Source: Liolophura sinensis
Lineage: Eukaryota; Mollusca; Polyplacophora; Chitonida; Chitonidae
Direction: 5' to 3'
Length of the DNA stretch: 64,000 nucleotides
NCBI RefSeq assembly: GCF_032854445.1
Contig: NW_027018053.1
Coordinates: forward strand, 1-64,000
Made by a program: the position numbers and the translations under genes. Of this stretch, positions 1 to 64,000 are shown one piece after another. Positions within the stretch are counted from its first letter, which is position 1. The number at the start of each line of letters is the position of its first letter. The notes beneath the pieces are model-generated. The model had not been told where the DNA came from. It did not search any database and worked only from the letters and a program-made list of their open reading frames with translations.

Positions 1-1210
1 GAGCTGACTCCCACAATGCTTACTGCGAAAGCTTTTTTCCGCTTTTGAATTTTTTTTTTTTTTTTGAGTTTTTTTTTTTTTTTTGCCTACTGGATCACTC
101 GTTTCTATACATAAATTTTATCTTCCGTCTTCATATAGAACGATTACCCTAGATATGCTATAATACATGCTCTACATTTCACGATTAGGATCTCGTTCCA
201 TTTGTTGCATATTTTTTCACCGGCGGGATCCACGCTGGCTGCATGAGACGGTTATTTAAAGCTAGACAACGTTTCATGCCCAACTGAGGTCGCATGTTCG
301 AATCCAGCCCTCACCACTTCGATCGAATGGAGCTTTAAGTCAGATGATTTATCACGTACACTTGTATAGCTGATAGAGGGCGGTAGTTTACTCCTAACAC
401 CCATAAACCTGATCGCCTTCATCTAAGCAAAAAAAGTCGTTAAACACCAATCAAATAAAGAAATAAATATTTGTCCCAAACTGTATTTGAGCAATAACTG
501 AACCTTATATGTAGCCTTTAGTGTCATAGCACGAGTTAGGCCCAGGGTTATGCTCATTATTTACTGTGGCAGTAAACAAAAAAACAAAAATAGGCCTTTT
601 AAAATATGAGTAGTTACCTATATATTTATTTATTTCATTTGTGTTTTTTCTATTGTGTTTGCCGTGCTCAATAATATTTCACCTACTCGACGACGGCCAG
701 CAAACTGGTGGGGGGAAACCGTCAGTGATCGTGGAAAATTACCTATCCTATATCCAAAGCTACCTTTGTTATTTATTTATTTATTTATTTTTCTTTTTTT
801 GTCCACAGCACTTTTTTGGGCGGTCAGTATACCTTAGAAGATGTCACCTGTCATATTTATTTACCTATTAATTATTTATTTGTTGACTGTATGTCTATAT
901 TTATTTACCTTACGGACACCGGTTTCTACAAGTATTTGGCCTGTCTCCTTATTTTGAGAAAAAGCTAGGTATGCCGACCTTAAAGTGAGTCTGCGTTGAA
1001 CCCTGAGTCTGTTGTTCACTAGGCGAATACTCCATGTCACCAGACCATCACTACCTGGTGCTGACGAGGTCTGGTTGTGAGAGCCTTACTAGGGTTGGAA
1101 CTCTCCTGTGTTTGGAGATAATAAGTAGCGCTAACACGTGCGTGTCAAACGAAAACGAAACGTATGCTGGCTCAGTCTTTTCATGTATGTGACCTTAAAG
1201 AGATTAGTTC
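1..1210. other. DDX31 5' flank, no gene recognised
   Basis: AT-rich, with poly(T) tracts near 50-84, one SINE-like element (232-470) and ATTT/TATT microsatellite-like stretches near 620-910. I see no TATA box or CpG cluster that I would call a promoter, and no coding sequence. Confidence 0.5.
232..470 (+). mobile_element. tRNA-derived SINE-like element
   Basis: A B-box-like ATGTTCGAATCC lies at 293-304. The 3' end reads GTTAAACACCAATCAAATAAAGAAATAAAT, interrupted here only for description, like other SINE tails in the window. The head is diverged. Confidence 0.5.
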
Positions 1211-1303
1211 ATGATGGGAGAGGAGCCGAGAAATCTCATGATAAATCTGTCAACAGAAGGAGAAGGCTACTTGCCTCGCAGGAAGAAAATTACAGGAAAC
1301 AGG
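1211..1303 (+). CDS. DDX31: DDX31 exon 1 (start exon)
   Basis: Encodes residues 1-31, beginning [12 protein letters not shown] and ending in a basic RRKKITGNR stretch typical of the poorly conserved N-terminal tail of DDX31. The donor is AGG|GTACGT, phase 0, and joins in frame to exon 2. No signal or fold is visible. This is the least certain exon, because support comes only from frame continuity, the Met start and the donor. Confidence 0.72.
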
Positions 1304-4300
1304 GTACGTTGAAAAGTTTTATCCAAGTTGGCAGAACAACAACAACATGGTGTAAAATATTGCATGGAGTGTGTTTTTTTTAATTGGTACACTCCCAATA
1401 TCTTTCTGACTATTTTTGTAGTTATGATTTATTTCTGACTTCTTGCAATATTGCTACATGTTTATGTAACAAATTGAGGATATCAATTCTTTCTGTTGGC
1501 ATCCAGTAAAAATCTTCTGATTTCGCATGGATTAGCATCGTTTATTTTGGTCCATTTAGATGGACTCAGTGTGCTAATTGAAAATTCTGACGTTCATCGT
1601 AACACTGCTTTCATCATAGCTTCATGAGTGAAGCTAACACCTTGGCTAGCAATGTTCTAACATACAGACCAGGTCATCCTTATCCACTCCTCCCTGTGTT
1701 GGAAGCAGAAAAACCTGCTTCCTGTCACAAAGCTTCAGAAGTGCAATAAAACAAGAACTGAGCTGGTATATTTATATGTCGACGACAGGATTAAACCTAT
1801 TTGAGCATTTTGTAAGTTCCGAATAATATATACAGTAAATCCATGTGATTTCATTGCTGGGTTCCCCATCCCCAGGGAAGAAAGCCTCGTTTCTATTTGT
1901 CATAACCATGCAGTCTCCTGTAATGTCATGTGACGTGCTTGGAGGTGTAATTTTGCCCATTGAAGTCATCGGAGAATGAAGATGATTGCATATGACCAAG
2001 TTTGTAAAGTTGTACTGCTAACAGCTCTAATTGAGTTGTTTCGTCTGGTATCGACAAGTTCAATCATATTTGCTGTATTCTTCAAAATAGTAGTACTTGC
2101 CATGATATAGCTGAGATATTGTTAATGTGGTGTTAATCCATAATCATTCATTCATTCTTCAAAATAGTCTAAGTTATCAACAATAGCTCTACCTGAATAT
2201 CTATGAGCTACTGCATAAGCCACCTATCCCGACAGCTGATGATGTCTCACGGGAATTGCCAAGACACATGACTGCAAGGAAGGGCTACTTTATAGTCTTG
2301 TCTGATTTCTTCTAGGTTTGAGTGTGGCTCTGTACTGCGTGGTGTGCCAATACAACATCAGATCAGCTGTGACATACACGTGCAGCTAAGTCCATCACTG
2401 CATCACAAACAACAGGGCCTAGATTTTAAACTCCCAACTCCTTCCTACACATTGCAACCCAACTCACTTTCTGTGTTCATTTCCATGTTATTTGCGATGG
2501 AGTCTTGACTACTATCCTTTTAATTTACTATCCTCACGGATGAAGCTAATAAACTCACTGTCTTGTAGTCACATTGACTGCTAGAGCTTTGACAACCATT
2601 TTGAAGTGTCATGTGACCTACTTCTGGGTTTGAAATGTAACTGTGTTTTGGCATTGAAATCCTCCAAAAAAACTATTATAATTTCTTTGTCCTCAACCCA
2701 GAAAGGCAAAGAAAAGTATTTTTAGTGCAGGTAAGTTGGGTGTCATAATCTCGGAACTTATTGAGATCTGTTCCCTCGAGCTGGAGTTTAGAAATCTGTA
2801 GAGATTTTTTTTGAGAGGTGGTATGATGAATGTTAGAATTTTAAAATAGCAAACGGAGTCCATCTAGATGGACTGGGTTTATTCTATATCTGTTTTACTG
2901 ACCATACTGCAAACCGGTATCTCCAGCTTTTGTGTTTATTTAACGAATATCCCACTTTTGTTTGTAGCTTATGTGACAGCCATAGTAATTAAGTAATGTA
3001 ATTTTGTAAGAAAAAGAGAAGTAAAATGTAACTACTCACTATACATGTAGGTATATGGAGGAAATGTTAAAATTAATGAAAGGAGAAACTGTTTGTAGTT
3101 CATATCTGCCACATTTTGTCAAAAGCAGGGCAGCCGGACGTTGACGCCATTTTGTTTACGTCAGATGTTCCATTCCAAGCTCGTCATGGTGTCATGTTTA
3201 ACACAGGAGGACGTTACAATAGAAGCTGATACATTGTAACATTATAGATGTTGTGTTACAGTCCATTTTTGGCGAACTAATGACTCCAGCTCCTGCTTCA
3301 CGAGATTAAAAAATATGCCGCCTTCCCATTGTAGTTAAATTGAGACCCACCATGCTGCTGTAGCCACTATTCTGAGTCAAACATGTCAAAGACAAACTTC
3401 TGTTTTAATTGGCCAGCATGTCCTGAGTCAAACTAATGGTTAAACTCCCTTTGTGTTTTTGATAGTTGTTGACAGCCATCCTATAGCTTTGACTCGCCTT
3501 TCATAGAAAACTTCTTTTGTGTATGTCACATACATGTGCTTCTTTTTCGGATAGGGTCAAAGGATAAAAGCTAGGAAAGCAGCCAAGATCAATGACAAGC
3601 TCCAGAAACAAACAGAGGACAGATCCTTCAGCGAACACAGATCAGTAACGGAACCGAAACCAACATCAGAACATGCAGAGTTCAAAGGTCAATCGTCACG
3701 TGACCTCCTAGATGTAGTCCAAAAACCAAGAGGCCCAGTTATTTCTTCATTGTTCAACAGAAACCCGGAAATTCCTCGAGTTCCACAGTATGTATTGCTA
3801 GTGAAGTGATATTCTTTTGTAGACATTTAGTCATACATTTATTAACTTATACGGGTCAACGCTGCTTTGAAGGCTTTCATTCTCGGACATGTAGGAGGGC
3901 TTGCATCCTGCATAAACCTTGTATAGCAATATGATGTCACAAGCTGCTTGTGTCTTTGTTTAGGAATAATTTTTTTAATCATTTTTTTTAAGTATCAAAC
4001 TATAGTCTGTGATATAAGTACATGTGTTCTGTAAAATGTATAAAATGTGTAAAATGTATGTGTTAAATGTCACAACAGAGGAGCCTGGCCAAATGGTACA
4101 TTGAGAATTTGATATTTATCAGCAGTATTACAAATTATACCATCCGTATTATTTTTTCTCATCCAGATCCACTGTCAATCCTGTGAAGGAAGAAGTCTTC
4201 TCATCAGACTCTTTTCATAGCGTTGATCTGCATCCTTATATGGTAAGTCTCACTTCTGAAATTGCATTTTCATGGTAGAAATAGAAGTCTCTGAGGGGGT

Positions 4301-7300
4301 TAGCATGCCAGGGCAGCACAATGATCCAGGAGCCAATCTTACCAGTGCTGTGAGTTCAAGTCCAGCTTATGCTGGCCTCCTCTCTGGCCCTATGTGGGAA
4401 GGTCTGTAGCAACCTGTGGATTGTCATGGGTTCCCCCGGGGCTCTGCCCGGTTTCCTCACACCATGATGCTGGCTGCCGTTGAAATAAATGAAATATTCT
4501 TGAGCACGGTGTAAAACTCCAATCAAATATTAAATAAAATGAATCATAATAGAAATACCTGGATGTTAACCAGTTCAATATTTGGGTGTTCAGTTTCTCA
4601 GAATTACTGGTTTAATTCCACTTCTCAAATAATAGGGCTTTCAGTTTCTCAGAAATAATACTTTAATTCTATTTCTCAAATAATAGGGCTTTCAGTTTCT
4701 GAGAACTACTACTTTAATTCCACTTCTTAAATAATAGGGCGTTCAGTTTCTCTCAGAATTACTGCTTTAATTCCACTTCTCAAATAATAGAGCCTTCAGT
4801 TTCTCAGAATTACTACTTTAATTCCACTTCTCAAATAATAGGGCTTTCAGTTTCTCAGAATGACTACTTTAATTCCACTTCTCAAATAATAGGGCCTTCA
4901 GTTTCTGAGAATTACTGCTTTAATTCCACTTCTTAAATAACAGGGCGTTCAGTTTCTCTCAGAATTACAGCTTTAATTCCACTTCTCAAATAATAGGGCC
5001 TTCAGTTTCTCAGAATTACTACTTTAATTCCACTTCTCAAATAATAGGGCTTTCAGTTTCTCAGAATTACTACTTTAATTCCACTTCTCAAATAATAGGG
5101 CTTTCAGTTTCTCAGAATTACTACTTTAATTCCACTTCTCAAATAATAGGGCCTTCAGTTTCTGAGAATTACTGCTTTAATTCCACTTCTCAAATAATAG
5201 GGCCTTCAGTTTCTCAGAATTACTACTTTAATTCCACTTCTCAAATAATAGGGCCTTCAGTTTCTCAGAATTACTACTTTAATTCCACTTCTCAAATAAT
5301 AGGGCTTTCAGTTTCTGAGAATTACTACTTTAATTCCACTTCTTAAATAATAGGGCGTTCAGTTTCTCTCAGAATTACTGCTTTAATTCCACTTCTCAAA
5401 TAATAGGGCCTTCAGTTTCTGAGAATTACTACTTTAATTCCACTTCTCAAATAATAGGGCTTTCAGTTTCTCAGAATTACTACCTTAATTCCACTTCTCA
5501 AATAATAGGGCCTTCAGTTTCTCAGAATTACTACTTTAATTCCACTTCTTAAATAATAGGGCCTTCAGTTTCTCTCAGAATTACTACTTTAATTCCACTT
5601 CTCAAATAATAGGGCCTTCAGTTTCTCAGAATTACTACTTTAATTCCACTTCTCAAATAATAGGGCTTTCAGTTTCTCAGAATTACTACTTTAATTCCAC
5701 TTCTTAAATAATAGGGCTTTCAGTTTCAAAGAATTACTACTTTAATTCCACTTCTCAAATAATAGGGCCTTCAGTTTCTCAGAATTACTGCTTTAATTCC
5801 ACTTCTCAAATAATAGGGCCTTCAGTTTCTCAGAATTACTAATTTAATTCCACTTCTCAAATAATAGGGCTTTCAGTTTCTCAGAATTACTACTTTAATT
5901 CCACTTCTCAAATAATAGGGCTTTCAGTTTCTCAGAATTACTACTTTAATTCCACTTCTCAAATAATAGGGCCTTCAGTTTCTCAGAATTACTACTTTAA
6001 TTCCACTTCTCAAATAATAGGGCTTTCAGTTTCTCAGAATTACTACCTTAATTCCACTTCTCAAATAATAGGGCCTTCAGTTTCTCAGAATTACTACTTT
6101 AATTCCACTTCTTAAATAATAGGGCGTTCAGTTTCTCTCAGAATTACTGCTTTAATTCCACTTCTCAAATAATAGGGCCTTCAGTTTCTCAGAATTACTA
6201 CTTTAATTCCACTTCTCAAATAATAGGGCTCTCAGTTTCTCAGAATTACTACTTTAATTCCACTTCTCAAATAATAGGGCCTTCAGTTTCTCAGAATTAC
6301 TGCTTTAATTCCACTTCTCAAATAATAGGGCCTTCAGTTTCTGAGAATTACTACTTTAATTCCACTTCTCAAATAATAGGGCTTTCAGTTTCTCAGAATT
6401 ACTACTTTAATTCCACTTCTCAAATAATAGGGCTTTCAGTTTCTCAGAATTACTACTTTAATTCCACTTCTCAAATAATAGGGCTTTCAGTTTCTCAGAA
6501 TTACTGCTTTAATTCCACTTCTCAAATAATAGGGCCTTCAGTTTCTGAGAATTACTACTTTAATTCCACTTCTCAAATAATAGGGCGTTCAGTTTCTCAG
6601 AATTACTACTTTAATTCCACTTCTCAAATAATAGGGCTTTCAGTTTCTCAGAATTACTACTTTAATTCCACTTCTTAAATAATAGGGCGTTCAGTTTCTC
6701 TCAGAATTACTGCTTTAATTCCACTTCTCAAATAATAGGGCCTTCAGTTTCTGAGAATTACTACTTTAATTCCACTTCTCAAATAATAGGGCTTTCAGTT
6801 TCTCAGAATTACTACCTTAATTCCACTTCTCAAATAATAGGGCCTTCAGTTTCTCAGAATTACTACTTTAATTCCACTTCTTAAATAATAGGGCCTTCAG
6901 TTTCTCTCAGAATTACTACTTTAATTCCACTTCTCAAATAATAGGGCCTTCAGTTTCTCAGAATTACTACTTTAATTCCACTTCTCAAATAATAGGGCTT
7001 TCAGTTTCTCAGAATTACTACTTTAATTCCACTTCTTAAATAATAGGGCTTTCAGTTTCAAAGAATTACTACTTTAATTCCACTTCTCAAATAATAGGGC
7101 CTTCAGTTTCTCAGAATTACTGCTTTAATTCCACTTCTCAAATAATAGGGCCTTCAGTTTCTCAGAATTACTAATTTAATTCCACTTCTCAAATAATAGG
7201 GCTTTCAGTTTCTCAGAATTACTACTTTAATTCCACTTCTCAAATAATAGGGCTTTCAGTTTCTCAGAATTACTACTTTAATTCCACTTCTCAAATAATA

Positions 7301-10300
7301 GGGCCTTCAGTTTCTCAGAATTACTACTTTAATTCCACTTCTCAAATAATAGGGCTTTCAGTTTCTCAGAATTACTACCTTAATTCCACTTCTCAAATAA
7401 TAGGGCCTTCAGTTTCTCAGAATTACTACTTTAATTCCACTTCTTAAATAATAGGGCGTTCAGTTTCTCTCAGAATTACTGCTTTAATTCCACTTCTCAA
7501 ATAATAGGGCCTTCAGTTTCTCAGAATTACTACTTTAATTCCACTTCTCAAATAATAGGGCTCTCAGTTTCTCAGAATTACTACTTTAATTCCACTTCTC
7601 AAATAATAGGGCCTTCAGTTTCTCAGAATTACTGCTTTAATTCCACTTCTCAAATAATAGGGCCTTCAGTTTCTGAGAATTACTACTTTAATTCCACTTC
7701 TCAAATAATAGGGCTTTCAGTTTCTCAGAATTACTACTTTAATTCCACTTCTCAAATAATAGGGCTTTCAGTTTCTCAGAATTACTACTTTAATTCCACT
7801 TCTCAAATAATAGGGCTTTCAGTTTCTCAGAATTACTGCTTTAATTCCACTTCTCAAATAATAGGGCCTTCAGTTTCTGAGAATTACTGCTTTAATTCCA
7901 CTTCTCAAATAATAGGGCCTTCAGTTTCTGAGAATTACTACTTTAATTCCACTTCTCAAATAATAGGGCGTTCAGTTTCTCAGAATTACTACTTTAATTC
8001 CACTTCTCAAATAATAGGGCTTTCAGTTTCTCAGAATTACTACTTTAATTCCACTTCTTAAATAATAGGGCGTTCAGTTTCTCTCAGAATTACTGCTTTA
8101 ATTCCACTTCTCAAATAATAGGGCCTTCAGTTTCTCAGAATTACTACTTTAATTCCACTTCTCAAATAATAGGGCTTTCAGTTTCTCAGAATTACTACCT
8201 TAATTCCACTTCTCAAATAATAGGGCCTTCAGTTTCTCAGAATTACTACTTTAATTCCACTTCTTAAATAATAGGGCGTTCAGTTTCTCTCAGAATTACT
8301 GCTTTAATTCCACTTCTCAAATAATAGGGCCTTCAGTTTCTCAGAATTACTACTTTAATTCCACTTCTCAAATAATAGGGCTCTCAGTTTCTCAGAATTA
8401 CTACTTTAATTCCACTTCTCAAATAATAGGGCCTTCAGTTTCTCAGAATTACTGCTTTAATTCCACTTCTCAAATAATAGGGCCTTCAGTTTCTGAGAAT
8501 TACTACTTTAATTCCACTTCTCAAATAATAGGGCTTTCAGTTTCTCAGAATTACTACTTTAATTCCACTTCTCAAATAATAGGGCTTTCAGTTTCTCAGA
8601 ATTACTACTTTAATTCCACTTCTCAAATAATAGGGCTTTCAGTTTCTCAGAATTACTGCTTTAATTCCACTTCTCAAATAATAGGGCCTTCAGTTTCTGA
8701 GAATTACTGCTTTAATTCCACTTCTCAAATAATAGGGCCTTCAGTTTCTGAGAATTACTACTTTAATTCCACTTCTCAAATAATAGGGCGTTCAGTTTCT
8801 CAGAATTACTACTTTAATTCCACTTCTCAAATAATAGGGCTTTCAGTTTCTCAGAATTACTACTTTAATTCCACTTCTTAAATAATAGGGCGTTCAGTTT
8901 CTCTCAGAATTACTGCTTTAATTCCACTTCTCAAATAATAGGGCCTTCAGTTTCTCAGAATTACTACTTTAATTCCACTTCTCAAATAATAGGGCTTTCA
9001 GTTTCTCAGAATTACTACCTTAATTCCACTTCTCAAATAATAGGGCCTTCAGTTTCTCAGAATTACTACTTTAATTCCACTTCTTAAATAATAGGGCGTT
9101 CAGTTTCTCTCAGAATTACTGCTTTAATTCCACTTCTCAAATAATAGGGCCTTCAGTTTCTCAGAATTACTACTTTAATTCCACTTCTCAAATAATAGGG
9201 CTTTCAGTTTCTCAGAATTACTACTTTAATTCCACTTCTCAAATAATAGGGCCTTCAGTTTCTCAGAATTACTGCTTTAATTCCACTTCTCAAATAATAG
9301 GGCCTTCAGTTTCTGAGAATTACTACTTTAATTCCACTTCTCAAATAATTGGGCTTTCAATTTCTCAGAATTACTACTTTAATTCCACTTCTCAAATAAT
9401 AGGGCTTTCAGTTTCTCAGAATTACTACTTTAATTCTACTTCTCAAATAATAGGGCTTTCAGTTTCTCAGAATTACTGCTTTAATTCCACTTCTCAAATA
9501 ATAGGGCCTTCAGTTTCTCAGAATTACTGCTTTAATTCCACTTCTCAAATAATATAGCCTTCAGTTTCTGAGAATTACTACTTTAATTCCACTTCTCAAA
9601 TAATAGGGCCTTCAGTTTCTCAGAATTACTACTTTAATTCCACTTCTCAAATAATAGGGCTTTCAGTTTCTCAGAATTACTACTTTAATTCCACTTCTTA
9701 AATAATAGGGCGTTCAGTTTCTCTCAGAATTACTACTTTAATTCCACTTCTCAAATAATAGGGACTTCAGTTTCTCAGAATTACTACTTTAATTCCACTT
9801 CTCAAATAATAGGGCTTTCAGTTTCTCAGAATTACTACTTTAATTCCACTTCTCAAATAATAGGGCTTTCAGTTTCTCAGAATTACTGCTTTAATTCCAC
9901 TTCTCAAATAATAGGGACTTCAGTTTCTCAGAATTACTACTTTAATTCCACTTCTCAAATAATAGGGCGTTCAGTTTCTCTCAGAATTACTGCTTTAATT
10001 CCACTTCTCAAATAATAGGGCCTTCAGTTTCTCAGAATTACTACTTTAATTCCACTTCTCAAATAATAGGGCTTTCAGTTTCTCAGAATTACTACTTTAA
10101 TTCCACTTCTCAAATAATAGGGCCTTCAGTTTCTCAGAATTACTGCTTTAATTCCACTTCTCAAATAATAGGGCTTTCAGTTTCTCTCAGAATTACTACT
10201 TTAATTCCACTTCTCAAATAATAGGGCCTTCAGTTTCTCAGAATTACTACTTTAATTCCACTTCTCAAATAATAGGGCTTTCAGTTTCTCAGAATTACTA

Positions 10301-13300
10301 CTTTAATTCCACTTCTCAAATAATAGGGCTTTCAGTTTCTGAGAATTACTACTTTAATTCCACTTCTCAAATAATAGGGCCTTCAGTTTCTCAGAATTAC
10401 TACTTTAATTCCACTTCTCAAATAATAGGGCTTTCAGTTTCTCAGAATTACTACCTTAATTCCACTTCTCAAATAATAGGGCCTTCAGTTTCTCAGAATT
10501 ACTACTTTAATTCCACTTCTTAAATAATAGGGCGTTCAGTTTCTCTCAGAATTACTGCTTTAATTCCACTTCTCAAATAATAGGGCCTTCAGTTTCTCAG
10601 AATTACTACTTTAATTCCACTTCTCAAATAATAGGGCTTTCAGTTTCTCAGAATTACTACTTTAATTCCACTTCTCAAATAATAGGGCCTTCAGTTTCTC
10701 AGAATTACTGCTTTAATTCCACTTCTCAAATAATAGGGCCTTCAGTTTCTCAGAATTACTACTTTAATTCCACTTCTCAAATAATAGGGCTTTCAGTTTC
10801 TCAGAATTACTACTTTAATTCCACTTCTTAAATAATAGGGCGTTCAGTTTCTCCCAGAATTACTACTTTAATTCCACTTCTCAAATAATAGGGACTTCAG
10901 TTTCTCAGAATTACTACTTTAATTCCACTTCTCAAATAATAGGGCTTTCAGTTTCTCAGAATTACTACTTTAATTCCACTTCTTAAATAATAGGGCTTTC
11001 AGTTTCAAAGAATTACTACTTTAATTCCACTTCTTAAATAATAGGGCGTTCAGTTTCTCTCAGAATTACTGCTTTAATTCCACTTCTCAAATAATAGGGC
11101 CTTCAGTTTCTCAGAATTACTACTTTAATTCCACTTCTCAAATAATAGGGCTTTCAGTTTCTCAGAATTACTACTTTAATTCCACTTCTCAAATAATAGG
11201 GCCTTCAGTTTCTCAGAATTACTGCTTTAATTCCACTTCTCAAATAATAGGGCCTTCAGTTTCTCAGAATTACTACTTTAATTCCACTTCTCAAATAATA
11301 GGGCTTTCAGTTTCTCAGAATTACTACTTTAATTCTACTTCTCAAATAATAGGGCTTTCAGTTTCTCAGAATTACTGCTTTAATTCCACTTCTCAAATAA
11401 TAGGGCGTTCAGTTTCTCTCAGAATTACTGCTTTAATTCCACTTCTCAAATAATAGGGCCTTCAGTTTCTCAGAATTACTGCTTTAATTCCACTTCTCAA
11501 ATAATAGGGCTTTCAGTTTCTCAGAATTACTACTTTAATTCCACTTCTCAAATAATAGGGCCTTCAGTTTCTCAGAATTACTGCTTTAATTCCACTTCTC
11601 AAATAATAGGGCTTTCAGTTTCTCTCAGAATTACTACTTTAATTCCACTTCTCAAATAATAGGGCCTTCAGTTTCTCAGAATTACTACTTTAATTCCACT
11701 TCTCAAATAATAGGGCTTTCAGTTTCTCAGAATTACTACTTTAATTCCACTTCTCAAATAATAGGGCTTTCAGTTTCTCAGAATTACTACTTTAATTCCA
11801 CTTCTCAAATAATAGGGCCTTCAGTTTCTCAGAATTACTACTTTAATTCCACTTCTCAAATAATAGGGCTTTCAGTTTCTCAGAATTACTACCTTAATTC
11901 CACTTCTCAAATAATAGGGCCTTCAGTTTCTCAGAATTACTACTTTAATTCCACTTCTTAAATAATAGGGCGTTCAGTTTCTCTTAGAATTACTGCTTTA
12001 ATTCCACTTCTCAAATAATAGGGCCTTCAGTTTCTCAGAATTACTACTTTAATTCCACTTCTCAAATAATAGGGCTTTCAGTTTCTCAGAATTACTACTT
12101 TAATTCCACTTCTCAAATAATAGGGCCTTCAGTTTCTCAGAATTACTGCTTTAATTCCACTTCTTAAATAATAGGGCCTTCAGTTTCTCAGAATTACTAC
12201 TTTAATTCCACTTCTCAAATAATAGGGCTTTCAGTTTCTCAGAATTACTACTTTAATTCCACTTCTCAAATAATAGGGCCTTCAGTTTCTCAGAATTACT
12301 ACTTTAATTCCACTTCTCAAATAATAGGGCTTTCAGTTTCTCAGAATTACTACTTTAATTCCACTTCTTAAATAATAGGGCGTTCAGTTTCTCTCAGAAT
12401 TACTACTTTAATTCCACTTCTCAAATAATAGGGACTTCAGTTTCTCAGAATTACTACTTTAATTCCACTTCTCAAATAATAGGGCTTTCAGTTTCTCAGA
12501 ATTACTACTTTAATTCCACTTCTTAAATAATAGGGCTTTCAGTTTCAAAGAATTACTACTTTAATTCCACTTCTCAAATAATAGGGCCTTCAGTTTCTCA
12601 GAATTACTACTTTAATTCCACTTCTCAAATAATAGGGCTTTCAGTTTCTCAGAATTACTACTTTAATTCCACTTCTCAAATAATAGGGCCTTCAGTTTCT
12701 CAGAATTACTACTTTAATTCCACTTCTTAAATAATAGGGCATTCAGTTTCTCTCAATTACTACTTTAATTCCACTTCTCAAATAATAGGGCCTTCAGTTT
12801 CTCAGAATTACTACTTTAATTCCACTTCTTAAATAATAGGGCGTTCAGTTTCTCTCAGAATTACTGCTTTAATTCCACTTCTCAAATAATAGGGCCTTCA
12901 GTTTCTCAGAATTACTACTTTAATTCCACTTCTCAAATAATAGGGCTTTCAGTTTCAAAGAATTACTACTTTAATTCCACTTCTCAAATAATAGGGCCTT
13001 CAGTTTCTCAGAATTACTACTTTAATTCCACTTCTCAAATAATAGGGCTTTCAGTTTCTCAGAATTACTACTTTAATTCCACTTCTCAAATAATAGGGCG
13101 TTCAGTTTCTCTCAGAATTACTGCTTTAATTCCACTTCTCAAATAATAGGGCCTTCAGTTTCTCAGAATTACTACTTTAATTCCACTTCTCAAATAATAG
13201 GGCTTTCAGTTTCTCAGAATTACTACTTTAATTCCACTTCTCAAATAATAGGGCCTTCAGTTTCTCAGAATTACTACTTTAATTCCACTTCTCAAATAAT

Positions 13301-16300
13301 AGGGCTTTCAGTTTCTCAGAATTACTGCTTTAATTCCACTTCTCAAATAATAGGGCTTTCAGTTTCTCAGAATTACTACTTTAATTCCACTTCTCAAATA
13401 ATAGGGCCTTCAGTTTCTCAGAATTACTACTTTAATTCCACTTCTCAAATAATAGGGCCTTCAGTTTCTCAGAATTACTACTTTAATTCCACTTCTCAAA
13501 TAATAGGGCCTTCAGTTTCTCAGAATTACTACTTTAATTCCACTTCTCAAATAATAGGGCTTTCAGTTTCTCAGAATTACTACTTTAATTCCACTTCTTA
13601 AATAATAGGGCGTTCAGTTTCTCTCAGAATTACTACTTTAATTCCACTTCTTAAATAATAGGGCCTTCAGTTTCTCTCAGAATTACTACTTTAATTCCAC
13701 TTCTCAAATAATAGGGCCTTCAGTTTCTCAGAATTACTACTTTAATTCCACTTCTCAAATAATAGGGCTTTCAATTTCTCAGAATTACTACTTTAATTCC
13801 ACTTCTTAAATAATAGGGCTTTCAGTTTCTCAGAATTACTACTTTAATTCCACTTCTCAAATAATAGGGACTTCAGTTTCTCAGAATTACTGCTTTAATT
13901 CCACTTCTCAAATAAAAGAGCATTCAGTTTCTCAGAATTACTGCTTTAATTCCACTTCTCAAATAATAGGGCGTTCAGTTTCTCTCAGAATGACTGCTTT
14001 AATTCCACTTCTCAAATAATAGGGAAGCCTGTTAAATTTCGAGCCGGTGTGTGATTATCACACCCCTTCGCATAAACGAGGAATGTGATAACATTTTGTG
14101 CTCATTTGATGTGACATCAGCTCCTTGAAACTGGGCTGGATGCGTTTCGTTTGAGTGTTTGAATGTGTTTCGTCACTGGTTTGCATGCAATAACTGCTCG
14201 ATAATATTGTCCAGTTTTCATAAAATTTGTGTACAGGTTCAGTTGATAGGCCCTCAGGTAATGACTCAAAAGCCCAGCAGGATCAACACATAAGTTTCTT
14301 TGATTCTGATTGGTCACTGGTCTACATGCAGTAACTTTATATTGTCCGATCTTGATGAAATTGGGGTGCAGGTTTGTTTGGTAGACCCTGAGGTGTAGTT
14401 TGAAAACCAGCTTCTTCCATACATATTTGCATATTTGACATGGAATATGAAATTTCAGAGAGGGGGCCTCTGGGGCAGATGTGGTTAGCGCGACAGGGCG
14501 GCGCATTGACCCAGGAGCCTCTCACCAGTGGGGTCTCTGTAAGTCCAGACTTCCTTTCCGGCTCTGTATGGGAAGGTTTGTCAGCAGTGTGTGGATGATT
14601 GTGGGTTTACCATGGGCAATGCCCTGTTTCCTCACACTATAATGCTGGTCGCCATACATTATTGAGTGTGTTGTAAAGCATCAATCAAATAACCAGTCAG
14701 TGAAATGAAATCTTAGAAATTATCTTATTAAAGGAAGGACCATTCTCATAGCCATTGTAGATCAGGTTTTGTTGTAATTTGCTCATTTCTTGAAAATTAA
14801 TTAGATGAGAGTCACAGTGACATACATGCTGTATTATTGTCAAAATCCAGTTTGGGGACATTGGTGCTGTCAGTTTGTCAATATGTCTCATCTTGTTTTT
14901 TTTGTTTTTTTTAGAATTTTTCCTGTGACATAGAAAGCATTAAGAATTCAGTACTTAATTCATCAGAATTTCTCTTTAGTAGTTAATTTCTGCGAAAAAA
15001 TAACTCAATTCATTTCTGGACAATGTTCTCTATTGCCTTTCAGTTGAGACATGCGTTACTTTGTAATTTGTGTATATTTTAGGGCATCAATCTCCTTTTA
15101 AGCTAAGAGATAGGAGTACTTTCTGAGTCAAGTCAAATTAAAGACGTCTGTGACATTGGATTTTAGCAACAGTGTGGCTACAAATCATTTTGTTATAACG
15201 TGAAATAAAGAACAGATATAAAAAAAATTCAAGTTGAACATGTCAAAACACAGGTGTGAAAATCAAACTCTACAAGATCAGTAGCACAGTTACATGTTCT
15301 TGTAAAATTCCTGCTGAAGTGCAAAAAATCATTGTCTTTGAGAATGTTGATCTGTTTGCATGAAACACAGGTGTCTAACTTAGAAGATAGGATGGGACTG
15401 AAGAAGATGACAAGTGTACAGTGTAGGTCTATACCTGTATTACTGAAGGGACGGGATGCTTTGATCAAGTCACAAACTGGATCAGGTATTTATTTGTTTA
15501 ATTTTGTTTTGTTTGTTTGTTTTGTTTCTTCCACTTATCATTAAGAGATCCCAGACAGTTTTGCAGGAGAGGAAAGTACCAAGAGTAAACCTTAAACATT
15601 TGGCAAGTTACAGGTGGACTTTCTTGTTTTAAACATTGGTACTGGAAGCAAGCAGTGTCCATTAAACTGCAAAGTAGTCATAAAAAAAAATTCATCCGGC
15701 TGATTAAATTGAAACACAAGTCTGATGACGTAACGATCAAAAGACAGGCACCTTAACCATGGGGGGTCTTGACTTACTCTCAGCTCTAGTAATCAAAATA
15801 ACCATAATCGAAGTTTGTTTCTTACCTTCAGTTCTTCAATGGCCGCATGACCAAGAGTGTTAGCATGCCAGTGTCGCACAATGACCCAGGAGCCTCTCAC
15901 CAATGCAGTTGCTGTAAGTTCAGCACATGCTGGTTTCTTCTGCCATACGTGGGAAGGTCTGGCAGCAACCTGCGGATGGTTGTGGGTTTCCCCCTGGCTC
16001 TGCACGGTTACCTCTCACCATATGCTGGCCTCCATCGTATAAGTGAAATATTCTTGAGTATGGTATAAAACGCCAATCAAATAAATAAATAAATAAATAA
16101 ACGATGGCAGGATACTTTAATGACTTTTTGTGTCATAATTTTGGTAAAATTTGAACAGAAAATTACTACATAGTGATCAATAATCTGTTTGTCTTATTCA
16201 CTTACAGGTAAAACTCTAGCCTATGCCATTCCAGTGGTACAGAGTTTACAGGCTCTCACACCTGAAGTCCAGCGTAATCATGGACCCTACGCTGTGGTCC

Positions 16301-19300
16301 TTGTCCCAACAAGGGAGGTAAGTCCGTCCTTTCAGAGCTGTTATCGGTTGAGAAGTATACCGACTAGTTCAAATACATGCATGGTTGAAACATACTTTTC
16401 TCCCCTAGAAACAGGTAATCAGAAAAAGAAGCTAAAAGTGGATTGTTGTGAGAAGTTGTGGAAAATGGAAATATAGTTTTAAATAAATTTGTGAAGTTCT
16501 TGCCTTTCTGAAAGTAAATTGAACTTATTTTTTTGTAATTTGTTTCCAACAAGATGATGTTCTTCTGCTGATTGTAGGCTTTTCACATTCCCCTTTTACA
16601 CATCCAACGATAGGGCAAGCACATGTCCAATGATAGGGCATACACATTTCCAATTATAGGGCATGCACATGTCCAAGGATAGGGCATGCACATGTCCAAT
16701 AATAGGACATGCACATGTCCAAGGATAGGGCATGCACATGTCCAAGGATAGGGCAAGCACATGTCCAATGATAGGGCATGCACATTTCCAATTATAGGGC
16801 ATGCACATGTCCAAGGATAGGGCATGCACATGTCCAAGGATAGGGCAAGCACATGTCCAATGATAGGGCATGCACATTTCCAATTATAGGGCATGCACAT
16901 GTCCAAGGATAGGGCATGCACATGTCCAAGGATAGGGCCTGCACATGTCCATTGATAGGGCATGCACATGTCCAAGGATAGGGCATGCACATGTCCAAGG
17001 ATAGGGCATGCACATGTCCATTGATAGGGCATGCACATGTCAAAGGACAGGGCATGCACATGTCCAAGGATAGGGCATGCACATGTCCAAGGATAGGACA
17101 TGCACATGTCCAAGGATAGGGCATGCACACGTCCAAGGATAGGGCATGCACACGTCCAAGGATAGGGCATGCACATGTCCAAGGATAGGGCATGCACATG
17201 TCCATTGATAGGGCATGCACATGTCCAAGGATAGGGCATGCACATGTCCAAGGATAGGGCATGCACATGACCAAGGATAGGGCATGCACAGGTCCAATTA
17301 TAGGGCATGCACATGTCCAATGATAGGGCATGCACACGTCCAATGATAGGGCATGCACACGTCCAACGATAGGGCATGCACACGTCCAAGGATAGGGCAT
17401 GCACACGTCCAAGGATAGGGCATGCACAAGTCCAATAATAGGGCATGCACATGTCCATTGATAGGGCATGGACACGTCCAACGATAAGGCATGCACATGT
17501 AAAACGATAGGTCATGCACATGTCCATTGATAGGGCATGCTCATGTCCAACATCCAACGATAGGGCATGCACAGGTCCAACGATGGGGCATGCACATGTC
17601 CAACGATAGTGCATGCACATGTCCAACAATAAGGCATGCACACGTCCAACGATAGGGCATGCACAGGTCCAACGATAAGGTATGCACAGGTCCAAGGATA
17701 GGGCATGCACATGTCCAACAATAAGGCATGCACATGTCCAACAATAGGGCATGCACACGTCGAACGATAAGGCATGCACATGTAAAACGATAGGGCATGC
17801 ACATGTCCATTGATAGGGCATGCTCATGTCCAACATCCAACGATAGGGCATGCACACGTCGAACAATAGGACATGCACACATCTAACAATAGGGCATGCA
17901 CACATCCAATGATAGGGCAAGCTTATGTCCAATGATAGGGCAAGCACATGTCCTGTTATAATATTTACAGTGTATTTATTTATTCGGTTGGCGTTTTACA
18001 CCATACTTAAGAATATTTTACTTATACGACAGTGGCCAGCATTATGGTGGAAGTTAACTGAGCAGAGTCCTACTACAGGATGTCCACCTGCCATTCACAG
18101 AATATGACATTTACAGCTGTATGTGTGTTGTATTTCTCATTTAGGTGAGACTGCTTCAGCGGCCTAATGGTTAGAGCGTCAAGATCAAATTTGGGAGATC
18201 TCGAGATCAAACCTGGGTCAGGTCATACCAAAGACTTTCAAAATGGTACTTGCTGCCTCACTTGGTGCTCAGCACTGAGTGGTTAGAGCAAGGAAACAGG
18301 ACTGGGTGTACCCGGGATCAGTATAATGTGGCTGGGTGAGGTGTCGGGTCTGGTGTCTTCAGCATGATGCTCTTTGGCAGCATTGACGTGCCTTGCCTCA
18401 AGAATACATAAAACATGTACACACACCTAATGACTCCTTGTCGTCATATGACCGACAAGTGAAAGTATGTCATTAAACCCCAATCATTCATTCATTCATT
18501 CATTCTCATAGAGGTCAACACCAAGCTGTTCATACTGCAACAGTATTCTGATTTTTAGTTTAAAACACTGGGTTTTTGAAAGAAAATGTTTTTTTTTCTT
18601 TCAGTTGGCAATACAGAGTGAGGAAACTTTTCACAAGTTGGTACAGGTAAAGCATCTGAGTCTGTCATCAGTACAAGTTTTGTATGTAAATTTCAACAAA
18701 ATCTTAAAATTTAAAAAGCAGTATTTTCTACAAGTACATGTAACTCTATTTGCAGTGGATATAAAACGCATTTGCGTTGATCATTTATCTCTTTTCAATT
18801 CCTATTCCTCGGCTTTGATGCTTTAGAAATGAGTGTTAGGAAGAGAATTATTGATAATAATAATGTTTGTTTATTTATTTATTTATTTATTTATTTGTTT
18901 GGTGTTTTACGCTGCACTCAAGAATATTTCACTTATTCGACACCCAGCATTGTGGTGGGGGAAAACCCATGACCATCCAGCATGTTGCTGGTAGACCTTC
19001 CCACATACGGCCGGAGAGGAAGCAAGCATGAGCTGGACTTGAACTCACAGTGACCGCATTGAGGAGAGGCTCATGGGTCATTTTTTTTGTTTAAGATGTG
19101 GTTTTGTCTTTCAGCCTTTCATCAGGATTGTACCAGGCTGTATTATAGGAGGAGAGAAAAGAAAAGCAGAAAAAGCTAGGTAAGTCTTGTTCTTTTGTTT
19201 CACGTAGCTGCTGTTTTTTAACTTTGTTTGTGAAGCTGTGAAGCATCAAACAAATGAGGAACTGAAATAATGTGGCCAGTCAGTGTTTAATTGCTTTTAT

Positions 19301-22300
19301 CTTCTCATAACCCCGACAAACTGGTATGTTGTCTGCCACTCTCACACAGGGTATGTCTTCTCTTTACTCACCTGATGATGTTCCCCATGAGCATGTAAAG
19401 TTGGATCATTTTTTTATAGAATGTTCGGATATTGGCATATGCTATCAATTAAATGAAGTCTTATGGTGGGAAATGTTGTAGACACAAACACCAAAGTGAT
19501 TTTATTTTCATTTTATTTCATTTTCAGGTTGAGAAAAGGTCTAAACATTTTAATAGCTACACCAGGTCGCCTGCTGGATCATATAGAACACACCAACTGT
19601 CTCAACTTGTCACGTGTCCGCTGGCTTATACTGGATGAGGCTGATAGGTAAGGTGTTGTCGTGAACAGTCACAATACATATGGAGCACACCAACTGTCTC
19701 AACTTGTCACGTGTCCGCTGGCTTATACTGGATGAGGCTGATAAGTAAGGTGTTGTGATGAACAGTCACAATACATATGAAGCACACCAACTGTCTCAAC
19801 TTGTCACATGTCCGCTGGCTTGTACTGGATGAGGCTGATAGGTAAGGTGTTGTCGTGAACAGTCACAATACATATAGAACACACCAACTGTCTCAACTTG
19901 TCACGTGTCCGCTGGCTTATACTGGATGAGGCTGATAAGTAAGGTGTTGTGATGAACAGTCACAATACATATGGAGCACACCAACTGTCTCAACTTGTCA
20001 CATGTCCGCTGGCTTATACTGGATGAGGCTGATAGGTAAGGTGTTGTCGTGAACAGTCACAATACATATGGAGCACACCAACTGTCTCAACTTGTCACGT
20101 GTCCGCTGGCTTATACTGGATGAGGCTGATAAGTAAGGTGTTGTGATGAACAGTCACAATACATATGGAGCACACCAACTGTCTCAACTTGTCACATGTC
20201 CGCTGGCTTATACTGGATGAGGCTGATAGGTAAGGTGTTGTCGTGAACAGTCACAATACATATGGAGCACACCAACTGTCTCAACTTGTCACGTGTCCGC
20301 TGGCTTATACTGGATGAGGCTGATAAGTAAGGTGTTGTGATGAACAGTCACAATACATATGGAGCACACCAACTGTCTCAACTTGTCACATGTCCGCTGG
20401 CTTGTACTGGATGAGGCTGATAGGTAAGGTGTTGTCGTGAACAGTCACAATACATATAGAACACACCAACTGTCTCAACTTGTCACGTGTCCGCTGGCTT
20501 ATACTGGATGAGGCTTGTAGGTAAAGTTTTGTCATGAACAGTCACAATACATATGGAGCACACCAACTGTCTCAATTTGTCACATGTCCGCTGGCTTATA
20601 CTGGATGAGGCTGATAGGTAAAGTTTTGTCATGAACAGTCACAGTACATATAGAACGCACCAACTGTCTCAACTTGTCACATGTCCACTGGCTTATACTG
20701 CATGAGGCTGATAGGTAAGGTATTGTCATGAACAGTCACAATACATATAGAACACACCAACTATGTGAAGTTGTCACGTGTCCACTGACTTGTAGTGCAT
20801 GAGGCTGATATGTAAGGTGTTGTCATGAACAGTCGCAATACATATAGAACACACCTACTGTCTCAACTTGTCACGTGTCCACTGACTTGTAGTGCATGAG
20901 GCTGATATGTAAGGTGTTGTCATACCATGACATCATCTGCCTCGGTTTGTCATGTGTCTCACATTTTGTTGGCTGTTGTTCAGGTTTCTGGATGTGTGTT
21001 TTGAGAAGGACATTGCACAAGTTATTAAACTTGGTTTTGTTTTCTGTTGTTCAGGTTTCTGCACATGTGTTTTGAGAAGGACATTGCAAAAGCTTTTGTT
21101 TTCTGTTGTCCAGGTTGCTGGACATGGGTTATGAGAAGGCTGTTGCACGGGTTATCACAGCCATCAACCAGCACTCACAACAACCCCGACAAACTGTTAT
21201 GTTGTCTGCCACTCTCACACAGGGTATGTCTTCTCATTTCTCACCCGATGATGTTCCCCATATGATCATAAATCATGAAAAAAATTGGCCTGTGCCAGAT
21301 ATTTTCCTAATGTTACAAGAAAGCTGTTCTATACAAATCATTAATCACCCGATGATGTTCCCCATATGGTCATAAATCATGAAAAAAATTGGCCTGTGCC
21401 AGATATTTTCCTAATGTTACAAGAAAGCTGTTCTATACAAATCATTGATCACCCGATGATGTTCCCCATATGGTCATAAATCATGAAAAAAATTGGTATG
21501 TGCCAGATATTTTCCTAATGTTACAAGAAAGCTGTTCTATACAAATCATTAATCACCCGATGATGTTCCCCATGTGATCATAAATCATGAAAAAAATTGG
21601 CCTGTGCCAGATATTTTCCTAATGTTACAAGAAAGCTGTTCTATACAAAATACAAGAATAGCTTATATCACATCACGAGTGTCCAATAACATCCATGAAA
21701 TGGAGACCAATGTTCAAACAATAAAATGTTAACAGTTTCATCTGTAAACGTTCTGCATGTATTAAGCTTAGGTTTTACTAACATGTAGAGTGTAAATTAG
21801 CATAAATTAAAAAAAATAAGATGTTCCAGGTCATGCTGGCTTCCGCTCCGGCTGTACCTGGGAAGATCTTCCAGCAGTCGGAGGATGGTTGCGAGTTTCC
21901 CCCCAGCCTGTAACCAATTTCCACCCACCATAATGCTGGTCGCTGTCCCAGAAGTGAAATATTCTTGAGTGTGGCATGAAATACCAATGAAATAAATAAA
22001 TAAATAAATAAAATAAAGTGTTAAGGTAAACATTAGGGTTGATATCTCGAAGTGTACTCCGTGTATTGATATAGTTCAGTCTGTACATTTAAAGCAGGTT
22101 GATTGTTGTCCATAATGTGCTCTGTTTGAGTATTGATACCCGTAAATTACAACATTTACAACTTCAGTGTCAGTATCTAATGTATTGAGCTGAACTTTGG
22201 TAACCTTGCGTCTCCAACAGGCAGGCCCTTTGTTAGCTGTGTTTTATGAAATCTTAAGTGTTTTCTGTCTCATTCACTGTACTAATGTACATCAGGTAAA

Positions 22301-25300
22301 CACTGCAATGGTGAAGAATAAAACATCCACTGGCACATGGCTGCATACACCATGACTACTTTGTCCACTGTCGTAATATTCGACAGAAAACAAATAAATA
22401 CATGAGTACATGCAAATTAATGCATATTTGTTAACTGTTATGTGCTGACAATGATGGATATCTTGATGTGCCCAGCTCATGTTTGCTTCCTCTCTGGCCG
22501 TAAGTGTGAAGGTCTCCCAACAGCCTAAGGTGGGTTTTCCCCGGGATCTGCTCGGTTTCCTCCCACCATATGGCTGGTCGCTTTTGTATAAGTGAAATAT
22601 TCTTGTATATGGCGTAAAACACCAATCAAATAGATAAAAAAAATCTTTATGTGCCATGTGAAGGCTCAGTGTTTGACAAGCACTAAATAAATTCCTTGGT
22701 TTGCTAAAAGTACTTGTTCTACGATAGTTACTTTTTTTTCTTTTTTTTTTTTGGTAAACATGATTTAATAACTGTCAATTATTATAAAAATTATTTAACT
22801 TTCTGTTTTTTTGCCAGGTGTAGAGAGATTGGCTGGTATCACCCTACATTCTCCAGAGATGATATCTGTCACAGAAAATGAGACGGAGACAGCTCAACGA
22901 TCAGATAGCAAACCTGAGAGGACAGCAAAGAACAGAGAAAATTTGACAGCTGACGTGAAAGAAAGATTTAGTATACCTGACAAACTGAAGCAGCTGTATG
23001 TCATAGTACCATGCAAACTGAGACTTGTGACTTTGGCTGCTTTCATCATGTGGAAGTGTAAGGTGAGAAAAAGTGTAGTGCCATGTAAACTGAGACTTGT
23101 GACTCTGGCTGCCTTCATCATGTGGAAGTGTAAGGTGAGAAAAAGTGTAGTGTCATGTAAACTGAGACTTTCGACTCCGGCTTCCTTCATCATGTGGAAG
23201 TGTGAGGTGAGAAAAAGGTATAGTACCATGCAAACTGAGACTTGTGACTCTGGCTGCTTTCATCATGTGGAAGTGTAAGGTGAGAAAAAGGTATAGTACC
23301 ATGCAAACTGAGACTTGTGACTCTGGCTGCCTTCATCATGTGGAAGTGTAAGGTGAGAAAAAGTGTAGTGTCATGTAAACTGAGACTTGTGACTCTGGCT
23401 GCCTTCATCATGTGGAAGTGTAAGGTGAGAAAAAGTGTAGTGCCATGCAAACTGAGACTTGTGACTCTGGCTGCCTTCATCATGTGGAAGTGTAAGGTGA
23501 GAAAAAGTGTAGTGCCATGCAAACTGAGACTTGTGACTCTGGCTGCCTTCATCATGTGGAAGTGTAAGGTGAGAAAAAGTGTAGTGTCATGTAAACTGAG
23601 ACTTGTGACTCCGGCTTCCTTCATCATGTGGAAGTGTGAGAAAAAGTGGTGTACTGTGTGGACTGAGACTTTTAACCCTGGCTGCCTTCATCATGTGGAA
23701 GGCAGGTGTGAGGTGAGAAAAAGGTATAGTACCGTGTAAACTGAGACTTGTGACTGTGGCTGCCTTTATTATGTGGAAGTGTAAGGTGAGAAAAAGGTGT
23801 AGTACCATGTAATCGGAGCTCTTTGACTGTGGCTGCCTTCATCATGTGGAAGTGTAAGGTGAGAAAAAGGTTTAGTACCATGTAAACGGAGCCCTTTGAC
23901 TGTGGCTGCCTTCATCATGTGGAAGTGTAAGGTGAGAAAAAGGTTTAGTACCATGTAAACGAAGCACTTTGACTGTGGCTGCCTTCATCATGTGGAAGTG
24001 TAAGGTGAGAAAAAGTGTCACATACATGTATATGTACGTGTACTTGGTAAATTGCCGGTTTGTGATTGGTTGCCCTCATCATATGGAAGTGTGTAAAGGT
24101 GGGGAAAACTCACTCAAATTTCTTTAAAAGTGTAAATTGAGAAAATAAATGTGAGAAAATGAATGTAAGAAAATGAGATTCCGGTTTCTTTTAGAAGGGT
24201 TAGAAAGAGAATAAAGTTTCATTGAAAGTATGTTAAGGAAAGAAAATCTCACAAGAAGAAAATAATGAGAAAGAGTTGAGAAAAGAATTCCTCCTAAAGG
24301 TGAGAAACTTCTGTGGAAGTGTATAATTGAGAAAATCGTTTCCTGGAAGTTAAGGTAAAAGAAGGTTCTACATTGTGTCATGTGAGAATGACTTCGCATG
24401 AAGTTGTGAAAGATGATTAATGTCTCTTCTGGTCATGTCCAGTTGGAAAATGTTACTCTTGAAATGTAGTTGGAGGAAAAAACTTGTCTCAGTGTGTAAA
24501 ATAATAGAGGTGGTGCATATGTAAAGCACAAATCAACAAGTAAATAAATTAAATAAATAAATCAGTCAGTGGAACTGAGATCTGACTGTTGATGAGGATT
24601 TGGAGGCGATGAGCTGTTGACAAGTATTGTCAAGACTTCTGTGACCATTTGGAAAATTCACTTGATCTTGAGTAAAAACAACAATCAAATAAATAAATAC
24701 ACTAGTAAGGAAGTTTTTTGTTTTCAGTTTTCATCTCCAAAGAATAAGATGATCGCATTCCTGGCCACCCAGGACTCTGTAGAGTTCCATCACAGAATAT
24801 TTGACCACTGTATTAACGGGAGAACTATGCCAGCTGTAGACAGTGGGATGGATAGTGATGACAGTGATGTACCTGTTCACGGCTTGAAAAGTAGTTCCTC
24901 AGAGAAAGTAGTGGCGTTCTTTAAACTTCATGGCGATATGCAACAGAAGGTGAGGAAATTCAACCTTCAACTGTACATTTAAAACCATGCAAACTTAATA
25001 TCCTTGTTCACTGTGTTGTAAAACAGTGATGTGTTGGGTTGTGGTAAAATGGTCTTGCTTTGTGGTATGATGTTGATATTTTTTAACACATGAGATTTCT
25101 TTACAGTTTTATGTGGCAGCTGTTTTTGTAAATATAGGTACCCCCATTAACACCACACAATGTTAAAAAAAAAAAAGACGCCAAAAAAAGATGCATTTAA
25201 AAAAACGATGAAAATATTCTGTTCAGCATTGTATGTGACTGTTGTAGTTAATTATGAAGTGTTTTACACCGTACTGAGGAATATTTCACTTATACGACGA

Positions 25301-28300
25301 CGGCCAGCATTATGGTGGGAGGAAACCAGGCACAAACCGGGGGAAACCCACAACCATCTGCAGGCTGCGGGCAGACCTTCCCACGTATGGAGGGAGAGGA
25401 AGCCAGAATGAGGAATGTTGTAAAAATTTGTATTATTTAAGAAGGCTTTGTACATGGAACTTTAATAAGTAATGAATTATTTTCACTAACAAAAACTTCA
25501 CCATCTTATACATTCTTATACATTTGGTTGGAATTCGGTTGCTGTGAGTTCAAGTCCAGCTGATGCTGGCTTCCTCTCCGGCCGTAAGTGGAAAGGTCTG
25601 TCATCAATCTGCGGATGGCCGTAGGTTTCCCCCAGGCTCTGCCCGATTTCCTCCCACCATAATGCTGGCCGCCGTCATATAAGTGAAATATCCTTGGGTA
25701 TGGAATACAACACCAGTCAAATAAATAAATAAATTTATTTGGTTGATGTTATTGCGCCTGCTCAAGAATCTTTCACATATACGACGGCAGCCAGGATTAT
25801 AGTGAGAAACCGACGACCATCCACAGGCTGGTAGTAAACTTTCCCACATACAGCTGGAGAGGAAGCCAGCATGAGCTGGACTTGAACTCACATTAAAATT
25901 GCATTTGTGAGAGGCTCCTGTGTCATTGCTAACCACCTCAGCCACAGAGGTCCCTGTGGAGTCTGTTAGTATGTTCACTGAGGATCACTTGTCTTCCAAT
26001 ATGCTTTGCATATCTGTAAATCACATATGAGAAAGTTTGTCAGTAACTTGACAAAAGTCAGTGGTTTTTCCCCAGGCATACCAGACTTTTTGGTTTTCTC
26101 CACCATGAAAATAACGAACATCCTTGAGTATGGCTTTAAACATGTGTATAAATCAGCAGTCAAATAAATAAATGAAAGTCTTTTACAATAACTGGAGAAG
26201 ACTGCTGACATCATTTTTTTTTTTTTTTTTGTAAAAATTGAAATCATTACTTCTGACTTATATGTAGCAGAGTTGAGGGGAATTGTGAAGACTAGGGTGC
26301 TTGTTATGTGTTGATTTCCATGTGCCTTTGGATGTCGTTCGTTTTCTCACAGCCATGCGCTTTTACTGATTTCTCATTGGTTAAAAATGAAATGTTCAAA
26401 TTTACAGTGTTCAAAGAAAAACAGCGTCATTCTAGTCTCTCTCATGTGACACTGTCATCCATGAGTTTTCTGCACCCAACTGTTCATGATTCATACATTT
26501 CGGGAAGTCATGTCTTGGTTTGATTTGAAAACCTCTGCATTGGAACTTCCATCAGACAGCATGTTTGATCCACAGTCATATGTTTATACCACTGGACTAC
26601 TCGACTTGTGATAGAATCAATTTTTTTAGACATGATGAAGACAGATGGACAGGGTTAGAGTTGAATGCGCATGTGGGTGTGTCACAAGCTTTTGTCATGT
26701 GGAATTCATCTGAAAAGAATCTCCTCTGTCTTTTGCACCCATGTCTGGCCAGCCTCATTCATGGAAGCATGAATGAATTGACGTAAGTAGTGACGTATGA
26801 AGTGACATGTAAACACAACGTCCTAGTCTTTACTCTATCCGTATGTTTAATAGTAAACATGTTTTGTGTGTGTTTCAGGAAAGAACGAGGGTGTATCAGG
26901 AATTTAGTCAGGCTAGTTCTGGGGTCCTGCTATGCACGGTGAGTAGGGCTGTGCACGGTGAGTAGGGCTGTGCACGGTGAGTAGGGCTGTGCATGGTGAG
27001 TAGGGCTGTGCATGGTGAGTAGGGCTGTGCATGGTGAGTAGGGCTATGCATGGTGAGTAGTGCTATGCATGGTGAGTAGTGCTATGCATGGTGAGTACGG
27101 CTGTGCATGGTGAGTAGTGTTATGCACAGTGAGTAGTATAATGAATGTACATGTAGGGTACTGCGTGTCAGTTCTTCACATGACACTAGTGGCACAAGGA
27201 CCCAGGAACTTCTCACCAACGCAGTGGCTGTGAGTTCAAGTCCAGCTCATACTGGCTTTCTCTCCAGTCGTATATGAGGAAGGTCTGTCAGCAACCCTCA
27301 AAGGGTCATGGCGTTTCCCTGGAGCTCTGCAAGGTTTCCTTGCACTTTAATGCTGGCTGGCGTCATATAAATTAAGGTGTGAGTGAATAAGACCATTTTA
27401 CCACTCTTTTCAGTGCACAAAACATTGCAATAATATTAATGGGTTATCCGATCTTTTTCTATTACCGCTGCCATGCACATCTTTCTGTAAACCAGTGCAT
27501 TGTCAGAAACCTTCAAAGTGAATTTTTTTTGTGAATTGCAAATTGCAGGTTCAATCCCAGCCTGGGGCAGGGGGTTATATAGAATTCCTGGCTCTCACTG
27601 ACCACTTAATGACAATTAGCAATAGATGGAGTGCGTAAACCTGTTTTCAGTAACTTGCCCAAGGTTTGCTGTTTATTTCCAGAGCACTCTGTTCCCCACC
27701 ACCTGTAAACGTGGATGCCATGATTTTAAATAAAGAATTCTTGTGTAAGGTATTTAATATCGATCACTCGCTCAAGCATTGTGGGTTGATTATCTGATTG
27801 ACAGGACGTAGCTGCTCGAGGGCTGGACCTGCCCAGGGTTGGCTGGATCGTTCAGTTCTCTTCCCCTGGGGGTTGTGCGGAGTACATCCACCGTGTAGGG
27901 AGGACAGCCCGAGCAGGATCACAGGGTCACTCCCTGCTCTTCCTCATGCCAGACGAAGTGAACTACATCAAGACGCTTCATGCTGAAAATATCAGGTAAC
28001 AAATGTGACACAGGATCACCTAAATGCCGGAGCATGCCATCTTGATTTTCCAAATAAGTACTTTATTTCTCCCAAAAAGTGCATGTTTAAATGCAAATAT
28101 AACTTTTAAAATATTACTTTTAGAGCTGAAAGTTACAGTTTGTTTCCAATCCTACCTTCCAGACGAACCTTAAGATCAGTGAAACTGAGAATCAAACAAA
28201 ATGAGTGCATGTACCTTTCATAGTCCTGGGCAAAAGTAAAGTCCAACTCGGACTTTAATGCAGATTTAATGCTCCAAAATGTGATCTAGACCTAAAGTTG

Positions 28301-31300
28301 GTACATCCATTGATCAGAAATTCTGAATTCAGCTAGTCGAATCAAATATGCTATGTTGCCCTTGCAGCGCAATGACCCAGAAGCCTCTCACCAATGCGGT
28401 CGCTGTGAGTTCGAATCCAGCTTCTGCTGCTTCCTCTCCGGCCGTACTTGGGAAGGTCCTTCAGCAACCTGCGGATGGTTGTGGACTCGGTTTTCTCCCA
28501 CCATAATGCTGACCACTGATGTACATGTATATATGTGATATAAATTCCTGAGAACGGAATAAAACATCAATCAGATAAGTAAATAAATAAATCATAACCT
28601 ACAAACTGCATAGGGGCCTCCGTGGCTCAGTTGGTTAGCATGCTAGCACAGCGTAATGACCCAGAAGCCTCTCACCAATGCAGTTGCTGTGAGTTTAAGT
28701 CCGGCTTATGCTGGCTTCCTCTCCAGCCATACATGGCAAGGTCTTCCAGCAACCTGCAGATGGTCGTGGGTTTGCGCCGGGCTTTGCCCAGTTTCCTCCC
28801 ACCATAATGCTGGCCGCCATCGTATAAGTCAAGTGTCCTTGAGTATGGCGTAAAACACCAAATAAATACAAACTGCATAGGCGTATTTCAATGGGAGTAT
28901 TCCTACCTCTCGGCATTTCATGCCTCATAAACTAATCTCCAGTTAAATCATAACAGCTGGTGTGACAAGGGAGGTAATTTATGGACCTTTTGAACTGATG
29001 TGAAATATTTGGCTATAGAAGTGTTTGATGTGAAAACTTTGCTTCAGTTTAAGAGAGCTACCTATGGAAGACATACTGAAGAGCCTAATTCTACATGTTA
29101 GAGATGTACCACAAAACTTTGAGCAAAGAGTAAGTGGATTTCTGAATAAATATCAGAGCTGCTTTTTTTTTTGTTTCATTGTCTTTCGTCAGTAGTCAAC
29201 CTGAGGCTAGCTACTATCACATTTAAATGAATTATTCTTGAGCACAGCTTAAAACACTAAGCCAAAAAAAAAAAAAAATAACTTCTCTCTGTGGTATATA
29301 TTCTCAAACAGTCACATGTTTTCTCTTTCTGACATGTTTTCTCACGGTGAAATATTTTCTCATACATGGTGTCTTGTGCTGACATGTTTTGTAAGCTTGA
29401 CATATTTTCTCATTCTGACAGGCATGATTTCTCAAACTGAGATGTTGTCACATGCATGGCATGTTCTCTCGTATTGAGATGTTTTCTCCTATTGAGATGT
29501 TCTCTCAAACCAAGATTTTGTCACTTGCATGGCATGTTCTTTCAAGCTGACATGTTCTCTCTTTCTGAGATGTCTTCTCTTTGTGAGATCTTTTCTCATT
29601 TTCTTTTCTTACTGTACAGAGGGAGACACCCAGAACTTACCAGGAAGCTGCCACCTTCTTCCAGCTGAAGATGGAAGAAGATGTGCATCACAACAAAGAG
29701 CTTTTTCAGCTCTCACAGAAAGGTACGTGTACAGAATGTGAGGGGCCTCATGTTTGTCACATTAAATAGATTATCACTTTGGATATATGAATAGTTGCAA
29801 TCAAACCCAAATTGTGATAAAAACTTTGGATGAAGAAAAACTTATAAATTAGCTTGGCTCACGTACTCAATTTGGACACTGAGTTCATTCAGTCACCTGG
29901 AACATTCCTTGCCATCACCATTCCAGCATTGTTCCAAACTGTTGACTGCTTTCTCTTCTGCATGAATCCACCTAATGTTTGTACTTTATACACTTTTTTT
30001 GTGGTGTGTGATGAACCTTGTTTTGGGAATTGGCCTTATGATTAATATGGACCATAGCCAGGTACGCGTTTTGTCTGCTTTAACAACTAAATTAATTTCA
30101 TTTTTTTCCCCTTTTGCAATTGCTAAGATATAGTTGAAATATTACCAATGTGGTGTCAACAGACTTCATTCATTCAACTATTTTTCACTGCAGAAGTTTT
30201 TCTAACTCTTCATTTCTTTGGGTCTTGGTGGCACTAGGCGTTCGTAGGGAATTTTGCTATTCACGTAATCTTACATGAAGTTTAATGGCGATCACCTGCT
30301 CTTCCACCTGCCTTCCACCGTCATCACTGATGGCGTTCATATTGTGCTTGCTATGACAATGAAAATCTGTATGTCACATTTGAGAACATGGGTGGCCAAT
30401 TTGGTTTACTCCGGTTTCTATTCTATTTTTAACCCATGAAAATTACGTTTTTGTTGAACACCAATCTATCAATCAACCGCTGTTTGCAGCCTACCAGTCC
30501 TTCGTCAAGGCGTACGCCACGTACCCAGCACATCTCAAGTCCATCTTCCATGTGAAAAATCTACACCTAGGCCACCTGGCTAAAAGCTTCGCACTCCGAG
30601 ACACACCCAAAGACATCGGCATTGGATTCTCTAAAATAATGGCATCCCCGAAGCACAAGAGAAAGAGGGATATAAACAAAATGTGAGTTTTCACAGTTTC
30701 AAAAACTTTTCTTCATCAGAGTAAAGTGCATTCATGTAATTGGAATCTAATGTTAGGCGCTGATGATATCGGAATCTTTCCATGTTTTTTTCATTGAATC
30801 TTGTATTTATTGTCAGAATAACACTTAGTTAATTAATGTATCTGCCAATACTTTCGTACATGATGCACTTTCAAGATTTTTATTGTGTGGTTCATGAAGC
30901 ATACCTTAGACAAAAAATGTTTAAAGTCAGTTGATTCTGTTCAAGAAAGATTTAAAAAAATAAATGTGTATACTGAGGTAGATATATTAAATAAGATTTA
31001 CACGTAACTATATGAAAGAAAGCTTTTATAACACCCCAGCCATTCAAGTAAATGGTATGTTCCCACAGCTTACTGCATACATCTAGCATTGAGCTAGTAT
31101 TATATATCATAAAATAACAAAGAAATATGAACTTGAATTAAAATGAAATAAAAACACTAACGAATTAATTTAAAAGAGTCATAAACATGAAAATTTTGTT
31201 CCAGAACATTCAGAGAAGGAGAGGCTGCCAAAAAGCAGAGAACAAGCCTGATGTCCGAGTTCTCTAGTGGAAGTAAAGGCAGGAGAAAGGCTTTCTCAGG

Positions 31301-31337
31301 TCCTGGCGTCCGCAAGCGGAAGAAAGCGCGAAAGTGA
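1211..31337 (+). CDS. DDX31: DDX31 / Dbp7-family DEAD-box ATP-dependent RNA helicase, 17 coding exons
   Basis: Spliced gene. Coding exons: 1211-1303, 3555-3787, 4167-4242, 15371-15485, 16208-16317, 18605-18646, 19115-19179, 19528-19647, 21114-21223, 22818-23062, 24728-24949, 26879-26938, 27805-27995, 29048-29129, 29620-29722, 30490-30682, 31205-31337. They sum to 2193 nt, 730 residues plus stop, and every junction is GT/AG with matching phase. Seen: Q motif in exon 4, SQTGSGKT (motif I, about 167-175), PTRELA (Ia), GGEKRK, TPGRL (Ib), DEAD (281-284), SAT (316-318), TDVAARGLD (motif V) and HRVGRTAR (motif VI, 526-533). A DUF4217-like tail ([16 protein letters not shown]) precedes a basic C-terminus ending RKRKKARK. 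The family is nucleolar and acts in large-subunit ribosome biogenesis; that role is inferred from homology. The length is close to yeast Dbp7 and shorter than human DDX31. The start at 1211 has an in-frame TAG two codons upstream; a second ATG follows directly at 1214. A 5' untranslated exon cannot be excluded. Confidence 0.93.
1547..2876. mobile_element. Non-autonomous DNA transposon with ~60-bp terminal inverted repeats
   Basis: The left end (1547-1606) and the reverse complement of the right end (2817-2876) align over about 60 bp at roughly 75-80% by eye. Each terminus contains a palindrome, GTCCATCTAGATGGAC (2859-2874, perfect; 1551-1566, one mismatch pair). The flanks share GTTTATT (1540-1546 and 2877-2883), a likely 7-8 bp target-site duplication. 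The interior shows no transposase. It lies in DDX31 intron 1. The superfamily is not recognised; the TSD length would fit hAT. Confidence 0.65.
2095..2155 (+). mobile_element. SINE 3' tail fragment
   Basis: 'ATGATATAGCTGAGATATTG' then TGGTGTTAATCC and (ATTC)n, a tail type that recurs at 30120-30180. The tRNA-like head is absent. Confidence 0.4.
3555..3787 (+). CDS. DDX31: DDX31 exon 2 (N-terminal tail)
   Basis: 233 nt between AG at 3553-3554 and GT at 3788, phase 0 in and phase 2 out. It is basic and serine rich ([11 protein letters not shown]), then has [15 protein letters not shown]. That corresponds to the conserved 'SLFKNNPDIP' patch seen just before the helicase core in animal DDX31. 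Confidence 0.88.
4167..4242 (+). CDS. DDX31: DDX31 exon 3 (pre-Q-motif)
   Basis: 76 nt encoding [20 protein letters not shown], which matches the family's VFTSxxFxxLxLHPHL segment immediately before the Q motif. The donor ATG|GTAAGT is followed by an 11.1 kb intron that contains the 51-bp satellite. Confidence 0.88.
4294..4545 (+). mobile_element. SINE family A, nearly full length
   Basis: Family A is the commonest repeat in the window: a tRNA-like head (A box TGGCTCAGTTGG, B box GAGTTCAAGTCC), a body with CCGGCCGTACGTGGGAAGG and CTCCCACCATAATGCTGG, and an AATCAAATAAATA tail. This copy has the B box at about 4351 and a diverged A box. It sits just inside DDX31 intron 3, before the satellite. 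Confidence 0.75.
4589..14024. repeat. 51-bp satellite array, ~184 copies, in DDX31 intron 3
   Basis: Head-to-tail units of 51 bp (53 bp when CTCTCAG replaces CTCAG) around TTCCACTTCTCAAATAATAG then GGCTTTCAGTTTCTCAGAAT. Variants at the GGC(T/C/G)TTCAG position, CAAAG for CTCAG, and C/T in CTTCTYAAATAA mark subtypes. Blocks recur at larger spacing: rare CTCTCAGTTTC units lie at 6229, 7561 and 8381 (offsets 1332 and 820 bp), and the CAAAG unit at 5721 recurs at 7053 (1332 bp). So whole blocks were duplicated after the basic array formed. Stops occur in every frame and nothing suggests coding. Confidence 0.97.
14170..14405. repeat. Diverged tandem pair (~140 bp)
   Basis: 14170-14275 and 14313-14405 align: GTCACTGGTTTGCATGCA versus GTCACTGGTCTACATGCA, then ATATTGTCC, TACAGGTTC/GCAGGTTTG and GATAGGCCCTCAGG/GGTAGACCCTGAGG. 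It lies between the satellite and a SINE. Its origin is unknown. Confidence 0.5.
14466..14697 (+). mobile_element. SINE family A, diverged
   Basis: Shows GCGCATTGACCCAGGAGCCT, CTCACCAGTGGGG, GTATGGGAAGG and a weak ATCAAATAA tail. It is older than most copies by sequence drift. Confidence 0.65.
15371..15485 (+). CDS. DDX31: DDX31 exon 4 (Q motif, first half of motif I)
   Basis: 115 nt. It encodes [20 protein letters not shown] (Q motif with the adenine-sensing Gln) and SQTGSG. The Walker A lysine is in the next exon (phase 1 split of Gly). It joins in frame to exon 3 across the satellite-bearing intron. Confidence 0.93.
15840..16101 (+). mobile_element. SINE family A
   Basis: The head is partly decayed, but the body is clear (CACAATGACCCAGGAGCCTC, GTGGGAAGGTCTGGCAG), with tail CGCCAATCAAATAAATAAAT. 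In DDX31 intron 4. Confidence 0.8.
16208..16317 (+). CDS. DDX31: DDX31 exon 5 (motif I Lys, motif Ia start)
   Basis: 110 nt. It starts with [14 protein letters not shown] (Walker A Lys about residue 174) and ends LVPTRE at the phase 0 donor GAG|GTAAGT. Motif Ia is completed by LAIQ in exon 6. Confidence 0.94.
16596..17955. repeat. 23-bp minisatellite, ~58 copies
   Basis: The unit on the + strand is ATGCACATGTCCAAGGATAG plus GGC. Subtypes are CCAAGGATA, CCAATGATA, CCATTGATA and CCAACGATA, and the GCATGC junction is palindromic. The array is in DDX31 intron 5 between exons 5 and 6. Because 23 is not a multiple of 3 and the minus strand has no stop in any frame, it produces long minus-strand open frames with a 23-residue repeat in all three phases. 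There is no initiation context or conservation signal, so I treat these as a by-product. Confidence 0.95.
17971..18108 (-). mobile_element. SINE family A, 3' part
   Basis: Reverse orientation: TATTTATTTATTCGGTTGGC tail complement, ACTTATACGACAGTGGCCAG, truncated after about 135 bp. It abuts the 23-bp array. Confidence 0.7.
18140..18510 (+). mobile_element. SINE family C, full length
   Basis: tRNA-like head (GCCTAATGGTTAGAGCGTC with a B-box-like segment GAGATCAAACCTGGG), a long unrelated body, then CACCTAATGACTCCTTGTCG, CATATGACCGACAAGTG, TCATTAAACCCC and (TCAT)n. A reverse copy is at 56255-56640. Confidence 0.75.
18605..18646 (+). CDS. DDX31: DDX31 exon 6 (42-nt microexon, motif Ia end)
   Basis: A short phase 0 exon encoding [14 protein letters not shown], flanked by TTTCAG and CAG|GTAAAG. 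It completes PTRE-LA across the 23-bp minisatellite intron. Confidence 0.9.
18870..19083 (-). mobile_element. SINE family A, near complete
   Basis: Begins with the (TATT)n tail complement, then GGTGTTTTACGCTGCACTCA and CAGCATTGTGGTGGGGGAAA, ending near the B box (GACTTGAACTC) and GAGGCTCATGGGTCAT. In DDX31 intron 6, about 30 bp before the exon 7 acceptor. Confidence 0.85.
19115..19179 (+). CDS. DDX31: DDX31 exon 7 (GG motif)
   Basis: 65 nt encoding [20 protein letters not shown], matching the family's '[20 protein letters not shown]'. Phase 0 in, phase 2 out, with an Arg split across the junction. A SINE lies immediately upstream of its polypyrimidine tract. Confidence 0.93.
19308..19395 (+). 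repeat. Displaced copy of DDX31 exon 9 3' end plus donor
   Basis: In intron 7, sequence from AACCCCGACAAACTGGTATG through CACACAGG|GTATGTCTTCTC to CCTGATGATGTTCCCCAT matches 21184-21266 (exon 9 end, donor and intron 9 start) with few changes. It has no acceptor and cannot act as an exon alone. It shows that this exon/intron boundary was copied about 1.9 kb upstream. Confidence 0.88.
19528..19647 (+). CDS. DDX31: DDX31 exon 8 (motifs Ib and II, DEAD)
   Basis: 120 nt. It encodes [16 protein letters not shown] and [10 protein letters not shown], and ends mid-codon at GATAG|GTAAGG. Its last 60 nt plus 37 nt of intron are repeated downstream about 13 more times (see the 97-bp array). This first copy is the one contiguous with the intact reading frame. 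Confidence 0.95.
19588..20925 (+). repeat. 97-bp array of exon 8 end plus 5' splice site, ~14 copies
   Basis: Each unit holds the last 60 nt of exon 8 (through CTGGATGAGGCTGATAG, the DEAD motif), the donor GTAAGGTG and 37 nt of intron. The first unit is the real exon. Units alternate between GATAGGTAAGGTGTTGTCGTG-type and GATAAGTAAGGTGTTGTGATG-type (20 bases shown at most of each), giving a 194-bp dimer. A CTTGTACTGG variant and a TATAGAAC variant recur 582 bp apart, a six-unit higher-order period. Copies after 20500 are more diverged. A stop codon follows DEAD-R directly in every read-through. Confidence 0.95.
20985..21113 (+). repeat. ~60-bp triplication of the exon 9 acceptor region (two decoy copies)
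   Basis: TGTTGTTCAG|GTTTCTGGAT at 20993 and TGTTGTTCAG|GTTTCTGCAC at 21054 precede the true TGTTGTCCAG|GTTGCTGGAC at 21113. Each decoy carries a polypyrimidine tract, AG and about 40 nt resembling exon 9 (TTTTGAGAAGGACATTGCA versus TTATGAGAAGGCTGTTGCA). The decoys lack an intact exon body. Confidence 0.85.
21114..21223 (+). CDS. DDX31: DDX31 exon 9 (motif III, SAT)
   Basis: 110 nt. It encodes [14 protein letters not shown] and MLSATLTQG, with motif III SAT at about 316-318. The acceptor TCCAG at 21109-21113 is the third and only intact member of a roughly 60-bp tandem triplication. The donor is CAGG|GTATGT. Confidence 0.95.
21241..21655 (+). repeat. 104-bp tandem repeat, 4 copies, start of intron 9
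   Basis: TCACCCGATGATGTTCCCCA recurs at 21241, 21345, 21449 and 21553, each followed by GGTCATAAATCATGAAAAAA and CAGATATTTTCCTAATG. The array begins 18 bp after the exon 9 donor. Copies are nearly identical, so the expansion is recent. Confidence 0.95.
21829..22016 (+). mobile_element. SINE family A, 5'-truncated
   Basis: Starts within the body (GTCATGCTGGCTTCCGCTCC) and ends ATACCAATGAAATAAATAAA. No A or B box remains. Confidence 0.8.
22468..22643 (+). mobile_element. SINE family A, 5'-truncated
   Basis: Body from GCCCAGCTCATGTTTGCTTC to ACACCAATCAAATAGATAAA. In DDX31 intron 9. Confidence 0.8.
22818..23062 (+). CDS. DDX31: DDX31 exon 10 (inter-domain linker)
   Basis: 245 nt. It encodes [18 protein letters not shown], then a charged Thr/Ser/Lys-rich insert, then [20 protein letters not shown] ending [15 protein letters not shown]. 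Human DDX31 has the same plan (FAIPESLKQ, VVPSKLRL, AAFILQKCK). The exon end with its donor is tandemly repeated downstream. Confidence 0.93.
23003..24090 (+). repeat. 72-bp array of exon 10 end plus 5' splice site, ~14 copies
   Basis: Each unit carries the last 60 nt of exon 10 (ending TTCATCATGTGGAAGTGTAAG) split here as exon end TGGAAGTGTAAG and donor GTGAGAAAAAG, 72-74 bp per unit. The first unit is the real exon 10 end. Because 72 is a multiple of 3 and the units have no stop, the frame runs on: donors at about 23134 and 23206 would each add 24 residues in frame. A 74-bp unit then breaks the frame, and the track ends at 23278. Copies decay toward 24090. Whether only the first donor is used cannot be told from sequence. 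Confidence 0.93.
24728..24949 (+). CDS. DDX31: DDX31 exon 11 (motif IV)
   Basis: 222 nt, phase 0 both sides. It encodes [16 protein letters not shown] (motif IV region of RecA domain 2), then an acidic insert ([10 protein letters not shown]), then [11 protein letters not shown], which leads into motif IVa in exon 12. Confidence 0.93.
25259..25415 (-). mobile_element. SINE family A, partial
   Basis: GTTTTACACCGTACTGAGGA, ACGACGACGGCCAGCATTAT, CCTTCCCACGTATGG and GAGGAAGCCAG, all in reverse orientation. Truncated before the head. Confidence 0.85.
25537..25734 (+). mobile_element. SINE family A, lacks A box
   Basis: From GCTGTGAGTTCAAGTCCAGC to GTCAAATAAATAAATAAAT. It meets a reverse copy tail to tail at about 25735. 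Confidence 0.85.
25735..25958 (-). mobile_element. SINE family A, reverse, tail to tail with the previous copy
   Basis: TTTATTTGGTTGATGTTATT tail, ACGACGGCAGCCAGGATTAT, and ends at GCTAACCACCTCAGCCACAG (A-box end). Together with 25537-25734 it forms a roughly 420-bp imperfect hairpin in intron 11. Confidence 0.82.
26030..26176 (+). mobile_element. SINE family A tail, decayed
   Basis: CCTTGAGTATGGCTTTAAAC, a gap, then CAGTCAAATAAATAAATG. The body is barely recognisable. Confidence 0.5.
26879..26938 (+). CDS. DDX31: DDX31 exon 12 (motif IVa / start of V)
   Basis: 60 nt encoding [20 protein letters not shown], ending TGCACG|GTGAGT. Motif V continues as DVAARGLD in exon 13. A 19-bp tandem array containing this donor begins at the exon end. 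Confidence 0.93.
26929..27140 (+). repeat. 19-bp array of exon 12 donor, 11 copies
   Basis: The unit GGTGAGTAGGGCTGTGCAC reproduces the last ~9 nt of exon 12 (TATGCACG) and its donor GTGAGTA. Donor copies start at 26939 and recur every 19 bp to about 27129. All keep GTGAGTA, a strong 5' splice site. Use of any but the first would shift frame (19 is not a multiple of 3) or reach a TAG. Confidence 0.95.
27190..27378 (+). mobile_element. SINE family A, 3'-truncated
   Basis: GTGAGTTCAAGTCCAGCTCA B box, AATGCTGGCTGGCGTCATAT, then the similarity ends without the AAATAAA tail. Confidence 0.75.
27530..27780 (+). mobile_element. Possible SINE of another family
   Basis: B-box-like CAGGTTCAATCCCAGCC at about 27546 and a tail-like TTGTGTAAGGTATTTAATATC then CACTCGCTC at the end, directly before exon 13. 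No second copy is seen in the window. Confidence 0.35.
27805..27995 (+). CDS. DDX31: DDX31 exon 13 (motifs V and VI)
   Basis: 191 nt. It encodes [18 protein letters not shown] and [14 protein letters not shown] (motif VI with both arginine fingers), then [17 protein letters not shown]. Phase 0 in, phase 2 out. Confidence 0.95.
28350..28594 (+). mobile_element. SINE family A
   Basis: GCAATGACCCAGAAGCCTCT, B box GAGTTCGAATCC, tail ACATCAATCAGATAAGTAAA. Immediately followed by a second, younger copy. Confidence 0.85.
28615..28867 (+). mobile_element. SINE family A, full length with TSD
   Basis: Complete head GGCCTCCGTGGCTCAGTTGG to tail AACACCAAATAAAT. The flanks carry a perfect 14-bp duplication ACAAACTGCATAGG (28601-28614 and 28868-28881), proving retroposition. 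Confidence 0.95.
29048..29129 (+). CDS. DDX31: DDX31 exon 14
   Basis: 82 nt encoding [20 protein letters not shown], matching the 'I-K-M-E-D-I-L' segment after RecA domain 2 in the family. The donor is AGA|GTAAGT. Confidence 0.9.
29225..29280 (+). mobile_element. SINE family A tail remnant
   Basis: ATTATTCTTGAGCACAGCTT then AAAACACTAAGCC and poly(A). Very short. Confidence 0.4.
29285..29605. repeat. Degenerate ~20-24 bp minisatellite
   Basis: Loose repeats of GACATGTTTTCTC and GAGATGTTCTCTC fill most of DDX31 intron 14. The unit length drifts, so this array is old. Confidence 0.75.
29620..29722 (+). CDS. DDX31: DDX31 exon 15
   Basis: 103 nt encoding a helical charged segment ([20 protein letters not shown]). 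It leads into the DUF4217-type C-terminal extension. A degenerate minisatellite ends just before its polypyrimidine tract. Confidence 0.9.
30120..30182 (+). mobile_element. SINE tail fragment
   Basis: GCTAAGATATAGTTGAAATA, TGTGGTGTCAACAGAC and CATTCATTC resemble the tail at 2095-2155. Confidence 0.4.
30490..30682 (+). CDS. DDX31: DDX31 exon 16 (DUF4217-like)
   Basis: 193 nt. It encodes [20 protein letters not shown] and [17 protein letters not shown], the conserved C-terminal module of Dbp7/DDX31 helicases, then lysine/arginine-rich sequence. Confidence 0.94.
31205..31337 (+). CDS. DDX31: DDX31 exon 17 (stop exon)
   Basis: Begins at the AG of 31203-31204. It encodes a basic tail ([20 protein letters not shown], then [10 protein letters not shown]) and stops at TGA 31335-31337. 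The SEFSSG motif matches human DDX31 'SEYSSG'. The tail is likely a nucleolar targeting signal (inference). Confidence 0.92.
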
Positions 31338-31386
31338 TTCAAACACATGGTGTTAAATGACGGGTATACAAATGTATTTCAAATTG

Positions 31387-31392
31387 AATAAA
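31387..31392 (+). terminator. AATAAA polyadenylation signal of DDX31
   Basis: Canonical AATAAA 50 bp after the DDX31 stop codon, followed by T/G-rich sequence. It implies a very short 3' UTR. Confidence 0.7.
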
Positions 31393-31499
31393 TATGTTTT
31401 CCAATGAAATGTCGATATGAATGTCTATTCATTTAAAAATACACATTTCACACCATTTGACCAATAAGTTCGTGTCTTGGAATTCATCTCTTGTTTTCC

Positions 31500-31825
31500 A
31501 GCTGTAGTCCGGAACTCTGTAGTCAGGAACCCATAGTCAGAAACCTGTGGCCGCCAACCCGTAGCCACAAGCCAGTAGACTAGTCGCGAACCTGTAATCA
31601 GGAACCCATTGTCCAGGACCCCTTAGTCACTAGTCTGTATAGTAGTCACGAACCTGTAGTCTGAAACCCCTAGTCACAAACCTGTAGACTAGTCGCAAAC
31701 CTGTAGTCAGGAACCCATAGTCTGGAACTTGCTGTTAGGAACCCATCGTCAGGAATTCGTAGCCACGAACCTGTTGTCACGAATCCATTGTTAGAAACCT
31801 TTAGTCACGAACCTGTAGTCTGGTT
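31500..31825. repeat. Degenerate minisatellite downstream of DDX31
   Basis: Repeats of roughly 15-30 bp built from CCTGTAGTCAGGAACCC, CCATAGTC and AGTCACGAACCTGTAG. Irregular unit length, no coding potential. Confidence 0.75.
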
Positions 31826-31917
31826 AAGATTTATGGCAGGCTTCAAAAACCACAAGCGACCGTGGTTGTCGATAAGAAGAGAGAAAGAACATGGGGAAAC
31901 TGTATGTAATGGGCGAA

Positions 31918-32066
31918 GATACGGTCCCGGACATATTTCACTTATTGAACGGCAGCCAAAATTACAATGGGAGGAAAATGGGCAACCCCCGACCATCCGC
32001 AGGATGCTGGCTGACCTTGGAACTCACAGCGATCGCATTGTGCTGCCCAAGCACGCTAATAGACCA
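31918..32066 (-). mobile_element. SINE family A, diverged partial
   Basis: ATATTTCACTTATTGAACGG, GGGAGGAAAATGGGCA, ACCATCCGCAGGATGCTGG, then the head complement GCGATCGCATTGTGC. Confidence 0.65.
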
Positions 32067-32449
32067 AGCATATGGACAAAAAAGCTTAGGGCTGAATTAC
32101 TTTTAAAGAAAAGATCTCTAGAAATCAATAACTCTTTACCCATGAGAAAAAGATTACTGAAATAATGTTCCCAAACATTCCTTCCTTCTGGTGAACATAA
32201 GGAGTTTCTAGATACCGTGGGTATGGCTCATAAAGCCCAGCATAGTGTTCAAATATTTGAGTGCCTTTTAAGATGTTCAGTACTCTTTAACAAGTCTGAA
32301 AAAATACATGAAAGTATTTTTACGCACAGTTTCAGTTTTCTGCATGGCTGACCTTACCTCATATTTTAGCTTTCCTTTAGTTTAAGTGGAAAGGTTCACC
32401 ATTGCAATGCTAATCCTACTCGCTGAGGAAATACATGTACAGGGTGTCC

Positions 32450-32928
32450 CAGAAGTCGCGCACCATCCAAAGCGGTGTGTTGCCCCATCTCTTCCAAACA
32501 TAAAAACCAATTCAGCTCTTTCTTGTACTGTTAGGTTATTAGCTATAATTGGGGCCTCCGTGGCTCAGTTGGTTAGCACGCTAGCGCAGCGTAATGACCC
32601 AGGAGTCTGTCACCAATGCGGTCGCTGTGAGTTCAAGTCCAGCTCGTGCTGGCTTCCTCTCCGGCCGTACGTGGGAAGGTCTGCAGCAACCTACGGATGA
32701 TCGTGTGTTTCCCCCGGTCTCTGCCCGATTTCCTCCCACCGTAATACTGGCCGCTATCGTACAAGTGAAATATTTTTGAGTACAGCGTAAAACATCAATC
32801 AAATAAATAAATAAAGATAAGCTATAATTAACTCTGAAAGAGGGAAAAAGATTTAAAATCAGTATTAAATTTGAAAAACAGGGGAAAAAATGAAAATCAG
32901 GATGGTGTGCGGCTTCTGGGACACCCTG
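32450..32928. mobile_element. MITE, TIR CAGGGTGTCCCAGAAG, TA target site
   Basis: 29-bp terminal inverted repeats (32450-32478 and 32900-32928) differ at two positions. TA lies outside each end (32448-32449, 32929-32930), as in Tc1/mariner-type insertion. Without the SINE inside it the element is about 200 bp, and it encodes no protein. Confidence 0.88.
32551..32819 (+). mobile_element. SINE family A nested in the MITE
   Basis: Full-length element from GGGCCTCCGTGGCTCAGTTG to AATCAAATAAATAAATAAAG. Target duplication AGCTATAATT at 32541-32550 and 32820-32829 lies in MITE sequence, so this insertion came after the MITE. Confidence 0.95.
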
Positions 32929-33544
32929 TACATTAGTGCAGAGTGATTCTGTAGGATTTGAGATAGCCAGAAAGGTATAAACATGTCCTATAGTGTGCAG
33001 TGAAACAGACCTAGTGACTCACGTGGCTAAGTAGCCTAAATAAAAGTTTGATCTGCATGATGAATGATCGAGAACGAAGAGAGGCCTGTCAACTGTGGCG
33101 AGGCCGAAAAAGACGGTCTACCGCAAAGAGAAGTCCAGAGCAGTGACGAGAGTGTGATGGCTGGTAAATGGTTCCATGTAACCGGTGAAATCCGGCCTCA
33201 TCTCAACATGCCTCAATTAGGGTTTTATTAAAACTGTTCATATAAAGGTTTAAATAGTAGCAAATCACAGGCCCCCTAACACCACGGCTTAAGCAGTATT
33301 AAGTGAAAGTATACAGTGACGTTAATAGCAATTTATTAGACGTCACTAATCTAGAATTACTCAAAATGCTGTCTTGACATCAAATTTAGTATACAAAAAT
33401 AAAACAATGCAAAGGGGCGGCTTTAGACATGTTACATGTAGATCCTAGAACACTAAACAAAATCGCCTTACCATTTTTATCACTAACCCCTTATTTCTGC
33501 TGGAATATACTTGAAAACTATACTCTCTATAACTGGTATAGTAT

Positions 33545-33628
33545 GGAATATGCCGGAAACCAGGTAGAACCCGGTGGAAACCCACGACCTTCCGCAGATT
33601 GCTGGGAGACCTTCCCACGTACGCGATC
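33545..33628 (-). mobile_element. SINE family A fragment
   Basis: GCCGGAAACCAGGTAGAACC then GGAAACCCACGACCTTCCGC and CCTTCCCACGTACG. Core fragment only. Confidence 0.65.
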
Positions 33629-33686
33629 CCCTGTGAACGGAACCCAAGAAGTAAATCATTCTTTACACTCAAAAAAATTAATCTGT

Positions 33687-33840
33687 TAATTATTACAGAA
33701 AGTCTGTTGTCTGAGTCCTGCTAGAATGTATTCTGTTATTGTAACACATTATTATATTAATCTGTTTATAATGTCTTCAGACAGGGGTTCAGATAGACGT
33801 CTTTCTAAATAGTTTATCTTCATTATAATAACAGAATACA
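33687..33840. repeat. TIR-like repeat family E, copy 1
   Basis: TAATTATTACAGAAAGTCTG, TTGTCTGAGTCCTGCTAGAA and TGTATTCTGTTA. The same words recur at 47233-47285 and 49871-50093. The right end is replaced by (CATA)n. Confidence 0.5.
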
Positions 33841-34906
33841 TACATACATACATAACAACATATCAGTTGTTGTCCAGTTTAAGCCACACAAGAATTATAC
33901 CTCAGTGTATTTCTATAAATGTCTATTTCTATAAATGTCTATTTCTAGAAATGTGTACTTTTTTTACATCTTAGTTTGCTCTTTTTCGAATACGCCTACA
34001 GGTTTAAGGGTGCTGCTAGGAAGTAGGCCCCGCGCATTTTACCTCGCACCTGCAGGGCGTTGCTAGGCCAGGCATTGACATAAGACCACGAGGTTCTGAC
34101 CAGTAGGATTAAATCACGAGACTGTGATAGCCACAAAGGTAGGTCACTTCAAAAATTTCACACTGGTCACACCATATGGCTTTGTAGTACTGCCATGTGT
34201 CACATCGGGCGTTCGGACATAGTATATATGTTGATGAAAGTGATGAGATGTGACAAGTGTGTGGGTGAGTCTTACAGGTAAATTCATTACTTCATGTATG
34301 TCAGTCTTCCAGGTGTAGCCCCAAAGGTTTGTTTTAGCTGGACAGGTCGGATATTTCCTTGTACTGATTAAATGTGGCAAGCTTGGTGGTTAATCTCTTG
34401 TACAGCAGAGTGTAATTCATGTAGTTGATACGGAATACGGCGGCCATATTTTTGTGCTACAAGCATCAGATTTCTGGTCTTGGTATAATTCTTTTTTTCT
34501 TTTTTTTTTGTAGAAACATTACCAGAAGTATTTGCTTCCATCCCTCAAATAAAGCAGCTAGAAGGAATGACATATTGTTTTTTTTCTATTTCGTGACATT
34601 GCAATCATGCGGGTCGAACCACTAGATCAAAGAGAATTACCATATTGTTACACTGTTACACTCGCTTGGAATTTAACGTCATTTCCAACGTTGTTTTGAT
34701 TGTATCAACTTTTGTCTTGTATTTTGACAGGTGTACGGTCTATCCACTTAAGGTTAAGCGTCCAGTTTAGAAATACCAAGATTGTCAACCTTAAGTCCGG
34801 TATGACCCTACAGTGGATTGGGGTCACCGGTTCTCGGTTCATACGCAGGAGTGGTAATAGCGATACGATGTCACGATGTACCCGAGTTAGTTACGATGTA
34901 CTTGAG

Positions 34907-35116
34907 CTTTATTTAATTATTTATTTATTTGATTCGTGTTTTTCGCTGTATTCAAGAATATTTCACTTATACGACGGTGGCCAGCACTATGGTGCCCAAG
35001 AAAAACCCACGACCGACTGCAGGTTGCCGGTAAATCCTCCCGCTCATGGCCGTAGAGGAAGCCAGCATGAGCTTCACAGCGACCACATTGGGAGGCTAAT
35101 TACCACTTCAGCGCGA
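34907..35116 (-). mobile_element. SINE family A in the minisatellite
   Basis: TTATTTATTTGATTCGTGTT tail complement through ACGACGGTGGCCAGCACTAT to GAGGCTAATTACC. Short flanking duplication ACTTGAG (34900-34906, 35117-35123). Confidence 0.8.
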
Positions 35117-35203
35117 ACTTGAGTGATAGGTCTGAGGCACAGTAGTTACGATGTACCTGAGGTGGTTCCGATATATCTGAGATGGTTATGGTGTGAATGC
35201 CCC

Positions 35204-35578
35204 AGAACCGGCACCAATGGCTCAGTTGGTAGAGCATCTGCTCCGATGGCAGTTGTTTTATTGGTAAATCCTGGGTCGAGTCACACCTAGGACCTTAAAA
35301 GAGGAAGTTGTAACTTCCTCGCTTGTCGTTCAACATTAAGGAAATAGTGCTATGACTGGTTGACCAGTATCACTTTAATGGCTTGAGTGAGGCGGCATAA
35401 TTGCCTTCGACAAGCCGTCTCGATAATGTAGTACAAGATAAAAGAGCGGTGGAAAGCCGTCTTGCAAGAAGGAGGCACATTAAACCCACATGCACTCTTA
35501 GGATTGATTCGTCGTCATATGAATTAAAAATTGTTAAGTCCGACGTTAAACCCTTAGCACTCACTCACTCACACACTC
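35204..35578 (+). mobile_element. SINE family B, full length with TSD
   Basis: Head ACCAATGGCTCAGTTGGTAG then AGCATCTGCTCCG (A box) and GGGTCGAGTCACACC (B box). Body GAGGAAGTTGTAACTTCCTC, GAGCGGTGGAAAGCCGTC. Tail GTCCGACGTTAAACCCTTAG then (CACT)n. Flanked by GAATGCCCC at 35195-35203 and 35579-35587. Confidence 0.9.
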
Positions 35579-36148
35579 GAATGCCCCTGACGTAGTTACG
35601 ATGTACCCGAGCTACATGTAGTTACCATGCACCTGAGGTGATTACGATGTACCTGACATAATTACGATGCACCTGAGCTAGTTACGATGTACCTGCAATA
35701 AATACGATGTACATTAGGTAGTTACAATTGACCTCATGTGGTTTCTATGCACCTGAGCTAGGTACGATGTCCCCTAGGTAGCTACGTTGCACATGGACTA
35801 GTTATAGTTGGCGCATTTTACACAAAGCAATTTAGGGTTCAGTCAATGCTTAACTTTGTTACTGAAAGTTGAAATTTTCACATATTTGTCTGAATATAAC
35901 ATTTCTAGGGCTCCAAGATATTCTCTAAAATTCTTTTTTTATTTGGACTGAAGAAATAACTTTGTGGAGTCGGCCTCTTACCTAATGATGAGTGAGTGAG
36001 TGAAAGTTTTAACGTCGCTTTCAACAGTATTTCAGTTTTATCACCACAATAAAACGTCAAGTAGTCGATCAACTACGGATAATTCATTTACTATTCAGTC
36101 AAAAAGGACACCAGAAGTCACATAACAAACACAGACGGTAGTTTAAAA

Positions 36149-36981
36149 TCACAGCTTTCCTGCCATACCAATGGTAGAGCGGTAGTTCCAGGATCAATCC
36201 TTGATCGAGTCACACCTAAGACTTTAAAAGAGGAAGTTGTAACTTCCTCGCTTGGCGTTCATCATGAAGGGAATAGTGACCCGTATCAGTATAATGGCTC
36301 GGGCGGGGCGGCTTACTTGCCTTCGGTAAGTCGTCTCAGTGAAGCAGCACTAAATAAAAGAGCGGTGGAAATCCGTCCTGCAACAAGGAGGCACATTACA
36401 CGTACATGCACCCTAATGATTCCTTCGTCGTCATATGACTGAAAAATTGTTGAGTACGACGTTAAACCTCAAGCACTTACTCACTCACCAATGGTAGAGA
36501 GAAAGTCAAAAATAGTATCACTTTCTACAGAATTAAAAAGTTCTGAAAGAGAGCTCACGTGATAAAAGGAATCGCGTACAGGAGCAAAGTCGCCACAGTC
36601 AAGCAATATGTGTTTGACTGTGAACCGTTGATCACAAGCGAAGCAATGAGGAGCATTTTCTCCTTTCAACAAATACCTATGCGTAGCACGTGTGTGACAG
36701 ATACGACACCTCCTCAAAATGCAAGAGCGGAGACGATGCCGTGAAAGGGAAGGTGCTGAACCAACAAGCTGACGGATATTATGAAGTTTGTTGGTTGTCT
36801 GGTCGTCCCATTGAGCCTGAAACACTATAGGAGCAAATAAGTGAACGCAAGTCCGAATATGGAACGTCAGTTTGGGTAGTAACGGAATGCAGAGCCGCCT
36901 TCGTGGCTTCATCTGCAGCAGTATTCCCAGGGATACCCATATGCCCGGGCACCCAACAAAAGACAATGATAAAATCTTCAT
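36149..36981 (-). pseudogene. LINE C-terminal Cys/His region, split by a SINE
   Basis: CRICHTRATHRYLLKGE, HCFACDQRFTVKHILLDC (CxxC-H-CxxC-H-C spacing) and FDFLSTIG. The SINE at 36180-36486 entered a few codons before the natural stop (TGA complement at 36149-36151). Confidence 0.8.
36180..36486 (+). mobile_element. SINE family B nested in the LINE
   Basis: GGATCAATCCTTGATCGAGT, GAGGAAGTTGTAACTTCCTC, CGACGTTAAACCTCAAGCAC and TCACTCAC. Flanked by ACCAATGGTAGAG at 36167-36179 and 36487-36499. The 5' head is shortened relative to the copy at 35204. Confidence 0.88.
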
Positions 36982-37258
36982 TAAGTCGTTTAAACATCTC
37001 CCTGATAGACAGAAAGTCTGGATTTACAGGCGAACTAGCCCGAATTGCCTGGAGGCAGGCAAGGGAGTCAGAGGAGATGAGAAATCTGATACCTCCTAGC
37101 TCTGGAATGCACCGAAGTGCGCACAAAATTGCCTTGGCTTCCGCAGTAAATACAGAACAGGAATTTGGAAACCGAGTTGAAATGGTTCTGGGCCCAAGGA
37201 CAGCGGCAGAAGCCACGCCATCATCATTCTTGGAACCGTCAGTGAATGTACGGTGATA
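36779..37258 (-). pseudogene. LINE RNase H domain
   Basis: FTDGSKNDDG (first catalytic Asp), TAEAKAILCALRCI (Glu), ISSDSLACLQAI (Asp) and CWVPGHMGIPGNTAADEAT (His and Asp) are all visible. It is in a different frame from the RT, and a second shift follows before the C-terminal segment. Confidence 0.88.
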
Positions 37259-37283
37259 AAATGGATACTTTGAGCACTTATTA

Positions 37284-38528
37284 CTAAACTCCTGTTGGTA
37301 TACTAAAGGGTTGGTGGAAGATTTTTTTCAGGGAGGAGAGCGAAGTATCAACCTGAGGCTCAGGACATAACCACGGTGGATCTTCCTGGATGCGTATGGG
37401 GGTGATAGTATCCAGCCCAAGTCCAGCTGCTTGCACATGTTCCTGGATGCGGACACTCAGTGGAGGAACAATGGATGGCTTCTGAGCATATAAGTCTTCA
37501 AATTCCGGATGGAAGCCACAATCAAAGGCTGGGTTGGATGGGTTGGCTCTAAGCTTGGTGATATACTGTAAGGATAGTTTAGTTCTTCGAGGCTCCAGGG
37601 GAGGCTCGTTTGCCTCAACATACAGACTCTCCTCAGGAGAGGTACGGAAAGCACCTAAGCACAACCGCAGGGCCTGGTGATGTACAGTATTGAGTTTCTT
37701 CAACTGGTAGCGTGACGCACCTCCATAAACACTGCAGGCATAGTCTAGCTTAGAGCGAATCAGTGCTCGATAGAGCTGAAGTAGGGTTTCATGATCCCCT
37801 CCCCATCGAGCACTAGGGACAACCTTCAAAATATCAAGCGCCTTTAGGCATCTGGCTCTAAGATAATTAATGTGAGATTTAAATGTAAGGTGCTTATCGA
37901 AGATCACCCCGAGGAATTTTGCCTCCGGCACAACCTTGATGGGGGACCCATCTAAAAATACCTTGGGGTCTTCATGGGGGAAGTACTTCCGACAAAAGTG
38001 TACACAGTTAGTCTTCGACTTGGAGAACTTAAATCCGTTCTCCAGTGCCCAGGCATGGATTTTGTTAAGGCAAATCTGCAGCTGTCTCTCAATAGTGCGC
38101 ATACCTTTGCCTCGACAAGAGATACCAAGATCGTCCACAAAAAGGGACGCATTCATACTAGGAGATAAATCTCTGGCAAGGCTATTAAGCTTAATGCTAA
38201 AGAGAGTAACTGGTAAAATGCTGCCTTGAGGAACCCCCTGATCTTGTTCAAAGTAGTCAGATAGGGTAGCCCCTACCCGCACTTGGAAGTGACGATAGTC
38301 TAAGAATTTACGAATGAAGTCAGGAAGCCGACCTCTAAGTCCCAATCCATGCATATCTTTCATAATGCCATATTTCCAAGTGGTGTCATATGCCTTTTCC
38401 AGATCAAAAAAGACAGATACGACATGGTCACGATTAACGATAGCGTTCTTAATAAAGGATTCTAGACGAACAAGGTGATCAACAGTACTGCGATTCTTTC
38501 GAAATCCACATTGAATATCACTTATCAT
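37284..38528 (-). pseudogene. LINE reverse transcriptase domain
   Basis: 414 codons open. Seen: GFRKNRSTVDHLVRLE, motif A FFDLEKAYDTTW, motif B QGVPQGSILPVTLFSIKLN, motif C FVDD (two catalytic Asp present), then the thumb with KFLGVIFD. It begins only 12 bp inside the insertion, so the upstream endonuclease is lost. The frame stops before RNase H. Confidence 0.9.
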
Positions 38529-38547
38529 TAGCCTCCAAAATACCTAA

Positions 38548-39450
38548 TGATGATGCACCTGAGCTAGTTGTTGTGGATTTGAGCCAGTTGTTGTGCCCTT
38601 AGCTACCTGTTGTGCACCTGAGCTAGCCGTTGTGCACCTGAGCTAGTTGTTGTGCACCTGGGCTAGTTGTTGTGCGCCTGAGCTAGTTGTTGTGGACGTG
38701 ACCTAGTTGTTGTTCACCTGAGCAGGTTGTTATTCACCTGAGCTAGTTGTTTTGCATCTTAGTCAGTTGCTGTGCATCTGAGCTAGTTATTGTGGACCTG
38801 AGCTAGTTGTTGTGCACCTGAGATAGTTGTTGGTCACCTGAGATAGTTGTTGTGCGTCTGAACTAATAGTTGGTTGTACACCTGAGCTAGTTGCTGGTCA
38901 CCTTAGTTAGTTGTTGTGCGCCTTAACTAATCATTGGTCACCTGAGCTAGTTGTTTTGCACCTTAGGCAGTTACTGTGCATCTGAGCTAGTTATTGTGGA
39001 CCTGAGCCAGTTGTTGTGCACCTGAGATAGTTGTTGGTCACCTGAGCTAGTTGTTGTGCGCCTTAACTAGTCATTGGTCACCTGAACTAGTTGTTGGCCA
39101 CCTGGCCTAGTTGTTGGTTACCTGAGCTAGTTGTTGTGCGCCTTAACTAGTCATTGGTCACCTGAGCTACTTGTTGGTCACCTGAGCAAGTTGTTGGTTA
39201 CCTGAGCTAGTTGTTGGTCACCTGGCCTAGTCATTGGTCACCTGAGCTAGTTGTTGGTCACCTGAGCAAGTTGTTGGTTACCTGAGCTAGTTGTTGGTCA
39301 CCTGGCCTAGTTGTTGGATACCTGAGCTAGTTGTTGTGCGCCTGAATTAGTTGTTGTGCACCTGAGTTAGTTATTGGTCACCTGGGCTATTTGTTGGTCA
39401 CCTGAGCTAGTTGTTACTTACCTGACCTAGTTGTTGGTCACCTGAGCTAG
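38548..39450. repeat. ~20-bp minisatellite, right block (CACCTGAGCTAGTTGTTGTG)
   Basis: About 40 imperfect units alternating GTTGTTGTGCACCTGAGCTA and GTTGTTGGTCACCTGAGCTA. It shares CACCTGAGCTAGTT with the left blocks at 35588-35800. It differs from them by GTTGTTG in place of TACGATG, so the two halves diverged or the variant spread on one side. Confidence 0.88.
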
Positions 39451-39830
39451 TTAAGCATTGGTGTACATGTATATCAGCTGTATTATTAGAAAATAACAAT
39501 CGATATAAACTTACGTAACTTCTTATGTCAAAGAAATAATTACAACTTATATACATTAATACTGAAAACTGTTGATAACAAAATTGCCAGCAGTTTTCAC
39601 TGTAAAATTTCACCACACGTTTTCACAGGGTAGTCACGGTGCATGTTAAGGTGCTTACAGTGAACTGTTTAATTTCTCGATTTATTACCTAGTCAGGGCA
39701 ATATATGTTTATTGCTTGTAAAACAAATATTAGATATGAAATCAACATTATTTATATATCTCACTGTTATAAAAGTAGATTTCACATAAGCCAGCCCAGT
39801 GTCTGAAGTGCCAATTATATATGTTATGAG

Positions 39831-39939
<109 letters not shown>

Positions 39940-40210
39940 TTGCATGGAAGGCGTGAACTGCCAGTTCTAAATTTTATTTATTTTAATTGTGATTCGCACT
40001 AAGAATAACAGTTCAGCTATTTATCTGGTTCCATTCCTATTTTACGCTATATTGAAATTTATTGACTTATATGAAAGCAGTTATGGACGGTATATAATCG
40101 GGAAATGCGCGCTGAATTATCTTAAATGTGCCACATTTATCATTATCAGCTATGTCTTATCGCTTTTCTTTCACATAGGCTAACATGACAGACTAACTCC
40201 TTCTTGACAG

Positions 40211-40615
40211 GAAGTCAAACAAGAACCCAACACAAACGAACCAATCATATTGGACTATCAGACATCAACACCATGGACTTCTTCCGTCAGTTTATTTTGC
40301 TCTTCTGGAAAAACTGGCTGCTGCAATCACGGGAAATATGTGTGACTGTTTTCGAGATTTTGGTGCCGGCGATTTTCGCTGCCATTATATTAGCGATTCG
40401 CACCAGTGGATCCGTGTCTGGAATGACGAGCACGACCAACAACTGATTGTTGGTGGACGGTATCATTTGCGATTCGGTCAATGATAGCTTCTCTGATGGT
40501 ACAATAAGTCTACCAGACAGGAAGACAATCCTGTACACACCGGACATACCTAGCATCCGGGTACTCATGAATAAAACCATGGAAAAAGTGAATCTCGACA
40601 GCAATCAATCTGTAG
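40211..40615 (+). pseudogene. ABCA-type transporter N-terminal exon, broken
   Basis: Acceptor GACAG at 40210, ATG at 40273 in ACCATGG context. Encodes MDFFRQFILLFWKNWLLQSR and a first membrane span (VTVFEILVPAIFAAIILAI), the hallmark start of ABCA lipid transporters. An in-frame TGA at 40444-40446 interrupts it. The same frame then continues in ABCA-like lumenal sequence (ILYTPDIPSIRVLMNKTMEK) to a donor at GTAG|GTAAG. The exons that should follow are absent before the NBD at 41618. Confidence 0.75.
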
Positions 40616-40676
40616 GTAAGTGATTTTTATAGCCAGCTATCGTTTGCTCCAATCCGTATGAAAAATAAATACTTTG

Positions 40677-40942
40677 GGCCTCCGTAAACGAGTGGTTAGC
40701 GCACTAGTGCAGCAAAACGACTCAAGGGCCTCTTACCAATGCGATCGCTATGAGTTGGCCCAGCTTATGCTGGCTTCTCCAGTCGTACATGGGAAGGTCT
40801 GCCAACAACCTGCGGATGGTTGAGGACTTCCTCCGGGTCTCTACCCGGTTTCCTCCCACCATATTGCTGGCCGCCGTCGTATAATTGGAATATTCTTAAG
40901 CACGGCGTAAAAACATCAATCAAATAAGTCAATAAAATAAAA
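40677..40942 (+). mobile_element. SINE family A
   Basis: Head GGGCCTCCGTAAACGAGTGG, body CCTGCGGATGGTTGAGGACT, tail AACATCAATCAAATAAGTCA. It lies between the two left ABCA pieces. Confidence 0.88.
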
Positions 40943-41404
40943 ATATGTAGTAATATGTAAATAAGTAGTGACTTGGCATACAGGCCTATACCTTGATCTC
41001 AGTTGCCAATATTCACGATACGCCATCAATGTAAAATCGAACTCGACGATGAAAGACAAGTGTACAGGGATCGATGTTTAGTTAAATTTACCAAAGTGGA
41101 TCCCTTTTGATGTTTAGTACGGGAGTTTCGAGTTGGAACTCTTTTGCCGTCAAAGGTAAAAACAGTCCTGCTGTGTCATATAGCTCGTGAAAAGTGCCTG
41201 ACTCCGGCACCACCATCCTTTAGGAATTTCTCAAGCTCACAAACGTTCAGCACCTTACTTTTCTCCACCATTGGTCCAAATTACTTTTTATGAACGAAAT
41301 GTTTTCGAACGCTCGAACGCATATGTTATGGTATATTTGGTCAAAAATGGTTGTTAAATATTTTTGAAAGGTCACATGATATTGTCTACCTTTATGGATA
41401 AAAA

Positions 41405-41618
41405 GGGGGCCTCCGTGGCTCAGTCGGTTAGCGCGCTAGCGCAGCGTAATGACCCAGGAGTCTCCCACCAATGCGGTCGCTGTGGGTTCAAGTCCAGCTC
41501 ATGCTGACTTCCACATCGGCCGTACGTGGGAAGGTCTGTCAACAACCTGCGGATGATCGTGGGTTTCCCCCGGGCGCTGCCCAGTTTTCTCCCACCATAA
41601 TGCTGGCTGCCGTCGTAT
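41405..41618 (+). mobile_element. SINE family A, 3'-truncated at the inverted-repeat boundary
   Basis: Complete head (GGCCTCCGTGGCTCAGTCGG, B box GGGTTCAAGTCC) and body to GCTGCCGTCGTAT, then an abrupt join to ABCA sequence. The junction coincides with the left end of the inverted duplication. Confidence 0.88.
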
Positions 41619-41899
41619 TGTGTCTTCTATTTCACCATTGTTCTGCCCATAGAGTGCGGAATTATCCGGAAATGTTTCGACTTGTTTCAGATATCATATG
41701 GGAAACCTTCACATCCAAAAGACCAAATAGACGGTCTGATCTTGCGTAACCTCAGCAAGTTTTACGGCAACCAGTTGGCGGTGAAGAAATTATGCTTGGG
41801 TGTACCACAGAACGAGTGTTTTGGCCCCCTCGGGGTTAACGGAGGAGGGAAGACGAGCACGTTCATAATGTTGACCGGGGAAGAAAACGTGTGCAAAAG
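41618..41899 (+). pseudogene. ABCA pseudogene, left copy: Walker A exon
   Basis: Encodes [20 protein letters not shown], then [20 protein letters not shown] (Walker A) and LTGEENVCK, ending AAAAG|GTGATT. Relative to the right copy, about 65 bp is missing between the RKCFDLF segment and SHPKD, which breaks the frame before the NBD. Confidence 0.85.
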
Positions 41900-42173
41900 G
41901 TGATTTGAGTTTAGTGTATACAGTAAAACGGTTTCCTTAAGTTCGCCAACATATCTAACTTAGCTCAGTTAGTTTTCTCAAAGTGATTCGCATATGTGGT
42001 TTAAAGGTGAAAGTGGTATCCTCGGTTTCTCATGAGGCTAATACACGAATAAAAGACTTACAGCATAGAAAGGAAAACCACAGCAGCGACGAGAATGTGA
42101 TGACTGCCAAATACTTGTTATCACAGATAGCAAATTAGTAGCAAATTACACGCTATTTATGTCGTTCTTGTAG

Positions 42174-42333
42174 GTGCAGCAACATGTGGGTTACTGCCCT
42201 CAGTTTGATGCATTGATTGATCAGATGACGGGCCTAGAGACGCTGACAATATACGGCCGTCTCAGCGGGAGTCCGGAAAAGATACCGGACATTGTCATTC
42301 AGCTGATGAAGACACTGAAACACAATTCAACAG
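42174..42333 (+). pseudogene. ABCA pseudogene, left copy: Q-loop exon
   Basis: 160 nt between TTGTAG and CAG|GTTTGT. Encodes [20 protein letters not shown] then ETLTIYGRL, the ABCA 'GYCPQFDAL' Q-loop region. No stop in this exon. Confidence 0.88.
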
Positions 42334-42444
42334 GTTTGTACTGTAACCTGTTTTGACTTTTTTTTATATCGGAAACACCTTTCCAGCGTTTAAAGATACA
42401 TGAAACGTATGATTTGTAATTCTTAATATAAAGTTTAGAATACA

Positions 42445-42595
42445 GGTGTTCTGTAAGGAACCTACGGATGGTCGTGGGTTTCCCTGCGACTGTGTCCGAT
42501 ATCCTCCCACCATAATGGTGGCATCCATCGAATAAGTAAAACAGCCTTGAGTACGGCGTAAAACACCAATCAAATAAATAAATAAATAAATCGAT
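42445..42595 (+). mobile_element. SINE family A remnant shared by both arms
   Basis: CTACGGATGGTCGTGGGTTT, CTCCCACCATAATGGTGGCA, AAACACCAATCAAATAAATA. Its counterpart is 61050-61200 on the right arm, so this insertion predates the duplication. Confidence 0.85.
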
Positions 42596-42697
42596 AAAAA
42601 AGAAAGTTGGTATATTGTACCGTTAAAGAAATTTCTGAAAATTTCCATACACTGACTGAAAATATAAATAAAATATGGGGATAACCTTGATTTACTG

Positions 42698-42795
42698 ATT
42701 TCTTTTATTCGTGTTTAAAGCCGTGTTCGAGAATATTTTGCTTATACAACGGTGACTAATAATATGGTGGGAGGAAAAACTGGCAGTTGATTTTG
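42698..42795 (-). mobile_element. SINE family A remnant shared by both arms
   Basis: TTATTCGTGTTTAAAGCCGT, TTATACAACGGTGACTAATA and GGTGGGAGGAAAAAC. The counterpart is at 60865-60950. Confidence 0.65.
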
Positions 42796-43735
42796 AGACT
42801 TGAGCTATTCCCCCAAACTATAATTTAAAAAGTTTTAGCCGTAATTTTCTTTACTTTCCACATAACCATAATGTTCTCTTTTGAATAATCCATTTCATGA
42901 ATCCTTCAGCACGACTATTCCAAGATTAAATCCAAGATGAATGTACCATTCGTCAAGAAACAAAGGACGTGACAAATGCCAGACATCCGGAGATATCCGC
43001 AGACAACCGATTATATCTGCATATCCGATATAAACAATGACCTTCATCTTTACTATTGACTTTCGAACACACACGTTTCACAATTTCCTCCCAAAATTTC
43101 TGTTAACTTCTAAGTTCTAAGTTCTGATTAAGTTCTAAATTTTTAACAACCTTTCAGAACAGTCCCATTTTTGTCTTGGTTTCATGTATATTTTCACTAC
43201 CAGTACCAAACATTGTTACTATCCGAAGTGTCTGTATCTCATTAATTTTTACCCTGAAATATTACCCAAGTTGTCCAATTCTGTTAGACGTCGGTCAAAA
43301 CTTTTCTGTGACCCAGTTAGAAAAATTGTAGTATTGGTTAAAGAGATATTTTACTGGTACTGATTTTCATTATTTTCGGACTCCATACATTGAAGACAGT
43401 TTCTTTTTTACCTTTGCCACACTTGTCTCTCAAGTTACCTAATCTCGTAAAATCTTGTCTGTCTTGTGTTACCTGGTGTTCAGGCGTTCTGAAGTCTCGC
43501 AAGGTTTCTGAGAGAGAAGACTTGGGCTTTCGCAAACTTTTACGTTAGCTGCATGCTGTGGAGCGTACGTGCTGTTATTGTATGCGGAAATTTTCCACTG
43601 TTCCGTTACAGGACTTTGCGGTGAATCCCAGATAACGCGAGATAGTGGTAAGTTATGCGAGACTAAGTTGCCAGAGGAGATTGTTGAAAAGGAAACAACG
43701 TGATCACCTCAAATTCTAGATCGTTATTTTTCCAG

Positions 43736-43849
43736 CGGTGGGACAAAGCGTAAACTGAGCACGGCAGTAGCTCTGATAGGGGATTCGCCCGTGATATTCC
43801 CGGACGAGCCGACCACAGGGGTGGATCCGGGCGCACTCTCATTCTGACG
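43736..43849 (+). pseudogene. ABCA pseudogene, left copy: signature and Walker B exon
   Basis: Encodes [20 protein letters not shown] then [13 protein letters not shown]. The ABC signature and Walker B are visible, with Pro in place of the usual Leu in FLDEP. The frame reaches TGA after GALSF, where ABCA proteins have ARRFLW. The right copy ends the same way, so this lesion predates the duplication, unless an exon boundary is misread. Confidence 0.85.
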
Positions 43850-43984
43850 TAACACAGATCAGGGCAGTCATTTCAGACATATCTTAGTTCAGCTATATTC
43901 ATTGTGCTTTGACATGAGAGAAATCTTGGGAGTACTGATATTTCATTTTTTCTACAACTGAACTGACACGGCATGGAAGCATGA

Positions 43985-44400
43985 TTATCGATATCCCACA
44001 GAGGATCTTCAGTAACGATATTAACAATTGGCCCAGGAGTTTTAATGTCGATATAAACATTTGGCCTACGATCTTGAATATCGATCGTAACATTTGACCA
44101 AGAATCTTGAGTATCGATATCAACACTTGAACAAGGAAATTAAGTATAGATATTAACATTTGACCTAGGATCTTGAGTATCCATATTAGCATTTGACCCA
44201 GGATCTTGAGAAGCTACATCAACACTTGACCTGGGACCTTAAGTATCGATATTAACGTTTGACCGAGGATCTTTCGTATCGATATTAACGTTTGACCCAT
44301 TAACTTGAGTATTGATATCAACACTTGACGTATGAGCATGTCTGTCGATATCAAAAATTGAAAACTCGTGGTGCTCAAAATTAGAGCGTTTGACATTTTA
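43985..44400. repeat. 33-bp minisatellite, left arm (~12 units)
   Basis: GATCTTGAGTATCGATATTA then ACATTTGACCCAG, imperfect. The right-arm counterpart (59455-59640) has only about 5-6 units, so copy number changed after duplication. 33 bp is 11 codons, which gives open frames with an 11-residue period. Confidence 0.85.
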
Positions 44401-44779
44401 ACGTTAAAGAATGTGTCCTCTAAACATGAACAAATGTATTAGGGCCGGATATTGTCACCCCCAGGAATCGAAGAATGGCAGTTCAAGGCGTTCGGAATAT
44501 TCCCTGTTTGAGACCTGTGAAGGAACGATCACCTCCTGTAAACTATAGAGAATGGAACTGTCGCGAGTATTGTCAATGACGTAAAGTCACAAGGATTTGA
44601 TGTTTTTTTAATAAAGCAAAGGTTACTCACGAATAGTATCCAGTTGTTAACATAAAAATCATACTGATTTGATATTAAGGCGTGTGATTTTATTTATCGA
44701 AGGGAGATAACTCATATAACGCAACATTCGTGTCAACCGATGTTTTATTACAGTCTTACCTATTTGTGTTTCGGTTCAG

Positions 44780-45197
44780 CATGGAATAATGTGACGCCCT
44801 TTGTACGCTACTGGTCATCATGGTCAACGGTCAGTTCCTCTGTTTAGGCAGCCCTCAGCACTTGAAGAACAAATTCGGACAGGGATACACCTTTATTGCA
44901 CGAGTGAAATCGTCCCACAGCGAAGAACTAGAACATGTCATAGAACACAAATTCCTGAGCCATTACAAAATGGACTCGTGCACGGGGTACGTCAGCTACC
45001 AGTTGACTGACTCTAGCCTGCCGCTTTCGTATCTTTTCGGAACTGTCGAAAAATCCAGAGAACATCTCAATCTGGAGGTCTATTCTGTCGGTCAGACAAC
45101 TGTCCACCAAGTGTTTCTCTATTTCACCAAACACCAAATCGAGAAACAGGCAAAAAAGAACTGCTGTTGCACTTGCTGTTGTTACCGTTCAAATTAA
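44780..45197 (+). pseudogene. ABCA pseudogene, left copy: C-terminal exon
   Basis: Encodes IMVNGQFLCLGSPQHLKNKF, GQGYTFIARV, then SVGQTTVHQVFLYFTKHQ and a Cys-rich end (KKNCCCTCCC). Near the start a TAA (44788-44790) replaces the CAA of the right copy (MEQCDALC). ABCA proteins have MEECEALC there. Confidence 0.88.
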
Positions 45198-46341
45198 ATT
45201 GTCTGGAATTAAAATTCGATATCTTTAGGGAAATCAGATCATTCTTAATTGTTGCTGCTGTTCTGATAATATACTACTCATGTCTCTAAAAAGACGAGCT
45301 TTGTGTCAATTTTAATCACTAAAAGCTAATAGTGCAAAAATAATTGTTGCTCTGTTGTTGCGGAGTAGAGGGACTCTCTTCGAACAACACAGTTGTGCGA
45401 GTAAGGGAAGGAAACATCCCCAAATATGTCAGGTTGACGGAACATTTACTGTTGTTCACTCGCGCATTTAATCTTCTCTCGGAAAAATCGATGTCACCCT
45501 CATGTTCCCACAAATTTATTTATAGTACATTTGTCGTAGGATATTTTGTACGTCACTATTAACGTACCGTTGTCTTATATATGCGATATCGTACAAGGAG
45601 GTCATTTTTGTGAAAGTGGCCACTGTTCATCTGTTGGCCTAACAAAATAGTTCATGGTAATAACACGAATTGACACAAAAGGACATACTCAGGTTCTGAA
45701 CTGTACCTTACTGCGTTTGCCATCTTGATAACTCACCAACTGCTATTACACATGCTCGGAAACTGTGATTATATTTCGTGAACAGTCGTCATTGCCATGG
45801 ACCCTTTTTGGTTCAGTGAGTTAATTGCGGTGATCACATTGCTGAAAGTCGGTTTATGCTAGAGAAGATTAAATGCTCGTGTGAACAGCTGTAAATGCTC
45901 CTTACCTTCAATTCGACACATCTGGGGCTGTTTCCTTGGGTAACGTCCGCAACTGTGCCCCTCGATAAGAGTTATCCCACACCGCATCTAGTTGCCCTGT
46001 TTTGGTTTGTGAAGGTGTTCTTGTTGTGATCGTCGTTTTGCCCTTGCAGTCGTTCTAGTTTTGATCCGAATGTTTTTGCTGGCGTTGTTCTTGGTGTTAC
46101 CACTTTTTTGTTAATCCCACTGTTCATGGTGTGGCAATTGTTCATGGTGTGACCATTGCTATGTTGTTACCGTTAATGGCATGTTTTAACTGTGGGCCTT
46201 TTGCTGTTGTTGTCGTCCATGCTGTGATCAGTGTTTTTCATGTTACGGTGTTTCTTCTGAACCGTGTTTTTAATAGTGTCGTTGTTATTGTTGTTGCTAG
46301 AAATATTTATTGAGTACACACTTGAAAAACAGAACTGATTT
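45198..46341. other. Duplicated flank downstream of left ABCA copy, no gene recognised
   Basis: Matches 57553-58560 in reverse. Contains GTTGTTGCCATGGTGTG-like GTT/CAT-rich stretches near 46080-46240. No coding homology seen. Confidence 0.6.
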
Positions 46342-47316
46342 TGAACTAATTGACGTGATAAGTATTCTCTCGCCAAACAAACGTTGTTCTGTAGTGAATA
46401 TAAACCGACTGCCAAACGAAACTTTACGTCTCCGTGAGTTAAATTTAACCAGCTTTTTCAGCAAATTAATACCAAAATATTGTACAAAAACATTGTACGA
46501 AGCATATTCCTATGTGCGACAAGCGCCATATAACCCCACACGAATTTGTTTTGAGAAAACCAAGAAAGTTGAAAAATCACGTGACCCATGGATGGCCGCT
46601 TCTGAACATGTAAAAAAAAAACGTTACACACAGTGTGCTGGACTTACACACTGACTAAAAACCACCAAAGTAATGGAATGGGTATTTTTCTCCTCCTGCT
46701 CTGTTTGTTCACTTGTAAAATGATTTGTGGGCTGCTTTCTCCGTTCTTACTCAAGACTTTCAGTATCTAAAGTCATTGGTCTTTTAAATATATTAAACTT
46801 CAGTCATCCTGCTGTTTGCTTAGGTAAAATAACTCGATTTCAACTCTTTCTATAGTTTCTTTTGGCCGTCAGTTTATATGTTACATGTATATGTATTCGC
46901 TCATACTTAACACCTACTTATTAACCATATAAATCATTTATATCATTCAAGAGGCAGGACAAGGTCACTGTGTTTTGATCACTCCACAACTATATAAAAT
47001 ACAGTTCCTGCTTTACTAGGCTACAGACTCGTAGTCTGGCGTTTTGTTCTATTCGCGGCCAACCCGTGCGTGCTAGTTCAAATATGTCCTTGTTTGTGTA
47101 ACTGCGAGTGGAAATTTAAACTCCTGTATAGTTGCAAACCGTATGATGACTGTGATGATGACCGCTCAGACCGAAGTAAGTAATTATGAATCGCTACTCT
47201 GCAAACAAAAATAAATGATAAGGAGCTACTAAATTAACAGAATTGCTGTAGTCTGAGTGATGCTAGAATGCATTATGTATTGCAGCAGATTATGTGAGAA
47301 GCTATGCATTTGCTGG

Positions 47317-47353
<37 letters not shown>

Positions 47354-47540
47354 GTTCTCCTGTGATGGAGGTAATTACTGTTCAGTTGGCGATCATGTAA
47401 CCAGTGAAACTAAAACTTGTCTCTTCGCCTTCCAGGATTTGTAATTTTCCCGTCACGTGGTGTCAACAATTACTCTGTTCAAAAATAGCTCCGATATTCT
47501 GTTAATTCAACATAAAGTTTATACTAGACTAACTGAATAT
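46342..47540. other. Spacer of the inverted duplication, left part; no gene recognised
   Basis: AT-rich. Contains a pure T tract (47321-47349) and a family E repeat (47233-47285). An open frame at 46310-46654 has no recognisable domain. Confidence 0.5.
47233..47285. repeat. TIR-like repeat family E, copy 2 (one end)
   Basis: AAATTAACAGAATTGCTGTA then GTCTGAGTGATGCTAGAATG. Matches the ends at 49871 and 50040. Confidence 0.5.
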
Positions 47541-47549
47541 TATGTTATA

Positions 47550-47713
47550 ATATTCATTTATTTATTTGATTGGTGTTTTTCGTCGTACTCAAGAATATTT
47601 CATTTGTACGACGGCGGCCAGTATTATGGTGGGAGGAAAAAGGGTAGCGCTCAAGGGATACCGACGACCAACGGAAGGTTGCTGTCAGACCTTCCCATCT
47701 GCAACTGGAGAGA
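47550..47713 (-). mobile_element. SINE family A, partial
   Basis: TTTATTTATTTGATTGGTGT, ACGACGGCGGCCAGTATTAT, CAGACCTTCCCATCTGC. Truncated before the head. Confidence 0.85.
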
Positions 47714-48600
47714 AATATATGGTAATAAAACAATTCATTATATATCATTGGGTTATTCTCGTGTGTGTAATTGTAAAATTGAATGAAATATGTGAGTCAG
47801 CCTCGTTATAGCATTGCTGTGCACTCAGTGGCCTTACTTGTGTTATGAACAACTGGAAGTTTGGATTGAAGTGAGTATACGTACAACACGTGGTGTATAA
47901 ATAATTTTGAATCGGGTATTACAGGTATTGCATGACGATTCCTTTTTCATTGATGATTGGTTTTTGGATCAGAATGCCTTTTATCTATTTACATAATTTA
48001 ACACCGTAACAATATATACTTCGATGACTGGAACAGGTTCTAGAACTTAAATATTGTGTGACTACCCAGCATGGTCAATTTTTATGTAGCCATTGTATAG
48101 GCTTACCTACATTTACCTGTTTATATTTTTACTGTTATCTAAGGCACGTTTGCCATCCCAACGTAAACTTCATTGCCGAGTGTTTATTGCCATTAACTGA
48201 AGCACGTTATTCCTCCAAACAAAATCCATTAGTAACGTTCACAGTCTATCCATGTGACTATACAGGGTGACAGGTAAGGACATTAAAACCACAGTACGGT
48301 GTTGACGTCCAATCGAATATAACATCCACTCAATCATTCAACCCACCAATCAAGTAATCAATGAATCGATCGATCAATAAGTCAGTCAGTCAATCAGTCA
48401 ATGAATTAATTAAACTAAATATATCAGTTAAACTGAATCGTGACATCTCGAGGTATTTTCATCCCTTGGTTTTGTGGGCTAATATTAGGCTATACAGAGC
48501 TGTTCACTTTGTTGTATACATTAGGAAGAATATGTGACAGGAGATTTAATCTGTCAACTACCACTCTTCCTGTCTGTTCAGAGGAATGACGTAACACTTT
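47714..48600. other. No gene recognised
   Basis: Only a degenerate ATCA/TCAG-rich stretch (about 48320-48430) stands out. Confidence 0.5.
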
Positions 48601-48654
48601 TTGTATAGAGCCTCGTGACTCTGAGAGATGTGAATGTTAGATGAGCCTCTCGGC

Positions 48655-48815
48655 ACGCTGCACGAGGACGCAACAAATCGCGCCCCAACGGTAACTGTCC
48701 ACGTCCTCTCTCCCCGCGCTCCGGCGCGAGGACAGTACTATTAGGGCACGATTTGCTCCGTCGTCATGCCGCGGGCTGTGCGCGGGGCGAGATGTCCTCA
48801 TTCGACTTCTAGTGA
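48655..48815. other. GC-rich nested hairpin, origin unknown
   Basis: GC content rises sharply here. GAGGACGCAACAAATCGCGC (48664-48683) pairs imperfectly with GCACGATTTGCTCCGTCGTC (48746-48765). Inside, GTCCTC (48703-48708) and GCGC (48716-48719) pair with GCGCGAGGAC (48724-48733) around a TCCG loop. A 249-nt minus-strand open frame here has no known domain. Confidence 0.55.
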
Positions 48816-48889
48816 GCTCGGTCACAAGTAGGTCTACACCCTGTGAAGCCGTGGGAAATCTGTCTGTTAGCGATTGTGTCAACAATAGG

Positions 48890-49010
48890 TACGGAAACCG
48901 ACACTCAGACTTGCATTATGTGCGTATATTAACTCCTCGTCGTCATATTACTGAAAAAAAAAAATGATAAGTACGACATTAAACCTAAAGCCTTCATTCA
49001 TTTAGGATGT
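48890..49010 (+). mobile_element. SINE family B/C tail
   Basis: TAACTCCTCGTCGTCATATT, TAAGTACGACATTAAACCTA and TTCATTCATTTA. It follows the GC-rich hairpin directly, so the hairpin could be an unusual SINE body (inference). Confidence 0.65.
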
Positions 49011-49860
49011 GGGAATGTATCATGACTGATTCCGCAGAAACACATAGAAGTATATTAGACAGCTATACACAGGACTTGGCGTATAACTAGGCTACAGGAA
49101 CAATGGCAGAGTAAAGAGCTGTGACACCTGGCTATGGTGCATACACGTATTGTGTAACCCCATTCGATGAAGCCTCCTAGAGGGACGAGGCGTTAAGGTG
49201 AGTCTTCTCAGATCCCCTCCGTCACCAGTTTAATCACTACACCAGTCATCCCCTGGAATGTATTGTCACCTAGTTGTATATTTCCATACGGCGAGAAAAA
49301 AACCGTTGTCTGTTTAAATCAGACAGAAAAGTTTTGCATGGAGAAAGGCCTCACACGTTTGTATGAAGGTCAAAACTGTCCTCTTGCAAGAACCACATTT
49401 ACCTAAACACCCTCTACCTAAATACCCTCTATCAGTCTTGTATAAACCGTAAAATCTTCACCATCGTGCCACTACAACATTGACTAACCCTCTGTAGTTG
49501 TTTTCTCGGGTGGTAGAGGAAACAACACCAAGTTTTACATTAAATAATGGTACTCTCATATTTATGACCAAGTATGCCCTTTCATGGGGCTCTAAAAAGC
49601 TGGAGATTTTGGGTTAATCCTGTAAACTCACTTATCCAAGACACCGCACCTCTGGTGTCCAACGTGTGTAAACGCTGATGTGCAGTAGACGTTGTACAAC
49701 AACTGGTCAGCCTGTGAACGCATAGCCGTGTACACGTGCCTGTAAGCGCAATCCGTTAATTATTTGTGGTCTAGAGTTTGTTTGATAGTTTAAAATTTAC
49801 GTAGTTCGCATTTGCACCGTCTGACTGTTTCAAATATTTTTAGTTTGGAACTTCACTCAA
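49011..49860. other. No gene recognised
   Basis: No repeat or coding signal that I can support. Confidence 0.45.
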
Positions 49861-49870
49861 AAACATAATC

Positions 49871-50093
49871 TGTTAATTTTAAAAGAAGCTATGTTGTCTG
49901 AGAGATGCTAGACTGCATTTAGTTATCATAAAATAGTATATACTCTGCCATATTCAACATAATACCCTGTTAGTCTAATAGAATCTTTCTGTTGAATTAA
50001 TAGAATATTTGTGTTATATTTAACAGAATAATCTGCTGATATAACAGAATATATTCTAACATCACTCAGGCAACAGAATTTCTGTTCAATTTA
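49871..50093. mobile_element. TIR-like repeat family E, copy 3 (both ends)
   Basis: The left end (TTAATTTTAAAAGAAGCTAT, TTGTCTGAGAGATGCTAGAC) and the reverse complement of the right end (TTGAACAGAAATTCTGTTGC, CTGAGTGATGTTAGAATATA) align at about 70%. The interior is rich in AACAGAAT words. About 220 bp, no coding. A MITE-like element is the likely identity. Confidence 0.5.
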
Positions 50094-50549
50094 AGCTTTT
50101 TGTTTGTTGTTTTTCTGTCTGTTTCAATCCCTCAAGTTGGCCAATAACGGAGAATGAGCTTACATCTAACTGCATTGTAGAACGGGTGCTGTAAGCCACT
50201 GATATTATGAGTGAAACATCACTTGAGTTCCGGAAGAAAAAATCGCTGTAGGGGCCACATACCTGTAGGGGCATAGTCGTAGGATAGTCTTTATGTGTAT
50301 GTGTTTGACTAACCTACAACCCATAAGCGCTCAAGGGAGACTGACCTGGTAGATGAAAGGTGTACGATCCGTGTGACAGGTTGTATATACACTGAAGGGT
50401 AAGTATAAGGTCAGCTCCGTGCTGTTTGTGTAGCTTTTTAAGGTGTGTACTACCTTATTTAGTTGTTATATAACTGCAGCACAGTTGTCTCAGGGCCGTC
50501 TTAACTGTGGCGTATATATATTGCTGGCTTACTGGATAAGTATGTTCTT

Positions 50550-51345
50550 GTAGCGGTACGGGTCAAATTGGTACCGCTGTATGGCTCATTGGATTAAAAT
50601 CTGTTTGTAGCAGGTCGGTAATTTGTAGCGCTGTACAACTTACTGAATTAGTATCCCTTTGCAGCAGGGCGGTCTAATTTGTATTGCCGTATGACTTATT
50701 TAATTAGTATCTGTTTGTTTCAGGTCGGTCTAATTTGCAGCGCTGTACGGCTTACTGAATTAGTATCTCTTTGTAGCAGGGCGGTCTAATTCGTATCGCC
50801 GTATGACTTATTGAATTGGTATCTGTTTGTTTCAGGTCGGTCTAATTTGTAGCGCTGTGCGACTTACTGAATCACTATCTGTTTGCAACAGGTCTGTAGC
50901 AGGCTAGTCTTATTTTTAGCGCCTCTGTGGCTCAGTCGGTTAGCGCGCCTGCGCAGCATAGTGACCTAGAAGTCTCTCACCAATGTGGTCACTGTGAGTT
51001 CAAGTCCAGCTCTTACTGTCTTCCTCTCCGACCGTACGTGGGAAGGTCTCTCAGCAGCCTGCGGATGGTCGTGGGTTTCTCCTTGTGCCCGGCTGTGCCC
51101 GGTTTCCACCCAAGATAATACTGGCCGCCGTCGTATAAGTGAAATATTCCTGAGTACGGCGTAAACCATCAATCAAATAAATCAATCAATCTTATTTTTA
51201 AGTCCGCATGCCTTACTGGATCAGTATCTGTTTGTGGCGTGGCGGTCCCATTTGTAGCGCTAAATGCCTAACTGAATTACTCTCTGTTTGTGGCGTGGCG
51301 GTCTAATATAGTCCGCTGTATGGTTTATTGGATTTCAGCACCGAT
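50550..51345. repeat. ~57-bp degenerate minisatellite interrupted by a SINE
   Basis: Units like GGTCGGTCTAATTTGTAGCG, CTGTACGACTTACTGAATTA, GTATCTGTTTGTAGCA, about ten copies. The array continues on both sides of the SINE at 50917-51186. Confidence 0.8.
50917..51186 (+). mobile_element. SINE family A, full length
   Basis: GCCTCTGTGGCTCAGTCGGT head, B box GAGTTCAAGTCC, tail ACCATCAATCAAATAAATCA. Flanking TCTTATTTTTAG and TCTTATTTTTAA (about 50907-50918 and 51189-51200) look like the target duplication. Confidence 0.9.
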
Positions 51346-51850
51346 GTAGCGATCCATGATAGGTTGGTTTCTTTGATCATTATCTGCAGTTAGAAGGATG
51401 GTTTCAGCACGATCAGGAACCATGCTTAAATCATTCATTTAAAACGTTCATATCGCTGCATCGAAAATTCAGGTTTGGCGGAATTGAGTGTTGGGGCTTT
51501 ATGTCTGGATATTTGTCCGGTACCCAGCGAAGGGCGACGAATAACTGTCAGTACTCCACTTTCCTCCACGGATTAACCTGATACAAGTCATACAAGTGAA
51601 CAGTTCTTGGGGCCATCGTTAGGGGCTAATCAAATGTATATGGAAATATTTCCGCCTAATGTATGCGTACAACACAGAAGAACAATAATGTCTAATTTAT
51701 CCATAAAATATCCAAGAACTGGAAGTCTGTTGTCAACTGTTTGCTGTAACTTGAACAGAAGAAAGCGCTAATCGTTCGTCATTTCACGCTGTATTGTATG
51801 TTTTCGTTTTCAGAGCCCTTCGTCGCCACGTTGATATAGAAAACGTAATA

Positions 51851-54254
51851 ATGATCATGATTTACGCGCGCAGACAGAGTGTGACGTCACTTATGGTTTT
51901 TGTCACCTGCTTTGTCGTCTGCTTTAGAGAATGCCGTACGGTTTCAATGACTACAACATCAGAAATAGATTCCCATGTCGACACAGGTATCGTGGATGCT
52001 AACCATGGTAGCATTGGCAAGACGAGAACCAACAGATTGGTTAATCGACAGCCTGGGCTGACACTTGCAGATTCTGGGGACCAGGAATTCCTCTCTAGTC
52101 TGCATATCACAAGGATGAAACAGGGCGTCAGTGATGATCACTTACAAAGTGGCTTCGACCAGAAACCTGCAGATAGTTCAACAACAACGAATCTTGACGA
52201 CAGTTGTCCTCTGTCAGCATTCTGTAAATGCACTAAGTCGAAGAGAGAAATGAAGTGCACTGGTAACATACCTTACATCCCAGTGCCTCCTGCTTACGTG
52301 ACTTCTGTCACGGTTTTACGCGCGTCGTTCGGAACGTTGACAAAACAGACTTTGACTAACGTAACTAACGTTTCCCTGTCATGTCTAAAATTGTCTCACT
52401 CGGAGATAACCCACATCGAGAAAGATGTTTTTCTCGGTTTGAAATTCTGCCAAGGAGCAAAATTAGACCTGAGCGGGAATAACCGTATATACTTGAGTGA
52501 GCTAAAAATGGCATTCTGTGATCTCGCTCCTTCCAATGTGTCTGTATTACAGTTGGATAACATGGATTTCAAGACTTTCCCTTCTGGTCTTTTGGACTGT
52601 TTATTAGGTTCAAAGATAAGAAGTTTGAGTTTACGTAACAACAACTTTTTGACGTTTTCGGGTCAGGCTCTGTCACCGTTGGAAGAACTGACCACGTTGA
52701 ATCTGACATACAACAACATTACCTATTTACAGGACGTTGAAGGCTTCAGGAATTTAACTTTTCTTGAGCTGCGTTGGAACAATTTCACGAAAATCCCACG
52801 ACTTTTCAAAGAGACCTCTCCTGATGACAGCGTGTACCCAAAACTTTGGACGCTAAGACTTGGATCTAATCGAATTCTGGAGATAGCGAAAGAGGACTTT
52901 TCCGGTCTACGAAACCTTAAATACTTAGATTTGAAGTTTAACTACATTAGAAGTCTCGCAAATAATTTGTTTAGGAAACGCCCAAATTAGAACGACTTTA
53001 TCTTAAGCATAATAATATCCGCCAGATTTCCAGCTTCGCTTTTAATAGCTCCTCGTTACGTTATTTGGACCTCTCAGTAAACGCTTTTCATTTCAGCACT
53101 GCCGACACTAAAAACTTCTTCTGTGTCCAAACCTGGATGTGCTTTATTTGACGGATAATATTATGGACATCAACAACACTGCTTTAGAGGAACTTTTTTC
53201 TCCCCTCTCTAAGCTCACGCGACTGATAATAGAAAACGTGCGTATCTATAAACGGCTACCAGAACCTCTGTTTAGGGTTCTTCCTTCATTGAGAGAATTG
53301 ATTGCCTCCAGTAATAGTATCAATGATTGGACGCCTGGTGTATTCAGAGAGGCCAAGAAACTTGAAAAACTTTACATGGACTCTAATAAAATTTCTACGA
53401 TTTCCGAATATTCATTTCCTAAATCTCTCTTGGTCAACCTCAAGAAATTGAATCTGGCCGGCAACCCTTTCGCTTGCACCTGCGATTTAATGTGGTTCAG
53501 GAATTGGATTCGAACCACCAACGTAACCATCGTGGCTCTGAACCACACAGATTACAAATGTTACTCGCCGAAAGAATGGGAAACATTAAGAACCTGCTGT
53601 CCTTCAATCCTACAGTAGAATCTTGTACTGTGAAGAAGTTTAAACTTGCCCTTAATACTTGGCGCCGTCCCTGGGTACGGCTGCCGTCGTAATTGCGATT
53701 ACTGTGACTGTGTTTGTTCGTTACAGGATGCACATTAGCTACTGCTGTTTCCTTACACGTTCCAAACTCAAAGGATACACGGAAATCGAGAACACGGAAG
53801 GGTACGGATTATGACGCCTTCGTCGTTTATAGTGCCACAGACCGGAACTGGGTGATCCAGGAACTCTTAGCCAAGGTGGAAGATAGGGAAGGATTTAAGC
53901 TGTGTTTTGTACGACAGGGACTTTATACCTGGAACCGACATTGTAGACAATATCATGGTTAACATGGAGGCCAGCAGGAAAGTCATTCTCGTCCTTTCTG
54001 ATAGCTTCGCTGGCCAGCGAATGGTGTGAAGGGAGTTAAAAATGGCCCAGCACAAGCTTCTCGATGAAAGGAGAGAAATTCTTATCCTGGTGAAACTAGG
54101 AGACATTCAGTACCGTAACATGACGAACCGACTAATGCTTCTGATGCGAGACAAGATATACATAGACTGGTCTGACTGTGAACTGAGCAGAGACATGTTC
54201 TGGCAGAAGCTGATCCGGGCACTTAGCAGACCGTCGGAACCCACCGCAGCCTGA
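51851..54254 (+). pseudogene. Toll-like receptor pseudogene (LRR ectodomain, TM, TIR)
   Basis: In order: hydrophobic signal (SLMVFVTCFVVCF), Cys-rich LRR N-cap (SAFCKCTKSKREMKC), about ten LRRs (for example LRSLSLRNN-type and LKYLDLKFNYIRSLANNLF), LRR C-cap (NPFACTCDLMWFRNWI), a membrane span near 53660-53740 (TAAVVIAITVTVFV), then TIR with box 1 YDAFVVYS, box 2 DFIPGTDI and box 3 FW. The order is that of a single-pass innate immune receptor. The frame changes at least six times: near 52980, 53120, 53585, 53655, 53800, 53915, and a paired shift near 54005-54030. No single exon can be read through. Upstream AG at about 51812 could be an acceptor from a 5' untranslated exon. I infer a pseudogene; sequence error would need many independent indels. 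Confidence 0.87.
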
Positions 54255-54343
54255 CGTCGGTCGGAACCCACCGCAGCCTTACGTCTGCCGGAACCCATCG
54301 CAGCCTCACGTCCGTCGGAACCCACCGCAGCATGACGTCATGC
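54236..54343. repeat. 27-bp repeat x4 at the TLR 3' end
   Basis: CGGAACCCACCGCAGCCTGA then CGTCGGT, four units. The first begins inside the last codons of the TLR remnant, and each unit carries a TGACGTC- or TTACGTC-like word. Confidence 0.85.
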
Positions 54344-54959
54344 ATTTACGCTAAAGAGGGTGGTTTATTCTCAGAAAGTATGTGTTTTTTGTACAAATGT
54401 GTATGTGTAGCTCGCGATGTAAACTTGATGTGTATTAGAGGTAGAGAGTTTGGTACTCATTTAAAGTGTACGTACATGAACACATGTTGTACAAAATGCA
54501 CATAATTGTGTTGCTGTTAACGTGTACCTGAGATAAACAACGTGTGTATGTTTTCCACACGATTACTTTTAATATTATATTAAATATATTATATATATAT
54601 TATATTTTAATATCGTAATTTATGTGTTTTTTACATTGTATCGTATTGCAGGACGTAAAACCCGAAGCAGACTTACACAGATTGTATGTTTTATGCAACA
54701 CGAATTTATTCTCTGTCTTCACCGGTGTACAGTCAGTACATTAAAACGAATCTCTTTATCTGATCTGCTAAAAATACGCGTTGAACAATGATTTAATTTC
54801 TTTTCATTTTTAAAGATAAGATGGTGATGAAGTACAAGTTTGAAATGTTAATTTATTTGTTTAGAATACGGTTGACATGGTTTCACTCTTACATGACATC
54901 AGCTTTCATTCTTTGCACATTTTTTGAAGATAAGATATATGTGTGTATGTTTGTATGAA

Positions 54960-55021
<62 letters not shown>

Positions 55022-55265
55022 ATTATTTATTTATTTCCACCCATTTAGTGTCTGGTTTTTGGTAAACACTAATGAGACAGCATCCTTTAAAGGACGACAC
55101 TAAGTTTTAAGGGGTGACACAAGCCATGAGTGTGTTACAGGTTATTGATGATTTTTTCCACGTGTGAGGAGGTATAAATATGCACAGAATATTTGTGAAA
55201 GACAAGTAGTCTTCAAGAAAGTCCACGAAGAAGAGCACCCATGCACGAACAATTAGAGTGGGCGA
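54344..55265. other. TLR 3' flank, AT-rich; (TG)n at 54966-55020
   Basis: Includes AT-rich TATATTATAT near 54570-54610 and a (TG)n run of about 50 bp. No gene seen. Confidence 0.6.
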
Positions 55266-55269
55266 ATCT

Positions 55270-55352
55270 TCAAATTCCCTGTTCTTGCCAGGATTTGAAC
55301 CAGCACCTGGCGTGTCTTAGGCATGCGCTTGAACCACTCGGCTACGAACCAT
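55270..55352 (-). mobile_element. tRNA-like sequence (Ser/Leu type), SINE head or tRNA pseudogene
   Basis: On the minus strand: GTAGCCGAGTGGTTCAAGCG (A box) and GGTGCTGGTTCAAATCCTGG (B box) at type II-like spacing. The acceptor stem does not pair well by eye, and no CCA-adjacent discriminator context or terminator was found, so I do not call a functional tRNA. Confidence 0.5.
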
Positions 55353-55937
55353 TCCTGGCCCGCTAAATCCATCCATAAAAGCTGAAAACGGCTTTAAGTT
55401 TGCCGTTACTAAGGTGTACATATATAAATAACTTGTGAGTAAATTGAACTCAGTTGAACAAAATTGGTATAATCAAACGATATTATCAGATATTAGCTGG
55501 CTCTTCGACAAAATGAAAGTTTGCAGAAAATATTATTAACCTCTTTCGTTTACTGTCAATAACTTTTCTAGTAAGGAACATTTCTGAGCAAATATTACCG
55601 TTGCGGTCTTTTGTACAGATCATGCTTACATCCGTTCCACACTGGTCACTCAACACACATACACTCACCCACGTGCCAACCCAAACCAATCGACACCCTC
55701 CAAAGACCATCCATCACATACCATAAAATTATTGTTATTGTGTACACAGTTATAGTCGAGCTTACAGTGACGCATTTTACGCACAAGTAGGTCACTCATT
55801 AGAACGTAAAAATAGTTGTGTGTATACATGCAAGTCACTTTTATTTTCACTTTGAGATGCAAAGAATCAATCATATCCAAAGTGGAACTGAAGGTATATG
55901 TGTCAGACACTAATTTAAACTGTCTAAGCTTTTGTGA

Positions 55938-56132
55938 GACTTTCCTCTCCGGTCGTACATGGGAAGGTCTGCCAGAAATTTGCGGGATGACTGAGGGTTT
56001 TCGCTAGTATACATATGTCTGTTTCGACGCTTAGATCCAACGGACTCTGCTTGCTTTCCTAACACCATAAATCTGGCCGCCGTCATATAAGTGAAACCTT
56101 CTTGAGTACGGCGTAAAACACCAATGGAAATA
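55938..56132 (+). mobile_element. SINE family A, 5'-truncated, with a ~50-bp insert
   Basis: CTCTCCGGTCGTACATGGGA, a foreign stretch, then AACACCATAAATCTGGCCGC and GCGTAAAACACCAATGGAAA. Confidence 0.7.
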
Positions 56133-56254
56133 AGAAGTGAATACATTTTCGTGGGACTTGTTAACACGTAAACAGAAACACACAGGAACAATTTACTCTT
56201 ATTCAGAATATGGGCCCGTGATCCCAGAAAGCGATATTTGGTTTGATTCGGACT

Positions 56255-56640
56255 TGTATGTATGTTTGGGGTTTAACGTCGTACTTAACAATGTTTCAGT
56301 CATATGACGACGAGGAGTCATTAGGTGTGCGTACATATATTGTTTTCCTGTGGCAGGGCGAGTCCATGCCGTCAAAGTGGTGCCACTACTGAAGTATCAT
56401 ACTGCAGACACCAGACACGACATCCAACCCAGTCAAATTATGGGGGCACAGGGCTAACCAGCCCTGTTTCCTTACTCTAACCTCTCAATGCTGAGGTAAC
56501 CTCTCAGTGCTACCCCAAACGAGGTAGCAGTAAGTATCATTTTTAGTCTTTGGTATGACCCATACCAGAGTTTGATCCCGGGACTCCCGACTTCGAGGCG
56601 GACGCTCTAACCATTAGGCCACCGAAGCGGTTTAATTCGG
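56255..56640 (-). mobile_element. SINE family C, full length
   Basis: Reverse copy of the 18140-18510 type: GGTTTAACGTCGTACTTAAC, CAGTCATATGACGACGAGGA, GGTATGACCCATACCAGAGT, ending CTCTAACCATTAGGCCACCG (A-box complement). Confidence 0.85.
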
Positions 56641-57097
56641 ACTTAAAGGTTTCCTAAAAATCTCTGTCCTATAATGAGGAAAACTGATATTGTGACGGAA
56701 TTGTCCTAGAAAAAATCGTGTAGATGTTTTCCGTACTTGTGGGAGTCCAAAAGTCGTTTAATATTTATCTTAAAGTCAAAAATAGTTTTATGGTACCTGC
56801 CCAACAGATCTTATTTTTTAATTGTAGCAAACTGTAGTTATATAACGTTATTATCGTCGGTAATTCGCCTTGTTACGTAGCTGGTTTTGTGGCCTATACA
56901 TTAAAATTGATCATGGATCATGAATGAAAAACAAAAACCAAAAAAAGTTCTAAAAATGTTTTAATCGCATATGCTGCTTAAGGTCACATATCACCAATGC
57001 TCGGCGTTCAGTATGTTCAATGTTTCACAAGCAACTCAGCAGTGTGAAATTAATGGATTGCCCACTTCAAGTATCTTCAGGTACAACCCAAGTCTGT

Positions 57098-57347
57098 TAT
57101 TTATATATCTGATCGGTGTTTACGCTGATTCCACGTATATGACATCGGCCAGCATCATGGTGGAAGGAAACTGGGACGACTTCAGGGGAACTCACAACGA
57201 TCCGCAGGTTGCTGAAGACCTTCCCGCATATGGCCAGAGAGGTAGCCAACATGAGGTAGACTTGAACTCACAGCCATCACAGTATTGGTGAGAGGATCCT
57301 GGGTCATTGCACCACGCTGACACGCTAACCACCTCGGCCACGGAGCA
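57098..57347 (-). mobile_element. SINE family A, near full length
   Basis: TGATCGGTGTTTACGCTGAT through GACATCGGCCAGCATCATGG to GCTAACCACCTCGGCCACGG. Confidence 0.85.
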
Positions 57348-57530
57348 TGATACTTCAGTGATGGCAGCACTTTGGCTGCATGGACACGTCGTGCCACCAG
57401 GATACAAACTACATGTACATACACACTTAATGAGTCCTCGACGTCATATGATTGAAAAATTGCTAAGTATGGCATAAAAACGCAACCATACGTACATACA
57501 TACATACACACATACATACACACATACAAG
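57348..57530 (+). mobile_element. SINE family C 3' half with (ACAT)n tail
   Basis: GCAGCACTTTGGCTGCATGG, CACTTAATGAGTCCTCGACG, TCATATGATTGAAAAATTGC, then CATAAAAACGCAACC and a tetranucleotide run. It is placed head-on with the preceding reverse SINE A. Confidence 0.7.
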
Positions 57531-58566
57531 AATTTATATGCTATGTGATATATCAGTTCTGTTTTTCAAAACACTGATCACAGCATGGACGACAACAACA
57601 ACAAAAGGCCCACAGCTAAAACATGCCATTATCGGTAACAACATAGCAATAGCCACATCATGAACAATGGCCACACCACGAACAATTGCCACACCATGAA
57701 CAATGGGATCAACAAAAAAGTGGTTACATCAAGAACAACACCAGCAAAAACGTTCGGATCTAACAATGGTCACAACAAGAACACCTTCACAAACCAAAAC
57801 AGAGCAACTAGTTGCGGAGTTTGATAACTCTTATCGAGGGGCACAGTTGCGGACGTTACCCAAGGAAACAGCCCCAAATGTGTCGAATTGAAGGTAAGGA
57901 GCATTTACCGCTGTTCACACGAGCATTAAATCTTCTCTAGCATAAACCGACGTCAACAGTGTGATCGCTGCAATGAACTCTCCGAACCAAAAAGGGTCCA
58001 TGGCAATGACGACTGTTCACGAAATATAATTACAGTTTCCGAGCCTGTGTAATAGCAGTTGGTGAGTTATCAAGATAGCGAACGGAGTAAGGTACAGTTC
58101 AGAACCTGACCATGTCCTTTTGTGTCAATTCGTGTTATTACCATGAACTATTTTGTTAGGCCAACAGAAGAACAGCGGCCATCTTCACAAAAATGACCTC
58201 CTTGTAAGATATCGCATATATAAGACAACGGTACGTTAATAGTGACGTACAAAATATCCTACGACAAATGTACAATAAATACATTTGTGGGAACATGCGG
58301 GTGACATCGATGTTTCCGAGAGAAGATTAAATGCGCGAGTGAATAACAGTAAATGTTCCGTCAACTTGACACATTTGGGAGTGTTTCCTTCCCTTAGTCT
58401 CACAACTGTCGCTACAGGGCAACAATTATTTTTGCACTGTTAGCTTTTAGTGATTAAAATTGACACAAAGCTTTTTAGAGGCATGAGTAGTATATTATCA
58501 GAACAGCAGCAAAAATTAAGACTAATATGATTTCCTTAAAAATATCGACTTTCAATTCCAGACAAT

Positions 58567-58996
58567 TTACTTTGAACGGCAACAACAACAACAACAGCAA
58601 GTGCAACAGCAGTTCTTTTTTGCCTGTTTTCCTGCAACGATTTGGTTTATGGTGAAATTGAGAAACACTTGGTAGACAGTTTTCTGACCGACAGAATAGT
58701 CCTCCAGATGGTGCTGTTCTCTGGATTTTTCGACAGTTCTGAAAACATACGAAAACGGCAGGCTAGGGTCAGTCAATTGGTAGCTGACGTACCCCGTGCA
58801 CGAGTCTATTTTGTAATGGCTCAGGAATTTGTGTTCTATGAAATGTTCTAGTTTTTCTGTGTTGGACGATTCCATTCGTGCAATAAAGGTGTATCCCTGT
58901 CCGAATTTGTTCAAGTGCTGAGGGCTGCCTAAGCAGGAGAACTGACCGTTGACCATGATGGCCAGTAGCGTACAAAGGGCGTCACATTGTTCCATG
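58567..58996 (-). pseudogene. ABCA pseudogene, right copy: C-terminal exon
   Basis: Open from SMEQCDALCTLLAIMVNGQF to a Cys run (KKNCCCTCCCC) and stop. It has SVGQKTVYQVFLNFTINQ. One codon is lost in SPQHLNKFGQG relative to the left copy's HLKNKFGQG. This exon alone looks readable, but its neighbours are not. Confidence 0.88.
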
Positions 58997-59231
58997 CTGA
59001 AACGAAACACAAACACGTAAGATTATAATAAAATATCGATCGATATGCATGTTGCTTTAAATGAGTTAACTCCCTTTGATTTAAACATTCAAACGCCTAA
59101 ATATCAAATCAGTATGATTTTTATGTTTACAACTAGATACTATTCGTGAGTAACCTTTGCTTTGTAAAAAATACATCAAATCCTTGTGACTTACTGACAA
59201 TACTGACGACAGTTCCATTCTCTATAGTTTA

Positions 59232-59431
59232 CATTTATTTATTTATTTTATGGGTGTTTTACGCCGTACTCAAGAATATTTCACATATACGACGGCGGCC
59301 AGCATTATTGTGGGTGAAAACCGGGCAGAGCCCGGGGGAAACCCACGACTATCCGCAGATTGCTGACAGACCTTCTCACGTACGCCCGGAGAGGAGCCAG
59401 CAGGAGCTGGACTTGAACACACATCGACTAT
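59232..59431 (-). mobile_element. SINE family A private to the right arm, with TSD
   Basis: Target duplication CTATAGTTTAC flanks it. The left arm has the uninterrupted site CTCCTGTAAACTATAGAG (about 44531-44549). The body reads GGTGTTTTACGCCGTACTCA and ACGACGGCGGCCAGCATTAT. Confidence 0.95.
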
Positions 59432-59454
59432 AGTTTACAGGAGGTACACTTACT

Positions 59455-59640
59455 CAAGATCCTGGGTAAAATGTTAATATCTATACTCAATTTCCTTGTT
59501 CAAGTGTTGATATCGATACTCAAGACCCTTTGTCAAATGTTACGATCGATATTCAAGATCGTAGTCCAAATATCGATATTAAAGCTCCTGGGTCAATTGT
59601 TAATATCGTTACTGAAGATCCTCTGTGGGATATCGATAAT
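59455..59640. repeat. 33-bp minisatellite, right arm (~5-6 units)
   Basis: Reverse counterpart of 43985-44400, shorter. Units such as AATGTTAATATCTATACTCA and AGATCCTGGGTCAA. Confidence 0.8.
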
Positions 59641-59777
59641 CATGCTTCCATGCCGTGTCAGTTAAGTTGTACAAAAGATGAAATATCAGTACTCCAAAGA
59701 TTTCTCTTATGTCAAAGCACAATGAATATAGCTGAACTAAGATATGTCTGAAATGACTGCCCTGACCTGTGTGACGT

Positions 59778-59888
59778 CAGAATGAGAGTGCGCCCGGATC
59801 CACCCCTGTGGTCGGCTCGTCCAGGAATATCACGGGCGAATCCCCTATCAGAGCTACTGCCGTGCTCAGTTTACCCTTTGTCCCACCG
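59778..59888 (-). pseudogene. ABCA pseudogene, right copy: signature and Walker B exon
   Basis: [20 protein letters not shown] then [13 protein letters not shown]. Walker B keeps the usual Leu (left copy Pro), while the signature-adjacent Arg is Gly. It ends at the same TGA after GALSF. Confidence 0.85.
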
Positions 59889-60864
59889 CTGGAAAAATAA
59901 CGATCTAGAATTTGAGGTCATCACGTTGTTTCCTCCTCAACAATCTCCTCTGGCAACTTAGTCTCGCATAACATACCACTATCTCGCGTTACCTGGGATT
60001 CACCACAAAGTCCTGTAACGGAAAAGTGAAAAACTTCCGCATACAATAACAGCATGCACGCTCCACAGCATGCAGCTAACGTAAAAGTTTGCGAGAGCCC
60101 AAGTCTTCTCTCTCAGAAACCTCGCGAGACTTCAGAACGCCTGAACACCAGGTAACACAAGATAGACAAGATTTTACGAGACTACTAACTATCCCATCAT
60201 AGGTAAGTTTGAGAGACAAGTGTGGTTTCAACGTATGAAGTCCGAAAATAATGAAAAAAACATTTCGGAGAACATAATTGGATTAATACAAATCAGTACC
60301 AGTAAAATATCTGTTTAACCAATACTACAATCTTTCTGATTGGGTCACAGAAAAGGTTTGACCGACGTCTAACAGAATTGGACAACTTGGGTAATATTTC
60401 AGGGTAAAAATTAATGAGATACAGACACTTTGGATAGTAACAATGTTTGGTACCGGTAGTGAAAATATGCATGAAACCAAGACAAAAATGGGACTGTTCT
60501 GAAAGGCCGTTAAAAATTTAGAACTTAATCAGAACTTAGAACTTAGAAATTAATAGAAATTTTGGGACGAAATGGTGAAACGTGTGTGTTCAAAAGTCAA
60601 TAGGTCATTGTTTATATCAGATATGCATATATCTTCGGTTGTCTGCGGATATCTCCGGATGTCTGGCAATTATCACGTCATTTGTTTACTTGACAAATGG
60701 TACATTCATCTTGGATTTGATCTTGAAATAGTCGTGCTAAAACATTCATGAAATGGATTATTCAAAAGAGAACATCATGGTTATGTGGAAAGTAAAGAAA
60801 ATTACGGCTAAAACTTTTTAAATTATATTTTCGGGTAATAGCTCAAGTCTCAAAATTATCTGCC

Positions 60865-60950
60865 AGTTTTCCTCCCACCATAATACTGGTCACCGTTGTA
60901 TAAGCGAAATATTCTCGAACACGGCGTTAAATACGAATAAAAGAAATCAG
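60865..60950 (+). mobile_element. SINE family A remnant, right-arm counterpart
   Basis: CCTCCCACCATAATACTGGT, CACCGTTGTATAAGCG and GGCGTTAAATACGAATAAAA match 42698-42795 in reverse. Confidence 0.65.
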
Positions 60951-61049
60951 TACATCAAGGTTATCCCCATCTTTTAATCATTTTTTCAGTCAGTGTATGG
61001 AAATTTTCAGAAATTTCTTAAACGGTACAATATACCAACTTTCTTTTTT

Positions 61050-61200
61050 ATCGATTTATTTATTTGCTGGCTTGATTGGTGTTTTACGCCGTACTCAAGG
61101 CTGTTTTACTTACTCGATGGATGCCACCATTATGGTGGGAGGATATCGGACACAGCCGCAGGGAAACCCACGACCATCCGTAGGTTCCTTACAGGACACA
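61050..61200 (-). mobile_element. SINE family A remnant, right-arm counterpart
   Basis: ATTGGTGTTTTACGCCGTAC, ATGCCACCATTATGGTGGGA and CACGACCATCCGTAGGTTCC match 42445-42595 in reverse. Confidence 0.85.
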
Positions 61201-61305
61201 GCCTAAACTTTATATTAAGAATTACAAGTCATACGTTTCATGTATCTTTAAACGCGGGAAAGGTGTTTCCGATATAAAAAAGTCAAAACAGGTTACAGTA
61301 CAAAC

Positions 61306-61465
61306 CTGTAGAATTGTGTTTCAGTGTCTTCATCAGCTGAATGACAATGTCCGGTATCTTTTCCGGACTCCCGAGGAGACGGCCGGACATTGTCAGCGTC
61401 TCTCGGCCCGTCCTCTGATCAGTCAATGCATTAAACTGAGGGCAGTAACCCACACTTTGCTGCAC
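61306..61465 (-). pseudogene. ABCA pseudogene, right copy: Q-loop exon
   Basis: 160 nt, the same length as the left copy, between TACAG and CAG|GTTTGT. Encodes QQSVGYCPQFNALTDQRTGR then ETLTMSGRL. Confidence 0.88.
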
Positions 61466-61730
61466 CTGTAAGAACGACATAAATGGCGTGTAATTTGCTA
61501 CGAATTTACTATCTGTGATTACAAGTATTTGGCAGTCATCACATTCTCGTCGCTGCTGTGGTTTTCCTTTCTATGCTGTAAGTCTTTTATTTTTGTATTA
61601 ACCTCATGAGAAACCGAGGATACCCTTAAACCATATATGCGAATCACTTTTAGCAAACTAACTGAGCTAAATTAGATATGTTGGTGAACTTAAGAAAACC
61701 GTTTTACTGTGTACTCTAAACTCAAATCAC

Positions 61731-62100
61731 CTTTTGCATACGTTTTCTTCCCCGGTCAACATTATGAACGTGCTCGTCTTCCCGCCTCCGTTAAAACCGA
61801 AGAGGCCAAAACACTCGTTCTGTGGTACACCCAAGCATAATTTCTTCACCGCCAACTGGTCACCGTAAAACTTGCTGAGGTTATGAAAGATCAGACTGTC
61901 TGTTTGGTGTTTTGGATGTGAAGGGTTAATCTGTGTCCGCTCCACAGCCACGTCCTCTTCTCCAGGTTCCCATCTAATATCTGGTGGATATTCCGGAAGT
62001 GTCCGAAACAAGTCGAAACATTTCCGGATAATTGCGCACTCTATGAGCAGGACAATGATGAAATAGAGGACAACTTGTGATCCCATCTACACGGCATATC
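61731..62100 (-). pseudogene. ABCA pseudogene, right copy: last TM and Walker A exon
   Basis: Open frame: VVLYFIIVLLIECAII (final membrane span of a TMD), EPGEEDVAVERTQI (the ABCA 'EDEDV..ER' linker), LIFHNLSKFYGDQLAVKKL and [17 protein letters not shown] (Walker A), ending AAAAG|GTGATT. More intact than the left copy. The exon's 5' limit is unclear, near 62100. Confidence 0.85.
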
Positions 62101-63278
62101 TCCCCACTGTAGGTTGAGATATGGAAAAATAATCCTTCCGACCTGTCAAAGAAAAACCGAGGAAACACAGCGCGAAATTTATTTTTTAATCAATTGGCCA
62201 TATTACAGAGAGGTCTGGGTTAGCCAATCCGAATTGCTACAGAAATAGTTAATGTACAATTACCAGCAATCTTGACGATCCACTCCTAGCAACAATTGAC
62301 CAAAATCAACAATTTTTGAGTGACTGGTGTCTAAAGTTCGGATCGTGGATCATCTACTACACGTAGATAGCAAGAATTTCATAATACAGCGGCAACTTCT
62401 TGCTTGGATCCAAAAGGATTTATTTAACGCCGCATAGCTTTACATAGAAAATGGGCACCTGCAAAGAAAGTTGAACTTACTGGTGGAAGGCAAGGAACCA
62501 CAAACGAACTTTATGTCAGATTATAAGGAGAGCCCCTCCCCTAGCTCCCCCTTGTCTTAAGGCAAGGGGGACGACAAAAAACTTCATGAAAAACTGTAAA
62601 GATTTCGTCAAGAGTATTATCGTTTTTAGGGATTACACTTTCTGGTCATTGCACAGATACTTGTGCTGAAAACTGGCTGTGTGTTTCAAACTAGCGACCT
62701 CAGAGTCAGGTATCAAATCGGTGAATATTCAGACAGATACAGATGAGATTTAAAAAGTGAACTGAGTAAGAGTATGATTGTTATTAGTCATCTTTTCCTG
62801 TTTGATATATTCAAGCAAGGGAGCTATGTCATTTCTGATCATCAGAAAGATAATTAATGTTTGCCGTAAAGTCTACCGGTCAACGACCTTTAATCTTTGT
62901 GGGAGGCCTCTTGGCCTTGTGGTCTAGGCGGTTGACTTGTATGGCTGGCGATTTGGTGCCTGCCCCTAAGGACGCTGATTCAAAACCCGCAGAGGTCTCA
63001 GACAATTTTCAGCACTAGAATCTGTGCTATATTCAGAAATTGTAATCCCTAATAACGATAATACGCTTGCTTAATCTACTTTCTAAACGACTTCTATACC
63101 TGTTTGAAGGATTTCGCCGCCAATCGTTTATTGCCAATAAAACTAAATGAAATAAATTATTTAGGTTTTAGACAAGCTCGATGGATAACATTCAGTCACA
63201 TCCAAGACAATTTTGTTCGTGAGGCGTCGATGTGAAAGAAATTTTAGTCAACTTGTCACCTTTGACACAGGATCTTAC
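62101..63278. other. Intron-like spacer of the right ABCA pseudogene
   Basis: Contains the inverted-repeat element at 62611-63070. No coding seen. Confidence 0.5.
62611..63070. mobile_element. Inverted-repeat element containing a tRNA-like SINE head
   Basis: AAGAGTATTATCGTTTTTAG (62611-62630) and the complement of CTAATAACGATAATACGCTT (63049-63068) match almost fully. GTGCTGAAAA at 62671 also pairs with TTTTCAGCAC at 63007. Inside, GGCCTTGTGGTCTAGGCGGT (about 62912) looks like an A box and GCTGATTCAAAACCC (about 62974) a weak B box. Confidence 0.5.
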
Positions 63279-64000
63279 CTACGAGAAAGTTAACCGTGAC
63301 GAGTCCAACAATGCACCTGGTGAAGTACGGAAGAGAAACCTAAGGGCTTAGGTATAAGGCAAGACGGCCCAGCCAAAGACTAGGAGGATCGCAAACATGT
63401 AGCTGAGCATATTTCCTGAGAACACGTCGCCCTGCATAGCTATAAACACTACTATGATGCCTGCACAAGGCAAGAGGAACATGGTGTAGTCCCAGATCCG
63501 GTGCGTTAGCCTTAATGTGATTGATCCAAGCCCGCCTACTATTTGGATCTGTTTGGCATGGCTTACTCCCTTCTAGATGAGGAAAATGACATAGCAGCAC
63601 CATTCCAAACATCACGAATAAACCCACTTTAAGACCGGCGGCTAAGAATGATCTAGAAGGAACGTGTTTTACGTCTGGGAGAGGATGGTTAACGATGGTC
63701 AAGTTGGTTTCGGCATTGACGTAGTATTTCAGGAGAGTATCCGCCATAAGGGTGAATACGATAGCCTGGGTATGATAGCCCTGACCGTTGAGCTAGCCCG
63801 TCAGTTACAAGAGCGCCCATTCCTGTCTAATTCCTCCGTCTTTAAACGCCACACCAATCAAGTAGCGCTTGATATACGCCGGTATGCCTAGCTCTAGTCC
63901 CTCGTCATAAAAACTCTCCATGTGCTTCACATTCTTCGGTCGTGATGCTGTTCCGGCCAGTTGGGACAAGAACAAGACGTCTATTGTGACAGTGGGGTTT
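63279..64000 (-). pseudogene. ABCA pseudogene, upstream transmembrane region (runs off the window)
   Basis: On the minus strand: HMESFYDEGLELGIPAYIKR, then GQGYHTQAIVFTLMADTLLK (ABCA 'FNNQAYH.PAIAL.. ADNALLKY'), NLTIVNHPLP, a membrane span (GLFVMFGM), SHAKQIQIVGGLGS (ABCA 'KAKHLQxVSG'), TMFLLPCAGIIVVFIAM and SYMFAILLVFGWAVLPY. The frame has TAA and TAG before GQGYHT, a shift after FVMFGM, TAG before KGVSHAKQ, and another shift before VGLVTVNFLV at the donor (63279). It is the older upstream part of the right copy. No left-arm counterpart is present. Confidence 0.82.

Follow-up and report, generated by a model that had tools for sequence, protein, structure and literature searches.

Exon-edge minisatellites at splice sites of a DDX31-like helicase gene and of other genes in the mollusc Liolophura sinensis

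The DDX31-like gene and its boundary-spanning repeats

The window analysed here, a stretch of 64,000 nucleotides of Liolophura sinensis, carries on its forward strand (1211..31337) a DEAD-box RNA helicase gene modelled with 17 exons encoding 730 amino acids without a stop. All 16 introns are of the GT-AG type, which gives 32 splice sites, and the Pfam domains DEAD, Helicase_C and CTE_SPB4 all score above cut-off in the predicted protein. We refer to the gene as DDX31, as does an earlier note on this DNA; among the best 60 of 180 matching PDB sequences DDX31 is absent and Has1/DDX18 helicases rank first. The tRNA and Rfam scans returned no matches. The same genome encodes eight mollusc haemocyanin units consecutively (PF14830; PDB matches), which mark it as that of a mollusc and not of a lancelet.

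When the 32 splice sites, each with 35 bp on either side, were compared by blastn (E ≤ 0.001) with positions 1-33000 of the window, five were found to have boundary-spanning copies: the donors of exons 8, 10 and 12, the acceptor of exon 9 and, as a displaced copy, the donor of exon 9. The remaining 27 sites gave no additional boundary-spanning copies in this search. TRF and blastn together confirm the five copying events at exon boundaries (exons 8, 9, 9, 10 and 12) described in the earlier note, whose exon numbers agree with our gene model.

Three of these sites lie in long arrays on the forward strand, delimited by TRF, which according to the gene model start in the exon and continue into the intron. 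Array 1 (19580..20923; 97 bp × 13.9, about 14 units) spans the donor of exon 8 (19528..19647), the final 68 nt of which belong to its first unit. Array 2 (23004..24018; 72 bp × 14.0) spans the donor of exon 10 (22818-23062), and array 3 (26929..27136; 19 bp × 10.9, about 11 units) that of exon 12 (26879-26938). The acceptor of exon 9 (21114..21223, forward strand) is spanned by three direct repeats of 60 bp (20957..21138, forward strand); its two copies, both upstream, are 85% identical over 54 bp and 80% identical over 55 bp and put two decoy starts of the exon, at 20984 and 21055, ahead of the true one at 21114. The 3′ edge of exon 9 with its donor recurs in intron 7 (19309..19388, forward strand; blastn), where 80 bp match 21182-21261 at 95% identity.

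A 104-bp × 4 array on the forward strand (21234..21649; TRF) begins 10 bp past the exon 9 donor and does not span it. The statement of the earlier note that arrays elsewhere in the window spare boundaries needs qualification at 54231-54339, where one further array (27 bp × 4; TRF) contains the stop codon that terminates TLR-like reading frames and so straddles a coding edge, although not a splice site.

When the nine array founders of the gene were placed randomly, 0.89 spanned edges were expected against 4 observed (P = 0.0066), and 0.77 against 3 once the 60-bp triplicate was excluded (P = 0.031), both comparisons being post hoc.

Splice signals in the units and the cost of using them

The dinucleotide GT is retained in 14/14 units of array 1 and in 11/11 units of array 3; to this extent each unit keeps its donor, as had been proposed, but 8 of the 14 units of array 1 have a weaker full site (four with A at -1, two with T at -1 and two with A at +5). 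In array 2 the exact sequence AAG/GTGAGA is found in 11 of about 14 units, some of the others read GAG/GTGAGA, and one lacks AAGG.

The donor 9-mer of array 1 is conserved at 0.940 against a unit mean of 0.956, and 76% of 9-mers are conserved equally well or better. Substitutions in the exonic part occupy 10 synonymous and 30 non-synonymous cells (expected synonymous share 0.217); owing in part to common descent, these 40 cells reduce to 17 distinct changes, 3 synonymous and 14 non-synonymous. Pairwise divergence amounts to 0.070 in the exonic and 0.068 in the intronic part. The copies of array 1 look as if they are drifting neutrally, a statement limited to this array, array 2 having been analysed as 9 pieces when it holds about 14 units. 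Selection maintaining the decoy donors, one of the suggestions in the earlier note, is rejected on these data, since conservation of the donor 9-mer in array 1 does not exceed that of the remaining unit, 8/14 sites are weakened and the substitutions look neutral.

Use of any of donors 2-14 of array 1 would stop the protein at amino acid 285 (13/13 alternative donors). In array 2, 9 of the 11 alternative donors tested would cause a premature stop, at amino acid 474, whereas splicing at donor 2 or 3 would lengthen the protein in frame by 24 or 48 amino acids. All 10 decoy donors of array 3 would truncate the protein, and both alternative acceptors of exon 9 would lead to a premature stop. Since almost every decoy would truncate the product if it were used, the exon-side site must normally win; the exon-side copy is presumably the working splice site, as judged from genomic sequence, and the majority of the copies look like decoys inside introns. 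Such arrays would offer a natural experiment on how the spliceosome chooses one donor among many near-identical ones, because nearly every decoy tested in DDX31 would end the protein. For annotation they are a trap, as gene predictors may call decoy exons in them.

Boundary-spanning arrays in other genes of the genome

The comparison of other genes with a placement null, which the earlier note had proposed for all genes of the genome, was carried out on an independent sample of HMM-matched exons (47 of 81 Myosin_head, 15 of 50 Cpn60_TCP1, 62 of 132 Kinesin and 0 of 49 DEAD matches). These 124 exons have 248 edges, of which 229 were kept after the removal of domain ends (14) and edges without a site (5). 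Arrays span nine of them, namely 7 of 114 donors, or about 1 in 16, and 2 of 115 acceptors (arrays L028 and L044). In the larger batch (104 exons; 192 testable edges, 96 donors and 96 acceptors) 8 edges are spanned against a permutation mean of 3.97 (P = 0.032); for donors the count is 6 against 2.01 expected (P = 0.012), and for acceptors it is at expectation, 2 against 1.96. The second batch contributed 1 of 37 edges. If the weak array L043 (2.4 copies, 78%) is left out of the larger batch, P becomes 0.085 overall and 0.044 for donors; the edges of L043 and L052 are uncertain because over a full unit of each array falls within the exon as placed. The enrichment at boundaries is modest and the sample small. 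A profile around the edges gives 7/114 (6.1%) at donors against founder-weighted values of 1.0-2.5% at points 50-1000 bp downstream, and 2/115 (1.7%) at acceptors against 0.3-2.2%.

Before counting, 28 HMM matches with internal stops had been excluded (11 Myosin_head, the others TCP1 and Kinesin). Arrays span 3 of their 51 placed edges: two acceptors (L031 and L045) and one donor (L027), weakly placed and with a poor site score. Their inclusion brings the tally to 12/280, with 8 donors and 4 acceptors, and thereby softens the donor bias, which we regard as probable. One myosin gene carries a boundary-spanning array of about 43 units, and arrays similar to those of DDX31 are found on contigs of 25-96 Mb. 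The interpretation in the earlier note is partly supported: boundary-spanning arrays are in excess over random placement, in the independent sample and, post hoc, in DDX31. The idea of DDX31 as a special locus is rejected, since such arrays also occur in this genome's genes for myosin, chaperonin and kinesin.

Among 76 array families, whose arrays overlap those of the larger-batch edge count, 10 families contain donor sites of at least 8 bits on the sense strand, 11 sites in all where 3.68 were expected (P = 0.0015), and the antisense strand has 3 against 2.00 expected (P = 0.32). With an excess on the sense strand and the antisense count near expectation, amplification cannot be put down to the donor motif alone, and a repeat-prone motif as the sole cause is rejected by this control. 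The genome-wide count of triple donors is ambiguous: the ratio of triples to singles is 4.7% for the donor motif (935/19,904), against 0.8% for the GT-to-GA control (91/11,062) and 1.0% for its backwards form (66/6,758), but 3.2% for the backwards donor motif (239/7,580). Merged by eye, the roughly 100 donor-triple matches listed, all on C1 and reaching 13.1 and 18.8 Mb on its two strands, represent at least 14 distinct arrays. Within the same stretch of C1 there are 1 of the 24 GA-control arrays merged by eye genome-wide and 3 of the at least 17 backwards-donor arrays recognized by eye among the matches listed. Single donors among the matches listed have at least three copies in 700-bp steps at 7 of 53 loci, and the single GA control, judged by eye, at about 3 of 71.

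The position of the least diverged units was analysed in 12 junction arrays: three from DDX31, the spanning arrays counted above with the exception of L043 (eight of nine), and L020, at a myosin exon missed by the HMM; L027, L031 and L045 lie outside this set. In 10/12 arrays the inner units are closer to the exon-side unit than to the unit at the far end (sign test P = 0.039, Wilcoxon P = 0.014), two of the 12 differences rounding to 0.000 and one being 0.002, and L052 points in the opposite direction. Without the DDX31 arrays the count is 7/9. In control arrays the 5′ unit is nearer to the inner units in 23/51. Likeness to the exon unit declines with distance from it (median rho -0.49 against -0.29 in controls, P = 0.044). 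The exon-side unit is thus usually the less diverged end.

Origin of the arrays and their known counterparts

The arrays are probably exon-edge minisatellites of the kind named mirages in lancelets (PMC3087553), subject to ordinary minisatellite turnover while selection preserves the copy in the exon. In a mollusc genome rich in minisatellites, local tandem duplication would occasionally include the end of an exon together with the adjoining intron start. The extra copies would become intronic and drift neutrally, and the exon-side copy would stay a functional splice site. The array would then expand and contract as any minisatellite does, and purifying selection on the protein would hold the exon-side unit as a fresh template at one end. 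Because this unit would keep supplying such a template, exon-anchored arrays would decay more slowly than purely intronic ones; both the duplication mechanism and the attribution of the excess to slower decay are inferences. The lower number of acceptor arrays may arise because, it can be argued, a duplicated upstream acceptor is likelier to be used and so removed by selection, acceptors tolerating such copies less. More speculatively, and with the balance of our judgement against it, minisatellites might arise or survive preferentially at working 5′ splice sites, about three times as often as in intron sequence, with the transcribed exon end serving as a self-renewing seed from which donor arrays spread into introns genome-wide.

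Among the other explanations the one that survives best, although we think it doubtful, is mutation linked to the junction itself, in which pausing, R-loops, nicking or template switching at transcribed donors would boost local tandem duplication. It would account for the donor-side and sense-strand excess, but the exonic share of the founder varies widely (10/19, 15/31, 16/31, 16/66, 44/66, 59/72, 68/97 and 93/109 bp, without L043 and L052, whose exonic stretch exceeds a full unit), so that no fixed breakpoint is seen. Slightly less credible is pure chance combined with ascertainment, by which a minisatellite-rich genome would put some founders over splice sites and a rich case would be noticed: the expected rate per edge is already about 2%, DDX31 was chosen for its richness and the genome-wide motif test is weak against the backwards control. 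The excess in DDX31 (4 against 0.89), that at independent donors (6/96 against 2.01, P = 0.012) and the sense-strand donors in units (11 against 3.68, antisense near expectation, in families overlapping the larger-batch arrays) argue against it. Selection for donor arrays, whose extra 5′ splice sites would recruit U1, strengthen exon definition or block early polyadenylation, is improbable: donors are enriched with acceptors at expectation in the counted set, GT persists throughout arrays 1 and 3, and the donor 9-mer of array 2 ranks in the top 7% of conservation, a weak point, as that ranking used a faulty division of the array into 9 pieces where there are about 14 units, but the array 1 donor is unremarkable and often weakened. 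An assembly artefact, with repeat copies collapsed or invented, might be suspected on a contig as small as the window's (100,241 bp) but is very improbable, as the units differ from one another, with a 194-bp alternation in array 1, similar arrays occur on contigs of 25-96 Mb and the exon 10 search matches are confined to the window's contig.

Minisatellites at exon/intron boundaries have been known in amphioxus since 2002, and what is new here is the second phylum, the sampled rate and the probable donor bias. Mirages have been described in the amphioxus genes for Adh3, globins BflGb6 and BflGb9, troponin C and PGBD5, on the donor or acceptor side, with units of 10-160 bp, many of them carrying AG/GT signals (PMC3087553, PMC3902484). 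The mollusc arrays resemble them in that the repeat units of DDX31 span exon/intron boundaries and many keep splice signals, both edges are affected (donors 8, 10 and 12 and acceptor 9 of DDX31, acceptors at L028 and L044) and several genes of one genome are involved (DDX31, myosin, chaperonin and kinesin). They differ in their host and in unit number, which reaches 14 in DDX31 and about 43 in one of the myosin genes. Mirage clusters are homogenised except for their end units; here, with the exon-side unit the nearer one in 10/12 arrays, only the far end would fit this pattern. Mirages have been reported with 3 and 6 units in the two haplotypes of BflGb6, with copy numbers unstable between haplotypes or tissues, and with normal splicing by RT-PCR (PMC3087553, PMC3902484); the mollusc arrays come from one genome assembly, with the DDX31 frame intact. 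If our reading is true, mirages exist in at least two distant phyla and are no lancelet oddity.

Human segmental duplications also contain internal tandem repeats over exon-intron boundaries, copies of which can serve as splice sites, but these are recent paralogs with altered splicing and new introns (PMC2812944), whereas the mollusc DDX31 is a conserved gene whose reading frame is complete. Tandem duplication of AG/GT segments has been proposed as a route to intron gain (Rogers 1989; Gao and Lynch 2009, both cited in PMC3087553), and the arrays share with this model the tandem copies of a segment with splice signals, although here the copies lie inside introns; if our reading holds, the long-standing proposal that introns are gained from tandemly copied splice sites becomes testable.

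Copied exon edges in the DDX31-like gene

The DDX31-like DEAD-box helicase gene occupies positions 1211..31337 of the + strand, and its 17 exons, joined across GT-AG introns, encode an intact product of 730 aa with DEAD, Helicase_C and CTE_SPB4 domains (Pfam). When ±35 bp around each of its 32 splice sites was scanned for copies (E≤0.001), boundary-spanning extra copies were recovered at 5/32 sites, the same five exon edges at which copied boundaries had been described in the earlier note; the other 27/32 had no further boundary-spanning copy in that scan. Three tandem arrays start within exons 8, 10 and 12 and extend into the introns: array 1 (97 bp x14, 19580-20923), array 2 (72 bp x14, 23004-24018) and array 3 (19 bp x11, 26929-27136). 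The exon 9 acceptor lies in a 60-bp triplicate across the boundary, and the exon 9 donor edge has a single displaced copy in intron 7 (19309-19388; 95% identity over 80 bp). The two exon 9 decoy copies, upstream at 20984-21113, encode FEKDI where the working exon has YEKAV. Judged by eye, the usual helicase sequence looks nearer to that of the decoys, as would be the case had the exon been altered after the duplication.

Intron 3 carries a 9.4-kb array of 51-bp units (4589-14024, ~184 copies), also called as a 359-bp period, and a degenerate 18-bp array (29314-29599) stops ~20 bp short of the exon 15 acceptor. A tRNA-like SINE gave 34 fuzzy core hits in the window, on both strands and several within DDX31 introns, some copies giving two hits. 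Between DDX31 and an ABCA-like fragment lie LINE-type retrotransposon open frames (36481-38543, - strand) with a reverse transcriptase (PF00078) and a frame that resembles RNase H on visual inspection. The ABCA-like fragment forms an inverted duplication (41703-44179 / 59451-61927, 91% over 2.5 kb) on either side of TLR-like frames, as does a further inverted block (44537-46237 / 57568-59233, 87%). The TLR-like frames, a gene or pseudogene, have LRR and TIR matches spread over several frames; a 27-bp x4 array (54231-54339) begins in their last codons and holds their stop codon in unit 1, straddling a coding edge and not a splice site.

With each array collapsed to one founder and nine founders placed at random in the gene, 0.89 boundary-spanning arrays were expected and 4 observed (P=0.0066), or 3 against 0.77 without the 60-bp triplicate (P=0.031). 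Since this test was post hoc, other genes of the genome were sampled.

Splice-edge-spanning arrays elsewhere in the genome

The Liolophura sinensis assembly has 632 contigs totalling 609,464,459 bases; the contig that carries the window is 100,241 bp long, and all genome matches of exon 10 were confined to it. Eight mollusc haemocyanin beta-sandwich units are consecutive on one large contig, and the single unit compared with the PDB matched haemocyanins best, which marks the genome as a mollusc's. Exons were found by genome-wide Pfam searches with Myosin_head, Cpn60_TCP1 and Kinesin, DNA was fetched around part of the matches, and splice edges were placed by simple weight tables; counts were restricted to HMM matches free of internal stops.

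The first batch comprised 104 exons with 192 testable edges, 8 of them crossed by a TRF array (6/96 donors and 2/96 acceptors). When those array units were placed at random inside the same stretches, 3.97 spanned edges were expected (P(≥8)=0.032), 2.01 for donors (P(≥6)=0.012) and 1.96 for acceptors. The excess over chance implied by the earlier note is supported for the sampled edges together; acceptors alone stand at expectation, and removal of the weakest array leaves P=0.085 overall and 0.044 for donors. The second batch added one spanned edge in 37, a donor, giving 9/229 in the pooled set (donors 7/114). Donor arrays include 31-bp x18 and 66-bp x8 in one myosin gene (stretch L024), while in L032 and L035 chaperonin exons carry donor arrays of 109-bp x4 and 66-bp x7. 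On the acceptor side, another myosin gene (L028) has an array of 32-bp x43. Among the 28 matches excluded for internal stops, 3/51 placed edges were spanned, two of them acceptors and the third a poorly placed donor, and their inclusion brings the tally to 12/280, with 8 donors and 4 acceptors, so that the donor bias, probable for this genome, is softer than in the counted set. Two Myosin-head matches in very long open frames, C3:10775981-10779943 (1339 aa) and C8:10565028-10571210 (1870 aa), may be intronless copies.

The hit rate was 6.1% at the donor position (7/114); for points lying 50-1000 bp downstream the founder-weighted rate was 1.0-2.5%. At acceptors it was 1.7% (2/115), compared with 0.3-2.2% around the edges. 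Among 76 array families from the sampled genes, taken with no exon annotation for the arrays and with expectation from non-array sequence, donor sites in the units numbered 11 on the sense strand (3.68 expected, P=0.0015) and 3 on the antisense strand, near the 2.00 expected. This strand difference points to units derived from real donors rather than from the motif alone; the test is not independent of the edge test, because their arrays overlap. Tandem donor motifs are numerous genome-wide, with 935 triple matches against 19,904 singles (4.7%). Triples made up 91/11,062 (0.8%) for a GT-to-GA control and 66/6,758 (1.0%) for its reversed form; the donor motif read backwards gave 239/7,580 (3.2%). 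On enrichment this count is less clear than the edge and unit tests. At C1:1413360-1414494, among the matches listed, 14 exact CAGGTRAGT sites on one strand, 82 bp apart in 12/13 steps, are probably another donor array.

Origin and state of the copies

Of 12 junction arrays, 10 had an exon-side end unit that was nearer to the inner units than was the far end unit (Wilcoxon P=0.014, sign test P=0.039), with two of the differences rounding to 0.000; among control arrays the 5′ unit was the nearer one in 23/51. Likeness to the exon unit dropped with distance (median rho -0.49 vs -0.29 in controls, P=0.044). The fall is near-perfect in the myosin acceptor array at L028 2146-3506 (~43 units, rho -0.97). 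The pattern fits an anchored seed, in which selection would keep the exon unit fresh, so that it could re-seed the array from one end and the array would stay recognisable longer than an intronic one. A higher duplication rate at donors would also give the donor excess, and these data fit either account. As for acceptors, it may be argued that a duplicated upstream acceptor would more likely be used, and hence purged.

Selection for extra donors, entertained in the earlier note, is not supported by array 1, in which the donor 9-mer is no better conserved than the rest of the unit. That every unit keeps its donor proved true there of the GT (14/14), but the full site is weakened in 8/14. Its exonic parts differ from the exon in 10 synonymous and 30 non-synonymous cells (3 and 14 distinct changes; expected synonymous share 0.217), and divergence is about equal in exonic (0.070) and intronic (0.068) parts.

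Use of the alternative donors is predicted to stop translation at aa 285 in array 1 (13/13) and to truncate the protein in array 3 (10/10); in array 2, donors 2 and 3 would lengthen it in frame by 24 or 48 aa and the later donors tested (n=9) would lead to a stop at aa 474. Both exon 9 decoy acceptors would truncate the product, at aa 334 and 342. Decoy splicing in DDX31 would be so costly that the exon-side site is presumably the one used as a rule.

Relation to lancelet mirages

Minisatellite-like tandem repeats across exon/intron boundaries are known in lancelets as mirages, of which a 2002 report is said to be the original account. Published accounts place them in genes for Adh3, globins, troponin C and PGBD5 (PMC3087553, PMC3902484), with normal splicing reported for Adh3 and globin despite the arrays (PMC3087553). 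Human boundary repeats that alter splicing are described in PMC2812944, and the portion of PMC6905558 dealing with an abalone intron minisatellite describes no boundary-spanning. An earlier mollusc case was not found among the open-access papers listed, and such a report may exist. Mirages as such are already known; what is probably new is their occurrence in a phylum for which no earlier report was found, the sampled rate of 9/229 edges (7/114 donors) and a probable donor bias. The Liolophura sinensis arrays resemble the lancelet mirages, as there described, in being tandem repeats across exon/intron boundaries of several genes, here DDX31, myosin, chaperonin and kinesin.
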